From: Cupriavidus metallidurans CH34
GTDB lineage: Bacteria > Pseudomonadota > Gammaproteobacteria > Burkholderiales > Burkholderiaceae
Assembly (NCBI RefSeq): GCF_000196015.1
Contig: NC_007973.1
Span: 3,286,001 to 3,350,000, forward strand
Reading direction: 5' to 3'
DNA length: 64,000 nucleotides
Shown here: one piece after another, positions 1 to 64,000 of the stretch
Numbering within the stretch: the first letter of the stretch is position 1
Layout: every line of letters starts with the position of its first letter
Position numbers and translations under genes: made by a program
Notes under the pieces: generated by a model
The model's database searches: none
Seen by the model: only the letters and a program-made list of their open reading frames with translations
What the model was told of the DNA's origin: nothing

Positions 1-194
1 TGGAAGCTCCATAGCGATGCCGGGCGGGATGTCCGTGAACCGTCCTTCGTGACGTGATGGGCGAGAACCGCCAGCGTTGAGGACGGCACGCATTCGCACA
101 ACCTGCCGCAGCAAGCACCAGCGTGTTCGCCAGCTCCGTCCATTGCGGCGGGGCGCTGGCCGGGCCGATCCGGCATCGACGGTTCGGCGGCATC

Positions 195-283
195 GAGGGG
201 CGCCAAGCTCGCGCGGCGGGGATGGGCCTTGCGCCGATCCCCCGGAGGCAAGCGCAGCGCGCAGCGCCGCAGGCGCGAAGGCG
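195..283. repeat. ICE intergenic repeat, type A copy 1
   Basis: GC-rich intergenic segment sharing the blocks GAGGGGCGCCAAGC, GCGCGGCGGGGAT and GGAGGCAAGCGCAGCGCG, and a GCGCGAAGGC end, with 5584-5677. It lies in the gene-free first 409 bases, where no convincing coding sequence was found. Confidence 0.6.
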
Positions 284-291
284 TGAGTGGA

Positions 292-350
292 TTGAAGCCG
301 AATGGCCGTGACAGCGAAGTCGGCACGGGGCGCAGCCCGAAAGCCCGGCG
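292..350. repeat. ICE intergenic repeat, type B copy 1
   Basis: Contains TTGAAGCCG, then a CGGCAC block and GGGGCGCAGCCC followed by AGCCCG. The same order of blocks recurs at 6619-6674. It directly precedes the GNAT gene and may form part of its leader. Confidence 0.5.
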
Positions 351-409
351 GCGCTACGCGCCGACACGCCCAGGCCGTTCTATATTTTGAGCAGGGAACG
401 CAGAACACC

Positions 410-928
410 ATGACCATCCAGCTACGACACGAAACCACGAACGACATTGCCGCTATCGAGGCCGTGACCATTGCCGCCTTCGCCGATGCGCCGCACACCA
501 GCCACACGGAGCAATTCATCGTGCGTGCATTGCGCGACGCTAGCGAACTGACGCTTTCCATCGTGGCCGAAGAACACGGCCAGGTCGTCGGCCATGTGGC
601 TCTGTCGCCGGTGACTATCACCAACGACCACGGCCACAAGGCCAAAGGCTGGTGCGGCCTGGGGCCGATCTCCGTCCTGCCGCAGAGGCAGGGGCACGGC
701 ATCGGCTCGCGCCTGATGGAACAGGCGCTGTCTGAACTGCGGGCCATGCAGGCCGAAGGCTGTGTGCTGCTCGGAGAGCCCGCGTACTACGGGCGCTTTG
801 GCTTCCAGGCCCATGCGGGCCTGCAACTGCCGGGCGTGCCGCCCGGCTATTTTCTCGCACTGGCCTTCCATGGGCCAGTGCCCGAAGGCATCGCGCAGTA
901 CAGCGATGCCTTCAACGCCGCCGCCTGA
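410..928 (+). CDS. GNAT-family N-acetyltransferase (YhbS-like)
   Basis: Predicted 172-residue acyl-CoA-dependent N-acetyltransferase. The GNAT acetyl-CoA loop is visible as QRQGHGIGSRLM around residues 93-104, preceded by the beta-strand GLGPISVLP, and a late YYGRFGF motif is typical of the YhbS group. The substrate cannot be read from sequence. I chose the ATG at 410 because homology-like sequence begins at MTIQLRHE and an AGGGA-type ribosome site lies upstream; the frame stays open further upstream but that part looks like translated repeat. It is an ICE accessory gene without obvious operon partners. Confidence 0.85.
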   Translation: MTIQLRHETTNDIAAIEAVTIAAFADAPHTSHTEQFIVRALRDASELTLSIVAEEHGQVVGHVALSPVTITNDHGHKAKGWCGLGPISVLPQRQGHGIGSRLMEQALSELRAMQAEGCVLLGEPAYYGRFGFQAHAGLQLPGVPPGYFLALAFHGPVPEGIAQYSDAFNAAA

Positions 929-1058
929 GTGCCAGTGAAGGCGGCGGCGTAATGCCCCGGCTATTCGGCTTCAACACCGGGCGCGGCCACCGCCGCGCCC
1001 GGATTATGCGTTTCACCGCGCCCAGGGCGGAACGGCCTGGGCGCGGTGCTGACGATGA

Positions 1059-1268
1059 TCATTCCTTCGTTTCGATGATCCACCACACGGCACGCGGCAA
1101 GGCGCGGCCCGTGATGGGATGTATGTCGGTGAGGTCAGCGCGGGCCGACCAGCCCGAGGGCGGTCGGTAGCCGCGCACGTCGCCATCGCCGTGCCAGCGG
1201 CGGGCGCGCACCGTGCCGGGTGCATAGACCGCCGCCATGCGCGGGCGGTTGGTGGTGGTGCGGGTCAT
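1059..1268 (-). CDS. small conserved ICE protein (hypothetical)
   Basis: A 69-residue basic protein of unknown function, rich in Arg, with a WHGDGDVRGYRPPSGW segment in the middle. The ATG at 1268 is preceded by AAGGAG at a good distance, so I prefer it over the upstream in-frame start. It lies directly downstream of the parB-like gene on the same strand, 62 bases after its stop, and is probably cotranscribed with it. I recognise no catalytic motif. Confidence 0.6.
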   Translation of the reverse strand: MTRTTTNRPRMAAVYAPGTVRARRWHGDGDVRGYRPPSGWSARADLTDIHPITGRALPRAVWWIIETKE

Positions 1269-1330
1269 GGGGGCTTCTCCTTGCAGCGAAGCGCCCCGGT
1301 CGAAGCCGGGGCGCTTGCCTTCGGCGTGGG

Positions 1331-3397
1331 TCAAGCGGCCAGCGCCTCGGCGGGTTCATCCGCCATTGCCTCGGCATCCTCCGGGGCGTCCTGCTCCGGG
1401 CCTGCCTCCTGCGCGCTTTCCTTCACTGCCTGCTGCGGGCCTTCGACCTTAAAGATGGCAGGCATCCAACCCGCGCCATCGGCCAGCCGCTCGGCTTCGC
1501 TGGCAATGTCGGCCTTCTTCAGCTTCGCCAGCCGGGAAACCTGATCGGGCGCGTACTCGCCCACGGCTTGCAGAACTGCCGCCTTCGGAACGTGCTTGAA
1601 ATACCCCTCGGCGGTCGGCTGCCACCATGCGGCCATGTCGAGGCCCACGGCCTGCGCCAGTTCCTCGCCGGGCTGGTGCGGTGTGGCGCGAGGCGTCACC
1701 ACGTCCACCGTGGAAGCCACGCACACGGCCAGCAGCTTGACCAGTTCGCCTTGCTCCATCGCCAGCAGCGCGGCAAACAGTTCGGCGCTGTCCTCGGGCA
1801 GCTTGCCGCTCCACGCCTGCTGCAATTCACGCAGCGCCACAGCGGCGGGTGACTCGGGCCAGTCCGGGGCCATGCCGTCCAGCCGGTCTTGGACTTTCAG
1901 GCTCACGCCCAGCGGCAGGTCGCGCCCGTAGTAGCGGCCCTGCAAGACGGTCTGCACCATGCCATGCACCAGCGCGGCCACCGCCACCTGCGGATGCCGG
2001 GCCACCTCGATTTGCAGCGCGGCGGTGCGATGGGCGCTCAGGCGCTGGGCCAGTCGGTCGGAAATCGCTGCTGCCTTGGGCGGCTCGTCGTCCTCGCCTT
2101 CGTCATCGTTCGCGGCATCTGGGTCGCTGAACCCTTGGCGCAGCTTCTCCAGTGTGCGCAGTGCCTTGGCCTCGGCCTCGCGCAGCAGTCCGCGATGAAT
2201 CACCACCTCGCCGTTGCGGCCGATGGTGACGATGGCCCCGGCTGCGGCCTTCACGTTCGCGCCGTACCCCTGCAAGCCGTCTTCCAGCGCCTGCAACTGC
2301 TCGCCCAGCCGCTCGCCTTCCTCTTGCAGCGCATCGGCCTTGTCCTCGTCGTCGGCGTCCGTCGCGGCATCAATGGCTTCGGCCACCTCCTGCATCTTGG
2401 CTTGCAGCCTCTCGATGCGCTGTGCTTCGCGCTTGTTCGGCTCGCGGCGCTCCCTCGGCGCACGCTGGAAGGCGTGCAGATCGGCATGGGTCACGCCCGG
2501 CGTGGCATCAGCCCAAGCCCAGCCCTCGGCCTTCACCTCTGCGGCGATGCCCGCCAGCTTGTCTTGCGCCAGTCGTTCCAGCAGCGCGGCGTCGGTCAGG
2601 TACACGCCTGCATCGCCCTCCGCGAACAGGTCGCGGCGGATGCCGCCGCCCGCCTGCTCGTAGGTGTCCAGCCCGACGAAGCGCACCAGCGGATGCCGGT
2701 AGGCGTCAATCTCGCGCTCCGTCAGACGTTCGCGCAAGTGCGAGGGTTGGCGCTGCCATTGCGGCGCATCGTAGAACGCGCATTCCTGCGCGGCGTGGTC
2801 GTCGGTGATGGAGAGCGCCATCAGCTGATCGAGGCTCACGGCATCGGCCCGGTAGTCCTCCATCAAACGCGGCGAGACATTGGCGAGCTTCAAGCGGCGC
2901 TGCACCACCAGCGGCGTAACGGAGAAATCCGCCGCAATGTCCTCAATCGGTCGGCCTTCGGCCACCAGCGCGGCGAAGGCTTCAAACTGGTCTGCTGGGT
3001 GCATGGCTTCGCGCTGCACGTTCTCGGTCAGGCTGGCGGTGCGGGCCGTGCCATCGGCCACCTGCAGGCAAGGCACGTCCCAATCCTTGGCGATACGGTG
3101 CTTCTTTGCCAGCAGCTTGAGGGCCGCAAAGCGTCGGCCACCTGCCACCACCTCGTAATGCAGGTCATCGGCGGCGGGAATCACGATCAGGTTTTGCAGC
3201 AGGCCCACGCGCTGAATGCTCGCGGCCAGCTCGGGGATGGACATGCGCGGGACGGTCTTGCGCACGTTGCGGCCCGTGGGGCGCAGCACCAGCCGCGACA
3301 GCGGAACCAGAATCATGTGCTTGCTCGGGTCGGCGGCTTGCAGCACGTTTGCGCGGCTGTCGAGGGCTTGAGCTTCGGTGTAAGTAACGGCGTTCAT
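1331..3397 (-). CDS. ParB/RepB/Spo0J-type partition protein of the ICE
   Basis: A 688-residue ParB-family protein. Residues about 30-125 form the ParB N-terminal domain, with the GLLQNLIVIP and VVAGGRRFAAL motifs (the GERR-like box reads GGRR). A LTENVQRE helix and a helix-turn-helix (IEDIAADFSVTPLVVQRRL) follow at about 125-190. The long C-terminal half is acidic, with coiled-coil potential near 310-350. It is much longer than plasmid ParB proteins, as is usual for the orphan ParB proteins of Tn4371-like ICEs. The ATG at 3397 has a GGAGA site. A likely role is stabilising or regulating the excised element; no ParA partner is in the window. Confidence 0.88.
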   Translation of the reverse strand: MNAVTYTEAQALDSRANVLQAADPSKHMILVPLSRLVLRPTGRNVRKTVPRMSIPELAASIQRVGLLQNLIVIPAADDLHYEVVAGGRRFAALKLLAKKHRIAKDWDVPCLQVADGTARTASLTENVQREAMHPADQFEAFAALVAEGRPIEDIAADFSVTPLVVQRRLKLANVSPRLMEDYRADAVSLDQLMALSITDDHAAQECAFYDAPQWQRQPSHLRERLTEREIDAYRHPLVRFVGLDTYEQAGGGIRRDLFAEGDAGVYLTDAALLERLAQDKLAGIAAEVKAEGWAWADATPGVTHADLHAFQRAPRERREPNKREAQRIERLQAKMQEVAEAIDAATDADDEDKADALQEEGERLGEQLQALEDGLQGYGANVKAAAGAIVTIGRNGEVVIHRGLLREAEAKALRTLEKLRQGFSDPDAANDDEGEDDEPPKAAAISDRLAQRLSAHRTAALQIEVARHPQVAVAALVHGMVQTVLQGRYYGRDLPLGVSLKVQDRLDGMAPDWPESPAAVALRELQQAWSGKLPEDSAELFAALLAMEQGELVKLLAVCVASTVDVVTPRATPHQPGEELAQAVGLDMAAWWQPTAEGYFKHVPKAAVLQAVGEYAPDQVSRLAKLKKADIASEAERLADGAGWMPAIFKVEGPQQAVKESAQEAGPEQDAPEDAEAMADEPAEALAA

Positions 3398-3472
3398 GGT
3401 GAATCTCCAATCAAGTGAAACAAGGGAATGGAGGGGAAACCGCCCCTCCGGCGGGGAACACGTCAGAGGGGG

Positions 3473-4300
3473 TCAGGCCTTGAGGGCGCGCATGCCATCG
3501 GCCAGCAGCCACAGGGCGCGGTTCAGGCGAATGTCCGAATCAATGCCCTGCACGGGGCGGGTCTGCTGTCTGCGGCCATTGGCGGCGCGGCCATGCAATC
3601 CGCCCTTGGTCAGGTTCTCCTGCGTGCGGTTGAACACGCTCCACAGGTCGGGGCGGCGGTCGTCGAAGCGGCGCGGCATCAGGATTTGCGATTCCGTGAC
3701 GGGCGCGGGCTTGGTTGGGTCGTCGTACTTGAGGGCCAGCGCGGCGCGGGCGAACACTTCCGATTCCCCGGCATCCAGCGTGATGGCCTGCATGGATTCG
3801 CGCGATTCCTGCGCATGCTCGAAGCCGCTCAGCACCTGATAGGCGCCCTCGATGACATGGCCCGCCACGTCGCCCTTGTGGGGCACGCGCACATCGCCCA
3901 CGGTGTCGCCGCAGACAAGGCCATTGCTGCAAACGAAGCGGAACATGCCACCCAGTAATTGATAGCTGCTCGTGCCGTCGTGCGAGTTCAGCAGGATGAT
4001 TTCATTGGCTTCGCGGGCGTTGATCTGGTTGGCGTGGCGCAGGCGCAGCATGTGTTTCGTGTGCTCGCGCCGGCCCTCGTTGCGAACGCGGGTCTGGCAC
4101 ACCATGAAGGGCTGAAACCCCTCTTTGCGAAGCTCGGTCAGCACGGCGGCGGTGGGGATGTAGCTGTACCGCTCGGAACGGCTTTCATGGGGGGCATCCG
4201 CGAAGATGGACGGGGCCACGCGGCGGATCTGGTCATCGGACAGCGGGGAGTCGCTGCGCAATGCGGGGGAATGGGAAGCGAAGCGGGATGCGAGTTGCAT
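3473..4300 (-). CDS. DUF932 domain protein (phage/plasmid-related)
   Basis: A 275-residue protein of the DUF932 family common in ICEs and plasmids. Visible family features are RYSYIPTAAVL near the N-terminus, the central LRLRHAN and EIILLNSHDGTSSYQ segments, and FRFVCSNGLVCGD. The biochemical function is not known. The ATG at 4300 follows AGGAG; an in-frame extension to 4441 has no ribosome site and no family-like sequence. It sits 75 bases upstream of the parB-like gene in the same direction, so both are probably one backbone operon. Confidence 0.85.
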   Translation of the reverse strand: MQLASRFASHSPALRSDSPLSDDQIRRVAPSIFADAPHESRSERYSYIPTAAVLTELRKEGFQPFMVCQTRVRNEGRREHTKHMLRLRHANQINAREANEIILLNSHDGTSSYQLLGGMFRFVCSNGLVCGDTVGDVRVPHKGDVAGHVIEGAYQVLSGFEHAQESRESMQAITLDAGESEVFARAALALKYDDPTKPAPVTESQILMPRRFDDRRPDLWSVFNRTQENLTKGGLHGRAANGRRQQTRPVQGIDSDIRLNRALWLLADGMRALKA

Positions 4301-4866
4301 GGTCTTTCTCCTGAACAAAAAGGCTGTTGAAGAAAACCGCACACCGGATTCCAAGATTCGAAGCCCAGCCTTTCGGCTGTTCGGTGCGGTCGGCGCGAGG
4401 AACCCGGTTGGCCCTGTTGCCACCGTCTTTCCTGAGTTCATCGCCCGCGACGAAAGGGAGCGCGCGGACGGGGGCCGTCAAGGAAACAAGCGCAGGGTGG
4501 GGCGGCCCGCAGGCGCAGCCGAGGACACGGCCCTGCGCGCCTTGACGGCACACGGCCGCGGGCTACAGTCGCGGACAAGGTGATGAAGTCAGGGAAGAGG
4601 ACTGGACATGGCAACGGCCATCCCACAAGCCGACCGCACGGCAAGCGAAGCGCGCAGGCTCGAAGCTGGAAGCCGGGCCGGAGGCGTCAGCCGAACGGAG
4701 TGAGGGAACGATCGAAGCCCGAAGGGGGCGAGACGCCGCAGGCGGCTCGATGCGCTAGCACGAGAGCGCGACCGGCCATCTCCCAGGTGGCCGGGGACGC
4801 CCACATGACTTCAATGAAATCCCCGTGGACAGCTACCCACCCAGCCATCGGCAAAATGGCAATGGC
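4301..4866. other. gene-free ICE interval with repeat fragments
   Basis: No credible coding sequence. It holds the promoter region of the DUF932 gene and a GC-rich repeat (4642-4668, CAAGCGAAGCGCGCAGG) that recurs in slightly altered form at 6567-6592. Frames open here show no ribosome site or family-like protein sequence. Confidence 0.5.
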
Positions 4867-5088
4867 ATGGACATACGAGCCCTACAAGACGATGAACTGA
4901 TGGCCCAGGCCCGAGACTGGCGGCAACGGGCACTGCGCGGCGAGAAGGACGCACGCGGCCTCGCGCACGAACTGGAATGCGAAGTGCGCCGGCGCTTCCC
5001 CAGGAACAATGCGCCCCATGCACTGCCGCCGATCCAATTGCTCGGCGCCGTGCCGCAAACACCCCAGCGGCGCTGGAAGCCCTGGTAA
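4867..5088 (+). CDS. small conserved ICE protein (hypothetical)
   Basis: A 73-residue, mostly helical, charged protein (MDIRALQDDELMAQARDW followed by a basic RRRF stretch). Such short proteins recur beside DUF932/parB genes in Tn4371-like elements, which I recall rather than tested. The start is uncertain: ATG at 4867 matches the conserved-looking beginning, while a GTG at 4825 would add 14 residues; neither has a strong ribosome site. Function unknown. Confidence 0.55.
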   Translation: MDIRALQDDELMAQARDWRQRALRGEKDARGLAHELECEVRRRFPRNNAPHALPPIQLLGAVPQTPQRRWKPW

Positions 5089-5235
5089 GCACCGGCTCAA
5101 AGGCAGCCCGCCCGCATGACTGCGCCACGGCCGATCGGCGCTGATCCCGAAATCCCCCCGAAATAGCGCGAATTTCGAGTGGCCCGGTCACGGGCCAATG
5201 CCTACCGTGGAATCTCCACCTTCTGGAGAACCACC

Positions 5236-5535
5236 ATGAGCGATCCCATGCAACCCGGAACGCCTGCGCCTGGAGCAGAAGGGCCTGGCATCTTTCTGCC
5301 GACCCTCATCTGGACCACCGACCGCAAGACGGTAGGCAACGAGATGCAGCGCCTGCTGGGACGGCGCGCACAGCTCAACGTCCTGCTGTCCGCCTCCGAA
5401 GAAACGGACGACGGCACCACCTGGTACGCAATGGCCCAGGCCACGCTGAACCAGCTGGACTGCGATATCGAACGTCTCTTCGAGTGGCTGGGCGACTACG
5501 AACCCGACACACCCACGCCCGAAGTGCCATCGTAA
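5236..5535 (+). CDS. small acidic ICE protein (hypothetical)
   Basis: A 99-residue acidic protein. After a Pro-rich N-terminus it has a helical core (GNEMQRLLGRRAQLNVLLSA) and an ERLFEWLGDYEPD C-terminal part. The ATG at 5236 follows TGGAG at good spacing, so translation is likely. It has no signal peptide, membrane segment or catalytic motif that I recognise. It shares orientation with the preceding small gene. Confidence 0.65.
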   Translation: MSDPMQPGTPAPGAEGPGIFLPTLIWTTDRKTVGNEMQRLLGRRAQLNVLLSASEETDDGTTWYAMAQATLNQLDCDIERLFEWLGDYEPDTPTPEVPS

Positions 5536-5583
5536 TGTCCGGCATGAAGGGAGCGATCCGGCACCAGCCGGTTCGCTGCGCGA

Positions 5584-5677
5584 GAGGGGCGCCAAGCCTG
5601 CGCGGCGGGGATAGCCCGCAGGGCTTTCCCCTGGAGGCAAGCGCAGCGCGTAGCGCCCCGCCAGGGGCGCGAAGGCA
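5584..5677. repeat. ICE intergenic repeat, type A copy 2
   Basis: Second copy of the GC-rich segment seen at 195-283. Its left end carries GAGGGGCGCCAAGC and its right end GCGCGAAGGC; internal differences are small insertions. It fills the gap between two convergent small genes, where it could act as a structured terminator. Confidence 0.6.
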
Positions 5678-5956
5678 TCAGGCCGGGTCGTCGGGGCGCA
5701 GGCTGGCTTCCGACACCAGCATCCACGGCGATGACGAGTCCAGCAGGTAGCGCGCACCGCGCGCGTACAGGCCCGAAAGTCCGCTGGGACGATAAAACCC
5801 GGTGACGCGGCACCGGAACTGTGCGCCAAACCCGTTGGTATAGATCACCGCGTCGCCGAGCGCAAAGCGCAAGGGCTGGCCGTTCTCCGGTGGGAACGGC
5901 TTGAACGCATCATGCTCTGCCGTGATTTCGAGGATGTAGTCGTGGTGGCTGCTCAT
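5678..5956 (-). CDS. small conserved ICE protein (hypothetical)
   Basis: A 92-residue protein with alternating short strands (LRFALGDAVIYTNGFGAQF, then RVTGFYRP), suggesting a small beta-barrel or SH3-like fold; this is inference. The ATG at 5956 has a strong AGGAGG ribosome site. The stop touches the repeat at 5584-5677. It is downstream of the DUF2958 gene on the same strand, 63 bases away, and probably cotranscribed. Function unknown. Confidence 0.65.
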   Translation of the reverse strand: MSSHHDYILEITAEHDAFKPFPPENGQPLRFALGDAVIYTNGFGAQFRCRVTGFYRPSGLSGLYARGARYLLDSSSPWMLVSEASLRPDDPA

Positions 5957-6019
5957 GGCCTTGACCTCCTGAAATGATTGAGAACGCTCAGGAGCGCCTT
6001 GCGGCGCCCCAGAACCAGG

Positions 6020-6370
6020 TCAGACAACGACACGCCCCGCCAGCCGCGCATCGCGCGCATAGGCGCTCAGCCGCTTCTCGGCACGAAAGTGCAGATCCCG
6101 CTCTACCGGCAAGCCCAGCCGCCCGCGCACGGTCGCCAGTTCGGAAAGACTGACCCAGCCGATTTCCGGCATCCCTAGGCCCAGGTCGCAAAGACCGAAG
6201 GCGTGATCGTGGTCATCGGGATCAATCTCGGTCAGCAGCCAGGTCGCGCCGGCATCCGGCGTGAACAGCTTGACCACTGGGGCCGGATCGAAGTCCGGGT
6301 TCTCCAAGGATTCGCGGCCGTTGGCCAGCAGCACGATGCGCTGCTCGTCCGTGATGAATGCGTGGTTCAT
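6020..6370 (-). CDS. DUF2958 domain protein
   Basis: A 116-residue protein matching the DUF2958 pattern: an N-terminal LLANGRESLENPDFDPAPVV, a TWLLTEIDPDD strand, and FGLCDLGLGMPEIGWVSL in the second half. This family is common on ICEs and plasmids beside DUF932 and ParB genes; its function is unknown. The ATG at 6370 is preceded by AGGAG. An upstream in-frame extension is possible but lacks support. Confidence 0.82.
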   Translation of the reverse strand: MNHAFITDEQRIVLLANGRESLENPDFDPAPVVKLFTPDAGATWLLTEIDPDDHDHAFGLCDLGLGMPEIGWVSLSELATVRGRLGLPVERDLHFRAEKRLSAYARDARLAGRVVV

Positions 6371-6746
6371 GGTGAACTCCTGTAAGGTTACCGGGCGGAA
6401 TTGCCCAGCCCTTGCAGGGCACGGCGCAGCGCAAGCAGTCAAAGATCGAAGACGGCCGCCAGGCCGCAAGCGCCGAAGGTGCGCAGTCATTGACGGCGAG
6501 CACGCCGTGGCACGATGAAGGGAACAGCAAGCCGCCACACCTCACCACGCAGCCACCCCGGTATTGACAAGCGTAGCGCGCAGGTCCGAAGCGTCAGTCC
6601 AGATCAGAGCGTCCGGGCTTGAAGCCGGATGACTGCGATTCGGCACGAAGCTCGGGGCGCAGCCCATGAGCCCGACGAAGGAACGTCGGGATGCAGGCCA
6701 AGTTGTCAGCAGGCAGTTGAAAAGTGGTGCTGGCCTTCAGGCGCTG
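6371..6746. other. gene-free junction between ICE backbone and cargo
   Basis: No coding sequence supported. It holds the upstream region of the DUF2958 gene and repeat fragments at 6567-6592 and 6619-6674. G+C falls visibly to its right, so this is probably where the cargo insertion begins. Confidence 0.45.
6619..6674. repeat. ICE intergenic repeat, type B copy 2
   Basis: Carries TTGAAGCCG, CGGCAC and GGGGCGCAGCCC followed by AGCCCG in the same order as at 292-350. It sits immediately before the low-G+C cargo block. Confidence 0.5.
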
Positions 6747-7010
6747 TCAATTTTCTTGATCTTCCGGATACGCCGCCTGGGGAATCGGCACCCAGCCATC
6801 GCGGGTGATGCCTGCCCCGATGCGTATGTTCTGGCTTTCAGTTGCCGCCCAGTGCCCACCCCGGTGCAATACGGCGCGAATCACCGACTTCCGCGGATGA
6901 TCCTCATCCGCCTTGGCAGAACTGCATATGGCATTCCAATGGTGCTTGTCCGGCATACTGTTCAACCGTGGGCCGAGCAGTTGATCCAAGACTTCGGTCG
7001 AAACGTTGTG
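6747..7010 (-). pseudogene. C-terminal part of MBL-fold hydrolase behind an in-frame TGA
   Basis: These 88 codons, including the final stop, are in the same frame as the MBL gene at 7011-7817 and continue its protein sequence across the TGA at 7011-7013. The part begins HNVSTEVLDQLLG and includes DEDHPRKSVIRA and RDGWVPIP, typical of the C-terminal part of ComEC-like MBL hydrolases. No further stop interrupts it. The simplest reading is a recent nonsense mutation (CGA to TGA or TCA to TGA). Leaky readthrough is possible because the stop is followed by C, a weak termination context. A sequencing error cannot be excluded. Confidence 0.75.
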
Positions 7011-7817
7011 TCACCCGCCGTGATGGGGCACTTGGAAATACCGAATACCTGGCAGCGCGAGTCCCACGAAAGGTGCGTAGTCGATCACCTCCTGCAGTGC
7101 TTCACGCCCGGCATCGCCAGTAAGCATGACGCGATGACCGTTCAAGACAGCCGACTGCACCACACTCATTTCATTCTCACGACTGGTCGGCTCAGGCGGG
7201 AAATATTCCTCGCCCCACAGGGACTTGATGTAGGCGGTCGCGGCCTTCACTGCCCGGAATATGCTGCTCAGCGCGCTATCAAAAGCACTTTCTTCGACAG
7301 CTTCCGGTGTCTTCGCGGAGTCCACGATCAGGTCCAAGTAGCGCCCCAGGGTAGGTGCCATGACCGCGAACGGACCGATGCTCTGCCCCTGAAGGGGGGC
7401 ATGGATTGGAATTCCCTTCTCCACCGCAATATCCTCAAGAATTGCCGTGGCATCGTAGATTGAGCGCAACTTCCGTCGCAGGGCTTCAACCGATTCATAG
7501 GTCTCAAAGCGATCGATCAACTGGTCCGCGTATATCCACGGCCGGTTGATCCAAAGATTCCTGACCGTGCATTGCTCCAGGACTTTTCGTAGTCCGTTGG
7601 CGTGATCGCGATCTGGGTGCGTGAGGATCACATGGTCGATGACTGTTGTTCCATAGTACGTCTTCAGATGCTCGACTATCTGATCACCCGTATCCAGATA
7701 CCCACCGTCAACAACGTGCACGCCCTCGGTGCCATTCACCGAGTAGCGCAGCGTGATCGCGTCCCCGCTTTTCGCTGTTTCGACGCCAAGAAAGTCGATC
7801 TCGAAGTAGTCAGCCAT
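7011..7817 (-). CDS. MBL-fold metallo-hydrolase, truncated by in-frame TGA
   Basis: A 268-residue metallo-beta-lactamase-fold protein of the ComEC/Rec2-like group, expected to be a metal-dependent hydrolase. The metal site is visible: THPDRDH (His67, Asp69, Asp71, His72), LTGD later, and PHHGG at the very end. All metal ligands therefore precede the stop, but the C-terminal part typical of the family is cut off (see 6747-7010). I chose ATG 7817, with a GAGGG site, over GTG 7862, which abuts the stop of the fusion gene. It is the third gene of the MBL/E2-E1-JAB operon, 45 bases after it. Confidence 0.8.
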   Translation of the reverse strand: MADYFEIDFLGVETAKSGDAITLRYSVNGTEGVHVVDGGYLDTGDQIVEHLKTYYGTTVIDHVILTHPDRDHANGLRKVLEQCTVRNLWINRPWIYADQLIDRFETYESVEALRRKLRSIYDATAILEDIAVEKGIPIHAPLQGQSIGPFAVMAPTLGRYLDLIVDSAKTPEAVEESAFDSALSSIFRAVKAATAYIKSLWGEEYFPPEPTSRENEMSVVQSAVLNGHRVMLTGDAGREALQEVIDYAPFVGLALPGIRYFQVPHHGG

Positions 7818-7862
7818 ACATCCCTCTTGTTTTATGCCAACAAAGTGCCGGTGGCTTTGCAC

Positions 7863-10118
7863 CTACCAGCGATCCACCGCACACGTGAGTCCTGTCGGAG
7901 TCCATACCAACGACACGGCCGGAAGGCCGCCAGCATCCTCGGCGATGCCGCGCAATGTATTTCGGTCGATACCCGAATGTGCGCCGCCTTTCGGGTGGCT
8001 GTGCCACGTTCCTATAAAGGCGAGATACCCCAAAGAGGCCGCGTTTGCGGCGCGCAAATTTTGAACAAGCCCGTTGGTTCCGAGGACGAAGCGGGCGGCC
8101 TCTCGAACACTGTCAGGCGGTGCCTCAACAAGGCCTGCAATGGTGATGGTTCGATTTTCAAACGAGATGCGGCCGATCAAGGCGCCGCCTGTTTCCAGAG
8201 CACCCCAGCGCAGCGCATCAGCATGGATTGCTTGCGCAACTGGGGACAGGACCCGAATGTTCCAGCCACCATCGTCTGCGACTTCAAGCGCAGTGGTCGG
8301 GCCAAGGCTGGCGCGGGTCCATGCCATTCCAAGGCCTTCGGCATCTGAGATTCCGGCGCAAAGCGTCGCTTCCTTCGGAAGCCCATCAACGAGCCATCGT
8401 TCCAGTTGCAGGCCGGCCAGTGACGTCGACCGCGAAACAACGGCGTCAGACATAGGCATCGTCAGCGAATGACAGTTGTCACCCACGAAAATCCGAGTCG
8501 GCTCAGACGTCTCGCCGGCAATCGACGCACGCAGTTCCGGTGCAAACCGGCAGCACTCGAACAAGAACGCCGTGAGGTCGTCAACTCGGCCGGCACGGCC
8601 AGCTCCTTCGAGCAATACCGCCACACAGCGCCCCTGACCATACATCGCGATCCGTGCCAATCGGGCTGGGGATTGATCCAACGCTGCCGATTGTGTTTCT
8701 GCAGCCAGCACCTGAAGTGACGCCGTCGCATCCACGATGAGGGCCGCATCCTGCGGAACGGTTGCCGCAAACTGTTCCGGATCGACCAAAAGAGTCACTG
8801 CGTCGGTGTCGAACGCTCGCGATTGAAGATGCGACAGCGATTCAAAGGCTGTCTTCATCAGCGCCGACTTCCGAGGCGGAACCAGAACTGATGCCCGCTC
8901 AATGAGTGCATGCCGCGCGGCGTTGTGAGGCGACATGGGTTCGTTGTCGACGAAAGTCATCGAACCAAAGCCCGCTCGCCCCAGTTGCATCGCGACTTTC
9001 GATCCCACGCTTCCGCAGCCGAGCACGACCAGCGGCTGTGATGTGGCTGCGTATGGAATGCCGGACGTCCTTGCCAGCAGTTCAGGAGACAACGCATGCG
9101 CGTGAAAGGCCGGGTGAACCGTGGCGTTACGCTCCAGGAGCGATTGAGCGTTGAGTTCATAGCGCACCACATAGGGCAATACCTCGACACTCCTCCCTGG
9201 CGAGCCCACAAGCGACGCTGGCCTTTGCACAGCCAGAATCACAATCGCGTACAAACCATGCACCCAGCCATGCGAGTCCTGTCGCATATCCAGGATTGAG
9301 CGTCCGAAATAACCGTCCACTTCCTGGGCCAAAGCGTCGCGATCAATACCAAGCTCCGCTGCTCGATCGAGCAGCGTCGCGAGATCGACAACTGTCTCTG
9401 GTTGATAGCGTCCGATCACATGCGGGAGGCCGTCGGTCATCGGAGCGCGCGCGATGAAGGCCGCGGCATGGCCGTTCCCCCATTTGCCCAGCTTGTCGTT
9501 GTGAACATCCTGATAAAACACAGGATCGACTTGTGCGGTCAGTTCGGCGTTGATGATGGCGTACAGACCGCCATCGATCGTCACGTAGCCTGCGGGAACC
9601 ACCAGAATCGTGCCGTCAGCGGGAGCGGCGGCCGCGACCTTCTCGGCACTGAATACAACGGTCGAAGGACAGCTGTCTCGGCGCGTTGGTTCCCACCCCT
9701 GCTCCAGGTCCAGGAGTGTTCCGGCCGCGGCCTTGTGCAGCCAGTCGATCAACTGATCGACAACGGCGTCCAGGCCAAACCGATGCAGCAGCTCGTTCAA
9801 CGACCCTTCGAATAGGCACGGCGAGACTAACTCGCCTTGGCGATGGGGGTTGATGTGCGGCAAGTTGAGCGGGAAGTCCGCACGTAAGAAGGGCTCGGGT
9901 GCAGACAGGGGCCAGTCACTACCGAATACCAGCACGCACGTCTCGACGGTGCGCACTCCGGTCTCAGAGATACCATTGCGCCGAGACCTGTTCGGCAGTT
10001 GGACCGCAACATCGACTTCAATCTCCGTCGATGCACCAGTTGTCCTTGGCTCGCCAACGCGGATAAGGCCTCGATGCCGCTGAAGTTGATGCAGTGCGTC
10101 TGCGATGGTGCCCGTCAT
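7863..10118 (-). CDS. E2-E1(ThiF)-JAB triple-fusion ubiquitin-like conjugation protein
   Basis: A 751-residue protein joining three parts of a ubiquitin-like pathway. Residues about 1-130 are E2-like: a LPHIN motif (86-90) precedes the likely catalytic Cys101 in SPCL. Residues about 360-560 are E1/ThiF-like with the nucleotide loop GCGSVG (367-372), Asp391 and a basic NAARH segment; the E1 cysteine is not certain (Cys521, Cys522 or Cys549). Residues about 635-751 are a JAB/JAMM metalloprotease with Glu642, His706, His708, Ser715 and Asp718. One polypeptide could thus activate, transfer and remove a modifier. The start ATG overlaps the stop of the upstream MBL gene (ATGA). No ubiquitin-like gene is visible beside it. 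Related fusions with MBL genes were described by Iyer, Burroughs and Aravind. Confidence 0.88.
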   Translation of the reverse strand: MTGTIADALHQLQRHRGLIRVGEPRTTGASTEIEVDVAVQLPNRSRRNGISETGVRTVETCVLVFGSDWPLSAPEPFLRADFPLNLPHINPHRQGELVSPCLFEGSLNELLHRFGLDAVVDQLIDWLHKAAAGTLLDLEQGWEPTRRDSCPSTVVFSAEKVAAAAPADGTILVVPAGYVTIDGGLYAIINAELTAQVDPVFYQDVHNDKLGKWGNGHAAAFIARAPMTDGLPHVIGRYQPETVVDLATLLDRAAELGIDRDALAQEVDGYFGRSILDMRQDSHGWVHGLYAIVILAVQRPASLVGSPGRSVEVLPYVVRYELNAQSLLERNATVHPAFHAHALSPELLARTSGIPYAATSQPLVVLGCGSVGSKVAMQLGRAGFGSMTFVDNEPMSPHNAARHALIERASVLVPPRKSALMKTAFESLSHLQSRAFDTDAVTLLVDPEQFAATVPQDAALIVDATASLQVLAAETQSAALDQSPARLARIAMYGQGRCVAVLLEGAGRAGRVDDLTAFLFECCRFAPELRASIAGETSEPTRIFVGDNCHSLTMPMSDAVVSRSTSLAGLQLERWLVDGLPKEATLCAGISDAEGLGMAWTRASLGPTTALEVADDGGWNIRVLSPVAQAIHADALRWGALETGGALIGRISFENRTITIAGLVEAPPDSVREAARFVLGTNGLVQNLRAANAASLGYLAFIGTWHSHPKGGAHSGIDRNTLRGIAEDAGGLPAVSLVWTPTGLTCAVDRW

Positions 10119-11308
10119 GATGCTCCGTGCGGCATGGGGGTGCGCGCAGAGGTCACCACGGCAGCGGCCTTCGATCCGGACTCCTTCTTCGAGGGAGGTT
10201 GCACACCCTGAGCGGTTACGGTGAAAACGAGCGGTTCCACGGACTTTTCGCTGGGGTACTCGCCTGTGCAGTAGAACTCGCCTTTTGCTTCGTCCACGAT
10301 CGTCACGTACTCACGCTTCGCACGGATGCAGGGCGGATCGCTGTCATCATCTGCAATCGGCTTGCAGCTGGCGACGATGACGGCGCCGTCACGGGTCTGC
10401 GAAAGCGCCTTGCGAGCATCAGCATCGAGCTTGGCTTTTTCACGGTAGTCGGACCAGCTGTCATAGGACAGCGAATGCCAGGAACAATGATGAGGCGCCT
10501 GCATGATGTCGTACTCAAGCACATCTGCTTCAGCCTTGTGGCGTTGCCACTGGCGGTTCCAGATGAACACCTCAGCATCGCCACCAGTAAGGAATTTCGC
10601 ACCATCCGGCGTCTGCGCGTCAGCCGCCAACGTGATGTTCAGAATAACGCTGGACTGGTTCTTGACCAGGCACTCTTCCTCTTCCTCGTCATCCTGGGCG
10701 TCCAGTGGAGCCAAAAGAAACGCAGAAAAGAATGCGGAACTCTTGCCATTGATCGTTGAAAAGCGCGTGTCCACCTTCCGCACAATCGAAGTGAGATCAT
10801 CGGTTTTTCCGTCGATGTCCTCGCCCATGATCTGAATGCGGTCACCGTTCCCGACGGCGAAATTCTTGTCACGGTTCAGTTGCACGCGCCGACGCGCCTC
10901 CGTGTTGAATGCCTTGGCGTCGTCGCTCAAGGTGTGCGTCTTGCTGGCGCGTCGAAACACGATCGGGGACGACCACATCTCGCGGATCACGATTTTCTTG
11001 TCCTTGTCGTCCTTCTTGTCGTCCGGGTACTTGTCGAGTGGCCCTAGGTAGAAGTGTCGCTTCAACCCTCGGCAATGGTCTTGATCCGGGTGGCTCAGCA
11101 GGAACGCATCGACATACGGCCTGCCGTTCTCATCCTTCTTCAGTCGTTCGCGCAAATCCTTGGCGACATCGCGCGCCTCCCCGTCAGGGTCGTCGGCGTC
11201 TTGCCTGATGTTTACGTCGATCAGCAGAGTCGTCGCGTCGAGATCGCCGAACTTGATGAGGGTCATGTCCCCGTTGTCGACGGGAAAAAACGTGATGGTT
11301 GTAGGCAC
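10115..11308 (-). CDS. MBL-fold metallo-hydrolase, first gene of the conjugation operon
   Basis: A 397-residue metallo-beta-lactamase-fold protein. The metal site is complete: SHPDQDH with His73, Asp75, Asp77 and His78; LTGGD with Asp244; APHHCSWHS with His273. A highly charged insertion (about residues 92-105) and an acidic run (about 206-212) set it apart from the other MBL protein of the operon, so the two are not recent duplicates. The GTG start at 11308 has GGAG upstream. The stop overlaps the start of the E2-E1-JAB gene. The substrate is unknown; a nuclease or cyclic-nucleotide hydrolase role is possible but not shown. Confidence 0.85.
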   Translation of the reverse strand: MPTTITFFPVDNGDMTLIKFGDLDATTLLIDVNIRQDADDPDGEARDVAKDLRERLKKDENGRPYVDAFLLSHPDQDHCRGLKRHFYLGPLDKYPDDKKDDKDKKIVIREMWSSPIVFRRASKTHTLSDDAKAFNTEARRRVQLNRDKNFAVGNGDRIQIMGEDIDGKTDDLTSIVRKVDTRFSTINGKSSAFFSAFLLAPLDAQDDEEEEECLVKNQSSVILNITLAADAQTPDGAKFLTGGDAEVFIWNRQWQRHKAEADVLEYDIMQAPHHCSWHSLSYDSWSDYREKAKLDADARKALSQTRDGAVIVASCKPIADDDSDPPCIRAKREYVTIVDEAKGEFYCTGEYPSEKSVEPLVFTVTAQGVQPPSKKESGSKAAAVVTSARTPMPHGAS

Positions 11309-11397
11309 TGGGGTCTCCGGGTAGACGACCGAAGGATGATCGCGTATAGTTAATGTACGACGATTTTTTATATCCGTCTACTTTTTAGGCGTGACTA
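11309..11397. promoter_or_regulatory. divergent promoter region with inverted repeat GTAGACG/CGTCTAC
   Basis: This 89-base AT-richer interval separates the MBL operon from the divergent WYL regulator. GTAGACG (11321-11327) and CGTCTAC (11375-11381) form a widely spaced inverted repeat, and a third related block (GTACGACG) lies between them. BrxR/CapW regulators bind inverted repeats in the promoters of their defence operons, so this is a candidate operator. The spacing is larger than usual for one dimer, so the assignment is tentative. Confidence 0.45.
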
Positions 11398-12300
11398 ATG
11401 CAAAAACCTTCCGTTCCTGCCGCCGAACCTGCTGAGCCTAAGGGGCTAAGTTGGGGGCTGGAGAGCAGACTTCAATTCATCGATTTCCGTCTGCGCTGGG
11501 AGCGGCGCATCAACCGGATGGATCTCACCGAGCACTTTGGTATTTCGGTCCCGCAGGCATCGCTGGACATTTCCAAGTACATGGAGTTGGCGCCGAGCAA
11601 CCTGACTTACGACCGCAGCTCCAAGACCTACACGGCAGCGCAGAGTTTTCACCCGCTTTACCAACGAAGCTCGGCGCAACGCTATCTAGCAGAACTGCTA
11701 GCGACAAAGATGGGAATTGTCGAGCCGACGGCCAGCTTCATCGGCTCCGCGCCGGAGACAGATTGGGCCCCGTCCCCTTGGCGCACGATCAATGAGCAGA
11801 CCGTCGAAGCAGTGGTGCGCGCAATCCGCCAGCAGGAATCCATTCTGGTGAGCTACCAGTCCATGACGTCGTTGGATGAATCGGTTCGCTTGCTGTCTCC
11901 CCACGCCCTTGGCAATGACGGTTTTCGCTGGCACATGCGCGCGTTTTGCCACAAGCGCCAGCGCTTCAGCGATTTCGTCCTTGCTCGAATCCTGCGCATC
12001 GATGGCTTCGAGGCGACCCAAGTGGACGCCAACCAAGATTCGCATTGGCAAACTGTATTGACGCTGGTACTTGCACCGCATCCCGATTTGCCTGCAGCCA
12101 AGAAACGAGTCTTAGAGTTGGACTACGGCATGGAAGATGGAGAGGTCAAACTTCCATGCCGCCAAGCGTTTCTGTACTACACGCTGAGACGTTTGGGTTT
12201 GCATACCAAGGAAGCACCAGACCCCCTCGCACAGCAGATCACGCTAAAAAACCGCGATGAAATCCAACCCTATATCGACGCCTTGGCGGCACAGGCCTGA
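11398..12300 (+). CDS. WYL-domain transcriptional regulator (BrxR/CapW-like)
   Basis: A 300-residue protein with a winged helix-turn-helix at about 15-85 (RLQFIDFRLRWERRINRMDL, then FGISVPQASLDISKY), a WYL domain at about 135-205 (ILVSYQSM, LSPHALGNDGFRWHMRAF) and a C-terminal WCX-like domain to the end. This order fits BrxR/CapW repressors, which sit beside BREX, CBASS and other defence systems and release their promoters on infection or DNA-damage signals. It diverges from the MBL/E2-E1-JAB operon and probably controls it. The next gene follows after 6 bases. The ATG at 11398 has only a weak ribosome site. Confidence 0.85.
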   Translation: MQKPSVPAAEPAEPKGLSWGLESRLQFIDFRLRWERRINRMDLTEHFGISVPQASLDISKYMELAPSNLTYDRSSKTYTAAQSFHPLYQRSSAQRYLAELLATKMGIVEPTASFIGSAPETDWAPSPWRTINEQTVEAVVRAIRQQESILVSYQSMTSLDESVRLLSPHALGNDGFRWHMRAFCHKRQRFSDFVLARILRIDGFEATQVDANQDSHWQTVLTLVLAPHPDLPAAKKRVLELDYGMEDGEVKLPCRQAFLYYTLRRLGLHTKEAPDPLAQQITLKNRDEIQPYIDALAAQA

Positions 12301-12306
12301 CTTCAC

Positions 12307-13095
12307 ATGACAACAATTTTTGAACTGGTCAAAGACCCCTACGAGCGCAAGGCACGTGTTATCCCTGGCCTTCTTGTGGCCTTACCCGTGCTGGTGCCGC
12401 TGTTGTGCGTCTACGGGGCTCGGCACCCTGTGCTTACAGGTGTGATCGGCCTGCTGGGCGGCTGCGGCGCTATCTATGCACTCGCGAGCGTAGCGCGCGG
12501 ACGTGGTAAAAAACTTGAAGAGATGCTGGTCTCAAAATGGGGTGGCATGCCCACGACCATCGCACTACGCCACCGCGACAAGTTCCTTGATGGTGTCAGC
12601 AAGCAGCGTTATCACACGGCGATCACTGCCAAGTTGGGTATCGCCATGCCAACGGCAGAAGAAGAATCAGCAAACCCAGACAAGGCAGACGACATCTACA
12701 TCGGTGCCACTAAGCGGCTTCGCGAACTCACGCGTTCCAACAAGCAGCTCTTGCTGAAAGAGAACATCGCCTATGGATTTCATCGCAACATGCTGGCGAT
12801 GAAGCCTGTCGGTATCCTGTCGTGCCTCATGGGCGTCGTCTACGGATTGTTGATTGCAAAGATTTTGCAGGTAGCACCTCTCCAATTTGACTTGGTGCAC
12901 CTTGCCGATCCAGGGCTTGCCGCAGGCTTGACATTGCTCATTTCGCTGGCGCTACTTGCCGCATGGCTACTGTATTTCGATCAGGACGCAGTAAGGCGGA
13001 TGGGATTCGTCTATGCGGAACGTTTGTTTGAATGTTTGCCGTCGTTGCCTTCTTCCTCCTCACGGAAGAAAGCCGTAAAACCGACTACAGACTGA
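12307..13095 (+). CDS. four-helix membrane protein of unknown function beside WYL regulator
   Basis: A 262-residue protein with two N-terminal membrane segments (about 19-37 and 42-63), a soluble middle region of about 100 residues, and two C-terminal segments (about 168-187 and 203-224). The middle ends in a conserved-looking motif, ENIAYGFHRN (152-161). I do not recognise the family. It starts 6 bases after the WYL stop without a clear ribosome site, implying translational coupling. Its place in a defence-like locus suggests a membrane effector or sensor; this is inference from context only. Confidence 0.75.
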   Translation: MTTIFELVKDPYERKARVIPGLLVALPVLVPLLCVYGARHPVLTGVIGLLGGCGAIYALASVARGRGKKLEEMLVSKWGGMPTTIALRHRDKFLDGVSKQRYHTAITAKLGIAMPTAEEESANPDKADDIYIGATKRLRELTRSNKQLLLKENIAYGFHRNMLAMKPVGILSCLMGVVYGLLIAKILQVAPLQFDLVHLADPGLAAGLTLLISLALLAAWLLYFDQDAVRRMGFVYAERLFECLPSLPSSSSRKKAVKPTTD

Positions 13096-13140
13096 GGTTC
13101 TGCCCAATCTCCAAACAGGCGTATAGCTCCGCAGGTGTGT

Positions 13141-14277
13141 CTACCGCTTCCACGTCTTGGGACGAATCGTTCCGCGAGACTCCAGCAAGAGCCGCGTGCT
13201 TTCCAGTTCCTTTTGCAGCACATCGGTATCCGGCAGAACCATCCGGTAGTTCGCCGCCATGACCTTGGTGGGTAAGCCCTCCAGCGCATACCGCGCCAGG
13301 GCGAGCCCCTTGTCGGCACAAAGAATCAGCCCCACCGGCGGGTTCTCCTCGGGATAGGCCCAGTGTTCCTTGGCATAGTTGCAGTACATGTGCATCTGGC
13401 CCACGTCCGCATGCGTCAGACTCCCCAGCTTCAGGTCGATGATGACCAGGCAGCGTAACTTGCGATGGAACAGCAGCAAGTCCACCCGATACCAGGTCTG
13501 GTCGATGCGCAAGCGCCGCTGCCGTCCAATGAAGGTGAACCCTTCACCCAATTCGAGCAGGAAGTCTTCCAGCCGCCGGATCAAGGCGGCCTCCAGATCG
13601 GACTCCGAATACTCGTCCTTGAGGTCGAGGAACTCCAGCACATAGGGGTCTTTGATGGCATCGCCGGGCGCGACGGCATCTTCGGGCTTGGCCACCGCGC
13701 CCTTGGCCAGCATCGCCGCCTTGTTTTTCGACAGCGCCGTGCGCTCGTAGAACTGGCTGCCGATCTGCCGATCCAACTGGCGCACGCTCCAGCCGCCGCG
13801 CAAGGCCTCGGCTTCATAGAACTGGCGCGCATGCTCGTCCTTGACCGACAACAGCCGCACATAGGCCGACCACGGCAGCGTGAAGACCTGCGCCAGCTCG
13901 TCCAGCCGCCAAGGCCGCACTGGCTCCGGGGAAGATTCGCCAGACACTGTCTGGCGAATTGGCCGGGTCAGAAAAAACGACCGCATCTGCTGCAGGTTCT
14001 GACGGCTGAAGCCACGGCCGAACTGCTGGGTGAGGTCGCTTGCCAGCCGCTCGATCAACTGCTCGCCATAACCCGCGCGCCGCTTGCCCTGTTGCTCGGC
14101 CTCCACGATGCGGCGGCCAATCTCCCAGTAGCTGGCCGTCATCAGCGCATTGACGCTGCGCGCTGCCGTCTGGCGCGCGGCATCGAGCAGATCCACGATG
14201 CCGCCGTGGATGCCGGCGTAGCCGGCAGGCACGGCGGCGGGTGCGACTCCCGCCATCGCAGGCGCCTTCTTGGTCAT
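13141..14277 (-). CDS. DUF1016 family (YhcG-like) PD-(D/E)XK nuclease protein
   Basis: A 378-residue protein of the YhcG/DUF1016 family. The N-terminal domain (about 20-160) has YWEIGRRIVEAEQQG and GFSRQNLQQMR. The C-terminal part (about 205-350) carries the nuclease-like core YRVDLLLFHRKLRCLVIIDL, whose acidic residue and later IDLK fit a PD-(D/E)XK fold. The true start is the ATG at 14277, which overlaps the integrase stop (ATGA); longer frames only run into the integrase. A perfect palindrome at 13935-13959 is embedded in frame. The biological role is unsettled; a link to mobile elements is common. Confidence 0.85.
   Translation of the reverse strand: MTKKAPAMAGVAPAAVPAGYAGIHGGIVDLLDAARQTAARSVNALMTASYWEIGRRIVEAEQQGKRRAGYGEQLIERLASDLTQQFGRGFSRQNLQQMRSFFLTRPIRQTVSGESSPEPVRPWRLDELAQVFTLPWSAYVRLLSVKDEHARQFYEAEALRGGWSVRQLDRQIGSQFYERTALSKNKAAMLAKGAVAKPEDAVAPGDAIKDPYVLEFLDLKDEYSESDLEAALIRRLEDFLLELGEGFTFIGRQRRLRIDQTWYRVDLLLFHRKLRCLVIIDLKLGSLTHADVGQMHMYCNYAKEHWAYPEENPPVGLILCADKGLALARYALEGLPTKVMAANYRMVLPDTDVLQKELESTRLLLESRGTIRPKTWKR
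13935..13959. repeat. perfect 12-bp palindrome inside the DUF1016 gene
   Basis: ATTCGCCAGACA (13935-13946) and TGTCTGGCGAAT (13948-13959) are exact reverse complements around one base. It encodes part of IRQTVSGESS in the DUF1016 frame, so it is translated without breaking the gene. Confidence 0.9.
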
Positions 14278-15473
14278 GCAGCCACCTCCGCAGGCCGCTG
14301 CGCCTCGGTGATCGTCTTGCGCCGGTTCGCCACCAGCTCGGCCGCCTTGCGCACCGGATCGTCCTCGGTGTGGACGTAGCGCATGAACATCGCCACGGTC
14401 TTGTGCGCCGTCAGCGCCATGCCGACCTTGACCGGGATGCCCGAGTTGGCAATGTCGGTCGCGGAGCGGTGGCGGATGCCATGCGTGCCGACGTGCGTGG
14501 CGCCCGCCGCCTTGAGGGCGCGGCTCCAGCCGCCGTAATACTCGCCCGTGGTCAGGTGCTTGCCGGGATGGCTTGGAGACGGCAGCACATAGGGAGTGCC
14601 TTCCTGCCGTGGCGCCGTCGAGAGCAGTCGATAGGCTTCCTCGCTCATGGGCTTGGACATGCCGCCCGTCTTGCTGTCCGGCCAGACCACGCGGCGGTTG
14701 TCCAGGTCCACCCAATCCCATCGGAGCGTCACGATTTCGGAGCGGCGGCCGGCGAACTCGAATTGAAGGCGGATCGCCAGCGGGATGACGTAGTTCTCCA
14801 GACCCTCGGCTTCGATGTGCTCCAGTCGCCGAAACAGCTTGCCCATGTCCTCGTCGCTGATGAGGTGGGTGGCCTTGCCGTTGGGGTACATCGGGACGTG
14901 GCGGCAGGGGTTGGTGCCGTCAGGCCGGTGGCCCCACACCTCGGCCAGGTTGAACATCTTGCGCATCACGCTGAAAGCACGGTTGGCCTCGGCCGGCTTG
15001 TGCGCCATCTTCTTCATCGCCGTGGCCACGTCCGGGCGCTTCACGTCCTGGACCTTCAAACGGCCCAGCATCGGAACGATGCAGCGGTCGATGACGGCCT
15101 GATACCCGCGCTGGGTGCTGGGCTTGTTGCGCTGCTTGGAGTAATCCTCCATGAACTTGGTACACAGCTCCTTGACCGTGGGGGCTGAACGGGCGGCGGC
15201 CTTGGCCGCGCTGGGGTCGCCGCCCCGGCGCACCTCGGCCAGCCATTCCTGGGCCAGCGAGCGGGCCTGCTCGACGGTCAGTTCCCCGTACAGGCCCAGG
15301 GCGGGCTTGCGCCGCTCGCCAGCGTTCGTGCGGTACTGGAGCATGAACACCTTGCGGCCCGCTGGTGTAACCTTGCACAGGAAGCCGGGCACCAGCGTGT
15401 CCCGGAGTTCGACGGCCTGCGCCTGGGGTTGTGCCGCATCGACTGCGGACTTGGTGAGCTTGAGTTTTGCCAC
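14274..15473 (-). CDS. int: Tn4371-type ICE integrase (tyrosine recombinase)
   Basis: A 399-residue site-specific recombinase that would integrate and excise the element. The N-terminal arm-binding part begins VAKLKLTKSAVDAAQPQ, a SAM-like core-binding region follows at about 95-185, and the catalytic domain holds the first Arg (FAGRRSEIVTLRW), HGIRHRSAT (His-x-x-Arg) and the Tyr in TAHKTVAMFMRYVH. I place the start at GTG 15473, which has GAGGAG five bases upstream; an in-frame extension to 15623 lacks a ribosome site. The stop overlaps the DUF1016 start. It lies about 175 bases from the candidate core site and points into the element. Confidence 0.9.
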   Translation of the reverse strand: MAKLKLTKSAVDAAQPQAQAVELRDTLVPGFLCKVTPAGRKVFMLQYRTNAGERRKPALGLYGELTVEQARSLAQEWLAEVRRGGDPSAAKAAARSAPTVKELCTKFMEDYSKQRNKPSTQRGYQAVIDRCIVPMLGRLKVQDVKRPDVATAMKKMAHKPAEANRAFSVMRKMFNLAEVWGHRPDGTNPCRHVPMYPNGKATHLISDEDMGKLFRRLEHIEAEGLENYVIPLAIRLQFEFAGRRSEIVTLRWDWVDLDNRRVVWPDSKTGGMSKPMSEEAYRLLSTAPRQEGTPYVLPSPSHPGKHLTTGEYYGGWSRALKAAGATHVGTHGIRHRSATDIANSGIPVKVGMALTAHKTVAMFMRYVHTEDDPVRKAAELVANRRKTITEAQRPAEVAA

Positions 15474-15648
15474 GATGACTCCTCGGAAAGACCCGATTCC
15501 CAAGAGCCATGTAGGGGCCATCAGAGGGGAAGCCGGGTCAGGTTTCGGAAAGCACCGGCATATGTTGGACTCGCCTAAGTTATTGATAAACCTGCTGTAT
15601 CGGGCTTCGGCGTAGTCCAGCAAAGTTCGGTGCTGGAGTCATGGTGAA

Positions 15649-15656
15649 ATGAAAAA
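15649..15656 (-). other. candidate ICE attachment core (attL/attR), TTTTTCAT
   Basis: The minus strand reads TTTTTCAT, the 8-base direct repeat I recall being reported at the ends of Tn4371. It lies about 175 bases behind the integrase start and inside the T-tract of the maeB terminator. The matching repeat at the other end would be to the left of this window. Confidence 0.65.
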
Positions 15657-15679
15657 AGCCGGGCGAACCCGGCTTTTTT
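15652..15679 (-). terminator. intrinsic terminator of maeB
   Basis: AGCCGGG and CCCGGCT enclose a CGAA loop, with six A's on the left and six T's on the right, so it could work in both directions. It sits 36 bases after the maeB stop and its T-tract contains the candidate ICE core site. Confidence 0.88.
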
Positions 15680-15715
15680 GGCACTGCATCAAGAAGGCTG
15701 AAACGCTTCGTCCGC

Positions 15716-18040
15716 TCAGACCTTGGCTGCCGCGTCCACGACCACCAGCGCGGTCATATTGACGATACGGCGCACCGTTGCCGAAGGCGTCAGGATATGG
15801 ACCGGCGCCTTCACGCCCAGCAGGATCGGGCCGATCGCCACGTTGTTGCCAGCCGCCACCTTGAGCAGGTTGTACGAGATGTTGGCGGCATCGATGTTCG
15901 GGCACACGAGCAGATTGGCTTCGCCCTTGAGCGCGCTGTCCGGCACCAGCGAATCGCGCAGCTTTTCGTCGAGCGCGCTGTCGCCATGCATTTCGCCATC
16001 CACCTCGAGGTCCGGCGCGCGGTCGCGCAGGATCTTCAGCGTGTCGCGCATCTTGCGTGCCGACGGCGCTTCCGACGTACCGAAGTTCGAGTGCGACAGC
16101 AGACCCACCTTCGGCTCGATACCGAAACGCTTGAGCTCCTCCGCAGCCATGATCGTGATCTCGGCCAGTTGCTCGGCGGTGGGATCGACGTTGACGTGCG
16201 TGTCCACCAGGAAGATCTGGCGGCCGGGCAGAACCAGACCGTTCATTGCGGCGTACACGCAATTTGTGCCACCGATGACCTGGTCGATATAGCGCAGGTG
16301 GGCGGCGGTGGTGCTAACCGTACCGCAGATCATGCCGTCGGCTTCGCCCTTCTCGACCAGCATCGCGCCGATCAGCGTGGTACGGCGGCGCATTTCCAGC
16401 TTGGCGTACTGCGGCGTGATGCCTTCACGCGCCATCATGCGGTAGTACGCGTCCGAGTATTCGCGGAAACGCTCGTCGTGCTCTGGGTTCACCACCGTGA
16501 AGTCCTCGCCCATGCGCAGGCGCAGGCCGAAACGCTCGATGCGGTGAGCCAGCACGGCCGGGCGGCCGATCAGGATCGGGTTGGCCAGCTTCTCGTCGAC
16601 GATCACCTGCACCGCACGCAGCACGCGCTCTTCCTCGCCCTCGGCGAAGACGATGCGCTTCTTCTCCTTCTGCACCTTGCGGGCGGCCGCGTAGATCGGC
16701 TTCATCAGCGTACCCGAGTGGTACACGAACTGCTGCAATTGCAGACGGTACGCGTCCATGTCCTCGATCGGGCGCGATGCCACGCCCGATTTGGCGGCGG
16801 CCTCGGCCACGGCCGGGGCGATCTTGACGATCAGGCGCGGATCGAACGGCTTCGGAATCAGGTATTCGGGGCCGAACGACAGGTCCTGGATGCCATAGGC
16901 CGACGCGACGATATCGCTCTGCTCCTGGCGCGCCAGCTCCGCCACCGCGTTTGCCGCGGCGATTTCCATTTCACGCGTGATCGTCGTGGCGCCGCAATCG
17001 AGCGCGCCACGGAAGATGAACGGGAAGCAGAGGACGTTGTTGACCTGGTTCGGATAGTCGGTGCGGCCCGTGGCGATCACGGCGTCCGGACGGACTTCCT
17101 TGACCAGTTCCGGCATGATTTCCGGATTCGGGTTGGCCAGTGCCATCACCAGCGGCTTGTCGGCCATCTTCTGCACCATCTCGGGCTTCAGCACGCCCGC
17201 AGCGGACAGGCCCAGGAAAATGTCGGCGCCTTCGATGACCTCGGCCAGCTTGCGCTTGTCGGTCTTCTGCGAGAAGCGCGCCTTTTCCGGGTCCATCAGT
17301 TCGGTACGGCCTTCGTAGACCACGCCGGCCAGGTCCGTCACCCAGATGTTCTCGATGGGCAGGCCCAGGTCGACGAGCAGGTCCAGGCAGGCCAGCGCGG
17401 CGGCGCCGGCGCCCGAGGCCACCAGCTTCACCTTCGAGATGTCCTTGCCCACCACCTGCATGCCGTTGATCACGGCGGCGCCCACGACGATCGCGGTACC
17501 GTGCTGGTCATCGTGGAAGACGGGGATCTTCATCCGCTCGCGCAGCTTGCGCTCCACGTAGAAGCACTCCGGCGCCTTGATGTCCTCGAGGTTGATACCG
17601 CCGAACGTCGGCTCGAGCGAGGCGATGATGTCGACCAGCTTCTCGGGGTCTTTCTCGTCGACTTCGATATCGAACACATCGATACCGGCGAACTTCTTGA
17701 ACAGGCCGGCCTTGCCTTCCATCACCGGCTTCGACGCGGCCGCGCCGATATCGCCCAGACCCAGCACGGCGGTGCCGTTGGTGATCACGGCCACCAGGTT
17801 GCCACGCGCCGTGTAGCGGAACGAATTGGCCTGGTTGGCCACGATTTCCTCACACGCTGCCGCCACACCCGGCGAATAGGCCAGAGCCAGGTCGCGCTGG
17901 TTCGACAGCGGCTTGGTCGGGGTGACCGAGATCTTTCCGGGGGTGGGAAACTCGTGGTACTCGAGCGCGGCCTTGCGCAGCGCCTCACGCTGCTGCTGTT
18001 TCAGATCGTCTTGGGACGGGGACTGCTGAGGGCTTGTCAT
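15716..18040 (-). CDS. maeB: NADP-dependent malic enzyme with phosphotransacetylase-like domain
   Basis: A 774-residue cytoplasmic enzyme that converts malate to pyruvate and CO2, supplying NADPH. The malic enzyme part covers about residues 15-430 ([52 protein letters not shown]). The C-terminal part, about 440-774, resembles phosphotransacetylase and is usually regulatory in MaeB-type enzymes. The length is normal for the type. I chose ATG 18040 ([10 protein letters not shown]) with a GGAAG site; the open frame upstream to 18301 is non-homologous. It diverges from thiL across a region with a perfect palindrome. Confidence 0.95.
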
Positions 18041-18154
18041 CTGCGCATCTTCCGATCGGTGGAGCCGCACTGAATAACGCTGGCGATTGAGCGCGGGCCG
18101 GCTCCACGAACCCGCTGTCTCCGCTGTAGGCGCTTTTGGAAGTGTGCATTTTAT

Positions 18155-18177
18155 ATTGTGAAATAGTATTTCACAAT
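18155..18177. promoter_or_regulatory. perfect AT-rich palindrome between maeB and thiL (operator candidate)
   Basis: ATTGTGAAATA (18155-18165) and TATTTCACAAT (18167-18177) are exact inverted repeats around a single G. It lies about 115 bases before maeB and 123 before thiL. The AT-rich sequence stands out from its surroundings and resembles a dimeric regulator site. A TACAAT -10-like box at 18211-18216 could serve thiL. Confidence 0.75.
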
Positions 18178-18299
18178 AAGCCTTTTGTTTGGGGCACCTT
18201 TGCGTTTCGGTACAATATGCCCCATGCCGATGGGCTTTACCAGCCGAGTCTCCAGCAGAATTTCCGCGGCATGTTTCCTCCCAGGTTCCCCGCCCCGTC

Positions 18300-19277
18300 A
18301 TGCCCGAATCCTCCCCCGCGCTTTCCGAGTTTGACCTGATCCGACGCTATTTCACGCGCCCGGTCCACAAGGCCGCGCTGGGCGTGGGCGATGACTGCGC
18401 GCTGATCGAGGCGCGGCCGGGCCACCAGCTCGCCATCAGCACCGACATGCTGGTCAGCGGTCGGCACTTTTTCCCGGACGTTTCACCGCGCGCGCTGGGC
18501 CACAAGGCCCTGGCCGTGAACCTGTCCGATCTGGCGGCAATGGGCGCCGAACCCCGCGCATTCACGCTGGCGCTGGCGCTGCCCGAGGCGGATGCCGGCT
18601 GGCTTGCCGAATTCGCGGCCGGCATGTTGGCGCTGGCCGACGACCACGGCTGCGAACTGATCGGCGGCGACACCACCAAGGGTCCGCTGACGCTGTCGAT
18701 CACGGTGTTCGGCGACGTGCCCCCGCGTCAGGCGCTGCGGCGCGACGCGGCGCGCCCCGGCGACGATATCTGGATCTCCGGCACGCTCGGGGACGCGCGC
18801 CTGGCCCTGGGCGACTGCCGCGGCGAATGGCTGCTGCCCGAGCCCGACTTCACACTGATCCGTCCCCGGATGGAAATGCCGACGCCCCGCGTGGCGCTGG
18901 GCCTGGCACTGCGCGGCGTGGCTCATGCGGCACTCGACATTTCGGACGGGCTGATCGGCGATCTCGGTCATATCCTTGAACGCTCATCGGTCGGCGCAAT
19001 TGTCGATGTCGATGCCTTGCCGCGCTCGGAGATTCTTGACGCCCAGCCGGAGGAATGCCAGCGCGCCTGCGTGCTGGCCGGTGGCGACGACTACGAACTC
19101 TGTTTCACGGCGCCGGTGGGCGCGCGCGAAACCATTGCCGGCATCGCGCGCCGGCTTCACCTGCCGCTCACGCATGTCGGATCCATCACACCGGAGGCGG
19201 GCCTGCGGCTGGTGGATCGCGAAGGCAATCCCTACGTGTTCAAGGGCGCCTCGTTCGATCATTTCGCCGCGCCCTGA
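18300..19277 (+). CDS. thiL: thiamine-monophosphate kinase
   Basis: A 325-residue ATP-dependent kinase that phosphorylates thiamine monophosphate to thiamine diphosphate, the last step of cofactor synthesis. Typical motifs are FDLIRRYF near the N-terminus, the acidic metal site GVGDDCA, STDMLVSGRHF, LSDLAAMGA, IGGDTTKGP and the late DISDGL. The start ATG at 18300 (MPESSPALS) fits the family; the frame is open further upstream without support. It begins a co-directional group with pgpA and pncC. Confidence 0.95.
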   Translation: MPESSPALSEFDLIRRYFTRPVHKAALGVGDDCALIEARPGHQLAISTDMLVSGRHFFPDVSPRALGHKALAVNLSDLAAMGAEPRAFTLALALPEADAGWLAEFAAGMLALADDHGCELIGGDTTKGPLTLSITVFGDVPPRQALRRDAARPGDDIWISGTLGDARLALGDCRGEWLLPEPDFTLIRPRMEMPTPRVALGLALRGVAHAALDISDGLIGDLGHILERSSVGAIVDVDALPRSEILDAQPEECQRACVLAGGDDYELCFTAPVGARETIAGIARRLHLPLTHVGSITPEAGLRLVDREGNPYVFKGASFDHFAAP

Positions 19278-19374
19278 CACGCGGCACGCAACCCATGTCA
19301 TGATCCCCCATGCGCACGGGAGAAATATCTGAAAGTGCGCCCCGAAACCTATAAGACTGACGAGCCAATCCTTG

Positions 19375-19947
19375 ATGTCCGCCTATCCCCCGGGGGCCGC
19401 GCCTAGCGACCCCGTTGACCCCGTCACGCTGGAAGCCGGCCAGACCGCCAAGGTCACGCGGCCAACCGGCCGGTTCATGCTGGGCCACCCGGCCCGTCTG
19501 ATTGCGCTTGGATTCGGCTCTGGCCTGTCGCCGGTCAGCCCCGGCACCGTCGGCACGCTGCTCGGCTGGCTGTCGTTCATCGTGATTTCGAAGTGGATCG
19601 ATCCGACCACTTGGCTGTGGATCATCGCCGGCGGCTTCGTGATCGGCATCTGGGCTTGCCTGCGTACGGCACGCGACATGGGCGTGTACGACCACGGCAG
19701 CATGGTCTGGGACGAGATCGTGGCGTTCTGGCTGGTGCTGCTGTTCGTGATGCCAACGGGCTTCTGGGGCCAGTTCGCCGCGTTCGTGTGGTTCCGGTTC
19801 TTCGACATCGTCAAGCCGGCACCGATCCGCTACTACGATCGCACGCTCAAGGGCCCGGGCTTTACCGGCGCCTTCGGCGTAATGTTCGATGACATCTTCG
19901 CGGCGTTCTACACGCTGCTCGTGTTCGCCTTGTGGCGTTCGATCTGA
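19375..19947 (+). CDS. pgpA: phosphatidylglycerophosphatase A
   Basis: A 190-residue inner-membrane phosphatase that removes phosphate from phosphatidylglycerophosphate. After a hydrophilic N-terminus of about 45 residues come the family motifs GFGSGLSPVSPGTVGTLLGW and, later, SMVWDEIVAFWL and FRFFDIVKPAPI. Hydrophobic segments alternate as expected for PgpA. I take ATG 19375; a TTG lies one codon earlier. It follows thiL by 97 bases and precedes pncC by 46, so the three are probably cotranscribed. Confidence 0.94.
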   Translation: MSAYPPGAAPSDPVDPVTLEAGQTAKVTRPTGRFMLGHPARLIALGFGSGLSPVSPGTVGTLLGWLSFIVISKWIDPTTWLWIIAGGFVIGIWACLRTARDMGVYDHGSMVWDEIVAFWLVLLFVMPTGFWGQFAAFVWFRFFDIVKPAPIRYYDRTLKGPGFTGAFGVMFDDIFAAFYTLLVFALWRSI

Positions 19948-19993
19948 CACGCAGAAACACCGAAACACCCCGGGAATTTCAGGAACCGCCGTT

Positions 19994-20491
19994 ATGTCCG
20001 TCAGCCGACTGCTCGACCAGCTTGCCATCCAGGCCGGCGCCGCTCTATCGGAAAGCTCGCTTATGCTTGCCACCGCGGAGTCCTGCACTGGCGGGCTAGT
20101 CGCGGCCGCGATCACGGATGTTTCTGGGTCTTCGGGATGGTTCGAGCGCGGCTTCGTGACCTATTCGAACGAAGCCAAGACGACGATGGTCGGGGTGCCG
20201 GCCAAACTGATCCGAGACCATGGCGCGGTCAGCGAGGAAGTGGCGCGGGCGATGGCCGAAGGCGCGCTGCTGAACAGCCGCGCCCAGGTATCGCTGGCCA
20301 TCACCGGGGTAGCCGGCCCGGGCGGCGGCACCCCCGAGAAACCGGTTGGCATGGTCTGCTTCGGCTGGAGCAACCGCATCACCACGCATACGGAAACGCA
20401 GCGCTTCAAGGGTGACCGCGCCCAGATCCGCCGCCAGGCTGCCGAACACGCGATGCGCGGTCTGCTGGAACTGATTCGCAACGAAGCCTGA
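19994..20491 (+). CDS. pncC: nicotinamide-nucleotide amidohydrolase (CinA C-terminal type)
   Basis: A 165-residue stand-alone CinA C-terminal domain protein, which deamidates nicotinamide mononucleotide for NAD recycling. Diagnostic motifs are TAESCTGGLVAAAITDVSGS near residue 29 and ITGVAGPGGGTPEKPVG in the second half; the conserved Ser of ESCTGG is the usual active-site residue. There is no N-terminal molybdopterin-like domain as in full CinA. ATG 19994 has an AGGA site. Confidence 0.92.
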   Translation: MSVSRLLDQLAIQAGAALSESSLMLATAESCTGGLVAAAITDVSGSSGWFERGFVTYSNEAKTTMVGVPAKLIRDHGAVSEEVARAMAEGALLNSRAQVSLAITGVAGPGGGTPEKPVGMVCFGWSNRITTHTETQRFKGDRAQIRRQAAEHAMRGLLELIRNEA

Positions 20492-20496
20492 ATCTG

Positions 20497-20525
20497 CCCC
20501 CCTCTCCCACGACTGGGAAAGGGAA
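20497..20525. repeat. CCCTCTCCC-type hairpin between pncC and pyrF
   Basis: CCCTCTCCCA pairs imperfectly with TGGGAAAGGG around CGAC. It lies between two convergent genes and resembles hairpins at 23989-24014 and 57455-57481; it probably serves as a two-way terminator. Confidence 0.6.
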
Positions 20526-20540
20526 AACCGTTCACGCGGA

Positions 20541-21359
20541 TCAGCCGTGACGATAGCGGTTGATCGTCTCGCGCGTCTGCAACGCCACGTTTCGCGCAGC
20601 CAGCGCAAAGTCCTTCTCGCGGCTGGCGTACAGGATGGCCCGCGACGAATTGATCATCATGCCCGTGCCGTCGGCCGTACGGCCGGCCTTGACCGTAGCC
20701 TCGATGTCGCCGCCCTGGGCGCCGATGCCCGGAATCAGCAGTGGCATGTCGCCGACGATCTGCCGGACCTTGGCGATCTCGTTCGGGAACGTCGCGCCCA
20801 CCACCAGACCCATCTGCCCGTTGGTATTCCAGCGTTCGCGTGCGGCTTCGGCCACCACCTGGTACAGCGGCTTGCCGTCGACCTGCAGGAACTGCACGTC
20901 AGACCCACCGGGATTCGACGTGCGGCACAGCACGATCACGCCCTTGCCCGGATACGCCAGATACGGCGACATCGAATCGAAGCCCATGTACGGGCTGACG
21001 GTCACGGCATCGGCCTTGTAGCGCTCGAAGGCCTCGATTGCATAGTGCTCCGCCGTGGAGCCGATATCGCCGCGCTTCGCATCGAGGATCACGGGGACGC
21101 CGGGGTGCGCGTCATGGATGTACTCGACCAACTGTTCGAGCTGGTCTTCGGCGCGCTGCGAGTGGAAATAGGCGATCTGCGGCTTGAACGCGCAGACCAG
21201 GTCGGCCGTGGCATCGACGATTTCGCGGCAGAACGAGAAAATCGCGCCGCCGGTACCGGTCATGGACAGCGGCAGCTTGGCCGGGTCGGGATCAAGCCCG
21301 ACGCACAGCAGGGAATCGTTACGCTGCCACGCGGCGGACAGCTGCTCGGTAAAAGTCAT
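20541..21359 (-). CDS. pyrF: orotidine 5'-phosphate decarboxylase, subfamily 2
   Basis: A 272-residue enzyme that decarboxylates OMP to UMP, the last step of de novo pyrimidine synthesis. The catalytic motif is [17 protein letters not shown], with the Lys of [20 protein letters not shown] near the start and [12 protein letters not shown] near the end are typical of the longer subfamily 2. ATG 21359 fits this family; the open frame upstream is not conserved in character. It converges on pncC. Confidence 0.95.
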
Positions 21360-21601
21360 GGGATGCTCGGAATTCGGGTGAAGCCGGCGGCCCGGCTGTG
21401 AACCAGTGTCTACACAGCATAACGCGGGCAGGTGCCGACCGGTTGGCTGCAACGGCACCCGGACAGGTTCCGCACTGCAGCATATGGGGCGTTGGCGGCA
21501 ATTTTACCTGTTGGCGTGATATTGTTTGCAGCTTCCGCTTAAAAAGAGCGACGGCGACGCCTGGGTTGCAGGACGTCCGCACGCCGCCAGTCTCCCGATT
21601 C

Positions 21602-22486
21602 ATGAATCTCGACCGCCGCGGTCTCATCCTCCTCGTCATCCTGACCCTCGCCTGGGGCATCAACTGGCCGATCATGAAACTGGGTGTGGCGCACTTTCCC
21701 GCCATGGCTTTCCGGCTGCTGTGCATGGCCGGCGGGCTGGTGGCGCTGGGGCTGGCGCTGACCTTCCGGGGCGACTCCCTGCGCGTGCCGCGCGCGGCGT
21801 GGGGCACGGTCCTGAAGCTGGCGATCCCGAACATGGTGATCTGGCATCTGTTCGCCATCTGCGCGGTCAAGATGCTGTCATCGGGCCGTGCGGCAATTCT
21901 CGGCTACACCATGCCGATCTGGGCCGTGGTCTGGGGCCTGGTGATCTTCCGGGACCGTATTGCCTTGTCGGCCTGGATTGGCATTGGCTGCGCGCTGGCC
22001 GGCACGGTCCTGCTGCTTTCGGGCGAGATTGCCGCGCTGACCGGCAGCCCGGCCGGCACGCTGCTGATGCTGGTAGCCGCTGCCGGCTGGGGTTTCGGCA
22101 CCCAGCTCATGAAGCGCACCCACACCGACGTGCCGATCGGCGCCATGACGTTCTGGATGCTGGCCATCACGCTGCCATTCCTCGGCGCGGGCACGCTGCT
22201 GTTCGAGAGCGGCTGGCGCATGCCGACCGCGATCGAATGGGGCGCCATCGCCTACAACGCCGTGGTGGTCTTCGCGTACTGCCATTTGGTCTGGTTCGCG
22301 CTGGCGCGCAGCCTGCCGCCGGTAGTCTCGAGCCTGTCGATCATGTTCATTCCCGTGGTGGGCGTGTTCTCGGGGATGTGGTTTCTCGGCGAAACGCCGC
22401 ACTGGCAGGACTACGTGGCCATCGTGCTGATGTTCGCGGCGCTGTCCTCGGTCATGCTGGCGCCGCTGTTGCGTCGACGCATGTGA
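21602..22486 (+). CDS. DMT-family (EamA) membrane transporter
   Basis: A 294-residue inner-membrane protein with about ten hydrophobic segments in two EamA repeats. The first begins ILLVILTLAWGINWPIMKLG; the second follows LLMLVAAAGWGFGTQLMKR. The last part, SIMFIPVVGVFSGMWFLGE, has the Pro and Glu usual for this family. The substrate cannot be deduced; drug or metabolite export are common roles. ATG 21602 begins directly before the first membrane helix. Confidence 0.88.
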   Translation: MNLDRRGLILLVILTLAWGINWPIMKLGVAHFPAMAFRLLCMAGGLVALGLALTFRGDSLRVPRAAWGTVLKLAIPNMVIWHLFAICAVKMLSSGRAAILGYTMPIWAVVWGLVIFRDRIALSAWIGIGCALAGTVLLLSGEIAALTGSPAGTLLMLVAAAGWGFGTQLMKRTHTDVPIGAMTFWMLAITLPFLGAGTLLFESGWRMPTAIEWGAIAYNAVVVFAYCHLVWFALARSLPPVVSSLSIMFIPVVGVFSGMWFLGETPHWQDYVAIVLMFAALSSVMLAPLLRRRM

Positions 22487-23012
22487 ACCCGCTTGTGAGC
22501 AGCAGCGCCGCCGAGATTTCACTTAACAAGCCACCCCGCGTTGGGCTACACTCGCGGCCATCAGAATCCCGGAGAAAGTACGTGGGCAGTAGCATCGGGT
22601 GTTCGAGTTGCCGCGACAAAGTTGCGACACCGTCGAATGCCATGTCACTGCGGGCTGCGTAACGTCGATCCGTGTGGGGCACAGTCCCCGCCCGTCGCCG
22701 TCCTTGCCCGCAGACACCTGCGGGTGAGTGTCTTTCCGTTTCCCCCAGCGGCCGCCGCACCGGCTGCCGTGTCGCGTTCGGATCCTCCCTCCCCCGGCTT
22801 GCCAGCCAAATCCAGGCAAATCGCAGGCAAACGCCATCGCGTAGCGGCCCTTGAGTCGCAGCGCGATCACGCTTGCCCGGCCGCGCCATGATCACGCTGC
22901 TGGTGAGCCTTGCCTGCGCCCGTCTCCGACGTAGACCCAGCGCAATCGGCAGCACCATCGGGATGCATCGACGCATCCTGGCGGCGCCGCCAAGTAACAA
23001 GGAATCCAAGGG
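22487..23012. other. gene-free interval upstream of corA
   Basis: About 526 bases with no convincing coding sequence. Short open frames lack ribosome sites and protein-like composition. A Mg-responsive leader for corA would be attractive, but I see no recognisable riboswitch. CAGACACCTGCGGGTGAGTGTCTTT near 22710-22735 can form a modest hairpin. Confidence 0.4.
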
Positions 23013-23975
23013 ATGATCAACCTGTTCGTCCTGCAGAAAGGCCGGCTTGCCCAGGAGCAGGTCGACGAGCGCAACGAGCTGCTGCAGCACAAGCCCATCT
23101 GGATCGACGTGGTAAGCCCCGACGACGAGGAACTCGCGTGGATCAAGGAAGCCTATGGCGTGGTCCTGCCCGAACTCGAGGACCTGGGCGACCTGGAAGC
23201 CTCGGCACGATATTTCGAGGGCGAGGACGAGAACATCCACATCCGCACGGACTTCCTGCTGGCCGAGGACGACGCCTCGCGCAACGTCCGCGTGGCCTTC
23301 GTGCTCACGCGCGACGTCCTGTTTTCCATCCACGATGAAGACCTGCCCGTGTTCCGGCTGGTGCGGCTGCGCGCCCGGATGCGTCCGGGATCGGTGCGCA
23401 ACGCCAAGGACGTGCTGATGGACCTCTACGCGACTGACGCCGAGTATTCGGCCGATTCGATCGAGGAGATCTACGAACGCCTGGAGGAAGCCAGCCGCCG
23501 TGTGCTGGCCGAGAACGTGACCGATGCCGCCGCCGCCGACGTGCTGGAAACCATCGCGCGCGAGGAAGACTTGAACGGCCGCATCCGCCGCAACGTCATG
23601 GATACGCGCCGCGCGGTGTCGTTCCTGATGCGCAGCCAGTTGCTATCGGCCGAACAGCAGGACGAAGCGCGCCAGATCCTGCGCGATATCGACTCGATCG
23701 AGAACCACACCGCGTTCCTGTTCGACAAGATCAACTTCCTGATGGATGCCACGGTCGGTTTCATCAACATCAACCAGAACAAGATCATCAAGCTGTTCTC
23801 GGTGGTGTCGGTGGCGCTGATGCCGCCCACGCTGATCGCCAGCATCTACGGCATGAACTTCAAGGTGATGCCCGAGCTCGACTGGGCCGCCGGCTATCCG
23901 TGGGCGATTGCGCTGATGGCGGTGTCCGCGGCGATTCCGCTGGTGTATTTCCGCAGGAAGGGCTGGCTGAGCTGA
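23013..23975 (+). CDS. corA: CorA-type magnesium/cobalt transporter
   Basis: A 320-residue pentameric inner-membrane channel for Mg2+. The N-terminal soluble domain (about 1-250) is acidic and helical, with VSPDDEELAWI and the long helix around NVMDTRRAVSFLMRS. The first membrane segment ends in the signature GMN (YGMNF) about 35 residues before the C-terminus, and the second segment is AIALMAVSAAIPLVYF. The basic tail RRKGWLS is typical. ATG 23013 follows AAGGAATCC and opens directly into a family-like start. Confidence 0.95.
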   Translation: MINLFVLQKGRLAQEQVDERNELLQHKPIWIDVVSPDDEELAWIKEAYGVVLPELEDLGDLEASARYFEGEDENIHIRTDFLLAEDDASRNVRVAFVLTRDVLFSIHDEDLPVFRLVRLRARMRPGSVRNAKDVLMDLYATDAEYSADSIEEIYERLEEASRRVLAENVTDAAAADVLETIAREEDLNGRIRRNVMDTRRAVSFLMRSQLLSAEQQDEARQILRDIDSIENHTAFLFDKINFLMDATVGFININQNKIIKLFSVVSVALMPPTLIASIYGMNFKVMPELDWAAGYPWAIALMAVSAAIPLVYFRRKGWLS

Positions 23976-23988
23976 TAGCCTTCCTGGT

Positions 23989-24014
23989 CCCCTCTCCCAC
24001 AAGCATGAGAGGGG
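23989..24014. repeat. CCCCTCTC hairpin between corA and mtgA
   Basis: CCCCTCTC (23989-23996) and GAGAGGGG (24007-24014) form a perfect 8-base stem with a 10-base loop. It lies between convergent genes and belongs to the same repeat type as 20497-20525. Confidence 0.7.
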
Positions 24015-24024
24015 GGAACCGCCC

Positions 24025-24792
24025 CTAGTCCGGCAACGTTGCCGCGCCCATCCGCCTGGCGATGATCGACGCCTTGACGCGGAAGTTCACGTGCACGTTG
24101 GCGCAGTACTGCTTCTTGTCGAAGCACTTGGGCGCCGGTAGCGCGGCCGCGAGCCGGGCGGCCTGCCCCACGCTGAGCTTCGAAGCCGAGGTATGGAAGT
24201 AGTGCTGCGCGGCAGCCTCGACGCCGAACACGCCTTCGCCCCACTCCACCGAATTCAGGTAAATCTCGAAGATCCGCTGCTTGTCGAGCCAGAGCTCCAG
24301 CATCCACGTGATCGCCAGTTCCTGGCCCTTGCGCAGGTAGTTCTGCTCCGAAGACAGGAACAGGTTCTTGGCCAGTTGCTGCGTGATGGTGGAACCGCCG
24401 CGCACGATGCGTCCACGCTGCTTGTTGCGTTCCCAGGCATCGAGCATCGCATCAAGTTCGTAGCCGGGATGATTGACGAAGTCGGCATCCTCGCTGGCGA
24501 TCACGGCGCGCTTGATGTTGCGCGAGATTTCGTCGTAGCGCACCCATTGCCGCTGCACCGGGCAGCTCCAGAAATTGAAGCCGCACAGCCGCCAGCGCTC
24601 GGCACGCATGAACGTGGTGGACGACGGATTGACGACCTGCCAGGCAGCGATCTGCAGGAAGAAATAGACCTGCATCGCCACCACGCCAACGATCAGGCAG
24701 CCGGCCAGATAGGCCAGCCAGCGCAACGGGTTCGCCCCGCCGGCGCTACTTGCCGACGATCGTGGTGACGATCTGGCGGATGCGCGGGCCAC
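24025..24792 (-). CDS. mtgA: monofunctional biosynthetic peptidoglycan transglycosylase
   Basis: A 255-residue glycosyltransferase (GT51) that polymerises lipid II into glycan strands in the periplasm, anchored by one N-terminal membrane segment (about 24-48). Family motifs are [17 protein letters not shown] with the catalytic Glu, [20 protein letters not shown], and [15 protein letters not shown]. The GTG at 24792 is the likely start. It lies 17 bases after aroE on the same strand, so the two are probably cotranscribed. Confidence 0.94.
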
Positions 24793-24809
24793 GCTGCGTC
24801 AACGCCGCC

Positions 24810-25718
24810 TTAGCGGGCGGCTTCGGCCTGCAGCGCCGCGCGCAGCTCGGCCAGCACGGGGGCGGTGCTGGGCCGCACGCCGCGCCAGTTGTAGAAGGCT
24901 TCGGCAGCCTGTTCGACCAGCATGCCAAGCCCATCCGCCGTGCGCGCGCCGCATTTGGCCGCATAGGCCAGGAACACCGTCGGCTGCGCGCCGTACATCA
25001 TGTCGTACGCCAGCACGCCTTCGCCGAGCAGGTGCTCGGGCACGGGCGGCACTTCGCCTTGCAGGCTGCTGGACGACGCATTGATCACCACATCGCAGCG
25101 CTCGTCCTCGGACAGCGCATCGAGCGCGTCGAGGCCACCGGCCCACAGCTCCACGTTGTACTGGTCCGCCGCTTCCACGAATTCCTCGACCATGTCGCTG
25201 GCGCGCGAGGCGGTACGGTTGGCCACCACGATGCGCGCCGGGCGGCATTCGATCAGCGGCAGCATCGCGCCCATCGCGGCGCCACCGGCGCCAAGCACCA
25301 GAATGCGCTTGTCTTCGAGCAGCACATCAAGGTTGTCCTGAATGTCACGCACCAGGCCGATGCCGTCGGTGTTGTCGCCATGGATCAGTCCGTCCTCGAT
25401 CCACATCGTGTTGACGGCGCCGGCAGCCTCGGCACGCGGCGTGAGGCGATCGGCCAGGTCATACGCTTCGAGCTTGAACGGCACGGTTACGTTGAAGCCA
25501 TGGCCTCCGCCGGCCAGGAATTCGCGCATCGTATCTGCGAACGCATCGAGCGGGGCTTCGAGCCGGTCATACTGCACCGCCTCGCCGGTCTGGCGCGCGA
25601 AGGCGGCATGGATCGCCGGCGAGCGGCTGTGCGAAATCGGATTGCCCACCACCACGTAGCGGTCGACGCTATCGGCAGGTTCGGCGGTGTTGGGCTGGGA
25701 ATTCTGGTCTGCGGTCAT
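24810..25718 (-). CDS. aroE: shikimate dehydrogenase
   Basis: A 302-residue NADP-dependent enzyme that reduces 3-dehydroshikimate to shikimate. Substrate-site motifs are VVGNPISHSRSPAIHAAF, NVTVPFKLEAY with the catalytic Lys, and DNTDGIGLVRD with the catalytic Asp; the nucleotide loop is VLGAGGAAMGAML. The C-terminal GLGMLVEQAAEAF is also typical. The start codon overlaps the stop of the TonB-like gene (ATGA), and mtgA follows closely. The roughly 15-residue N-terminal extension before the first strand is polar and dispensable-looking. Confidence 0.95.
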   Translation of the reverse strand: MTADQNSQPNTAEPADSVDRYVVVGNPISHSRSPAIHAAFARQTGEAVQYDRLEAPLDAFADTMREFLAGGGHGFNVTVPFKLEAYDLADRLTPRAEAAGAVNTMWIEDGLIHGDNTDGIGLVRDIQDNLDVLLEDKRILVLGAGGAAMGAMLPLIECRPARIVVANRTASRASDMVEEFVEAADQYNVELWAGGLDALDALSEDERCDVVINASSSSLQGEVPPVPEHLLGEGVLAYDMMYGAQPTVFLAYAAKCGARTADGLGMLVEQAAEAFYNWRGVRPSTAPVLAELRAALQAEAAR

Positions 25719-26704
25719 CAGCGGCCTTGCAGGCGGACATCGAGCCCGCTGCGGGTGAACTTGAAAGTGGAAACGACTTCGAGGATATCCTGCTTCGCCT
25801 GCATCTCCGCCGTGAACGCCCCGAACGGCGCGGCCGCACGCACAATGGCCACGGCCTGGCGGTCGAGCGCCGGGTCGCCGGAGCTCTTGGCCACGTCGAT
25901 GGCCTCGACGTTGTAGCCGTCGCGGTTGTAGCCAAGCTTGCCCTGGCGATTCACGTTGATCACGAGGATCAGTTGCCCATAGATCGGCTTACCATTGCGC
26001 TGCGGGAAATCGCTCGTGCCCCGCGTCTCGATCTTGCGGCGCAGGCGGTCGTAATACTGTGCGTAGTCAACGCCCTGTGCGCTGGTCGCGGTCAGCTGCA
26101 TCCGCTTCGGGCGCTTGGCGTAGTGCTCGAGATTACGGCCGATCTCGGCTTCGAGCCGGGCCATTTCATCGTTTGACGTGCGGTCGTCCTGGCCGCGCGT
26201 GGGCTGGTCGGAGCGCTGCTCGCCTGGCTTGACCGGCTGGCTGCGCACAGCGGGCGCCGCCTCGCGCGATTGCGTCATCAGCCGGCGCTGCTCTTCCTCG
26301 AGTTGCTCGACGCGCCGCTGCGTCATCTTGATGAGGTCGCCCTCCTTCGATTCGGTCTGCGCGGGCAGCGGCGTGGTAGCGCGCTGGGCGTCATGCTCGC
26401 CGCCACCGTCGAGATTGGCCTGCGCCAGCACGGTCGGATTGCGCGGCTTCACAGCCGATTTCGAATTGACCAGCACGACGTCGAGCTGCGGGTCGGAACG
26501 CTTGATCTCGAACACCTCGGGCGCTGCAACCCGCACCATCAGCAACAGCGCGTGCACGGCCACGGAGATGGCCAGGGCCTTGGTCAGCGTGCTGCTGGAT
26601 TGCCACCATTCGCGCGGATGGCGCGGGAGACGGGGAGCAGGAAGGACGGCGTTCACGATTGGGATGGGCGGACGGCGGCAGGAATCGATCGAAACGCCGG
26701 CCAC
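25718..26704 (-). CDS. TonB-like energy transducer
   Basis: A periplasm-spanning protein linking the inner-membrane proton motive force to outer-membrane receptors. It has one N-terminal membrane anchor (TKALAISVAVHALLLMVRV), a Gln/Glu/Arg-rich middle with a coiled-coil-like stretch (RRVEQLEEEQRRLM), and a C-terminal TonB domain (PIYGQLILVINVNRQGKLG, then ALDRQAVAIVRAAAPFG). The start is uncertain: GTG 26704 gives 328 residues, GTG 26656 gives 312; neither has a strong ribosome site. No exbB or exbD genes are near. Its stop overlaps aroE. Confidence 0.85.
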   Translation of the reverse strand: MAGVSIDSCRRPPIPIVNAVLPAPRLPRHPREWWQSSSTLTKALAISVAVHALLLMVRVAAPEVFEIKRSDPQLDVVLVNSKSAVKPRNPTVLAQANLDGGGEHDAQRATTPLPAQTESKEGDLIKMTQRRVEQLEEEQRRLMTQSREAAPAVRSQPVKPGEQRSDQPTRGQDDRTSNDEMARLEAEIGRNLEHYAKRPKRMQLTATSAQGVDYAQYYDRLRRKIETRGTSDFPQRNGKPIYGQLILVINVNRQGKLGYNRDGYNVEAIDVAKSSGDPALDRQAVAIVRAAAPFGAFTAEMQAKQDILEVVSTFKFTRSGLDVRLQGR

Positions 26705-26780
26705 CCCACTGTCGGGGGGCGGCCGGAACAGGTTTCGATTGTAAGGGAGTCGACCTGTTTACCGAAGACTCAACGAAGAC

Positions 26781-28919
26781 TCAGGCAGCCGGATTGGCGC
26801 CAGTGTCGCGTGGCGCAGACGCCTCGTCGTCCTGATCGCCCTCGGAAGCCTCGGAATCGGCGTCCTCCGGCGCAGCATCGGCCCCTTCCGCCGCGCCTTC
26901 CACGGCGTCTTCAGCCGCTGCCTCGGCGGCGGCATCGGCGGCCGCTTCCGCGGAAGCCTCGTCCAGTTCCTCGTCGGCGTCGAGATCCTCATCGGGCATC
27001 GCGCCCTCGCCAGCAAAGACTTCCAGCACCCTGCACGACACCTCGAGCGAGATCTCGTCCGTCGTGGCGATCTCCAGCAGCACCTGCGTGCCACGCACCG
27101 CCTGCATCAACTCCGGCACACGGGTGACCAGCGGGATGTCGGTAAAGCGCACCGCGCCATCCTTGAGCACCGTGGCCATCATCCGGTCACGATTCTCCTG
27201 CTTGAGCCAGCGCAGGCACCAGTAACGCTCCATGGTCGACTGGTGGTCGGCGTAGGCCGCATAGGTCCCTTCGAAGTCGGCCACGGCCGCCAGCAGGTCG
27301 GCGTCCTTGGGCTTGAACGGCGCAACGAGCTTGGCGGTCACGCCATGCTGGGCCACGGCCATGATCTGCCATTGATTGACCAGGTCGACGTAGCGGCGCA
27401 GCGGCGACGTACTCCACGCATACTGCGCGACGCCCAGGCCCTCGTGCGGCGCGGGGTACGTCTGCATCCGCGTGCGGTGCATCCCCCACGCCTTCTGCGT
27501 GCGGTAGATACCCGGCACGCCGTGGTCCGCCAGCAACTTGCCCCACGTGCTGTTGGCCAGAATCATCAACTCGGCCACGATCTGGTCCAGCGGCGAGCCA
27601 CGGCGGCGCTGCTCGATACGCACGCGCTCGCCGCCACCCTCGATCTGATCGATGTAGAAATTGAAATCGGCGCGGTTGTGCGCCTCCGGGCGCAGGCCGC
27701 TGGCAAGACGCGCGCGCTGACGCTCGTCGTGCAGGTGGTTGGCCAGCCGGTACAGCTCGGTCAGTTCATCGCGGAACGGATAGTCGCCCGTGCCCGCGGC
27801 CAGCGCGGCTTCCGTCACGATGTCGTCGAGCAGGTTGTGCCGCAGGTTCGCGGCAATCGGCACCTGCTCGGCGCGCGTCTCGCTGCCGACGATTGTCAGG
27901 CCATCCACGCCGTTCGGGTCGATCGTCACGTAAAGCGACAGCGCCGGGCAGGTGCGGCCTTCCTGCAGCGTGTAGCGGTCCACTACGCTGTCGGGCAGCA
28001 TCGTGATCTTGTCGCCGGGGAAGTAGACCGTGGACAGTCGATGGCGCGCGATGGCGTCGAGCGGCTCGCTGCGGCGGATGCCGAGCCCCGGCGCAGCGAT
28101 ATGGATCCCCACGCGCAGCTTGCCGTCGCCCAGACGCGTCACGGACAGCGCATCGTCGATCTCGGTCGTCGTAACGTCGTCGATCGAGAACGCCTGCACA
28201 TCGGCCACGGGCAGGTCGGCGGGCGGCTCCGGCACATCGACGTCCGGGAAACCGGTGCCCTTCGGGAAACAATCGGCCAGGAACTTGGCCTCGTGCAGCG
28301 CGCGCGGGCTTTCCACGCCGCCAACAGCCACCATCAGCCGCATCGGCGTCATGCCGAGCGCGGTGCAGGCGGCATCCATGGCCTTGTATTCGAGACTGTT
28401 CTTGTCAGGCTTGAACAGCAGTTGCAGCGCCTTGCCGCGGAACGCTTCGGGCAGAGTCAGCGCCTTGAGTTGCTCCTCGTACTCGCCCTGCACCAGCGCC
28501 TGCTGCTTCTTGCGCTCCACCGCGGCCAGCGCGGCCTTGAGCTGGTCTTCCGGCGCGCGCATGTAGCGGCCCCGTCCCTTGCGGCGGAAATAGATCGGAT
28601 TGCCATGCAGCGCCATCGCCAGCGCGGCCTGCTGCACCGGGCCCGCGTCGGCGCCATAGTATTCGGCGGCCAGTTCGGCAAAGCCGAATTCCTCGGCCGG
28701 CGCGCATTCCCAGAGGAAGTCGAGATCGATCTCGGCGGTCATTTCGCCGGTCTGCCGCACCATCTCCATTGCCGACGGTTGGGCGAACTGCAGCAGCACA
28801 TCCTTGGCCTTGACCTTGGTGCGCTTGCCCGCAGGCAACTCGACCTGGTAGGCCTCGCCCTGCTGGGCGAGCACGGTGCCGGCGCGGATTTCGCCGCCTT
28901 CTTCGAACAGCAACTGCAT
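26781..28919 (-). CDS. rnb: RNB-domain exoribonuclease (RNase II family)
   Basis: A 712-residue 3'-to-5' exoribonuclease. The RNB catalytic domain spans about residues 230-540 and shows the acidic site in DVTTTEIDDALSV, followed by VGIHIAAP; HRLSTVYFPGDKITMLP and, later, YAWSTSPLRRYVDLVNQ are typical. A weakly similar S1-like region follows, and the protein ends in an Ala/Glu/Asp-rich tail of about 70 residues that looks disordered. The ATG at 28919 gives a small beta-rich N-terminal domain as in related proteobacterial proteins. The gene could also be named rnr-like; RNase II is the better match. Confidence 0.88.
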   Translation of the reverse strand: MQLLFEEGGEIRAGTVLAQQGEAYQVELPAGKRTKVKAKDVLLQFAQPSAMEMVRQTGEMTAEIDLDFLWECAPAEEFGFAELAAEYYGADAGPVQQAALAMALHGNPIYFRRKGRGRYMRAPEDQLKAALAAVERKKQQALVQGEYEEQLKALTLPEAFRGKALQLLFKPDKNSLEYKAMDAACTALGMTPMRLMVAVGGVESPRALHEAKFLADCFPKGTGFPDVDVPEPPADLPVADVQAFSIDDVTTTEIDDALSVTRLGDGKLRVGIHIAAPGLGIRRSEPLDAIARHRLSTVYFPGDKITMLPDSVVDRYTLQEGRTCPALSLYVTIDPNGVDGLTIVGSETRAEQVPIAANLRHNLLDDIVTEAALAAGTGDYPFRDELTELYRLANHLHDERQRARLASGLRPEAHNRADFNFYIDQIEGGGERVRIEQRRRGSPLDQIVAELMILANSTWGKLLADHGVPGIYRTQKAWGMHRTRMQTYPAPHEGLGVAQYAWSTSPLRRYVDLVNQWQIMAVAQHGVTAKLVAPFKPKDADLLAAVADFEGTYAAYADHQSTMERYWCLRWLKQENRDRMMATVLKDGAVRFTDIPLVTRVPELMQAVRGTQVLLEIATTDEISLEVSCRVLEVFAGEGAMPDEDLDADEELDEASAEAAADAAAEAAAEDAVEGAAEGADAAPEDADSEASEGDQDDEASAPRDTGANPAA

Positions 28920-29064
28920 TGGATTGGACTTTCAGAAGTGCCGGGCAAGGCATGAGGAATGCCCGGACGGATACTCGACCGGGGATGATACCGCACCCCG
29001 CCACCGCGGCCGCCGTGGCCGCATCTGACGGGGTGCTTCAGGTCAATGCGATTTCGGAGCCAGA

Positions 29065-29805
29065 TTACAGCGACATGCCGCCGCTGGCTTCGATCGTCGT
29101 GCCGTTGACGTAGCTGGCGTCGTCGCTGGCCAGGAACGTGTAGATCGCGGCGATCTCCGACGGCTCGGCCAGGCGGCGCATCCAGCAATGTTCCTTCATG
29201 CCGTCGAGCACCTTCTCCGGCACGGTCTGCAGGATCTCGGTATTGACAAAGCCCGGGCATACCGCGTTCACGCGCACGCCCTTCGGACCCAGTTCGCGCG
29301 CCCAGGTCTTGGTGAAGCCGATCACGCCGAACTTGGAAGCCGCGTAATTGGTCTGGCCGAAGTTGCCATACAGGCCAACCACGCTCGATGCGTTCAGGAT
29401 CACGCCGCTGCCCTGCTCGGACATGATGCTGGCCACGGCCTGTGAGCAGTTGAACACGCCCTTCAGGTTGACGTCGATGACCGCATCGAACTGTGCCTCG
29501 GTCATCTTGGCGAGGCGCGCGTCCTTGGTGATGCCGGCGTTGTTGACGAGAACATCGATGCGACCGTGGCGGGCCAGCGTGGCTGCCACCATGGCATCGA
29601 CCTCGTCGCGGCGCGTGACGTCGACCTTGTGCGCCTCGACCTGCGCGCCCTTGGCGGCCAGCCGCTCGGCGGCCTCGCGCACGCGGGCCTCCTGCACATC
29701 GCACATGATGAGCTTCGCGCCTTCGGCGGCGAAACGTTCGGCGGTGGCAAAACCGATGCCGGCGGCGGCGCCGGTGATGATCGCTACGCGTCCCTGCAAT
29801 TTCAT
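29065..29805 (-). CDS. short-chain dehydrogenase, 3-oxoacyl-ACP reductase (FabG-like)
   Basis: A 246-residue classical SDR. The cofactor loop is [20 protein letters not shown] is present in VLVNNAGI, and the catalytic Tyr and Lys are in [13 protein letters not shown], with the Ser in LNASSVVG. The composition fits 3-oxoacyl-ACP or acetoacetyl-CoA reductases; which substrate is used cannot be read. The start overlaps the ubiC stop by ATGA, so translation is coupled to ubiC although the biochemical link is not obvious. Confidence 0.85.
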
Positions 29806-30464
29806 GATTCGGGTCTCTCTTCCTGCTTGGATGGTGTGTGATGTGTGTCGATACGGCGGGGCAGTCTGGTGCCGCCCGCGCCGGTGTTCTCAGGCGCTGC
29901 CCGTGTCAGCAGGTCCGGCAAGAAGACCTCCGTCACGAGCATGGCGCCGCCGCCACGCCGGAACACCGACCGCCGCGCGGGCAACATCGGCTCCGACGAC
30001 AGCGCCGGCAATACCCGCTGCAGCGCCTGACGCAGCGGGTGGCACGGGGTCAGCCGTGCAAACTGGAATGGGTCGCGCCGCACGCGCGGATCGACGAACA
30101 GCGCGCCGCCGAGCGGCCGGTTGCCGAGCCCGCGCAAGAACGGCCAGTCGCGCCGCGCATACCGGGGGTCGACGATCGTGTGAGCGAATACGGCTGGCGT
30201 CTCGTCGCAGATCAGCAGCACTTCGCGCGTGATGGCCGGCAGCGGACGGATCAGGCCGAGCGCCCGCCATTCGTCGGCGAGCGGCAACTGCGGCGCCTGC
30301 GCCAGTCGCCGCACGCGGAAGGCGGCGGACGCCGACATCAGCCGAGCCGTCAGTGAGCCTTCACCAGTGATCCAGCGGCGCTGGTTCAGCGGAATCGACG
30401 CGTCATACGGCAGATGCGCGTGCCATGCCGCACGCAGCTTTTGCATCCCTGTTACGCCACTCAT
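29802..30464 (-). CDS. ubiC: chorismate--pyruvate lyase
   Basis: A 220-residue enzyme that cleaves chorismate to 4-hydroxybenzoate and pyruvate, the first committed step of ubiquinone synthesis. Family features are [33 protein letters not shown], and [12 protein letters not shown] with the substrate-lid Gly residues; [19 protein letters not shown] closes the domain. The tail after this is short and polar. The start ATG 30464 overlaps the yqiA-like stop (ATGA), and the gene itself overlaps the SDR start. Confidence 0.9.
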
Positions 30465-31060
30465 GCCACGGTCTTTCCGTTGGGGGTATAGCCACAGAAA
30501 GCCAGTACGTCGTCGACGTATTCCTCGAACTCGCTGATGCCGTGATCGCTGCCCTCGATGACCCGGATGCGCGCGCCCGGACAGGCCGCGATCATCTCGC
30601 GATAGTCGAGCACTTCGTCGCCGGTGGCGGCCAACAGGTAGTAGCGCTCGGGTCTGGTGATCGCGTCCACCCGCAGGTCCAGCAGTTCCTGCAGGTGCTT
30701 GCGTTCGACCACCACCGAGCCGCCGCCGTGATAAAGCGGCTGCTCGCCCAGATAGCGCTCCAGATCGGTCCACGGGTGAACCGCCGGATTCAGCAGCACG
30801 GCGCGGCAGCCGTGTTTTTCCGCCAGCCAGCGCGCGTAGAACCCGCCCAGCGACGAACCGATGATGGCGATGTCGGTTTCGCCGCCGGCACGCGCGCCAC
30901 GGATCGCGGCTTCAGCCTGGGCAATCGCCAGCGAGGGCGAGACATTGAGCATCGGACAGGCGAAATACTTCTCCACGCCCCAGGCGCGCATCCGGTCCTG
31001 CACGACCCGCGACTTGAACGACTGCGGCGAGGAACGGAAACCGTGCAGGTACAGCAGCAT
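30461..31060 (-). CDS. YqiA/YcfP-family alpha/beta-hydrolase
   Basis: A 199-residue small alpha/beta-hydrolase of the YqiA group, likely an esterase. The oxyanion strand is [15 protein letters not shown], the nucleophile elbow is [15 protein letters not shown] (Ser of GSSLGG), a catalytic acid lies in [12 protein letters not shown], and the His is in [10 protein letters not shown]. The natural substrate is unknown. It begins 12 bases after the mpl stop and ends in an ATGA overlap with ubiC, so mpl-yqiA-ubiC-SDR look like one transcript. Confidence 0.88.
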
Positions 31061-31072
31061 GTGGATTCCCGG

Positions 31073-32452
31073 TCAGGACTTCGCGCCGAGCGCGTCGAGC
31101 AGTTTCTGATGTACCCCGCCGAAGCCGCCGTTGCTCATCACGAGCACCTGGTCGCCGGGCTGGGCGGCAGCGCGCACGGCTTCCACCAGCGTGCCGAGGT
31201 CCTGGAACGCCGCGGCCTTCTCGCCGAGGGGGGCCAGCGCTTCGGCCAGGTTCCACCCCAGCGCGTCCTTGCCAGAGGGCGCGCCATATCCGAACACAAG
31301 GTCAGCCTCGCGCAGGCTGGCCGGCAATTGGGCAGCCATCACGCCAAGCTTCATGGTGTTCGAACGCGGCTCCAATACGGCGAGGATGCGTGCGTCGCCC
31401 ACCCGGCGGCGCAGCCCGTCGACCGTGGTCTGGATGGCCGTGGGATGGTGCGCGAAGTCGTCGTAGACCGTCACACCACCCGCCACGCCGCGTACTTCCA
31501 TCCGGCGCTTGACGTTGGAGAAACGGCCAAGCGACTCGATCGCCTGCGCCGGCGGCACGCCCACGTGGCGCGCGGCGGCAATCGCGGCAATGGCGTTCAG
31601 GCGGTTGTGGGTACCCTGAAGGTCCCAGACCAGCGTGCCCTGCAGCGCCTCGCGGAACCAGATGTCGAAGGCATCCTTGCCCTCTGGCGCGGCGGTCTTC
31701 GGATCGGTCTCGCTCCAGTCGCCCACGCCGAACTGCTCCACCTCGCTCCAGCAGCCGCGCTCCAGCACGCGTGCCAGTGCGGGCTCCTGGCCGTTGACGA
31801 CCAGCCGCCCCTCGCCCGGCACGGTACGCACCAGATGATGGAATTGGGTCTCGATCGCGGTCAGATCCGGGAAGATGTCGGCGTGATCGTACTCAAGGTT
31901 GTTGAGAATCGCCGTACGCGGACGGTAGTGGACGAACTTGCTGCGCTTGTCGAAGAACGCGGTGTCGTACTCGTCGGCCTCGATAACGAAGAAGTCCGAT
32001 TCCGTCAGGCGCGCCGAAATGCCGAAGTTCTGCGGCACCCCGCCCACCAGAAAGCCGGGGTTGTAGCCGGCGTCTTCCAGAATCCACGCCAGCATCGACG
32101 TGGTCGTGGTCTTGCCATGCGTGCCAGCCACGGCCAGCGTCCACTTGCCATTGAGCACGTGCTCGCCGAGCCATTGCGGCCCCGAAACGTACGGCAGGTT
32201 GCGGTTCAGGATCGCTTCCATCAGCGGATTGCCGCGCGAGACCACATTGCCGATCACGAACAGGTCCGGCTTCAGCGAAAGCTGGTCGGGGTCGAACCCC
32301 TCGATCAGGTCGATGCCCTGGGCTTCGAGCTGGGTGCTCATGGGCGGATAGACATTGGCGTCGCAGCCAGTCACGCGGTGCCCCGCCTGGCGGGCCAGGA
32401 CAGCCAGGCCGCCCATGAACGTACCGCAGATGCCAAGGATATGAATATGCAT
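31073..32452 (-). CDS. mpl: UDP-N-acetylmuramate:L-alanyl-gamma-D-glutamyl-meso-diaminopimelate ligase
   Basis: A 459-residue Mur-ligase paralogue that reattaches recycled tripeptide to UDP-MurNAc, functionally linked to ampD elsewhere in this window. The N-terminal domain begins MHIHILGICGTFMGGLAVLA, the ATP loop is VAGTHGKTTTTSMLAW, and YDDFAHHPTAIQTT plus LEPRSNTMKLG mark the central and C-terminal Mur domains. The diagnostic TFMGG and length separate it from murC. ATG 32452 is the start; longer frames read into the upstream intergenic part. Confidence 0.95.
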   Translation of the reverse strand: MHIHILGICGTFMGGLAVLARQAGHRVTGCDANVYPPMSTQLEAQGIDLIEGFDPDQLSLKPDLFVIGNVVSRGNPLMEAILNRNLPYVSGPQWLGEHVLNGKWTLAVAGTHGKTTTTSMLAWILEDAGYNPGFLVGGVPQNFGISARLTESDFFVIEADEYDTAFFDKRSKFVHYRPRTAILNNLEYDHADIFPDLTAIETQFHHLVRTVPGEGRLVVNGQEPALARVLERGCWSEVEQFGVGDWSETDPKTAAPEGKDAFDIWFREALQGTLVWDLQGTHNRLNAIAAIAAARHVGVPPAQAIESLGRFSNVKRRMEVRGVAGGVTVYDDFAHHPTAIQTTVDGLRRRVGDARILAVLEPRSNTMKLGVMAAQLPASLREADLVFGYGAPSGKDALGWNLAEALAPLGEKAAAFQDLGTLVEAVRAAAQPGDQVLVMSNGGFGGVHQKLLDALGAKS

Positions 32453-32576
32453 GGAAGCTCGGGAAAATGCGTGGGGCCGCGCCGGGCGCGATGCGTGGCG
32501 CGGCAACTGAACAAGGTCCCGATTGTACCGCGTGGGTCGAAGGCCCCGACTGCGTCCGCGCGGGTATCATCGCAGC

Positions 32577-33260
32577 ATGTCCCGACGTATGCCTTCCGAC
32601 CCCATCCGTCTGCGCGAGGAAATCGCCCAGGCCGCAGCCCGCATGATCGCCGAAGATGGCGCCGACTACGCCACGGCCAAACGCAAGGCCGCCCGCCAGA
32701 TCCTGGGCGACGTGCGCGTGGCCGGCGAATGGCTGCCTGACAACGAGATGATCGAAGATGAGGTGCGCGCCTACCAGGCGCTGTTCCACGGCGACCACCA
32801 GCCGCGCATCCTGGCGCTGATGCGCCAGCTGGCGCTGCTGGCGATGGACGACCTGGCCGCATTTCGCCCCTATCTGGTGGGCGCGGTACTAAACGGCACG
32901 GCCACCGAGCACTCGGACGTCTATATACAGTGCTTCTGCGACAGCCCCAAGGATGTGGCGCTGCACCTGCTCAATGCCGGCGTGGATTTCGACACCAGCG
33001 AAAGCCGGCACTTTGCCGGCCGTGGGGATGTCGAAACGCTCAGCTTTCTGTGGCGCGGCCAGTGGCCGGCCACTCGCGAGGCCCGCACGCTCGCAGGAGA
33101 AGTTCGCGCCACATTGGGTGCCCCAGTCGGAATTCACCTTGCGCTGTATGATGCCGACGATGCACGCGGCGCGGTCAAGGCCGACGCTTCCGGGCGCGTG
33201 GCCCGCGCCGATGCCGACGCCGTACGCACGCTCATTGCCTCGACCGACGCCGGGGAATGA
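32577..33260 (+). CDS. conserved hypothetical protein
   Basis: A 227-residue soluble protein I do not recognise by name. The N-terminal third is helical and charged (REEIAQAAARMIAEDGADY, then KRKAARQIL), the centre has PYLVGAVLNGTATEHSDVYI followed by CFCDSPKDVALHLL, a pattern reminiscent of nucleotidyltransferase-fold proteins but without a clear catalytic triad. The ATG at 32577 lies just outside mpl, from which it diverges. No signal peptide or membrane segment. Confidence 0.8.
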   Translation: MSRRMPSDPIRLREEIAQAAARMIAEDGADYATAKRKAARQILGDVRVAGEWLPDNEMIEDEVRAYQALFHGDHQPRILALMRQLALLAMDDLAAFRPYLVGAVLNGTATEHSDVYIQCFCDSPKDVALHLLNAGVDFDTSESRHFAGRGDVETLSFLWRGQWPATREARTLAGEVRATLGAPVGIHLALYDADDARGAVKADASGRVARADADAVRTLIASTDAGE

Positions 33261-33342
33261 GCATCCGGCCCCGGTGTCAGCCCTGGCCTATCGCCTCAAT
33301 CGCCCGTTATCTAATTAGAACTGTCCTCTTCGCCGCCCGAAC

Positions 33343-33885
33343 ATGACCGCATCTGCTCCCACCCGCCGTTCGCCCTTTGTCTTGTGGATCATCATCGCCA
33401 TCGTCGCAGCGGCCGCCGGCGCGCTGGTGGCCCACTTCGCGCTGGCGCCGAAGGCCGTTTCGGATCAGGCAGTGGAAACGCTGTTCCATACCAAGATGCC
33501 GGACCCGGCTGGTGCGGAGGTCGATCTGTCGAAGTTCCGTGGCAAGACTCTGGTGGTCAATTTCTGGGCACCCTGGTGTGGCCCCTGCGTCGAGGAAATG
33601 CCCGAGCTGACCGCGCTGCACGGCGAATATGCCCCCCGCAACGTGGAATTCGTCGGCATCGGTATCGATTCGGCCAGCAATATCCAGGATTTCCTGAAGA
33701 AGGTGCCGGTGGCGTACCCGCTCACGGTGGCTGGCTTTGCCGGCACGGAACTGTCCCGGACCTTTGGCAACACCCAGGGCGGGTTGCCGTTCACGGTCGT
33801 CATCACGCCTGACGGCACTGTGAAGTACCGCAAGATGGGCCGCGTGCATGCCGACGAGCTCCGCGCGGTACTGCCTGGGGCTTGA
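33343..33885 (+). CDS. membrane-anchored TlpA-like thiol-disulfide oxidoreductase
   Basis: A 180-residue protein with one N-terminal membrane anchor (about 12-30) and a periplasmic thioredoxin fold. The active site is WCGPC at 78-82 in VVNFWAPWCGPC; the cis-Pro loop is GGLPFTVVI. TlpA/ResA-type proteins reduce disulfides in periplasmic targets such as apocytochromes; the actual partner cannot be named here. The ATG at 33343 follows directly on an AT-rich stretch, and the previous gene ends 82 bases upstream. Confidence 0.9.
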   Translation: MTASAPTRRSPFVLWIIIAIVAAAAGALVAHFALAPKAVSDQAVETLFHTKMPDPAGAEVDLSKFRGKTLVVNFWAPWCGPCVEEMPELTALHGEYAPRNVEFVGIGIDSASNIQDFLKKVPVAYPLTVAGFAGTELSRTFGNTQGGLPFTVVITPDGTVKYRKMGRVHADELRAVLPGA

Positions 33886-34114
33886 TCCCGCGCAAGGCCA
33901 AACCAACCGAATTTCATCGATCTGAAGCCGAACGTTCATCAATTGGCCTCGAACGTGCGGACAAACCCTCAGCCGACAGCGGTTTGCGACTCAAAAGGCA
34001 CTCGACGGCTGTGATATGACCCCGGATCGACATTTCGCCTTGTATCCCACGCTAGACAAATCCCTCTAAGCTACGGTAATCTCCGCGCAATTTCGTTGAT
34101 CTGGTCGAGCCGCC

Positions 34115-34603
34115 GTGTCTTCTACTCCTGCCGTCAGCCGCCCCGTCCGTTACCGCAAGGTGCTGGTTCTGCATGGTCCGAACCTCAATTTGCTCGGGAC
34201 GCGCGAGCCGCAGACGTACGGACACACGACGCTGGACGATATCAACGAAGCGCTGGCCAAGCGCGCGGCCGAAGCGGGCATCGAGTTGGATACGTTCCAG
34301 TCGAATCACGAGGGAGCCCTCGTGGACCGCATTCAGGCAGCGCGTGGCGAGGGGGTGGACTTCATCATCATCAATCCGGCGGCCTATACCCATACGAGTG
34401 TGGCCATGCGCGATGCGCTCGCTGGCGTGGCCATTCCCTTCGTCGAGGTGCATCTGTCCAATGTGCATCGCCGCGAGCCGTTCCGTCATCACTCCTATTT
34501 CTCTGATCAGGCGATCGGGGTGATATGCGGCCTGGGCTGGCAGGGTTATCTGCTGGCGCTGGATTACGCGCTTGCACAGGAACAGACCGCATCATCTGGC
34601 TAA
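34115..34603 (+). CDS. aroQ: 3-dehydroquinate dehydratase, type II
   Basis: A 162-residue dodecameric enzyme that dehydrates 3-dehydroquinate in the shikimate pathway. Motifs are [19 protein letters not shown] with the catalytic Arg/Tyr loop, [22 protein letters not shown] and [18 protein letters not shown] with the catalytic His. The GTG at 34115 adds a short polar extension before the first strand. It is followed by accB-accC, as is common in proteobacteria, but 259 bases with a long hairpin separate them. Confidence 0.94.
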
Positions 34604-34629
34604 CGCCGCAAAGATCAAGCCGCACCCGG

Positions 34630-34734
34630 GAGGCTGTTTCAGAATGAAGCGAAGCGGTTCTGGCCAGGCGCGGGGCCGCAGGCAGTAAGTACAGGTACCC
34701 GCAACGATGCCAGAATCATTCTGAAACCGCCTCA
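34630..34734 (+). other. long imperfect hairpin upstream of accB
   Basis: GAGGCTGTTTCAGAATGA (34630-34647) pairs with TCATTCTGAAACCGCCTC (34717-34734) with one mismatch. Inside it, GGTTCTGGC (about 34656-34664) pairs with GCCAGAATC (34709-34717), leaving a bulge on the left arm. The whole can fold into a stem of about 25 pairs. It lies between aroQ and accB and could be a terminator-like or regulatory leader element, or a small palindromic repeat. Confidence 0.65.
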
Positions 34735-34862
34735 AGCAAGAACGAGATAACAAGGGGCTGCCGCCGTGCCTCTCGCGCATGGCAAGCCAATCAACGATTC
34801 ACCGCCGCCGTCGCCTCCGAGCAGGAGCGTGACCGGACAACCCGATTCTGGAGGATAAGAAG

Positions 34863-35324
34863 ATGGACCTGCGCAAGCTGAAGACGCTGATCGACCTGGT
34901 GGCCGAATCCGGCATTTCGGAACTCGAAGTGACCGAGGGCGAAGGCAAGGTACGTATCGTCAAGCAACCTCCGCAGGTCATGGCCGCTCCGATGGCCATG
35001 CCCCAGTACCAGCAACTGCCCGCCGCCCCGGCCGTGAACGTTGCCGGCGCGCCGGCCGCCGCCGCTGCGGAAGCACCGCAAGTCCCGGCTGGTCACGTGG
35101 TGACCTCGCCGATGGTCGGCACGTTCTACCGCGCGCCGTCGCCGGGCGCCGCGCCGTTCGTCAACGTGGGCGACACCGTCAAGGAAGGCCAGACCGTCTG
35201 CATCATCGAAGCCATGAAGCTGCTCAACGAGATCGAGTGCGACAAGGCCGGCGTGATCAAGGAAATCCTGGTCGAAAACGGTCAGGCCGTCGAATACGGC
35301 CAGCCGCTGTTCGTGATCGGCTGA
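34863..35324 (+). CDS. accB: biotin carboxyl carrier protein of acetyl-CoA carboxylase
   Basis: A 153-residue carrier subunit that holds the biotin swung between carboxylase and transferase. The N-terminal helix region [20 protein letters not shown] is typical, then an Ala/Pro-rich linker (about 40-78), then the biotinyl domain with [16 protein letters not shown] and the biotinylated Lys in [12 protein letters not shown]. The thumb sequence is present. ATG 34863 follows GGAGGATAAGA at good spacing. accC follows 114 bases later. Confidence 0.96.
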
Positions 35325-35438
35325 TTCCGGCCCGTCCGGCGCTGACGCGGCCTGGCCCGATGGCCCTGCCGCATGCGTCAGCCCGACGCGCCGAAAGCCG
35401 GTGCGCCGGGCCCGCCCCTGTTCTCGCAGAGAGAGACC

Positions 35439-36806
35439 ATGTTTGATAAAATTCTGATCGCGAACCGCGGTGAAATCGCCCTTCGCATCCAGCGCGCCTG
35501 CCGCGAGCTGGGCATCAAGACCGTGGTGGTGTACTCGGAAGCCGACAAGGACGCCAAGTACGTCAAGCTGGCCGATGAAGCCGTCTGTATCGGCCCGGCC
35601 CCGTCGCCGCTGTCATACCTGAACATGCCGGCCATCATCTCGGCCGCCGAAGTGACCGACGCCCAGGCGATCCACCCGGGCTATGGCTTCCTGTCCGAGA
35701 ACGCGGACTTCGCCGAGCGCGTGGAGAAATCCGGCTTCGTGTTCATCGGCCCGACCTCCGAAAACATCCGCCTGATGGGTGACAAGGTGTCGGCCAAGCA
35801 GGCCATGATCAAGTCCGGCGTGCCGTGCGTGCCCGGCTCCGATGGCGCACTGCCCGACGACCCGAAGGAAATCCTGGCAACGGCCCGTCGCGTGGGCTAC
35901 CCCGTGATCATCAAGGCCGCTGGCGGCGGCGGTGGCCGCGGCATGCGCGTGGTGCACACCGAAGCCGCCCTGCTCAACGCCGTCAACATGACGCGCGAGG
36001 AAGCCGGCCGCGCCTTCGGCAATCCCGAGGTCTACATGGAGAAGTTCCTCGAGAACCCGCGCCATGTGGAAATCCAGATCCTGGCCGACCAGCATCGGCA
36101 GGCCATCTGGCTGGGCGAACGCGACTGCTCGATGCAGCGCCGCCACCAGAAGGTGATCGAGGAAGCGCCGGCACCGCACATTCCGCGCCGCCTGATCGAG
36201 CGCATCGGCGACCGTTGCGCCGAGGCCTGCAAGAAGATCGGCTACCGTGGCGCCGGCACGTTCGAGTTCCTGTACGAGAACAACGAGTTCTACTTCATCG
36301 AGATGAACACGCGTGTGCAGGTCGAGCACCCGGTCACCGAGATGATCACGGGCATCGACATCGTGCAGGAGCAGATCCGCATCGCCTTCGGCGAGAAGCT
36401 GCGCCTCCGCCAGAAGGACGTGGAACTGCGCGGCCACGCGATCGAGTGCCGGATCAACGCCGAGGACCCGTTCAAGTTCACGCCGTCGCCGGGCCGCATC
36501 ACCGCCTGGCACATGCCCGGTGGCCCCGGCGTGCGCGTAGACTCCCATGCGTACGACGGCTACTTCGTGCCGCCCAACTACGATTCGATGATCGGCAAGA
36601 TCATCACGTATGGCGCGACGCGTGACCAGGCCATCGCCCGCATGCGCATCGCGCTGTCGGAAATGGTGGTGGACGGCATCCTGACCAACGTGCCGCTGCA
36701 CCGCGACCTGATGCTCGACGCCAACTTCGTGGAAGGCGGCACCAGCATTCACTATCTCGAACACCGTCTGGCCCAAAAGGCCAACGTCCAGGGCGAAAAG
36801 GCCTGA
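35439..36806 (+). CDS. accC: biotin carboxylase subunit of acetyl-CoA carboxylase
   Basis: A 455-residue ATP-grasp enzyme that carboxylates AccB-bound biotin. It starts [21 protein letters not shown]; the ATP-grasp loop is [30 protein letters not shown] follows, and [18 protein letters not shown] carries catalytic residues. The ATG at 35439 follows AGAGAGACC; frames open upstream add unrelated sequence. Together with accB it forms the classic accBC pair, with prmA downstream. Confidence 0.97.
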
Positions 36807-36848
36807 AACGTGGCCAATCGGCCGGCAAAGCAGTAACAGAGGAATCCC

Positions 36849-37763
36849 GTGGCTTTCCAGGAATGTGTGATCGAAATTGCGCAGGAGCAGGCGGAAGCCT
36901 GGTCCGACGCATTGTTCGACCTCGGCGCGCTGTCGGTATCGGTGGAAGATGCCGATGCCGATACGCCCGACGAACAGCCGCTCTTCGGAGAGCCCGGGCT
37001 GGAGCCGACGCGGCTCGCGTGGAACCGTTCGCGCGTGGTGGCGCTCTTCGATGAAGAGACCGATCCCGCGCTCGTGGTGACCGCGGCCGCTAACGCGCTC
37101 AAGGTCGACCCGGTGCCGCCGTACGCACTGCGCGGCGTGGAAGACCAGGACTGGGTGCGTCTGACCCAGTCGCAATTCGAACCGATCCGCATCGGTGAAA
37201 AGATCTGGGTGGTGCCTTCGTGGCACGACGCGCCGGACCCCGACGCCGTGATTCTGGAGCTCGACCCGGGCCTGGCATTCGGCACCGGCAGCCATCCGAC
37301 CACGCGCCTGTGCATGCAGTGGCTGGAAGCCAACGTGCGTGCCGGCGAAACCGTGCTCGACTATGGCTGTGGCTCGGGCATCCTGGCCATTGTCGCGAAG
37401 AAGCTCGGCGCCGGTGACACCGTTGGGATCGACATCGACCCCAACGCAGTGGATGCGTCGCGCTACAACGCTGAACGCAACCGCGTGGAGGCCAGCTTCG
37501 CGCTGCCGGAGTCGGTCTCCGAGGCCACCTACGACCTCGTGGTGGCCAACATCTTGTCGAATCCGCTCAAGCTGATGGCGGCGATGCTCAGCGCGCGTGT
37601 GCGGCCGGGCGGCCGCCTGATCCTGTCTGGCGTGCTCGAACGGCAGGCCGAGGAAGTGGCCGCCGCCTACGCGCCCTGGATCCCCATGTCGGTCTGGCGC
37701 AGCGAGGAAGGCTGGGTGTGCCTGCACGGCACGCGCCCCGCCGCGCCCGCCGACCGTTCCTGA
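36849..37763 (+). CDS. prmA: ribosomal protein L11 methyltransferase
   Basis: A 304-residue SAM-dependent enzyme that trimethylates ribosomal protein L11. The substrate-recognition domain covers about residues 1-100; the methyltransferase domain shows [21 protein letters not shown], then [13 protein letters not shown] as the SAM loop, [13 protein letters not shown], and [10 protein letters not shown]. The start is the GTG at 36849 with an AGGAATCCC site. accC-prmA adjacency is widely conserved in proteobacteria. Confidence 0.95.
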
Positions 37764-37772
37764 TTTTCCATC

Positions 37773-39458
37773 ATGGCCGCCGCCAAGCTCGTCACGCGCT
37801 GCCCGGCCTGCCGCACCGCGTTCCGGCTTGTGGCGGACCAGTTGCGGCTGCGCCAGGGGCTGGTCCGCTGCGGCCAGTGCGACACTGTCTTCGACGCCCG
37901 CGAGCACCTGATCGAGGTGCCAGCGGCGTCTGCGCCGGCTGGTGCGTCCACATCCTCCCCCGCTTCCACGCCCACGCCGGCACCTGCGGCTGCGGCACCG
38001 TCGGTCACGCTGGCTGCGGCGCTCGCTCACGCGGAGCAGACCCAGGCCGTCGCCCAGGCGCGCGAGGACGAAGCGCCGTTCGACCCGGGCTTCGACCCAG
38101 GCTACGACGTGCCCGCGCTCGACTCGCCCACGACGATGATGTCGGAGCCCGAGCGGGAAGAAGCAGTCGAGGTAAAAGCGGAGGCGGTGGCAGAACCGGA
38201 AACTAGCGCCGATCGACAAGTGGCTGATACGGCCACGGAAGAGGCCCCCGCGGAGGCCGTCGAGGCCAACGAACCGGAAGCGGCCGACGAAACGCGCGAA
38301 AGCGCCGCGCCCGCCGCTGCCGAAGCTGGCGACGAGGCGAAAGACACTGAAGCCGCCACACAAACGCCACCGGTCGAAGCGAGTCAGGAAACACTGCCTG
38401 ACGCCGACTCCACCGACGTCGACACGCCACCGCAAGTAGCATCGGAGCCGTGGCCTGCCCTGGACCATGGCGTGTTCGATGACGATGCATTGCCGCGTCA
38501 CTCATCGCTCGACCCGGCCGCAGCGTTCGCGCCGAAGACGCCGGGCGAAATGCCACCAGCCGGTGCCTACAGCGCCAAGGCGATGTGGCCAACGCCCCCC
38601 CAGCGCGAGGCACAGACGGCCGCGACCAGTAGCGAGCACAGCACAGACAGCGATAGCGCCGACGACGCCGCGCAGCCGGAAGCCCACCCGCACCCGCACA
38701 CCGAACCGGTACGCAGTGCAAGCGAGTATCTGCGCGCGGCAGACCCGACTGACGCCGAAACGGAAGCCTGGACAAGGGACGCCGCCGACAGCAACGCTCA
38801 TGGACCAACATCGCGGGACGGCACGATCGATGCCGTAGCCCGCGAGACGACCACGCGTCACTGGCAGCGCGACGATTCCGGACCGGTAACCGGCCCCGGC
38901 TTCGCCCCCGATTTCCTTCGCCACACCCGCGAACGCGAGCAGGCGAGTGCTACCACCACCAAACGCAAGCTGCCGGGTAGCCGACGTCTCTGGACCCGCG
39001 TGGCGGTCGTCGTGCTCGGCCTCGGCGTGCTCATCCAGGGCGCCTACCTTGGACGCAGCCAGCTCGCGGGAAACATTCCGGTACTGCGCCCGGTGCTGGA
39101 AGCCGCGTGTGAGCCATTCGGCTGCAGCGTCCCGCCGTGGCGCGATCTCGAGGCGCTGCGCATCGACACGTCGCAACTGCAAAAGCAGGACGAGTCCGAC
39201 GACGTTTATCTGCTCGCGGTCACCATGCGCAACCAGGGCCGCGCCACCACGGCACTGCCCGCCATCGAACTCGTGATGACGGACCTGCAGGACCAGTTGC
39301 TGCTGCGGCGCGTGCTGCTGCCGGCTGACTACCTGCAGCCGGACCAGCGCGCTTTTGCCACCACGGGCCTGCGCGCAGGCAGCGAACTGCCGGTTCGGGT
39401 ACGATTCCGGACGCAGCAGGCGGCAGCGAACTACCGCGTGCTGATCTTCTACCCCTGA
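37773..39458 (+). CDS. zinc-ribbon and DUF3426 domain membrane protein
   Basis: A 561-residue protein. The N-terminus is an MJ0042-type zinc ribbon: CPACRTAFRL and CGQCDTVFDA supply four Cys. Residues about 45-400 are low-complexity, rich in Ala, Glu, Asp and Thr. A membrane segment (TRVAVVVLGLGVLIQGAYLG) near 410-430 is followed by a DUF3426 domain to the C-terminus. The function is unknown; the layout suggests a cytoplasmic zinc ribbon and a periplasmic domain. It begins 9 bases after prmA and is surely cotranscribed with it. The disordered middle is longer than in most relatives I recall. Confidence 0.88.
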   Translation: MAAAKLVTRCPACRTAFRLVADQLRLRQGLVRCGQCDTVFDAREHLIEVPAASAPAGASTSSPASTPTPAPAAAAPSVTLAAALAHAEQTQAVAQAREDEAPFDPGFDPGYDVPALDSPTTMMSEPEREEAVEVKAEAVAEPETSADRQVADTATEEAPAEAVEANEPEAADETRESAAPAAAEAGDEAKDTEAATQTPPVEASQETLPDADSTDVDTPPQVASEPWPALDHGVFDDDALPRHSSLDPAAAFAPKTPGEMPPAGAYSAKAMWPTPPQREAQTAATSSEHSTDSDSADDAAQPEAHPHPHTEPVRSASEYLRAADPTDAETEAWTRDAADSNAHGPTSRDGTIDAVARETTTRHWQRDDSGPVTGPGFAPDFLRHTREREQASATTTKRKLPGSRRLWTRVAVVVLGLGVLIQGAYLGRSQLAGNIPVLRPVLEAACEPFGCSVPPWRDLEALRIDTSQLQKQDESDDVYLLAVTMRNQGRATTALPAIELVMTDLQDQLLLRRVLLPADYLQPDQRAFATTGLRAGSELPVRVRFRTQQAAANYRVLIFYP

Positions 39459-39536
39459 GTTCCAACGCCCCCCTGCCATGCCGTCGATGCGCGCATCGGA
39501 CCGGCTGGCCGTATTCCATTCCAGACAGGAGAGACC

Positions 39537-40037
39537 ATGAGCAATGTGACCCTCGGCGGTAACGCCATTGAAGTTGGCGGCAAGTTTCCTCATAGCGGCG
39601 ACAAGGCGCCCGCATTCTCGCTCGTCGGCAAGGATCTGAAGGATGTCTCGCTGGCCGACTTCGCAGGCAAGCGCAAGGTGCTGAACATCGTGCCGAGCCT
39701 CGATACGCCCGTGTGCCAGGCATCTGCCCGCAAGTTCAACGAGGCCGCCGGCAACCTGAACAACACCGTCGTGCTGACGATCTCGGCCGACCTGCCGTTC
39801 GCGATGGGCCGCTTCTGCACCACCGAAGGCCTGGCCAACGTGGTGACGCTGTCGACGATGCGTGGCGCCGAGTTCAAGAACGCCTACGGCGTGGACATCA
39901 AGACCGGCCCGCTGGCCGGCGTGTGCGCTCGCGCCGTGGTCGTGGTGGACGAGAACGACACGGTCAAGTACAGCGAACTGGTGTCCGAAATCAAGCAGGA
40001 ACCGAACTACGACGCCGCACTCGCCGCATTGAAGTAA
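39537..40037 (+). CDS. tpx: thiol peroxidase
   Basis: A 166-residue atypical 2-Cys peroxiredoxin reducing peroxides with thioredoxin as donor. The peroxidatic Cys60 lies in [17 protein letters not shown] and the resolving Cys94 in GRFCTTEGL, the spacing of Tpx proteins. The start [18 protein letters not shown] is characteristic. ATG 39537 follows CAGGAGAGACC. It is a free-standing gene 78 bases after the DUF3426 gene. Confidence 0.96.
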
Positions 40038-40139
40038 TTTGTTTGATTCGGCACAGTAGTTCAACATTCCGCCCGTCATGCACGGGCGGAATTCATTAAC
40101 GTATCTGTTACAGCCCTTGCCAGGGCCCTTGGAGAGAGA

Positions 40140-41087
40140 ATGTCCAGCCTGATCTGCGGCTCCGTCGCATACGACACCATCATGACGTTCGACGGACGTT
40201 TCCGCGAACACATCCTGCCGGACCAGATCCACATGCTGAACGTCTCGTTCCTGGTGCCGGGTATGCGCCGCGAGTTTGGCGGCTGCGCGGGCAATATCGC
40301 CTACACGCTCAAAATGCTGGGCGGCGACCCGATCGTGATGGCCACGGTGGGCCAGGACGCCGAACCGTATCTGCAGTACCTGCGCAACCTCGAGATCCGC
40401 ACCGACCATATCCGCGTGCTGCCCGAGACATTCACCGCGCAGGCGATGATCACGACCGATCTGGACAACAACCAGATCACGGCCTTCCACCCTGGCGCCA
40501 TGGGTCAGTCGCAACTGAACCGGGTGCAGGACGCGCTGGCCACGGGCAACCGCCCGGCAGTCGGCATCGTCGCGCCGGACAGCCGTGAAGGCATGCTTCA
40601 CCATGCCCAGCAGTTCGCCGCCGAGGGCATCCCCTTCATCTTCGACCTGGGTCAGGCCATGCCGCTGTTCAACGGCGAGGACCTGCGGCAGTTCATTGAA
40701 CTTGCCAGCTACGTGACGGTCAATGACTACGAAGCGCAGGTCCTGCTGTCACGCACCGCATGGACCAGCGCAGAGGTAGCCGCCAAGGTCCGCGCGTTCA
40801 TCGTGACGCACGGCGAGCGCGGCGCCAGCGTCTTTGCCGACGGCAAGCAGTACGCCATTCCCGCCGTGCCCGCCGAACGTGTGGTCGACCCCACCGGATG
40901 CGGCGATGCGTTCAGGGGTGGCCTGCTCCACGGCATCGAGAACGGGATGGATTGGGAAACCACCGGCCGCCTCGCTTCGCTGATGGGCTCTCTCAAGATC
41001 GCCCAGCAGGGTCCCCAGAACCACTGGATGTCCTGCGACGAAATCGGCAGCCGCTTCCAGTCCGTCTTTGGTTACCGTTACGCTTGA
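40140..41087 (+). CDS. PfkB-family carbohydrate/adenosine kinase
   Basis: A 315-residue kinase of the ribokinase superfamily. Substrate-binding FGGCAGNIAYTLKMLGG is the first signature, and DPTGCGDAFRGGLL, holding the catalytic Asp, is the second. The sequence resembles bacterial adenosine-kinase-like members, but the substrate is not certain. ATG 40140 follows GGAGAGAGA. A downstream lipoprotein gene begins 65 bases later. Confidence 0.88.
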   Translation: MSSLICGSVAYDTIMTFDGRFREHILPDQIHMLNVSFLVPGMRREFGGCAGNIAYTLKMLGGDPIVMATVGQDAEPYLQYLRNLEIRTDHIRVLPETFTAQAMITTDLDNNQITAFHPGAMGQSQLNRVQDALATGNRPAVGIVAPDSREGMLHHAQQFAAEGIPFIFDLGQAMPLFNGEDLRQFIELASYVTVNDYEAQVLLSRTAWTSAEVAAKVRAFIVTHGERGASVFADGKQYAIPAVPAERVVDPTGCGDAFRGGLLHGIENGMDWETTGRLASLMGSLKIAQQGPQNHWMSCDEIGSRFQSVFGYRYA

Positions 41088-41152
41088 TCTGGTGCCGGGT
41101 GCGTCACCCCCGGCACAGCAACGCAACGCGGAATCTTTCACGGGAAGAAGTC

Positions 41153-41620
41153 ATGAACAAGATCCTACGTATCGGCGGCGTCGCCGTGTTGGCAGCGGCG
41201 ACGCTGCTTGCCGGGTGTTCCACCCAGTCAAACTCCAATAGCGTCTACACGGGTGGCCAGGCCCAGCGCGAGCAGACCGTGCGCTTCGGCGTGGTGGAAG
41301 GCGTGCGTGACGTCATGATCCAGGGCGAGGCCACGGGCGCCGGCACGCTTGCCGGTGGCGCGCTCGGTGGTGTTGCCGCCGGCAGCACGATCGGCGGCGG
41401 CAATGGCGCCATCGCAGCAGGCCTGCTCGGCGCAATCCTGGGCGGCATGGCCGGTAGCGCCGCCGAGAACAAGATCGCGCAGCGTCGCGGCCTGGAGATC
41501 ACCGTACGCCTGGAGAATGGCGAGATGCGCGCCATCACGCAGGATGCGGACGAGATCTTCCGCCCTGGCGACCGTGTGCGGCTGCTCTCCTCGGGCGGCG
41601 TGACGCGCGTTACGCACTAA
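41153..41620 (+). CDS. glycine-zipper outer-membrane lipoprotein (SlyB/PcP-like)
   Basis: A 155-residue lipoprotein with the lipobox LLAGC at about 18-22 after a short signal. The middle has a glycine-zipper segment (GAGTLAGGALGGVAAGSTIGG, then AAGLLGAILGGMAGSAAE) that spans or dips into the outer membrane, and the C-terminus is a small strand-rich domain (LEITVRLENGEMRAI). SlyB-type proteins stabilise the outer membrane. ATG 41153 follows GGGAAGAAG. A terminator follows at 41654-41690. Confidence 0.88.
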   Translation: MNKILRIGGVAVLAAATLLAGCSTQSNSNSVYTGGQAQREQTVRFGVVEGVRDVMIQGEATGAGTLAGGALGGVAAGSTIGGGNGAIAAGLLGAILGGMAGSAAENKIAQRRGLEITVRLENGEMRAITQDADEIFRPGDRVRLLSSGGVTRVTH

Positions 41621-41653
41621 GTCACGCGCTGGTCGACCCGACCCCAGCAATCG

Positions 41654-41690
41654 AACGCCGCGTGCCGTCAGGCCGCGGCGTTTTGCTTTT
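41654..41690 (+). terminator. intrinsic terminator after the SlyB-like gene
   Basis: AACGCCGCG (41654-41662) pairs with CGCGGCGTT (41674-41682), followed by a T-rich TTTTGCTTTT tract, 34 bases after the stop. Confidence 0.85.
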
Positions 41691-41767
41691 GCGCGAGCCC
41701 CTGACCTGGCTACTCCTGATCGTCATCCAGACCGACTGGCGCCGCTCTCGCACGTCCACCCAGAAAT

Positions 41768-41803
41768 AAAAAACCCGCCGGGCACGGATGCCATCGGCGG
41801 GTT
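41768..41803 (-). terminator. intrinsic terminator of the histone H1-like gene
   Basis: On the minus strand CCCGCCG pairs with CGGCGGG and is followed by TTTTTT (A-run at 41768-41773 on the plus strand). It lies 109 bases after the histone gene stop, giving a clear 3' untranslated region. Confidence 0.85.
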
Positions 41804-41911
41804 GGCAAGACTGCCGTCTTGCGGACCGGATACGCCGTATCCGGTCAGTGCGGCACGCGATGCGTGCCCTGGCGATTCCCGGTTGTGATCGCTCGCACGA
41901 GTGCGAGGCGA

Positions 41912-42517
41912 TTACGGACGGTTGCCCGTCGGGAACGGCCAGGCTGCAGCCGGGTTCAGCGCGGTCTTGGCTGCGGCCGCGGGGGCAACAGCAGGAGCAG
42001 CGGCAGGCTTCGCAGCAGCCTTCTTGGCAGCAGGCTTCTTCGCAGCAGCCTTCTTGGCAGCAGGCTTCTTGGCAGCCGGCTTCTTTGCAGCAGCCTTCTT
42101 GGCGGCCGGCTTCTTGGCGGCTACCTTCTTGGCTGCGGCCTTCTTGGCCGGTGCTGCCTTCTTGGCGACGACCTTCTTGGCGGCCGGCTTCTTGGCAGCA
42201 ACCTTCTTCACTGCAGCCTTCTTGGCCGGTGCTGCCTTCTTGGCGGCTACCTTCTTGGTTGCGACCTTCTTGGCAGCAACCTTCTTCACTGCAGCCTTCT
42301 TGGCCGGTGCTGCCTTCTTGGCGGCTACCTTCTTGGTCGCTACCTTCTTGGTCGCTACCTTCTTGGCGGCTACCTTCTTGGTTGCGACCTTCTTGGCAGC
42401 AGCCTTCTTGGCGGCCGGAGCAGCCTTCTTGGCGGCGACCTTCTTCACAGCAGCCTTCTTGGCGGCCGGCTTGGCGGCCTTCTTAGCCGCCGGCTTTTTC
42501 TTTGCAGCAGTTGCCAT
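41912..42517 (-). CDS. histone H1-like Ala/Lys-rich DNA-binding protein
   Basis: A 201-residue, extremely basic protein made almost wholly of Ala, Lys, Pro, Val and Thr. The units AAKK, VAKK, VATKK and APAKKA repeat some three dozen times, matching eukaryotic H1 tails and bacterial histone H1-like proteins of Ralstonia and Bordetella (BpH1-like). It should bind DNA through its charged repeats and influence nucleoid structure. ATG 42517 follows AAGGAG; a GTG five codons upstream is less likely. Repeat number in such genes changes easily by slippage. The last residues (AWPFPTGNRP) leave the repeat. Confidence 0.93.
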   Translation of the reverse strand: MATAAKKKPAAKKAAKPAAKKAAVKKVAAKKAAPAAKKAAAKKVATKKVAAKKVATKKVATKKVAAKKAAPAKKAAVKKVAAKKVATKKVAAKKAAPAKKAAVKKVAAKKPAAKKVVAKKAAPAKKAAAKKVAAKKPAAKKAAAKKPAAKKPAAKKAAAKKPAAKKAAAKPAAAPAVAPAAAAKTALNPAAAWPFPTGNRP

Positions 42518-44214
42518 GGATAACTCCTTCACTAACGTGAAATATCGAATGACCTAAATTGGCGACCCGACCGACCCGAGGCGTGTTTTGCACGTGCCCC
42601 AATCGAGCGAGCGATTCATCGGCGCACGACGCAACATCGACCGCACGCTAATGAATTCGGTGGCAGGGAGACAGCCGCGTCCGGCGCGAACTTGCGCGCT
42701 CATGGCGGTGTGCCCGCGGCGGCCAGGCATCCGCGAGCGAGCTGCAAACCCAGCGCTCAAGCGGATTCCCGGGCTAAGCCGCGCCCTGGAAAATTCGATC
42801 TGCCCGCACCGCCCGTCATGTCGGCGCGCAGCCTGGAAAGAGGAGATATCGGTCAGCAGGTCCACAGTGCGGGCATGGCCTCGCGCACTGCGGACGGCAA
42901 TCATTCGGGGGTAACTCGCCCATACCGTCACTGGGCAACTGGAGACCGCACGCGTTTTAAAAAGCCATTTCGGCTCAGTCTGCGTCAAAGTTCTGGTGCT
43001 CCTCGGCTACCCGCCATCACTGCATCGAAGCTTCGCTTCATCGTTCCTTCTCGCTCGCGTTCTTGCTTGCCTTCGTGCGCGCTACTCGGTCGATGCAATG
43101 AAGTGAGACTCTTGTCAAGGCGAATCATAATTCGTTTGTTCGATGATGTTAAGAAAAAAGTGCAAAAAAACTTGCGCGCAATTACGAATCGATCTACTCG
43201 GCGCGCACGTCTCGATGACGACACCATCGACACACATGTTGATCTCGACTTTCACACACGCTCCAGAGTTCCTTCATCGGGTCTTCGCACGATGAGTCGA
43301 TGCGCGGCGGATCGTGTCGATGACGCGTGATCGCACACCCGCGAAGGCATCGCACATACCTGCTCAGACACGCTTGCGATGCCGTGTGAAGTGCGGTGGC
43401 GCGTTCACGCCCGCAAGCCGGAAAGCCGCATGAGCATTGGCTTTCCGGTCCTCCATCGATGTCGTTCCATGCACTGCGGATACTTGTGCGACAGCGTTCC
43501 GCGCAGCGCTGCCGCGTCGCGTTCCCGCGAGTGGCAACGCATGCGAACACGCTCCGACTTGCGCCACCGTCGAACCATGCGCGCGCGATGCCCAGCATCG
43601 GCGTGCAAGCTTCAGAGAGTTGCGCGTGAGCGACGAAAGAGTGATGCGTCAAAGCAACGGTTTGTGTCGTCGTTGCGAAGTCGCACGCTCGATTTCGATG
43701 CTGTCGAAGTTCCTCGCCACGTCGAAACGCTCCGTGCGCGTCGCCACATCGCGACTGGCGATGTGGTTCGTGATGGTTGGAGGAGGCACGACGCAAACGC
43801 ATCAGTCGTGCAACCGAGCACGATGTTCGCCACGTCGACCCGCTGCGTCGTCAGACAATGCAGCTGCATTCGAGCGATGCGCCGCATCCGGGTTCCTACT
43901 GAGACGAATGCGATGCAGGCGTGGCCAATTTCCGAAGCACTGTGGCGACATCGCTGCAGCTGGACGATGGCTAGAGGAAAATCTCGGAACCGCCGCTCAT
44001 GCTGGCGTTGTTGCACGACAGAATCCGCGCCAGGCCGCGCCGGGCGGGCGATTGCAGCAAGCGCTACATTGCGCGCCGGTGCGTACGCAAACGGATGTTG
44101 GAGATTGCGGCGCGCGGCATCCGACAGTAGATTGGCGTCGCGCCCGCCGTTACCCGATCGAGCGAACCAACTTTGCAACACCGAACATTGAACTCTGAAC
44201 TGGAGACCACCACC
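42518..44214. other. 1.7-kb stretch without credible genes
   Basis: No frame here has a ribosome site together with protein-like sequence. Between about 43,000 and 44,150 the sequence is rich in GCATCG/CGATGC-like words and alternates purines and pyrimidines in a way unlike flanking genes. Open frames on both strands show high Arg, Cys and Ser content typical of noncoding GC-rich DNA. A perfect hairpin lies at 43418-43448. The first part includes the histone gene promoter region, with an AT-rich tract near 43115-43175. Confidence 0.6.
43418..43448. repeat. perfect 10-bp hairpin in the gene-free stretch
   Basis: CCGGAAAGCC (43418-43427) and GGCTTTCCGG (43439-43448) pair perfectly around an 11-base loop. 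There is no T-tract, so it is not a standard terminator. Confidence 0.8.
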
Positions 44215-44676
44215 ATGCGCATGACCGCCCCTCGTACCCTGCTGCGTGCCGCCGTGTTCGCCGCTGCTTTTGCTGCCAGCGCAGCGGCAATGGCGCAAGC
44301 CACGCCGACCGGCACCTGGCAGACGATTGACGACGCCACCGGCAAGCCGCGTGGCGTGATCGAGATCAGCGAGAAGGACGGCGTCTACAGCGGCAAGCTC
44401 ACGAAGAGTCTCGTGCCGCATGAAGGCCCGCCCACGGTGTGCGACAAGTGCACCGACTCGCGCAAGGATCAGCCGATCATCGGCATGACGCTGCTGACCG
44501 GTCTGCGCAAGACGGCCGACAACGAGTGGACCGGCGGCGAGATTCTGGATCCCGAAAGCGGCAAGCTGTACAAGTGCAAGATGTCGCTGGCCGAAGACGG
44601 CAAGAAGCTCAACGTGCGCGGCTTCATCGGCATTAGTCTGATCGGCCGGACCCAGACCTGGGTGCGCGCGCAGTAA
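44215..44676 (+). CDS. DUF2147 domain periplasmic protein
   Basis: A 153-residue protein with a Sec signal peptide (about 1-28, cleavage near AMAQA). The mature part matches DUF2147: GTWQTIDDATGKPRGVIEI at its start, a two-Cys VCDKCTDSRKDQPIIGMTLL segment, and LNVRGFIGISLIGRTQTW at the end. The function is unknown; a lipocalin-like binding role has been suggested for the fold. ATG 44215 follows TGGAGACCACC. It stands alone between gene-free DNA and a Bug receptor gene. Confidence 0.9.
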   Translation: MRMTAPRTLLRAAVFAAAFAASAAAMAQATPTGTWQTIDDATGKPRGVIEISEKDGVYSGKLTKSLVPHEGPPTVCDKCTDSRKDQPIIGMTLLTGLRKTADNEWTGGEILDPESGKLYKCKMSLAEDGKKLNVRGFIGISLIGRTQTWVRAQ

Positions 44677-44836
44677 GCGGCGATTCGTCAGCAATTCACT
44701 GCCTCACTGACGCCTGCGCGAACGGTGAGGCGGCTCCCCTGAGCACGCTTCGCACACATCACCTGGTGTACAGGCATGTGACAGCTTCCTTCGGTAAGAT
44801 CGTTTGCCTTCACAACGACATCCGGAGACTTTGAGC

Positions 44837-45808
44837 ATGCGCTTCTCCCCACGCGGCCGCGTCATGGCCCTCGCACTCGCCACCACTTCCCTCATCGCCG
44901 CAACCGCGCACGCCGCGGATGCCTGGCCGAATCACGTCATCAAGTTCGTCGTGCCGTTCACGGCAGGCGGTGCCAACGACCTCGTGGCACGTGCCGGCGC
45001 CGAAGCCGTCAGCAAGCGCATCGGACAGCCGGTCGTCATCGAGAATCGCCCGGGTGCGGGCGGCATCGTTGGCGCCGACTACGTGGCAAAGAGCAAGCCC
45101 GATGGCTACACGTTCCTGGTCGGCGCGGTAGGCACCGTGACCAACGGCCTGATCCGCTCGAAGATGCCGTACGCACCGGACGATCTCGTTCCCGTCGGCC
45201 TGATCGCGGTGAGCCCGTCGGTGATCGTCGCTTCGCCGTCGGTGCCGGTGAACAACGTCAAGGAACTGATCGAGTATTCGAAGAAGCAGGGTGGCGTGCC
45301 GTTCGCTACCGCCGGCAGCGGCAGCACGCCGCACTTCGTCGAGGAAATGCTCAAGGAAAAAGGCGCGGTGCTGACCGTGGTGCCGTACAAGAGCGGTTCG
45401 GAGAGCATCACGGCTGTGATCGGCAATCAGGTCGTGGCAACGTCCGAAGCGTCGATCGTGGTGCTGCCGCAGATCAAGGCGGGCAAGCTGAAGGCGCTGG
45501 GCGCGACGTGGGACAAGCGTATGCCCGCTGCACCGAACATCGCGACCACTGCGGAACAGGGTCTGCCCGAAGTTCGCATCGGGCATTGGGCCGGCATCTT
45601 CGCACCGAAGGGCACAGACCCGGCCATCATCAAGAAGCTCAACGCGGAACTGAGCGCGGGCATGCAGAGCCCCGATATTCGCGAGCGCCTGATCCAGAAC
45701 GGTATCGAGCCCGCAGGCGGCTCGGTGGAGAGCTTCGTCGCGTTTATCAAATCCGAGCGCGAACGCCTGGGTCGGATCGCGAAAAACGCGAATATGAGCG
45801 CCGATTAA
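44837..45808 (+). CDS. Bug-family tripartite tricarboxylate transport substrate-binding protein
   Basis: A 323-residue periplasmic solute-binding protein. It has a signal peptide (cleavage near THA-ADA), then the family hallmarks FVVPFTAGGANDLVARAGAE, VIENRPGAGGIVGADYVAKS and DGYTFLVG; late motifs such as GIFAPKGTDPAIIKKL are also typical. The ligand, often a carboxylate, is unknown. No TctA/TctB membrane genes are adjacent, as is common for orphan Bug genes in Bordetella and Cupriavidus. ATG 44837 follows GGAGACTTTGAGC. Confidence 0.92.
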   Translation: MRFSPRGRVMALALATTSLIAATAHAADAWPNHVIKFVVPFTAGGANDLVARAGAEAVSKRIGQPVVIENRPGAGGIVGADYVAKSKPDGYTFLVGAVGTVTNGLIRSKMPYAPDDLVPVGLIAVSPSVIVASPSVPVNNVKELIEYSKKQGGVPFATAGSGSTPHFVEEMLKEKGAVLTVVPYKSGSESITAVIGNQVVATSEASIVVLPQIKAGKLKALGATWDKRMPAAPNIATTAEQGLPEVRIGHWAGIFAPKGTDPAIIKKLNAELSAGMQSPDIRERLIQNGIEPAGGSVESFVAFIKSERERLGRIAKNANMSAD

Positions 45809-45853
45809 AAAATCCGGACGCGGTCACCTGCCAGGGTGACCAAATGTATGCAT

Positions 45854-45885
45854 ACGGCCCGCCTTGAGCGGGCCGTTTGTTTTGC
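45854..45885 (+). terminator. intrinsic terminator after the Bug gene
   Basis: ACGGCCCGC (45854-45862) and GCGGGCCGT (45868-45876) pair perfectly around CTTGA and are followed by TTGTTTT. Confidence 0.88.
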
Positions 45886-46031
45886 ATCACCGCCGTTACA
45901 AAAGCGCATTAATCAGCATACGTAACGCCCAAAACGCCATCCACACGGCCCCTTTCGTAGTTGTTTGTATTTTTATTAAGTCATTCGAGAGCACATAACA
46001 TTGTCTGTGAACAGGTAACAACGCAAATTGC

Positions 46032-46050
46032 AACGCGAATCGTTCGCATT
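46032..46050 (+). promoter_or_regulatory. Fur-box-like palindrome upstream of siderophore receptor
   Basis: The core GCGAATCGTTCGC is an inverted repeat, flanked by AT-richer bases (AAC on the left, ATTTATAT on the right). It lies 24 bases before the receptor start and resembles Fur sites of betaproteobacteria. Iron control is expected for this gene but not proven. Confidence 0.5.
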
Positions 46051-46073
46051 TATATTGCGCCACGCCCGCACAC

Positions 46074-48335
46074 ATGGACTGGACAATGACTCGCCGCACG
46101 CCCCTGGCCACCGCCCTCGTAGCCCTTTTTGCCGTTCCTGCCGCCCCTGCCGCCCTGGCCCAGCAAGCGCCCGCCACGCCCGCTCCTGCGCCGGCCAGCG
46201 CGTCGGAAACCGCGCCTGCAACGCTGCGCGAGATCACGGTCCAGGGCTCGGCCATTCGCGACGATTTCAGCCCGGCAGGCAGCCAGCTCTCGAAGCTGCC
46301 TGCTGAATTGCGTGACGTCCCCCAGTCCGTGACGATCGTGAATCGCGCGGTAATGGATTCGCAAGGTGCCACCTCGCTGGCCGATGCACTGCGCAACGTG
46401 CCCGGCATCACGATCGGCGGCGCCGAGGGCGGCCAGATCGGTACCAACATCAACCTGAACGGGTTCTCGGCGCGTACCGACATGTACCTCGACGGCTTCC
46501 GCGACCGTGGCCAGTACTACCGCGACACATTCGCGCTGGATCAGGTCGAAGTCATCATGGGCCCGTCGTCGATGCTGTTCGGCCGTGGCTCCACCGGCGG
46601 CGTGGTGAACCAGGTCACCAAGAAGCCGCAGATGAAAGCCGCCACGGAGGTAACCGGCTCCGTCACCACGAACGGCCTGGTGCGCGCCACCGCCGACGTG
46701 AACACGCCAACCGGCGATACCTCCGCCTTCCGCATCTCCGCGATGGCGCAGGACGGCAAGCCGAGCACGCGCGACGAAATGACGGTGCAGGACTTCGGCA
46801 TCGCGCCGTCCTGGCGCTTTGGCATCGGCACGTCCACCGAGATCACGCTGTCCGCCCTGCTCCAGCACAACGAGGACATGCCCGACTATGGTTTCCCGGC
46901 CATCAACGGTCACCCGGTCAACGTCAATCGCAACACGTACTACGGCTTCAACAACGACCGCACGCGCCAGGACATCGCCTCACTTTCGGCCGGCGTCACG
47001 CACAAGTTCTCGCCGAACCTGCGCTTGCGCAACCAGACCTCATTCAACTACGTATCCACCGATGCGCGAGAGACGGCGCCCAATGCCGTGGGCTCGATCG
47101 ATGCCTCCGGCAAGTTCACGGCGCTGACCACGACCAATCTGCCACTGTCGCAGCTCTATGTGCGCCAACAGAGCCATGACCGCAACATCCGCGATTACTC
47201 GATCTTCAACCAGACCGAACTGACCGCTGACTTCAACACCGGTCCGGTCAAGCACACGCTGCTGACGGGCCTGGAGCTTGGTCATGATGGTTACAACAAC
47301 CAGAACTACTACCGGAACGGCAGCTGCGGCAGCACGCCGCTAAATGCGAACGGGGCCACCACGGGCTACGTCGCCTGCACGCCAGTGGTCGATCCGGTCT
47401 ACCAGGACTCACCGTCGAACGTCGCCTCGAGCGTCGGCAACCTGCAAGGCGGGTCAGCCAACACGGTCGCCGTCTACGCCAACGATTCGATCGAGTTCAG
47501 CAAGCAGTGGAAGGCTGTTGCCGGCCTGCGCTACGACCGATATATCGCCAGCATCAGCAACTCGATCAACTCCTCCAACACCAGCGGCAGCACCGTGCTG
47601 CCGTATGCCAACCAGACCGTCAACTTCACGAGCGTGCGTCTGGGCGGCATCTGGCAGCCGACGGAGCAGCAGTCGTACTACGTGTCGTATGGCACGTCGT
47701 TCAACCCGTCGCTCGAGCAACTGGTCGGCACGGTGGGCCAGCAATCGCTGGACCCGGAGAAGAACAAATCGTACGAACTGGGTGGCAAGTGGGATCTGCG
47801 CAATGGCGACCTTCAAGTCAACTCGGCGATTTTCCGCATCACCAAGGACAACGCGCGTAGCCAGATCGACGCCACCACTTACGCGCTGACGGGCAAGATC
47901 CAGGTAGACGGCTTCCGCCTGGGCATGACCGGCCGCATTACCCAGAAGTGGCAGGTGTTCGCCGGCTACACATACCTCGATGGCGTGATCGAGAACGGCG
48001 TCGCCGCCGGCACGCAAGGCAAGGTGCCGCTCAATACGCCCAAGCACACGGCCACAGCCTGGACCAGCTACGCGATCCTGCCGAACTGGGAAATCGGCGG
48101 CGGGGCGTTTTATATGTCGCAGCGCTATGCCAACAACACCAACACCGTACAGGTGGGCGGCTACGTGCGCTGGGACGGCATGATCGCCTACCATCAGCCG
48201 AAGTACGATGTGCGCCTGAATCTGTTCAACATCTTCGACAAGAAGTATTACGATGCACTGATTCAGTCCGACGGCGGGCGTTCGGTGCCGGGTACGGGCC
48301 GCACCGCGATGCTGTCGTTCACATACCGCATGTAA
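46074..48335 (+). CDS. TonB-dependent siderophore receptor
   Basis: A 753-residue outer-membrane beta-barrel. It has a signal peptide (about 1-29), a TonB-box-like region (TLREITVQG), the plug domain (about 60-180: PQSVTIVNRAVMDSQGATSLADAL, IGTNINLNGFSARTDMYLDG, PSSMLFGRGSTGGVVN) and a barrel ending in the aromatic-type FTYRM. It resembles catecholate-type receptors such as Fiu. Energy would come from a TonB protein, perhaps the one at 25718-26704. The start is ATG 46074 or ATG 46086. piuC follows 61 bases later, a classic iron-uptake pairing. Confidence 0.92.
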   Translation: MDWTMTRRTPLATALVALFAVPAAPAALAQQAPATPAPAPASASETAPATLREITVQGSAIRDDFSPAGSQLSKLPAELRDVPQSVTIVNRAVMDSQGATSLADALRNVPGITIGGAEGGQIGTNINLNGFSARTDMYLDGFRDRGQYYRDTFALDQVEVIMGPSSMLFGRGSTGGVVNQVTKKPQMKAATEVTGSVTTNGLVRATADVNTPTGDTSAFRISAMAQDGKPSTRDEMTVQDFGIAPSWRFGIGTSTEITLSALLQHNEDMPDYGFPAINGHPVNVNRNTYYGFNNDRTRQDIASLSAGVTHKFSPNLRLRNQTSFNYVSTDARETAPNAVGSIDASGKFTALTTTNLPLSQLYVRQQSHDRNIRDYSIFNQTELTADFNTGPVKHTLLTGLELGHDGYNNQNYYRNGSCGSTPLNANGATTGYVACTPVVDPVYQDSPSNVASSVGNLQGGSANTVAVYANDSIEFSKQWKAVAGLRYDRYIASISNSINSSNTSGSTVLPYANQTVNFTSVRLGGIWQPTEQQSYYVSYGTSFNPSLEQLVGTVGQQSLDPEKNKSYELGGKWDLRNGDLQVNSAIFRITKDNARSQIDATTYALTGKIQVDGFRLGMTGRITQKWQVFAGYTYLDGVIENGVAAGTQGKVPLNTPKHTATAWTSYAILPNWEIGGGAFYMSQRYANNTNTVQVGGYVRWDGMIAYHQPKYDVRLNLFNIFDKKYYDALIQSDGGRSVPGTGRTAMLSFTYRM

Positions 48336-48396
48336 GTGCCGCCGGGGCCGCAGCGCCGGGCGGCTCCGATTTTCGCTCACTATCTATATAGATACG

Positions 48397-49083
48397 ATGC
48401 TCGTCCGCATTCCGCAGGTTCTCAACGCCGAGCAACTGGCCATGCTGCGGGAGCAGCTCGATCACGCGGGCGACGCCTGGGTGGACGGCCGAGTCACCGC
48501 CGGATACTCGGGCGCGCCGGTGAAGTTCAACCAGCAGATCGACGAACGCTCCGAGGCGGCGGCGCAGTGCCAGCATCTTGTACTGAGCGCGCTCGAGCGC
48601 AATCCGCTGTTCATCAGCGCGGTGCTGCCGAATATCGTCTATCCGCCGATGTTCAATCGCTACAGTGAGGGCATGACGTTCGGCCTGCATGTCGATGGTG
48701 GCGTTCGCCTGCACCCGCACAACGGTCGCAAGCTGCGTACCGATGTTTCCGCCACGCTGTTCCTGTCCGACCCGGCCAGCTACGACGGCGGCGAACTGCA
48801 GATCGAAGACACCTACGGCGTGCACTCGGTCAAGCTCGCGGCCGGCGACATGGTGGTCTACCCGTCCACAAGCCTGCACCAGGTCAAGCCGATCACGCGC
48901 GGTGTGCGGGTTGGCTGCTTCTTCTGGATTCAGAGCCTGATTCGCGACGATGGCCAACGCGCGCTGTTGTTCGACATGGACAACGCCATCCAGACGCTGA
49001 ATCAGACCAACGCTGACGAACGCGCGCGCCGCACGCTAGTGGGCTGCTATCACAACCTCCTGCGCCAGTGGAGCGATACCTGA
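48397..49083 (+). CDS. piuC: PKHD-type Fe(II)/2-oxoglutarate hydroxylase
   Basis: A 228-residue dioxygenase of the PiuC/YbiX group. The iron ligands are His98 and Asp100 in FGLHVDGG and His161 in SLHQVKP; Arg168 probably binds 2-oxoglutarate. YDGGELQIEDTYG is typical of the family. It is regularly found beside TonB-dependent siderophore receptors and helps in iron acquisition, though its substrate is not settled. Start ATG 48397 has no strong ribosome site, but the N-terminus MLVRIPQVLNAEQ matches the family. Confidence 0.94.
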   Translation: MLVRIPQVLNAEQLAMLREQLDHAGDAWVDGRVTAGYSGAPVKFNQQIDERSEAAAQCQHLVLSALERNPLFISAVLPNIVYPPMFNRYSEGMTFGLHVDGGVRLHPHNGRKLRTDVSATLFLSDPASYDGGELQIEDTYGVHSVKLAAGDMVVYPSTSLHQVKPITRGVRVGCFFWIQSLIRDDGQRALLFDMDNAIQTLNQTNADERARRTLVGCYHNLLRQWSDT

Positions 49084-49104
49084 TCCCGGCCTGGTCTTCC
49101 TCGC

Positions 49105-49995
49105 CTAGCCGAACTGCTCGGCCAGCGCCTGACGCGCCTGGCCAATGAACTCGCTCTCCCCGCGCCGGGCCCCCAGCAGATAGAACTCGGCCGAAGGCAG
49201 CGGTGGCAATTTCCAGCCCGCCGTGGCGGCGGCATCCAGCGGCGCGACACCCGGCCCGATGGCCGAGGCGTTCAGACATGACACGCCAAGGCCCGCCGCC
49301 AGAGCCAGATGCAGCCCGGCCACCCCGGATGCCGAATGGCCAATATCGAACGCGCGCCGCCGCCGTTTGAGCAACTGCACCACGAACTGGTGCATCGAAC
49401 AGGTATCCGGTAACAGCACGAGCGGCAGCGTGGCCTGCGGCGACTCGGCGATCTCCGGTGCCGCGACCCACGCCAGCGCCTCCCGCCGCAGTACGACACC
49501 GGACTTGCGCCTCTCGTGCGGTGCAGCATCGCCCCCCGAACGTATCAACCGCATACTCAAGCCGATATCGAACTCGTCCATCTCGGCGGCAGCCTCGATG
49601 GCCGCGCTCTTCATGACCGTCACGTGCAGCTTCAGGTACGGATAGCGGTCACGCAGCCGGCGCAACATGCCGGCAATCTCGCCGGGGCGAAAGTAGTCCG
49701 TCACCGCCAGACGTAGCTCGCCATCGAGCGACTGTCCGCGCAATTCCTGCATCGCCAGTTCGTTCAGCGACAGGATGCGCCGCGCGTACTCGAGCAGCCG
49801 CGCGCCGGCCGGCGTCACTGCGGCCCCCTTCTTCCCTCGAGTCAGGAGGGGGACGCCGGCACGCTCCTCAAGCTTGCGCAATTGCTCGCTGACGGACGAC
49901 TGCGACAGGAACAGCCGGGGTGCCGCGGCGGACAAGCTACCGCTGTCCGCCACGGCCACGAAGGTTCTCAGTTGATCGGTCTCGAATCCACGCAT
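49105..49995 (-). CDS. LysR-family transcriptional regulator
   Basis: A 296-residue LysR-type regulator. The N-terminal winged helix-turn-helix is clear (LRTFVAVADSGSLSAAAPRLFLSQSSVSEQLRKLEERAG), with a linker helix and an effector-binding domain from about residue 90. ATG 49995 is the start; the frame open to 50448 is antisense to the tautomerase gene and not real. It diverges from the tautomerase-like gene and likely controls it through the palindrome at 50018-50030. The ligand is unknown. Confidence 0.92.
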   Translation of the reverse strand: MRGFETDQLRTFVAVADSGSLSAAAPRLFLSQSSVSEQLRKLEERAGVPLLTRGKKGAAVTPAGARLLEYARRILSLNELAMQELRGQSLDGELRLAVTDYFRPGEIAGMLRRLRDRYPYLKLHVTVMKSAAIEAAAEMDEFDIGLSMRLIRSGGDAAPHERRKSGVVLRREALAWVAAPEIAESPQATLPLVLLPDTCSMHQFVVQLLKRRRRAFDIGHSASGVAGLHLALAAGLGVSCLNASAIGPGVAPLDAAATAGWKLPPLPSAEFYLLGARRGESEFIGQARQALAEQFG

Positions 49996-50017
49996 GGCAG
50001 GCCCCAATGATTCGGTA

Positions 50018-50030
50018 TATCCGATGGATA
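50018..50030. promoter_or_regulatory. TATCC-GAT-GGATA palindrome in LysR/tautomerase interval
   Basis: A 5-base inverted repeat with a 3-base centre between two divergent genes, 23 bases in front of the LysR start. A LysR operator is plausible by position. Confidence 0.4.
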
Positions 50031-50140
50031 CTATCGCATATTCCCGCTTTCCCGATATTACAGAAGCGCCTACGATGGCATCACCGCAGCGGATAAACAT
50101 CCACCGCACCGTGAAAACCAACGCAATCAAGGAGCCTGTC

Positions 50141-50539
50141 ATGCCCCACATCGCCCTGCAGATTTCCGGCCATCCCGATACGGAACTCACCCGCCGCGCG
50201 GTCGCCGCGGTCGGCGAACTGACCCAGCGGGTCCTGCGAAAGGAAGCCAGCGTGATCGCCACCACGGTTACGTACATTCCGCGCGAACAGTGGTTCATTG
50301 CTGGCAAACCGCTGTCGGAGTATGCCGAGGGCCGCAACGCGTTCCAGCTCGACATCAGCGTGACCGACGAGACGAACACCAAGGCCGAAAAGGCGCAGTA
50401 TCTCGCAGCGATATTCGGGGCCTTGTCCGAGGTGATCGGCGACGTCAATCCCCTGTCCTACATCCATGTGATCGACGCGCGGGCGGCCGCCTACGGATAC
50501 GGCGGCAAGTCGCAGGAGTTCCGCCACCAACACGGTTGA
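50141..50539 (+). CDS. tautomerase-like (4-oxalocrotonate tautomerase family) protein
   Basis: A 132-residue protein beginning MPHIALQISGHPDTELTRR, with the N-terminal Pro after Met that acts as catalytic base in the tautomerase superfamily. The RVLRKEASVIATTVTYIPREQWFIAG segment and the strand YIHVIDARAAAYGYGGK fit a beta-alpha-beta fold repeated once. The substrate is unknown. ATG 50141 follows AAGGAG. Divergent from a LysR regulator, a frequent arrangement. Confidence 0.85.
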   Translation: MPHIALQISGHPDTELTRRAVAAVGELTQRVLRKEASVIATTVTYIPREQWFIAGKPLSEYAEGRNAFQLDISVTDETNTKAEKAQYLAAIFGALSEVIGDVNPLSYIHVIDARAAAYGYGGKSQEFRHQHG

Positions 50540-50653
50540 TTCGCGCATTTCAGTCAGCAGTGTCGTGCGGGCCGCTGGCTTGTACTCCGTGCCAATGTTC
50601 ACTAGTGTGAAGGGCTGCAAGCCGTCATCGGCCCCTCACACCGGAGTCATTGC

Positions 50654-51487
50654 ATGAAACAAGTCACACTGCCCGGCGGCGAACGCGTGCCCGCGCTGGG
50701 CATGGGTACCTGGAACATTGGCGATCATCGCCAGACACGTGCCGACGAAATCGCCACGTTGCAGCTGGGTCTGGATCTTGGACTGCGGCTGATCGACACC
50801 GCCGAGATGTATGGCGAAGGCTTGTCGGAGTCACTGGTCGGCGAGGCGATCCGGGGGCGTCGCGACCAGACGTTCCTGGTCAGCAAGGTGTATCCGCACA
50901 ATGCCAGTCGCAAGGGCGCGGCGGCCGCGTGCGAGCGCAGCCTGAAACGCCTGGGTACCGACCATATTGATCTCTACCTGCTCCACTGGCGCGGCGACGT
51001 GCCGTTCGAGGAAACGATCGAGGCGTTTCTGGCGTTGCGGCAAGCCGGCAAGGTCCGCCATTTCGGCGTCAGCAATCTCGACCTCTCCGACATGGAAGAA
51101 CTATGGGATGTGCCGGGTGGCGATGAAGTGGCCGTGAATCAGTTGCTCTATAACCTGAGCCGCCGTGGCATCGAATTCGACCTGCTGCCCTGGCTGCGCG
51201 AGCGGGAGGTTCCCGTCATGGCCTATTCCCCGATCGAGCAGGCGCGATTGCTGCGCAGCCCGGGCCTGAAGCGTTTTGCGCAATCGATTGGAAAGTCTCC
51301 GGCGCAGGTTGCGCTGGCGTGGCTGCTCAGCCGCGACGACATTATCGCCATCCCAAAGACTGGCAACCGCGAGCGTCTGCGCGAGAACGTCGGCGCGCTG
51401 GACCTGACGCTGAGCGCGGAACAGCTTGCCGCGCTGGACGAACTGTTTCCGCCCCCGCGCCACGTGCAGCCGCTGGCGATGCTCTGA
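50654..51487 (+). CDS. aldo/keto reductase
   Basis: A 277-residue NADPH-dependent oxidoreductase with a TIM-barrel fold. The catalytic tetrad can be located: Asp and Tyr in LIDTAEMYGEG, Lys in FLVSKVYPHN, and His in YLLHWRGDVPFEET. The cofactor end reads AIPKTGNRERLRENVGALDL. The group is close to the YeaE-type reductases that act on methylglyoxal-like substrates; the true substrate is open. ATG 50654 follows CCGGAGTCATTGC. Confidence 0.93.
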   Translation: MKQVTLPGGERVPALGMGTWNIGDHRQTRADEIATLQLGLDLGLRLIDTAEMYGEGLSESLVGEAIRGRRDQTFLVSKVYPHNASRKGAAAACERSLKRLGTDHIDLYLLHWRGDVPFEETIEAFLALRQAGKVRHFGVSNLDLSDMEELWDVPGGDEVAVNQLLYNLSRRGIEFDLLPWLREREVPVMAYSPIEQARLLRSPGLKRFAQSIGKSPAQVALAWLLSRDDIIAIPKTGNRERLRENVGALDLTLSAEQLAALDELFPPPRHVQPLAML

Positions 51488-51541
51488 ACGCGGGCCCAGG
51501 ACGAGACGGAACTGGCGCCGGCTATTCACCGGCGCCCCGAT

Positions 51542-52036
51542 TTAGCGCTGCCCTGCCTTGTAGCGCTCTACCTCGACGTAGCGCGTGAGATAGACACGTG
51601 CCTTCTCACGCGTATCCGTGGTCACCCGATCGGCAGCCTGTTTGGCGCTGCTACGGCCGTGGGCCGAACTCATGCCAGCCATCAGATATGACTGGAACGC
51701 GTCGTGCATGACCTTCAGTTGGTCCTGACAGGCACTAAGCGCACCGCCAGCCACGTCAGCCGGCACGGCCTTGCTCGAAACACCGTCGTCGACCTTGACC
51801 TGTACGCATTCCATATATTTCACGCGTTCGGCCTGCCATGCCGGCGCGACCTGTACAGACTCCTGCGCGGCGGCCTGGGTTGCCGACTCGGCCGGCGGCT
51901 GCGAGGACGAGCAGGCGGCCAGCAAAGCGACCATCGGCAGCGTCGTCACGGCGAGCCTCCGCAATGGCGTCCATTCGGAATATTGAGAGGCGGCAATGCC
52001 GGCGTCTGAAGAAAAGGGGGCGATTGTCTGGTGCAT
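51542..52036 (-). CDS. putative lipoprotein of unknown function
   Basis: A roughly 164-residue secreted protein with a lipobox VALLAAC after the basic, hydrophobic stretch LRRLAVTTLPM. The mature part is Ala/Gln-rich and then helical, with two Cys (YMECVQVKVDDG and ALSACQDQLK) that could form a disulfide. The start is uncertain: ATG 52036 is used here, ATG 52078 is also possible, and neither has a good ribosome site; the long n-region suggests a still later start. No family recognised. Confidence 0.6.
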   Translation of the reverse strand: MHQTIAPFSSDAGIAASQYSEWTPLRRLAVTTLPMVALLAACSSSQPPAESATQAAAQESVQVAPAWQAERVKYMECVQVKVDDGVSSKAVPADVAGGALSACQDQLKVMHDAFQSYLMAGMSSAHGRSSAKQAADRVTTDTREKARVYLTRYVEVERYKAGQR

Positions 52037-52233
52037 GCTCCAAAGACCAGGGCGGATGATTTGAGTTTCAGAAGCCATTCCACAGATTTGCAAGAAATTG
52101 CAATAAAACGGGACGGTCTTGCCTCATGTCAGATAGCAAGTCACGTATTGTCAGACAAAATCGCATTTGCGGAAGTGCATCGCACGCCTATGCTTTAGAG
52201 GCGGTTAAAACACTTCAACCCTTGGAGGAAAGC

Positions 52234-52821
52234 ATGAAACGTCGAACCTTCCTGTCCGCCGGCAGTGCGGGGCTTGTCGGTCTTACCGGTCTGGGTGCGC
52301 TGGCAGGCTGCAGCGTCACTGGTCCCACCGACTCCGGTGACAGTGCATCCAAGCGTCGTGAAATCAACGTTGGCGCAACGGATACGCTCAATCGCCTCTA
52401 CGCGACAACCAAGTCCGCACAGGAACTGGGTGCCAAGGCCAAGGGCATCCTGATCTTCCCCAAGCTACTGTCAGCTGGTTTCATCGTTGGGGGTGAATAC
52501 GGCGACGGCGTCCTGCGGGCGGGCGGTGCCGACCGAGGATACTATCGGGCGATCTCTGGTTCGTTCGGCTTTCAGGCCGGCGCGCAATCGAAAGCGTTCG
52601 TCCTGATGTTCATGACCCAGGAGGCGTACGACAAGTTCGTGCATAGCAGTGGCTGGCAAGTGGGCGCGGATGCCACGGTGGCCCTGGCGACGATTGGCGC
52701 CAACGGTCAGATCGATACCAATACGGCACAGCAGCCGATCATCGGTTTCGCGATGACCAATGCGGGCCTGATGGCTGGCCTGAGCCTGGAAGGCACCAAG
52801 ATCTCGAAGCTCTCGATCTGA
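52234..52821 (+). CDS. SYLF (YSC84-like) lipid-binding domain lipoprotein
   Basis: A 195-residue exported protein. The N-terminus MKRRTFLSAG has a twin-arginine-like RRTFL motif followed by a hydrophobic stretch and the lipobox LAGC, suggesting Tat export and lipid anchoring. The mature part is a SYLF domain: KAKGILIFPKLLSAGFIVGG, YGDGVLRAGG, SGSFGFQAGAQSKAFVLMFM and a C-terminal GLMAGLSLEGTKISKL. SYLF domains bind phosphoinositides in eukaryotes; the bacterial role is unclear. ATG 52234 follows TGGAGGAAAGC. Confidence 0.9.
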   Translation: MKRRTFLSAGSAGLVGLTGLGALAGCSVTGPTDSGDSASKRREINVGATDTLNRLYATTKSAQELGAKAKGILIFPKLLSAGFIVGGEYGDGVLRAGGADRGYYRAISGSFGFQAGAQSKAFVLMFMTQEAYDKFVHSSGWQVGADATVALATIGANGQIDTNTAQQPIIGFAMTNAGLMAGLSLEGTKISKLSI

Positions 52822-53081
52822 CGCAATTTGACACATTGCGAAGTATTGATTTGAAGTCTTGACCGGGGGGGCCCGTCCTTGCGGCCCCCCCCGGTCACAT
52901 CGCGGCAGGCTCGTGTGGCTGCCCTCGGCGAGGGCTGCGGGTGTTGACTGCCCGCGTCGCTCTCGCTCCTCCCCCCGCGTTCCATTTCTCTTCGCCGAAC
53001 CTGCATCGGTATGCGCATCCGACCCCGATTGACCCGTTAGAATGCGTCCCTCCCCTTTTTCGTACGCGAGGCCGAATTCTC

Positions 53082-54020
53082 ATGTGGTTCAAGAATCTCC
53101 AGGTTCATCGTTTCTCCGCCCCGTGGACACTCACCGCTGACGACGTTGAAGCTTGCCTGGCCAAGCACGCGTTCTACCCCGGCACCAGCCTGGAGATGCA
53201 GACGCAAGGCTGGGCATCGCCCCGCGACAACGGTCAGCTCGTTCATTGCGTCAATCGCCAGATGCTGCTGGTGCTGCGCACCGAAAAGAAGCTGCTGCCG
53301 GCAACCGTGGTCAACCAGGTCACCAAGGCCCGCGCCGCCGAACTCGAGGAGCAACAGGGCTTCAAGCCGGGCCGCAAGCAACTCAAGGAACTGAAGGAGC
53401 AGATCACGGAAGAACTGCTCCCGCGCGCCTTCAGCATTCGCCGCGACACGCGCGTCTGGATCGACCCGGCCAATGGCTGGCTGGCGATCGACGCGGCCGG
53501 AACGGCCAAGGCCGACGAAGTGCGTGGGATGCTGTTCAAGGCAATTGATCCGCTGCCCGTGGCCAACCTGCACGTGAACCAGTCGCCCGTGACCGCCATG
53601 ACCGAATGGCTGGCCACCGAAACCGCCCCGGCCGGCTTCACAGTCGACCAGGAAATCGAGCTCCAGTCGAGCGGCGAAAGCAAGGCCACGGTCCGCTACG
53701 TCCGCCACCCGCTGGACCCCGAGGACCTGCGCCGCCATATCGCCGCCGGCAAGCGTTGCACGCGCCTGGCCATGACGTGGAACGACCGCGTGTCATTCGT
53801 GCTGACCGAAGCGCTGGTCATCAAACGCGTGAATCCGCTCGATGTCATCAAGGAACAGGCCGACGGCACGCTGCATGACGAGGACGAGCGCTTCGATGCC
53901 GACTTCGCGCTGATGGCGGGCGAACTGGCGAGCCTGCTTACCGACCTGACCGACGCCCTGGGCGGCGAGCGCAAGGCCGAAGGCACCGAAGCCCCCATCG
54001 ACGTCCGCAAGGCGGCCTGA
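53082..54020 (+). CDS. rdgC: recombination-associated protein RdgC
   Basis: A 312-residue ring-forming DNA-binding protein that limits RecA activity. It begins [15 protein letters not shown], with [41 protein letters not shown] and [14 protein letters not shown] as family hallmarks; the C-terminal [14 protein letters not shown] segment ([15 protein letters not shown]) is present. Length is normal. ATG 53082 is the family start; the frame upstream is not conserved in character. It stands alone between the SYLF gene and a convergent dehydrogenase. Confidence 0.95.
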
Positions 54021-54048
54021 TCCCACGTTCGCCATCGCGCCGGCGAGT

Positions 54049-55011
54049 TCAATCGAGTGTCAGCACGACGCGCGTAGCCTGCTCGCCAGCGCGCCGCCAA
54101 ACGTCCGCGACCGCGGACATCTGCGCCAGTTCGAATTCCGTGCCGAGGTCGCTATCACTGGCGCAGGCAAGGATGTCGTCGACCAGCGTCTTCATGTAGC
54201 CGAGCGGCGGATGGTTGGCCGGGCCGCAGCCCATGAGCTGCACGCGCGAGTCGCGCAGCGCCGCAGGCGGCAGCATCATGCTGCCGGCCCCTCGGTTCGC
54301 CGTCGTGACGATGCGCACGCCACGGTCGAACATCGACATCGGCATCCCGTCGCACTGCACCAACGCGGCCAGCAGCAGTTCTAGCGCCTCGCCCCAGACG
54401 AAATCGATCACCACGTCGATCCCCTGCTCCGCAAACGAGGCGAACGTGTACTGCAGGATGCTCGGCGGCAGTGCGAGGTCGATCAGCGCATCGGCACCGA
54501 GTGTGGACAACTGCTCGGGCAGATGACCGGCGGCGATGACGCGCCCCGCCCCTTGCAGACGCGCCGCCTGCACCGCCAGGCGGCCCGCGATGCCCGACGC
54601 GCCAAGCACCAGCACGGTTTCGCCAGGCTCGACATCGGCCCGCGTCGCCAGCGGCAACCATGCGGCCAGCGCAGGCCCGACCAGCGCCGCAGCCGCCGCC
54701 CAACCAACATCGTCCGGCAGCGGCGCCACCCACTCGGCCGGCGCGTATTCGGCCATCGCGCCATACGGCGCCCGACTGGCCCGGAAGTAGACACGCTGCC
54801 CGTCGGCGAGCCGCCCGACGCCATCGCGCCCACAGATGAACGGCAACTGCGTCGGCAAGCGGGGATGCAGCCCCTTGGCGATAGCGAGATCGGCCGGGCA
54901 GATCACTGCGGCCCTGACCTGGACCAGGGTTTCCCCATCGCTCGGATAGGGGTCGTCAAAGGTGGTGAAACACGGCGTTTCGCCGAATTGGTGCTGGACT
55001 ACGGCTTTCAT
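54049..55011 (-). CDS. MDR-superfamily quinone oxidoreductase/alcohol dehydrogenase-like protein
   Basis: A 320-residue medium-chain reductase. The GroES-like N-terminal domain includes VRAAVICPADLAIAKG and PFICGRDGVGRL; the Rossmann domain has VLVLGASGIAGRLAVQAARL. The typical structural zinc cysteines are absent, so it is probably a zinc-free quinone-reductase type. The substrate is unknown. ATG 55011 fits the family. It is divergent from the Bug gene at 55130. Confidence 0.86.
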   Translation of the reverse strand: MKAVVQHQFGETPCFTTFDDPYPSDGETLVQVRAAVICPADLAIAKGLHPRLPTQLPFICGRDGVGRLADGQRVYFRASRAPYGAMAEYAPAEWVAPLPDDVGWAAAAALVGPALAAWLPLATRADVEPGETVLVLGASGIAGRLAVQAARLQGAGRVIAAGHLPEQLSTLGADALIDLALPPSILQYTFASFAEQGIDVVIDFVWGEALELLLAALVQCDGMPMSMFDRGVRIVTTANRGAGSMMLPPAALRDSRVQLMGCGPANHPPLGYMKTLVDDILACASDSDLGTEFELAQMSAVADVWRRAGEQATRVVLTLD

Positions 55012-55129
55012 CGATGGCTCTCCTTGGTGGACCCATCACGGATCCTAGGGAGCCCGAAGTCCGAAGTCTCTGAGCCGATTCTGAAAGGAGATGCGCGTAA
55101 AATCCCCCGAAAACAACGAGGAGACTCCA

Positions 55130-56089
55130 TTGAAGCCGTCGCGCCTGTCCCTGGCCGCGCTGCTGCTCGCAGCCGCCACCACCGCCCACGCCGCCTGGCC
55201 TGACCGCCCCATCAAGCTGATCGTGCCGTTCCCGCCCGGACAGGCCACCGATATCTTCGCCCGCGCGCTTGCCGAGAAACTGGGCAAGCAACTGGGCCAG
55301 TCCGTCATTGTCGAGAACCGGGCAGGCGCCGGTGGCAACATCGGCATGGAGGTCGCCGCGAAGGCACCGGCCGATGGCTATACGCTCGTGATGGCGGGCA
55401 GCGCGATGGCGATCAATCAGACGCTCTACAAGAAGGTCAACTACGACCCGCGCCAGGATTTCGCGCCGATATCGGGCGTGTTCTCGGTGCCACTGGTGTT
55501 CCTGGCCACGCCACAGTCGGGTTTCACCTCGCTGCGCGACCTGATCACAAAGGCCAAGGCGGCGCCGGGCAAGTACAGCTACGCGAGCGCGGGCATCGGC
55601 GGCACGCAGCACCTGTCGGCCGAAATGCTCAAGGCACAGACCGGCATCTTCGTCGTGCACATTCCGTACAAGGGCAGCGGCCCGGCGCAGGCGGATTTTC
55701 TCGGCAATCAGATTCCGCTGATGGTCGATTCGGTAACGGCCGCCATGCCGCTGATCCAGAGCCACAAGGCCCTGCCGCTGGCCGTGACCACGACGCAACG
55801 CGTGCCGCAGCTCCCATCGGTGCCAACCGTACGCGAACAGGGCGTGCCGGGCTTCGAGGCGCTGGGCTGGGCCGTGATGATGGCGCCGGCTGGCACGCCC
55901 CCGGCCGTCGTCTCGCAGCTGAATGCGGAGACCGTCAAGGCGCTGCAATCGCCCGAACTGCACAAGTTCATCACCGACCGGGGCTCGGAGCCAATGCCGA
56001 TGACGCCGGCGGAGACCGGCAAGTTCGTGGATAGCGAGATCCGGAAATGGGCGACGGTGGTGAAACGGTCCGGAGCGACGGCGGAATAA
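55130..56089 (+). CDS. Bug-family tripartite tricarboxylate transport substrate-binding protein
   Basis: A 319-residue periplasmic binding protein. I place the start at TTG 55130, because GAGGAG lies six bases upstream and the product then opens with a clean signal peptide ([20 protein letters not shown]). ATG 55091 would add 13 polar residues and its ribosome site is too close. Family motifs are [40 protein letters not shown] and DGYTLVMAG. No transport membrane genes lie nearby. Confidence 0.9.
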
Positions 56090-56182
56090 GCCGCCAAGAA
56101 ACAAAAACGGACATCAGGCTCCGCCCGATGTCCGCACACTACCCATTCTGGCTGCCGTCTTCTCAACGCGGCAGCCGACCCC

Positions 56183-57370
56183 TCAATCCCACGACAGCGC
56201 GCCGCCCGTCTGGTACTCGATGACGCGCGTCTCGAAGAAGTTACGCTCTTTCTTCAGGTCGATCATTTCGCTCATCCACGGGAACGGGTTTTCCTCGTTC
56301 GGGAAGAGCTGGTCCAGGCCGATCTGCTGGCAACGGCGGTTGCAGATGAAGCGCAGGTAGCCCTTGAACATCGGTGCGTTCAGGCCCAGCACGCCGCGCG
56401 GCATGGTGTCCTCGGCGTAGCGGTATTCCAGGTCCACGGCCTTCTTGAACAGCTCGGTGATCTCGGCCTTGAACTCGGCCGTCCACAGGTGCGGGTTCTC
56501 GAGCTTGATCTGGTTGATCAGGTCGATGCCGAAATTGCAGTGCAGGGATTCGTCGCGCAGGATGTACTGGTACTGCTCGGCAGCGCCGGTCATCTTGTTC
56601 TGGCGGCCCATCGCCAGGATCTGCGTGAAGCCCACGTAGAAGAACAGGCCTTCCATAATGCAGGCGAACACGATCAGCGACTTCAGCAGCTTCTGGTCGT
56701 TCTCCGGCGTGCCGGTCTTGAACGACGGGTCGGTCAGCGTGTCGATGAACGGGATCAGGAACTCGTCCTTGTCGCGGATCGACTGCACTTCATGGTACGC
56801 GTTGAAGATCTCGGCTTCGTTCAGACCGAGCGATTCCACGATGTACTGGTACGCGTGCGTGTGGATGGCCTCTTCGAAGGCCTGGCGTAACAGGTACTGG
56901 CGGCATTCCGGCGCCGTGATCTGGCGGTACGTGCCCAGCACGATATTGTTGGCGGCCAGCGAATCGGCCGTCACGAAGAAGCCCAGGTTGCGCTTGATGA
57001 TGCGGCGCTCGTCCTCGGTCAGGCCGTTCGGGTCCTTCCACAGGGCGATGTCGCGCGACATGTTGATTTCCTGCGGCATCCAGTGGTTCGCGCAACCGGC
57101 CAGATACTTTTCCCATGCCCACTTGTACTTGAACGGCACGAGCTGGTTCACGTCCGTGGCGCCGTTGATCACGCGCTTGTCGGCGGCGTTCACGCGGCGC
57201 GTGCTTTGCGCGGCGGCGGCGTTGGGGTTGTTGCCGAGGATGCCCGGCTCGGTGGCTGCCGGCGGCAGCACGCCTTGCTGGTCGACCGACGTGGCGACGG
57301 CAGCGGGTTGCAGGGCAGGCTGCGGCGCGGCCTGCGGTGTGGCTTGAACGTCGTCGTCCCAGCTCAGCAT
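56183..57370 (-). CDS. nrdB: class Ia ribonucleotide reductase, beta subunit
   Basis: A 395-residue small subunit that houses the diiron-tyrosyl radical cofactor. After MLSWDDD and an Ala/Pro-rich segment of about 45 residues comes the R2 core: [20 protein letters not shown] with iron ligands, [14 protein letters not shown] (Glu-x-x-His) and [13 protein letters not shown] (second Glu/His pair). The C-terminus, [11 protein letters not shown], is the tail that docks into NrdA. nrdA lies upstream on the same strand, 140 bases away, with a hairpin between. Confidence 0.96.
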
Positions 57371-57454
57371 GTTGTTTCTCCGATGATTCGATCAGGGGCG
57401 GCTGTGGTCAGCTTAGGCGCATCGGCTATCGATGTGCCTGGCCCTCTCCCCCGG

Positions 57455-57481
57455 CCCCTCCCCCGCACAGCGGGAGAGGGG
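57455..57481. repeat. CCCTCTCC-type hairpin between nrdA and nrdB
   Basis: CCCCTCCCCCGC pairs imperfectly with GCGGGAGAGGGG around ACA; an extra GCCCTCTCCC at 57441 can compete for pairing. Third copy of the repeat type seen at 20497 and 23989. It may tune nrdA:nrdB expression. Confidence 0.65.
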
Positions 57482-57510
57482 AGCAGACCGAGGGTACTTT
57501 CAGGTGTTGC

Positions 57511-60450
57511 TTACTGGCAGGCTTCGCACTCTTCGAAGCCAGGATCGCCCGGACGCATCGTGCAGACCGCGCCCTCGGCCTCCGGCATCGCCGGTGCAGC
57601 CGACGCGGCAGCATCGATGCCCGACTGGCCGTCGGCGCCCGACGACACCGCGTTCAGCGAACCGCGCTGCACGGTGGACTTCTCCACGTGCGTGGCAGCC
57701 ATCGTGCGCAGGTAGTACGTGGTCTTCAGACCACGCAGCCAGGCCAGCTTGTAGGTGTCGTCCAGCTTCTTGCCCGAAGCGCCGGCCATGTAGATGTTCA
57801 GCGATTGGGCCTGGTCGATCCACTTCTGACGGCGGCTGGCGGCTTCCACGAGCCAGGTCGGTTCCACTTCGAACGCCGTGGCGTAAATGTCCCGCAGGTC
57901 CTGCGGAATGCGGTCGATGCGGGCCAGCGAGCCGTCGAAGTACTTCAGGTCGGCGACCATCACTTCATCCCACAGGCCGCGTTCCTTCAGGTCGCGCACG
58001 AGGTAGTCGTTCACTACCGTGAACTCGCCCGAGAGGTTCGACTTCACGTACAGGTTCTGGAACGTCGGCTCGATGCAGGCGGACACGCCGATGATGTTCG
58101 AAATGGTCGCGGTCGGGGCGATCGCGATGCAGTTCGAGTTGCGCATGCCGTGCTGCTTGATGCGACCGCGCAGGCTGTCCCAGTCCATCGTCGACGACAG
58201 GTCGACGTCCAGGTAGCCGCCACGTTCTTCGGCCAGCAGCTTCAGCGAATCCTGCGGCAGGATGCCACGATCCCACAGCGAACCCTCGTAGGTGCTGTAA
58301 CGGCCACGCTCTTCGGCCAGCTCGGTCGACGCCTGGTAGGCGTAGTAGCACACGGCTTCCATCGACGTATCGGCGAACTTCACCGCGGCGTCGCTGGCGT
58401 ACGGCGTGCGCAGCACGTGCAGGCAGTCCTGGAAGCCCATGATGCCCATGCCCACCGGACGGTGGCGCAGGTTCGAGTTGCGCGCCTTCTCCACCGCGTA
58501 GTAGTTGATGTCGATCACGTTGTCGAGCATGCGCATCGCGGTGCGGATCGTCTTCTGCAGCTTGGCGTGATCCAGCACGTACGTGCCATCGGCCTGTTGC
58601 ATCAGGTGGGCCACCAGGTTCACGGAACCCAGGTTGCACACGGCGATTTCGCTCTCGTTCGTGTTCAGCGTGATTTCCGTGCACAGGTTCGAGCTATGCA
58701 CCACACCCACGTGCTGCTGCGGGCTGCGGATGTTGCACGGGTCCTTGAACGTGATCCACGGATGGCCGGTTTCGAACAGCATGCCCAGCATCTTGCGCCA
58801 CAGCTGCATGGCCGGCACTTTCTTGAACAGCTTCAGTTCGCCGTTGGCGGCCTTGGCTTCGTAGCCCAGGTAGGCCTGCTCGAATGCCTTGCCGACCTTG
58901 TCATGCAGGTCCGGGCAGCTGGCCGGCGAGAACAGCGTCCATTCGCCATTTTCCATCACACGCTTCATGAACAGGTCCGGAATCCAGTTGGCCGTGTTCA
59001 TGTCGTGCGTGCGGCGGCGGTCATCGCCGGTGTTCTTGCGCAGTTCGAGGAATTCCTCGATGTCCAGGTGCCACGTTTCCAGGTACGCGCAGACCGCGCC
59101 CTTGCGCTTGCCGCCCTGGTTCACGGCCACGGCCGTGTCGTTGACCACCTTCAGGAACGGCACCACGCCCTGCGACTTGCCGTTGGTGCCCTTGATGTGC
59201 GAGCCCAGCGCGCGCACGTTGGTCCAGTCGTTGCCCAGTCCGCCAGCGAACTTCGACAGCAGCGCGTTTTCCTTGAGCGCCTCGTAGATGCCCTCCAGGT
59301 CGTCCGAGACCGTGGTCAGGTAGCACGACGACAGCTGCGAGCGGCGCGTGCCCGAGTTGAACAGCGTCGGGGTCGACGACATGAAGTCGAACGACGACAG
59401 CAGCTGGTAGAACTCGATCGCGCGCGCTTCACGGTCCTTCTCTTCCAGCGCCAGGCCCATGGCCACGCGCATGAAGAACGCCTGCGGCATTTCGATGCGC
59501 ACTTCGTCCACGTGCAGGAAGTAGCGGTCGTACAGCGTCTGCAGGCCCAGGTAGTTGAACTGGAAGTCGCGCGAGGCGTCCAGCGCGGCGCCCAGGCGGG
59601 CCAGGTCGTACGTGGCCAGCTTTTCGTCGAGCAGTTCGGCTTCGATACCGCGGGCGATGAACTTCGGGAAGTACTCGGCGTACTTCGTCGCCATCTCGGT
59701 CTGGGTCACTTCGGCGCCCAGGATTTCCTTGCGGATCGTGTGCAGCAGGATACGGGCGGTCACCTGGCTGTAGGCCGGGTCCTTCTCGATCAGCGTGCGC
59801 GCGGCCAGGATGGCGGAGTCGTAGACCTGCGTCATCGGCACGCCGTCGTACAGGTTCTTGAGCGTTTCCTTCAGGATCGGCTCTGCGCTGACGGCCTTGC
59901 CGAGGCCGCTGCAGGCGTTGTCGATCAGCGCGTGCAGCGCCACCAAGTCCAGCTGGTACGTCACACCGTTATCGGTCACGTTGAACGACACGCCGGCTTC
60001 CTGCACGCGGGCCACCGCCTGCGCGTTGGCCTGGGCACGTTCCTGCGTGCGCTTTTCGCGGTACAGCACGTAGGCGCGGGCCACCTCATGTTCGCCCGAG
60101 CGCATCAGCGCCAGTTCCACGTGATCCTGCACGTCTTCGATATGGAACGTGCCGCCGTTCGGACGGCTGCGCACCAGCGCGCGCACCACATTCTGGGTCA
60201 GTTGCTCGACGATCTCGCGCACGCGCGCGGATCCCGCGCCCTGGCCGCCGTTGACGGCCAGGAATGCCTTGGTCATGGCCACGGCAATCTTGTTCGGCTC
60301 GAACGACACCACGGCGCCGTTACGGCGGATCAGCTTGTAGTCCTGATAGGTAACGCCTGCAGCGACGGGGCTCTGCTGCGCAATGCCGGCTGCTGCGCCA
60401 GCAACGCCAGTCACGCCAGTGGTTTGTTGTTCGTTTTGGGCCGTTTGCAT
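57511..60450 (-). CDS. nrdA: class Ia ribonucleotide reductase, alpha subunit
   Basis: A 979-residue catalytic subunit that reduces ribonucleoside diphosphates. An ATP-cone at about 40-140 (KLIRRNGAVVSFEPNKIAVA) sets overall activity. The catalytic barrel has SSCYLTTVSDD with the first redox Cys, and SNLCTEITLNTNESEIAVCN with the Asn-x-Cys-x-Glu active site. The C-terminus EECEACQ carries the CxxC pair that shuttles electrons from thioredoxin or glutaredoxin. The length, slightly above the usual 750-950, reflects the N-terminal Ala/Gln-rich leader. Paired NrdR boxes lie about 240 bases upstream. Confidence 0.97.
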   Translation of the reverse strand: MQTAQNEQQTTGVTGVAGAAAGIAQQSPVAAGVTYQDYKLIRRNGAVVSFEPNKIAVAMTKAFLAVNGGQGAGSARVREIVEQLTQNVVRALVRSRPNGGTFHIEDVQDHVELALMRSGEHEVARAYVLYREKRTQERAQANAQAVARVQEAGVSFNVTDNGVTYQLDLVALHALIDNACSGLGKAVSAEPILKETLKNLYDGVPMTQVYDSAILAARTLIEKDPAYSQVTARILLHTIRKEILGAEVTQTEMATKYAEYFPKFIARGIEAELLDEKLATYDLARLGAALDASRDFQFNYLGLQTLYDRYFLHVDEVRIEMPQAFFMRVAMGLALEEKDREARAIEFYQLLSSFDFMSSTPTLFNSGTRRSQLSSCYLTTVSDDLEGIYEALKENALLSKFAGGLGNDWTNVRALGSHIKGTNGKSQGVVPFLKVVNDTAVAVNQGGKRKGAVCAYLETWHLDIEEFLELRKNTGDDRRRTHDMNTANWIPDLFMKRVMENGEWTLFSPASCPDLHDKVGKAFEQAYLGYEAKAANGELKLFKKVPAMQLWRKMLGMLFETGHPWITFKDPCNIRSPQQHVGVVHSSNLCTEITLNTNESEIAVCNLGSVNLVAHLMQQADGTYVLDHAKLQKTIRTAMRMLDNVIDINYYAVEKARNSNLRHRPVGMGIMGFQDCLHVLRTPYASDAAVKFADTSMEAVCYYAYQASTELAEERGRYSTYEGSLWDRGILPQDSLKLLAEERGGYLDVDLSSTMDWDSLRGRIKQHGMRNSNCIAIAPTATISNIIGVSACIEPTFQNLYVKSNLSGEFTVVNDYLVRDLKERGLWDEVMVADLKYFDGSLARIDRIPQDLRDIYATAFEVEPTWLVEAASRRQKWIDQAQSLNIYMAGASGKKLDDTYKLAWLRGLKTTYYLRTMAATHVEKSTVQRGSLNAVSSGADGQSGIDAAASAAPAMPEAEGAVCTMRPGDPGFEECEACQ

Positions 60451-60968
60451 GAGGTAACTCCTGTTTTAACCCTTGTATTGAAGACTTCTGCTGAAGATGA
60501 CAAAGTCCCTAGCAAAATGCGCTCCAGAAGACACTCGACACTGGCCATGCCAGGCGAGAACCAAACTGCACAGGCGTTCATTCTGCTAGGGACTCTTTTA
60601 CAGCCCGACCCGGTTGAATTTTGTGACGCACACACCGCAAGCTGCTGCAGCGAGGCTTCACTCTTGGGTCGGCTCCCCGGAAAAACCACTAGATGTAGTG
60701 GTCACATCGAAAATCTGGGCTAAGTATAGTGAAACGAGACTGAATGACCAGTCTTGACAATCAGCTTTCACATTGCCGGGCCGGCGGTGCGGCAGCGCCA
60801 CAATCCCGCAAAGCCCGCTGCCTCAAGGGTTCGCGGCGAGCCGTTCGGTGGCGCACAAGATTTTGAAAATATTTCTATGGGAACAGGTCGGCGATAGGTG
60901 TCCCAGAATGTGGCAGCCGTCGTGACGATTCGGGGCCCGGCGCACCCTATTTGACACCCCTGGAAAAC
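60451..60968. other. nrdA leader and intergenic region before ampD 3' end
   Basis: About 518 bases without a supported gene. It contains the nrdA 5' leader (about 235 bases) and the NrdR box pair; the remainder up to the ampD stop shows nothing I can assign. Confidence 0.5.
60686..60732 (-). promoter_or_regulatory. paired NrdR boxes of the nrdAB promoter
   Basis: Box 1 is the near-palindrome CCACTAGATGTAGTGG (60686-60701). Box 2, GGGCTAAGTATAGTGA (60717-60732), keeps CTA-N4-TAGTG. They start exactly 31 bases apart, three helical turns, the spacing that tandem NrdR boxes show. NrdR is the ATP/dATP-sensing repressor of ribonucleotide reductase genes. Confidence 0.85.
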
Positions 60969-61571
60969 CTACCTTGCCTGCCGGTACGGCATCATCGCCA
61001 GCGGCAGCGCGGCCTGTTTCGCAAAGCGGCTCCAGTCGAAGTAGGGGCCTGGGTCGGTCTTGCGTCCCGGAGCAATGTCGCTGTGGCCAGCGACGCCCTG
61101 GATCGGATAGGCGGCCCGCAGGGCACTCACCAGCGCGGCGACCGTCTCGTACTGAGCTGGCGTGAACGGCTGGTCGTCGGTGCCCTCGATCTCGATGCCG
61201 ATCGAGAAGTCGTTGCAGCGTTGGCGTCCGCAATAGTCGGACTGGCCGGCGTGCCACGCACGTTGTGTGCAGGCGACAAACTGAACCGGCTCGCCATCGC
61301 GACGGATCAGGAAGTGGGCCGATACCCGGACATCGCGAATCGTCTCGAAAAACGGATGGCGCGTGGCATCGAGCCGATTCTGGAAGAACGCCTCGATATC
61401 GTCGGAGCCGAACTGCCCCGGCGGCAGGCTGATGTTGTGCAGTACCACCACATCGACCGCCATGCCTTCGGGGCGGGCGTCGAAGTTCGGGGACGGCACG
61501 TGGCGGGCTGCGGGGACCCAGCCGTCGGCGTTGGGCCGCCAGTCGCGGACCCGGCCTGCGGCGTCAGACAT
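60969..61571 (-). CDS. ampD: 1,6-anhydro-N-acetylmuramyl-L-alanine amidase
   Basis: A 200-residue cytoplasmic zinc amidase for peptidoglycan recycling. Zinc and substrate motifs are VDVVVLHNISLPPGQFG with the first His, SAHFLIRRDGEPVQFVACTQRAWHAG, NDFSIGIEIEG with the catalytic Glu, and GHSDIAPGRKTDPGPYFDW with the last His and Asp. ATG 61571 overlaps the pilR 3' end by 8 bases. It works in the same recycling route as mpl. Its place after pilR is conserved in relatives but functionally unexplained. Confidence 0.95.
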   Translation of the reverse strand: MSDAAGRVRDWRPNADGWVPAARHVPSPNFDARPEGMAVDVVVLHNISLPPGQFGSDDIEAFFQNRLDATRHPFFETIRDVRVSAHFLIRRDGEPVQFVACTQRAWHAGQSDYCGRQRCNDFSIGIEIEGTDDQPFTPAQYETVAALVSALRAAYPIQGVAGHSDIAPGRKTDPGPYFDWSRFAKQAALPLAMMPYRQAR

Positions 61572-63246
61572 CGCGCCCCTCCCCTTCGGCCAGCGATTCG
61601 CTATCGTCCCGGCCGCTGCGCCCATCCTCCTCGCAGATACCGAGCTGTTCGATCCGATACCGCAACTGGCGGAAGTTCAAACCCAGCAGCGGCGCCGCGG
61701 CGGTCCGGTTGAAGCCGGTCTGCCGCAAGGCGCGCAGGATCAGCTCGCGCTCCATCGCCTCCAGGTGCGCGGGAAGATTAATTGGGAACGTGGTGGCAGC
61801 CGGCGCGCCAGCATCGGGGGCAGGCACGGCGACCGGCCCTGCCACGGGAATCGGGGCCGGCACGGGCGCCGGTTCTGGCATCACCGCCACGGGTGTCGCC
61901 GGAGCGGGCACGCCCCAGGCTCCGGCGTTACCCCACCGGTGATACATGGCTGCCGGCGGCACGGCAGTCAACGGCGGCGCCGCCATGGCCGTCTGCATCA
62001 GCGCGGCACGCTCGATGCCGGTGTCGAGCGGCCCCAGGTCGGCCACCTCGATCTCCTCGCTCTCAGCGAACGCGTAGGCACGCTCGAGCAGGTTCTCGAG
62101 CTCGCGCACGTTCCCCGGAAATTCGTACGCGCAGAGCCATTCCAGCGCCGCGCGCGACAGCCGCTTGGGATGCGCATCGCCGTAGCGCACGGCCAGATGC
62201 TCGAGAATCGCGCGGGCAAGCACCGGGATGTCCTCGGCGCGCTCGCGCATCGTGGGCATCCGGAGTTCAAGCACGTTGAGGCGGTAGTACAAGTCCTGCC
62301 GGAATGCTCCGGCGGCGACCATCGCCGCCAGATCCTTGTGGCTGGCGCACATGACGCGCACATCCACGCTGTCTTCCTTGCTAGCGCCGATCTTGCGCAC
62401 GCGGCGTTCCTGCAACGCGCGCAGCAGCTTCACCTGCATCGCCAGCGGCAAGTCCGCGACCTCATCGAGCAGCAGCGTGCCGCCATTGGCGGCCTGGAAG
62501 AACCCGCCGCGCTCGGCGTCGGCCCCAGTAAAGGCGCCTTTGACGTGACCGAAGAACTCGGCCTCCATCAGCGTCTCAGGGATCGCGCCGCAGTTCACGG
62601 CCACAAATGGATGCGCCGAGCGCGCGCTGATCGCGTGAATCGCTCGCGCCGCCCGTTCCTTGCCGCTGCCGGATTCGCCGCTGATCACCACCGGTGCCAT
62701 GCTGCGCGCCAGGCGCGGCAGCGAGCGCCGTACCTCGTGAATTGCCGGCGAGACCCCCGGTAGCAGCCCGGCCGCGCGATCGCCCAGACTGGCCCCATCG
62801 GTCGCGTCGGACGCGTCCCCCGCATCGGCCTGATCGGATGTGTCGTTACCGTTCGCACCGCGCTGGTGACGGCCCAGTGCGTTGAGAATCAGCGTGCGGA
62901 GTTGCTCGAGAGATACCGGCTTGGCGATGTAGTCGAACGCGCCGGCCTTGAGCGCATCCACCGCGTTGTCCGCGCTGCCATACGCCGTGATCACGGCCAC
63001 CGGGGTGCGCTCGGGCGACGCCGACAACTGGCGCACGATCTCGATGCCGAGGCCATCGCCGAGCCGCATGTCGGTCAGCACCAGGCTGTAGCGCCGCTCG
63101 GCCAGACGCAGGCGGGCCTCGGCCAGCGAACCGGCCATCACCACGTCATGCCCCATGCGTCGCAGCGAGATATCCAGCAGCTCGCGCAGGTCGGCCTCGT
63201 CGTCGATGACGAGAATCGGATCGGGTGCGGACAATCTGGGAGGCAT
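61564..63246 (-). CDS. pilR: sigma-54-dependent response regulator PilR
   Basis: A 560-residue NtrC-type activator. The receiver domain (about 10-125) has Asp16-Asp17-like ILVIDDEADL, the phospho-acceptor Asp59 in LVLTDMRLGDG and the Lys in YIAKPVSLEQL. The AAA+ domain has the Walker A loop ISGESGSGKERAARA, the sigma-54 contact GAFTGADAERGGFFQA, and LLLDEVADLPL. After an Ala/Pro-rich linker (about 440-500) comes a Fis-type helix-turn-helix (NRTAAAPLLGLNFRQLRYRI). PilR drives type IV pilin transcription. ATG 63246; the frame upstream is not real. Confidence 0.93.
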   Translation of the reverse strand: MPPRLSAPDPILVIDDEADLRELLDISLRRMGHDVVMAGSLAEARLRLAERRYSLVLTDMRLGDGLGIEIVRQLSASPERTPVAVITAYGSADNAVDALKAGAFDYIAKPVSLEQLRTLILNALGRHQRGANGNDTSDQADAGDASDATDGASLGDRAAGLLPGVSPAIHEVRRSLPRLARSMAPVVISGESGSGKERAARAIHAISARSAHPFVAVNCGAIPETLMEAEFFGHVKGAFTGADAERGGFFQAANGGTLLLDEVADLPLAMQVKLLRALQERRVRKIGASKEDSVDVRVMCASHKDLAAMVAAGAFRQDLYYRLNVLELRMPTMRERAEDIPVLARAILEHLAVRYGDAHPKRLSRAALEWLCAYEFPGNVRELENLLERAYAFAESEEIEVADLGPLDTGIERAALMQTAMAAPPLTAVPPAAMYHRWGNAGAWGVPAPATPVAVMPEPAPVPAPIPVAGPVAVPAPDAGAPAATTFPINLPAHLEAMERELILRALRQTGFNRTAAAPLLGLNFRQLRYRIEQLGICEEDGRSGRDDSESLAEGEGRDV

Positions 63247-63251
63247 GGATA

Positions 63252-64000
63252 TCAGAGCTTGGCCGATGGTTGAAATGGCTGGGCATTCGCGACGTCGGGC
63301 ACTTCGTTGCGCAGCGTCAACACGAATGCCTTGCCGGGAAGTGTATCGCGAGCCCCGACGAGCATGCCGGTGCGGTCGAGCAGATCCTCTAGCACGATCG
63401 CGCCGTAGCGCACCTGGGCGTCGTTCGCGCCGCACAGCTCGCGCGCCATGAACAGCCCCAGCCCGGTACCTTGCGGATTACTGGTGAAGAACGGCTCGAA
63501 CAGGCTGCGCTGCTGCTCGCGCGTGACTTCCGCGCCATCGTTCCAGACAATCAGTTCGGCATGGTGCTGGTCGAGCGTATGCGCCAGCAGGCGGATCGCG
63601 CCCGGCAGCCGGCTGCAATAGCGCCATGCGTTGTCGAGCAGGTTGCCGAGCACCTGCTGCAATTGCGACATGTCGAAGATCACCGGCCCCTTCAGATCGA
63701 CGGTGATGCGGATCGCATTGGCGTTCACCTCGGCGCGGGCGCCGGCTCGCGAACGCATTTCCAGCCGCCACCGGTCCACGACTTCGGGCAGCGCCTTGGC
63801 CAAATCGACAGCGCTATGCCCGGTGCGCGGGCGGCGCGACAGTTGCAGCACATCGGAAATCACCTGATCGAGCCGTCGCACGTTATCGCTGATGATGCGC
63901 AGCAGGCGGGCATCGATGTTGCCCTCGCCACCGCCTGAGTCGGCCAGCAGTTCGTTGGCCTGGCTGATCGCCGCGAGCGGATTGCGGATCTGGTGCGCGA
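63252..64000 (-). CDS. pilS: sensor histidine kinase PilS, 3' part
   Basis: The C-terminal 249 codons of a sensor kinase, cut by the window edge. The histidine box AHQIRNPLAAISQANELL opens at the very end of the window; the usual Glu after His is Gln here. The ATPase domain follows with NLLDNAWRYC (N box) and GTGLGLFMARELC (G box). Its stop lies 5 bases before the pilR start, so both are cotranscribed. The membrane sensor part lies outside the window. Confidence 0.9.
   Translation of the reverse strand, partial: AHQIRNPLAAISQANELLADSGGGEGNIDARLLRIISDNVRRLDQVISDVLQLSRRPRTGHSAVDLAKALPEVVDRWRLEMRSRAGARAEVNANAIRITVDLKGPVIFDMSQLQQVLGNLLDNAWRYCSRLPGAIRLLAHTLDQHHAELIVWNDGAEVTREQQRSLFEPFFTSNPQGTGLGLFMARELCGANDAQVRYGAIVLEDLLDRTGMLVGARDTLPGKAFVLTLRNEVPDVANAQPFQPSAKL

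Follow-up and report, generated by a model that had tools for sequence, protein, structure and literature searches.

A 6A-MBL operon of Cupriavidus metallidurans as a candidate type II CBASS-like system with a metallo-β-lactamase-fold enzyme in place of cGAS

What does a ubiquitin-like conjugation apparatus conjugate in a locus where no ubiquitin-like protein is found? A five-gene locus in the 64,000-nt stretch analyzed here (the window; all coordinates are positions within it) raises this question. On the minus strand it encodes a 751-aa fusion of E2, E1, and JAB domains resembling Cap2 and Cap3 (7863–10118), a 397-aa ComEC-like metallo-β-lactamase (MBL)-fold protein that is the 6A-MBL enzyme, here MBL2 (10115–11308), and a second MBL, MBL1 (6747–7862). 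Divergent from MBL2, on the plus strand, lie a 300-aa WYL regulator of the CapW family (11398–12300) and a 262-aa membrane protein and proposed effector, MEM (12307–13095). The MBL2 and fusion genes overlap by 4 bases (10115–10118), so there is no space for a small ubiquitin-like gene between the two; neither operon has an internal gap for one, and no gene of the locus has a Pfam match to such a protein. Our reading, which we consider rather likely from sequence comparison, takes the locus for an extended version of the 6A-MBL anti-phage operon. It would work in the manner of type II CBASS, with an MBL enzyme standing in for cGAS.

Pfam matches to Prok-E2_A (7.1e-62), ThiF (2.6e-11), and Prok-JAB (1.4e-11) bear out the three-domain composition proposed for the fusion in the initial annotation, and MBL2, the WYL regulator, and a protein with four hydrophobic segments likewise lie where it placed them. 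The E2 domain spans 9624–10106 (minus strand), with the Cys101 codon at 9816–9818; the E1 domain runs from 9032, with the Cys549 codon at 8472–8474; and the JAB domain occupies 7911–8243. The active-site residues already picked out there (Cys101, Glu642, His706, His708, and Asp718) are at the claimed positions and conserved. E2 His88 and Cys101, the E1 glycine loop, Asp391, Arg402, Lys417, and Cys549, and JAB Glu642 are invariant in 55/55 fusion sequences, and JAB His706, His708, Ser715, and Asp718 are kept in all 54 ungapped ones. Cys549 goes unmentioned in the initial annotation, as do the MBL2 C-terminal glycine and the palindrome between the operons described below.

The core belongs to a described family. 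The fusion scores 550.7 bits against NF058523 (anti-phage 6A-MBL system; cut-off 320) and MBL2 scores 445.7 bits against the NCBIfam 6A-MBL MBL-fold family (cut-off 220), so that fusion and adjacent MBL both lie far over the curated cut-offs of NF058523/NF058524. Iyer 2006 (PMC1779556) lists E2-E1-JAB with MBL as operon type 6a, a simple arrangement usually of two genes, and from name and content we infer that NCBI's "6A" is this row 6a. The term "6A-MBL" was not found in the literature searched, and the anti-phage label rests on the NCBIfam family name. With the core thus described, the suggestion that the arrangement may be new can apply only to the extended layout, which could qualify by itself: beyond type 6a as outlined in that survey, this locus has a second MBL, a membrane protein, and a regulator of CapW type, and relatives swap them.

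The closest mechanistic parallel is type II CBASS, in which, according to Jenson 2023 (PMC10097602), Cap2 conjugates cGAS and Cap3 cleaves it, and the cGAS of operons with both ends in a conserved G/A preceded by variable residues. As far as that account goes, both systems have an enzyme with a conserved C-terminal glycine, E1 plus E2 and JAB activities, CapW control, and effectors that include a patatin type (the last three predicted here). They differ in that E2, E1, and JAB form a single chain here, the tail often runs 1–6 residues past the glycine, and an MBL enzyme stands where cGAS does there. No CD-NTase or cGAS match was obtained in the operon with Pfam, PADLOC, or NCBIfam; four of the five genes belong to non-CD-NTase families and the fifth encodes the membrane protein. 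A terminal or near-terminal glycine as in type II CBASS is found on MBL2, a likeness in manner of working rather than a sign of membership.

That glycine sits at the end of a tail (residues 376–397; 10118–10183, minus strand) that is long and disordered in the predicted structure and has a conserved end, with Gly395 (10124–10126) followed by two residues. Among close homologues that complete the tail pattern, the last glycine lies 0–6 residues from the end, within the last seven residues, in 109/109, and it is exactly last in 37; a single one, which ends in ..REAGS and has no PHG motif, is probably truncated. Of the 120 close homologues listed, 11 fall outside the pattern, and eight of these likewise finish in HG, either bare or with two more residues; the tail of P0188 is atypical, and P0162 and P0227 have none. 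In a distant clade glycine is exactly last in 116 of 119 pattern-complete sequences, and the one off-pattern sequence among 120 also ends in G. Close homologues carry PHG and the distant clade RAG, with only the G in common. Across the set of loci, a G falls within the last four residues of 26/28 unique MBL2 C-termini, compared with 23/91 C-termini from the five other families encoded there and 79/282 unrelated ORFs. This predicted disordered tail, with its terminal or near-terminal glycine, is new here. MBL2 is probably the conjugated protein, because the conjugated cGAS of type II CBASS bears the same terminal-glycine mark, and the relatives suggest that a tailed metal-dependent enzyme, not a ubiquitin-like protein, is attached to targets.

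A working scheme can be drawn from this analogy. CapW, bound at a palindrome between the divergent operons, would silence both until infection or DNA damage frees it, as for the CapW of CBASS. MBL2 would be a ComEC-like metal-dependent hydrolase with a flexible C-terminal tail (..PHG plus 0–6 residues), from which the JAB domain would remove the residues beyond the glycine. E1 would then adenylate the glycine, load MBL2 onto Cys549, and pass it to E2 Cys101, and MBL2 would be covalently joined to proteins or lipids as targets, since the locus encodes no ubiquitin-like protein of its own; the JAB domain would also undo the attachment. Attachment would place or activate MBL2, and MEM and the second MBL, as an exchangeable membrane module, would execute killing or growth arrest. 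We give an even chance to the boldest version, in which an MBL-fold hydrolase is the modifier and E2-E1-JAB trims its glycine, conjugates it to targets during infection, and drives a module (a membrane protein or patatin, often joined by a second MBL) that operons exchange as one unit. Type II CBASS conjugates an enzyme and not a ubiquitin fold; if MBL2 behaves likewise, the trait would occur in an unrelated enzyme family, and conjugation of non-ubiquitin enzymes would be a general principle rather than a CBASS specialty. The 20-year-old 6a operons would gain a mechanism with named residues (Cys549, Cys101, Gly395, and Glu642), and the exchangeable module would offer a route to the effectors of 6A-MBL systems.

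The assignment of the regulator to the CapW family follows from homology. It matches CapW structures over nearly its full length (PDB 7tb5, E 4.6e-73, residues 14–293; 7tb6, 3.1e-72) and BrxR 7t8k at 7e-43. An operator-like imperfect palindrome (11343–11359) lies between the divergent operons and overlaps a −10-like hexamer (11345–11350) of a plus-strand promoter match (9/12), and outer arms GTAGACG (11321–11327) and CGTCTAC (11375–11381), also present in the closest loci, share its dyad centre at 11351. A repeat search reported no inverted repeat. Three loci with CapW (L036, L037, and L039) deviate from the operator-like pattern, as judged by eye. A palindrome overlapping a −10-like hexamer is also reported for CapW by Blankenchip 2022 (PMC9122588); the targets given in that account are CBASS or BREX, whereas here the target would be 6A-MBL.

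The first MBL gene had been taken to be intact. It is not one open frame: a single TGA (7011–7013), directly after the HHGG motif, is the only stop inside 6747–7862 and truncates MBL1 in this assembly. The 283-aa N-terminal piece (7011–7862, with the ATG at 7817 as the likelier start) matches positions 1–268 of PDLC04676 (PADLOC candidate PDC-M48B; 391 bits), here tied to a 6A-MBL core, and the remnant in the same frame past the stop (6747–6989, minus strand) matches positions 277–357 (87.5 bits). MBL1 and MBL2 also match LmuA (1.8e-15 and 2.2e-12); no LmuB SMC partner of Lamassu occurs in the ten proteins scanned, for two of them among the best 25 families listed. With the second MBL cut by a stop, this isolate's copy may retain only part of its function. 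That the operon here has decayed and no longer works fully is a serious possibility, short of probable, and compatible with the reading we prefer; both can hold together. The site is open in 27/27 other readable loci, making the stop unique among 28, and broken members occur elsewhere (MBL1 in L016 and L026, MEM in L027 and L030, the fusion in L042). The operon of Xenophilus azovorans (L007) has every one of its five genes open. However, the core genes and MEM are open here, the stop could be an assembly error, and some lineages have no second MBL that we could find.

Do MEM and MBL1 belong to the system at all? MEM has hydrophobic segments at residues 18–36, 42–60, 168–186, and 204–222, two on either side of a soluble middle, and an all-helical AF2 model (pLDDT 81.7). 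A family alignment (A3) was made; no significant fold match was found, and Pfam, PADLOC, and fold searches gave no weighty match that would tie MEM to S-4TM/SLATT or another known family of TM effectors. Near the core, 25/28 lineages have a membrane protein or patatin, of several unrelated kinds (patatin in two lineages), and 12 of 15 loci from genome samples have a membrane-directed neighbor. In one locus (L098) with a closely related core (88%–97% protein identity), a different TM protein and a distant MBL replace MEM and MBL1, and DNA homology is confined to window positions 7825–12334. The recurring second MBL, the membrane-directed neighbors, and this swapped pair are new here, and from such comparisons the membrane protein and second MBL look like an exchangeable output module. 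It is possible, though we think unlikely, that the core instead defends alone, with MBL2 as both modifier and nuclease-like effector, and that MEM and the second MBL form a separate two-gene defense or toxin unit (PDC-M48-like) only sharing the CapW promoter region. Two MBL1-family and TM pairs (L109 and L111) occur by themselves in genomes where no 6A-MBL fusion exceeds the cut-off, which would fit a passenger role for the pair; in 12–13 of the 28 lineages no second MBL was found, and the operon of Iyer 2006 (PMC1779556) usually has two genes. Against this stand the unrelated membrane-directed genes in 25/28 lineages and the start of MEM just 6 bp past CapW.

Rare co-occurrence, which would have told against the five-gene grouping of the initial annotation, is not what near relatives show when 56 loci in 28 lineages are counted: CapW is present in 17 lineages, a MEM-family protein in 16, and a further MBL in 15–16. 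The association is not universal, with CapW missing in 11 and the second MBL in 12–13. The 15 loci from genome samples have CapW in four and a second MBL in seven.

The glycine mark is not exclusive to MBL2. In the second-MBL family c29, two tested members of which match PADLOC PDLC04674, six of 11 unique C-termini have G in the last four residues and four end exactly in G, three of them patterned TExxG. Conjugation could instead act on a host protein or on the second MBL, with the MBL2 tail used otherwise, for example in binding. We think this improbable: a final G occurs in only 1/10 C-termini of MBL1, many loci lack a second MBL whereas MBL2 is found in 27/28 lineages, and in the model of MBL2, the one MBL modelled, the tail is long and disordered and its end conserved. 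In L086 and L087 the fusion is kept without MBL2.

The preferred reading, MBL2 conjugation in defense, also has to be placed among other E1/JAB systems. Bil and Bub systems encode a ubiquitin-like protein; the conjugation machinery is alike, and no such protein was found in this locus. CapW or CapH plus CapP is associated with 219 of 544 Bub operons (PMC13373217). A sulfur-carrier or metabolic role, recalling the siderophore- and sulfur-linked operons with E1 and JAB domains in Iyer 2006 (PMC1779556), is very improbable given an E2 with a conserved cysteine, the CapW-like regulator, the NCBIfam anti-phage name, a patchy distribution (fusion over cut-off in 7/369 genomes of the class), and a setting of plasmids and mobile elements. 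The ubiquitin-like defense role first proposed for the locus gains support from the NCBIfam names, the regulator, and the element itself: an integrase adjoins the locus, and the element that carries it recurs nearly unchanged in other genera.

The fusion (E2-E1-JAB, 751 aa; 7863-10118, minus strand) and MBL2 (10115-11308, minus strand) match the two NCBIfam models, one for a fusion and one for an MBL enzyme, of what NCBIfam names the anti-phage 6A-MBL system: NF058523 (6A-MBL_cap2_3) at 550.7 bits (cut-off 320) and NF058524 (6A-MBL_enzyme) at 445.7 bits (cut-off 220). Row 6a of Iyer et al. 2006 (PMC1779556) describes a triple-module E2-E1-JAB protein that almost always has a metallo-beta-lactamase neighbor, in a simple organization of two genes as a rule. 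The core is therefore already known and belongs to a family in the literature, of which the extended operon represents a variant. Cores above the cut-off were found in 7 of 369 class, 6 of 398 phylum and 5 of 399 order genomes sampled, in overlapping samples that each count this genome. In an alignment of the fusion from the window and 54 loci (L042 and L099 of the 56 compared were omitted, their fusion frames being too short), E2 His88 and Cys101, the E1 glycine loop (367, 369, 372), Asp391, Arg402, Lys417 and Cys549, and JAB Glu642 are invariant in 55 of 55 sequences, as are JAB His706, His708, Ser715 and Asp718 in the 54 rows ungapped there. Its conservation suggests that Cys549 is the E1 catalytic cysteine.

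The positions that the initial annotation gave for its five genes agree with ours, but MBL1 (6747-7862, minus strand), the operon gene most distant from the divergent promoter, is not intact: it carries an in-frame TGA at 7011-7013 in this assembly. The PADLOC model PDLC04676 (357 positions) covers both open pieces in order (1-268, then 277-357). The stop is seen only in the window's own genome; all 27 other loci readable at the site are open there (L016 is missing this stretch; L026 reads through the site, though its gene is broken elsewhere), so copies without it exist. MBL2 and the fusion overlap by 4 bases and MBL1 directly follows the fusion, which leaves no place in the operon interior for a ubiquitin-like gene.

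The C-terminus of MBL2 may supply a modifier instead. Residues 376-397 are disordered in the AlphaFold2 model (pLDDT <50; whole-model mean 86.6). Among 120 close homologues listed, 109 passed a completeness pattern, and in all 109 the last glycine lies 0-6 residues from the end (0: 37; 1: 7; 2: 62; 3: 2; 6: 1); one of them, ending ..REAGS without the PHG motif, is probably a cut-short sequence. Of the 11 outside the pattern, eight likewise finish in HG, either bare or followed by two residues; the tail of P0188 is atypical, and P0162 and P0227 lack one. Profile A2 retrieved a distant clade, of which 119 of 120 listed members passed the pattern. Glycine is exactly last in 116 of these 119, is followed by one or two residues in two, and is absent from the last 15 residues in one; the sole listed member outside the pattern is likewise glycine-terminal. 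These homologues are not independent events, and clustering at 80% gives 30 close and 6 distant groups, every one with a glycine within the last four residues. The glycine is the sole feature common to the tails of both clades (..PMPHG versus ..PPRAG). In the locus set, 26 of 28 unique MBL2 C-termini have a glycine within the last four residues, against 8/26 for the fusion, 4/21 for CapW, 3/23 for MEM, 2/10 for MBL1 and 79/282 for unrelated ORFs. The c29 MBLs (a second kind of second MBL) are a partial counter-result, with 6/11 by this count and 4/11 exactly glycine-terminal. In type II CBASS, according to Jenson 2023 (PMC10097602), cGAS ends in a conserved Gly/Ala, the penultimate residues being variable, only in the presence of Cap2 and Cap3, and it is covalently conjugated by Cap2 and cleaved by Cap3. 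The MBL2 tail resembles this mark, and since the mark goes with conjugation, we infer by analogy that MBL2 is probably the protein that gets conjugated; the JAB domain could trim the extra residues after its glycine.

The 56 loci comprise 41 retrieved with peptide patterns from near relatives, a biased sample, and 15 others, the remaining genomes over the cut-off in the class, phylum and order samples. Clustering 54 of them at 90% fusion identity gave 28 lineages, each scored on its longest-flank member: 27 have MBL2, 17 CapW, 16 MEM and 15 a second MBL (16 when L033, which belongs to the L046 cluster, is included), counts that are lower bounds because several contigs are short. Among the 15 genome-sample loci alone (L099 and L089 cut by contig ends), 12 have MBL2, 4 have CapW, 7 have a second MBL and 12 have a membrane-directed neighbor. 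Second MBLs fall into two kinds distant from each other. One, MBL1-like, accompanies fusions that share 83% identity or more with the window's (except L098), and also occurs in L091; the other is c29-like, and the two members tested match PDLC04674. Of the 12 lineages without MEM, five (L039, L040, L089, L094, L096) have a membrane family, TM-B, with two to four hydrophobic segments on a simple scale, for which a profile was built; two (L038, L095) have other membrane proteins, and two have patatin phospholipases (L088, Pfam 5.5e-19; L097, Pfam 2.5e-16). The total with a membrane-directed neighbor is thus 25 of 28, and every second-MBL lineage (15-16) falls within those 25; none was found in L043, L087 or L090 by non-exhaustive inspection of neighbors. 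The patatin genes directly adjoin the cores (L097:9115-10290, L088:10394-11614), resembling CBASS CapV operons. L043, whose core is CapW-less, carries upstream of that core (6084-7543) one gene for a GHKL ATPase (Pfam HATPase_c) and another of 195 aa, which together are reminiscent of the capK-capS pair described in PMC13373217. L086 and L087 have the fusion and no MBL2 gene; by eye, the L086 fusion is preceded, in the same frame, by a retained piece of MBL2-like tail.

L098 is close to the window, by protein identity, in CapW (88%), MBL2 (97%) and the fusion (92%), yet lacks MEM and MBL1; the genes beside CapW encode instead a protein of the TM-B family and a c29-type MBL. DNA homology is a single stretch (87.7%, window 7825-12334) that stops 28 bases inside MEM (12307-13095, plus strand) and 8 bases short of the likely ATG of MBL1 (7817). 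Four of the 369 class genomes were found to have MBL1-family genes: the one studied here, and G032, G154 and G155, which have no fusion above the cut-off. Two of the latter three loci adjoin a membrane-protein gene (L109, 170 aa with three hydrophobic segments; L111, TM-B) and L110 does not. From the L098 swap and these stand-alone pairs, the membrane-protein/second-MBL pair behaves as a cassette. PDLC04674 was found in one of 369 class genomes, G200, which has the fusion. Position, patatin replacement and the CBASS parallel suggest that the pair is the effector of the 6A-MBL system; it may instead be a passenger. The proposed mechanism, with an MBL as modifier and a plug-in membrane module, is supported at the level of sequence, and is specific and open to testing by single-residue mutants. 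MEM has two plus two hydrophobic segments flanking a soluble middle; invariants across 14 sequences include Asp10, Tyr12, Arg17, Arg64, Lys99, Glu120, Tyr156, Gly157, Arg160 and Asn161. Neither Pfam, PADLOC nor fold comparison gave it a match of note. The stand-alone two-gene units lie at L109:1367-2954 and L111:6421-8265, the latter adjoining apparent type I restriction-modification genes (by eye).

The WYL protein (11398-12300, plus strand) matches solved CapW structures over residues 14-293 of 300 (7tb5, E 4.6e-73; 7tb6, 3.1e-72; 9c5g, 2.4e-54), and BrxR more weakly (7e-43). The 89 bp between the divergent operons include an imperfect palindrome of 17 bp (11343-11359, center 11351), whose center is shared by outer arms GTAGACG/CGTCTAC. 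This putative operator overlaps a predicted sigma-70-like -10 (11345-11350) of the CapW-MEM operon, the sole promoter match (0.1 expected), which faces the CapW side. CBASS CapW, as described in PMC9122588, binds palindromes of 19-24 bp at the -10. Divergent layout and symmetry suggest that CapW may also control the MBL2 operon. The motif is not kept in every CapW locus, deviating by eye in L036, L037 and L039.

Window positions 1-15658, which hold the end of the mobile element, match Bordetella ansorpii (L008) at 99.97% identity. Roughly this stretch is also shared with Xenophilus azovorans (L007, 99.93%), Achromobacter pulmonis (L012, 99.90%) and Azospirillum sp. B21 (L013, 99.2%), indicating recent spread between genera. 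Element homology stops at ~15656-15666, beside a frame (15716-18301) that by eye looks like malic enzyme. A protein with DUF3363, a relaxase-associated domain, is encoded 6.6-9.0 kb to the left of where the window starts (L100:11026-13371; 1e-148). In this left flank, L100 also encodes an efflux pump of the AcrB type, and L101 has genes for a Tn3 transposase and for TniQ. The fusion was found in 27 plasmid records (E 1e-60), and MBL2 in no phage record at E 1e-20. A ~90% identical fusion is carried by twelve Acinetobacter plasmids (H1-H12). Frames for a YhcG/DUF1016 nuclease (PADLOC PDC-S02; 13141-14721) and a tyrosine integrase (14274-15623) overlap by >400 bases, and the true start of the nuclease probably lies further in.
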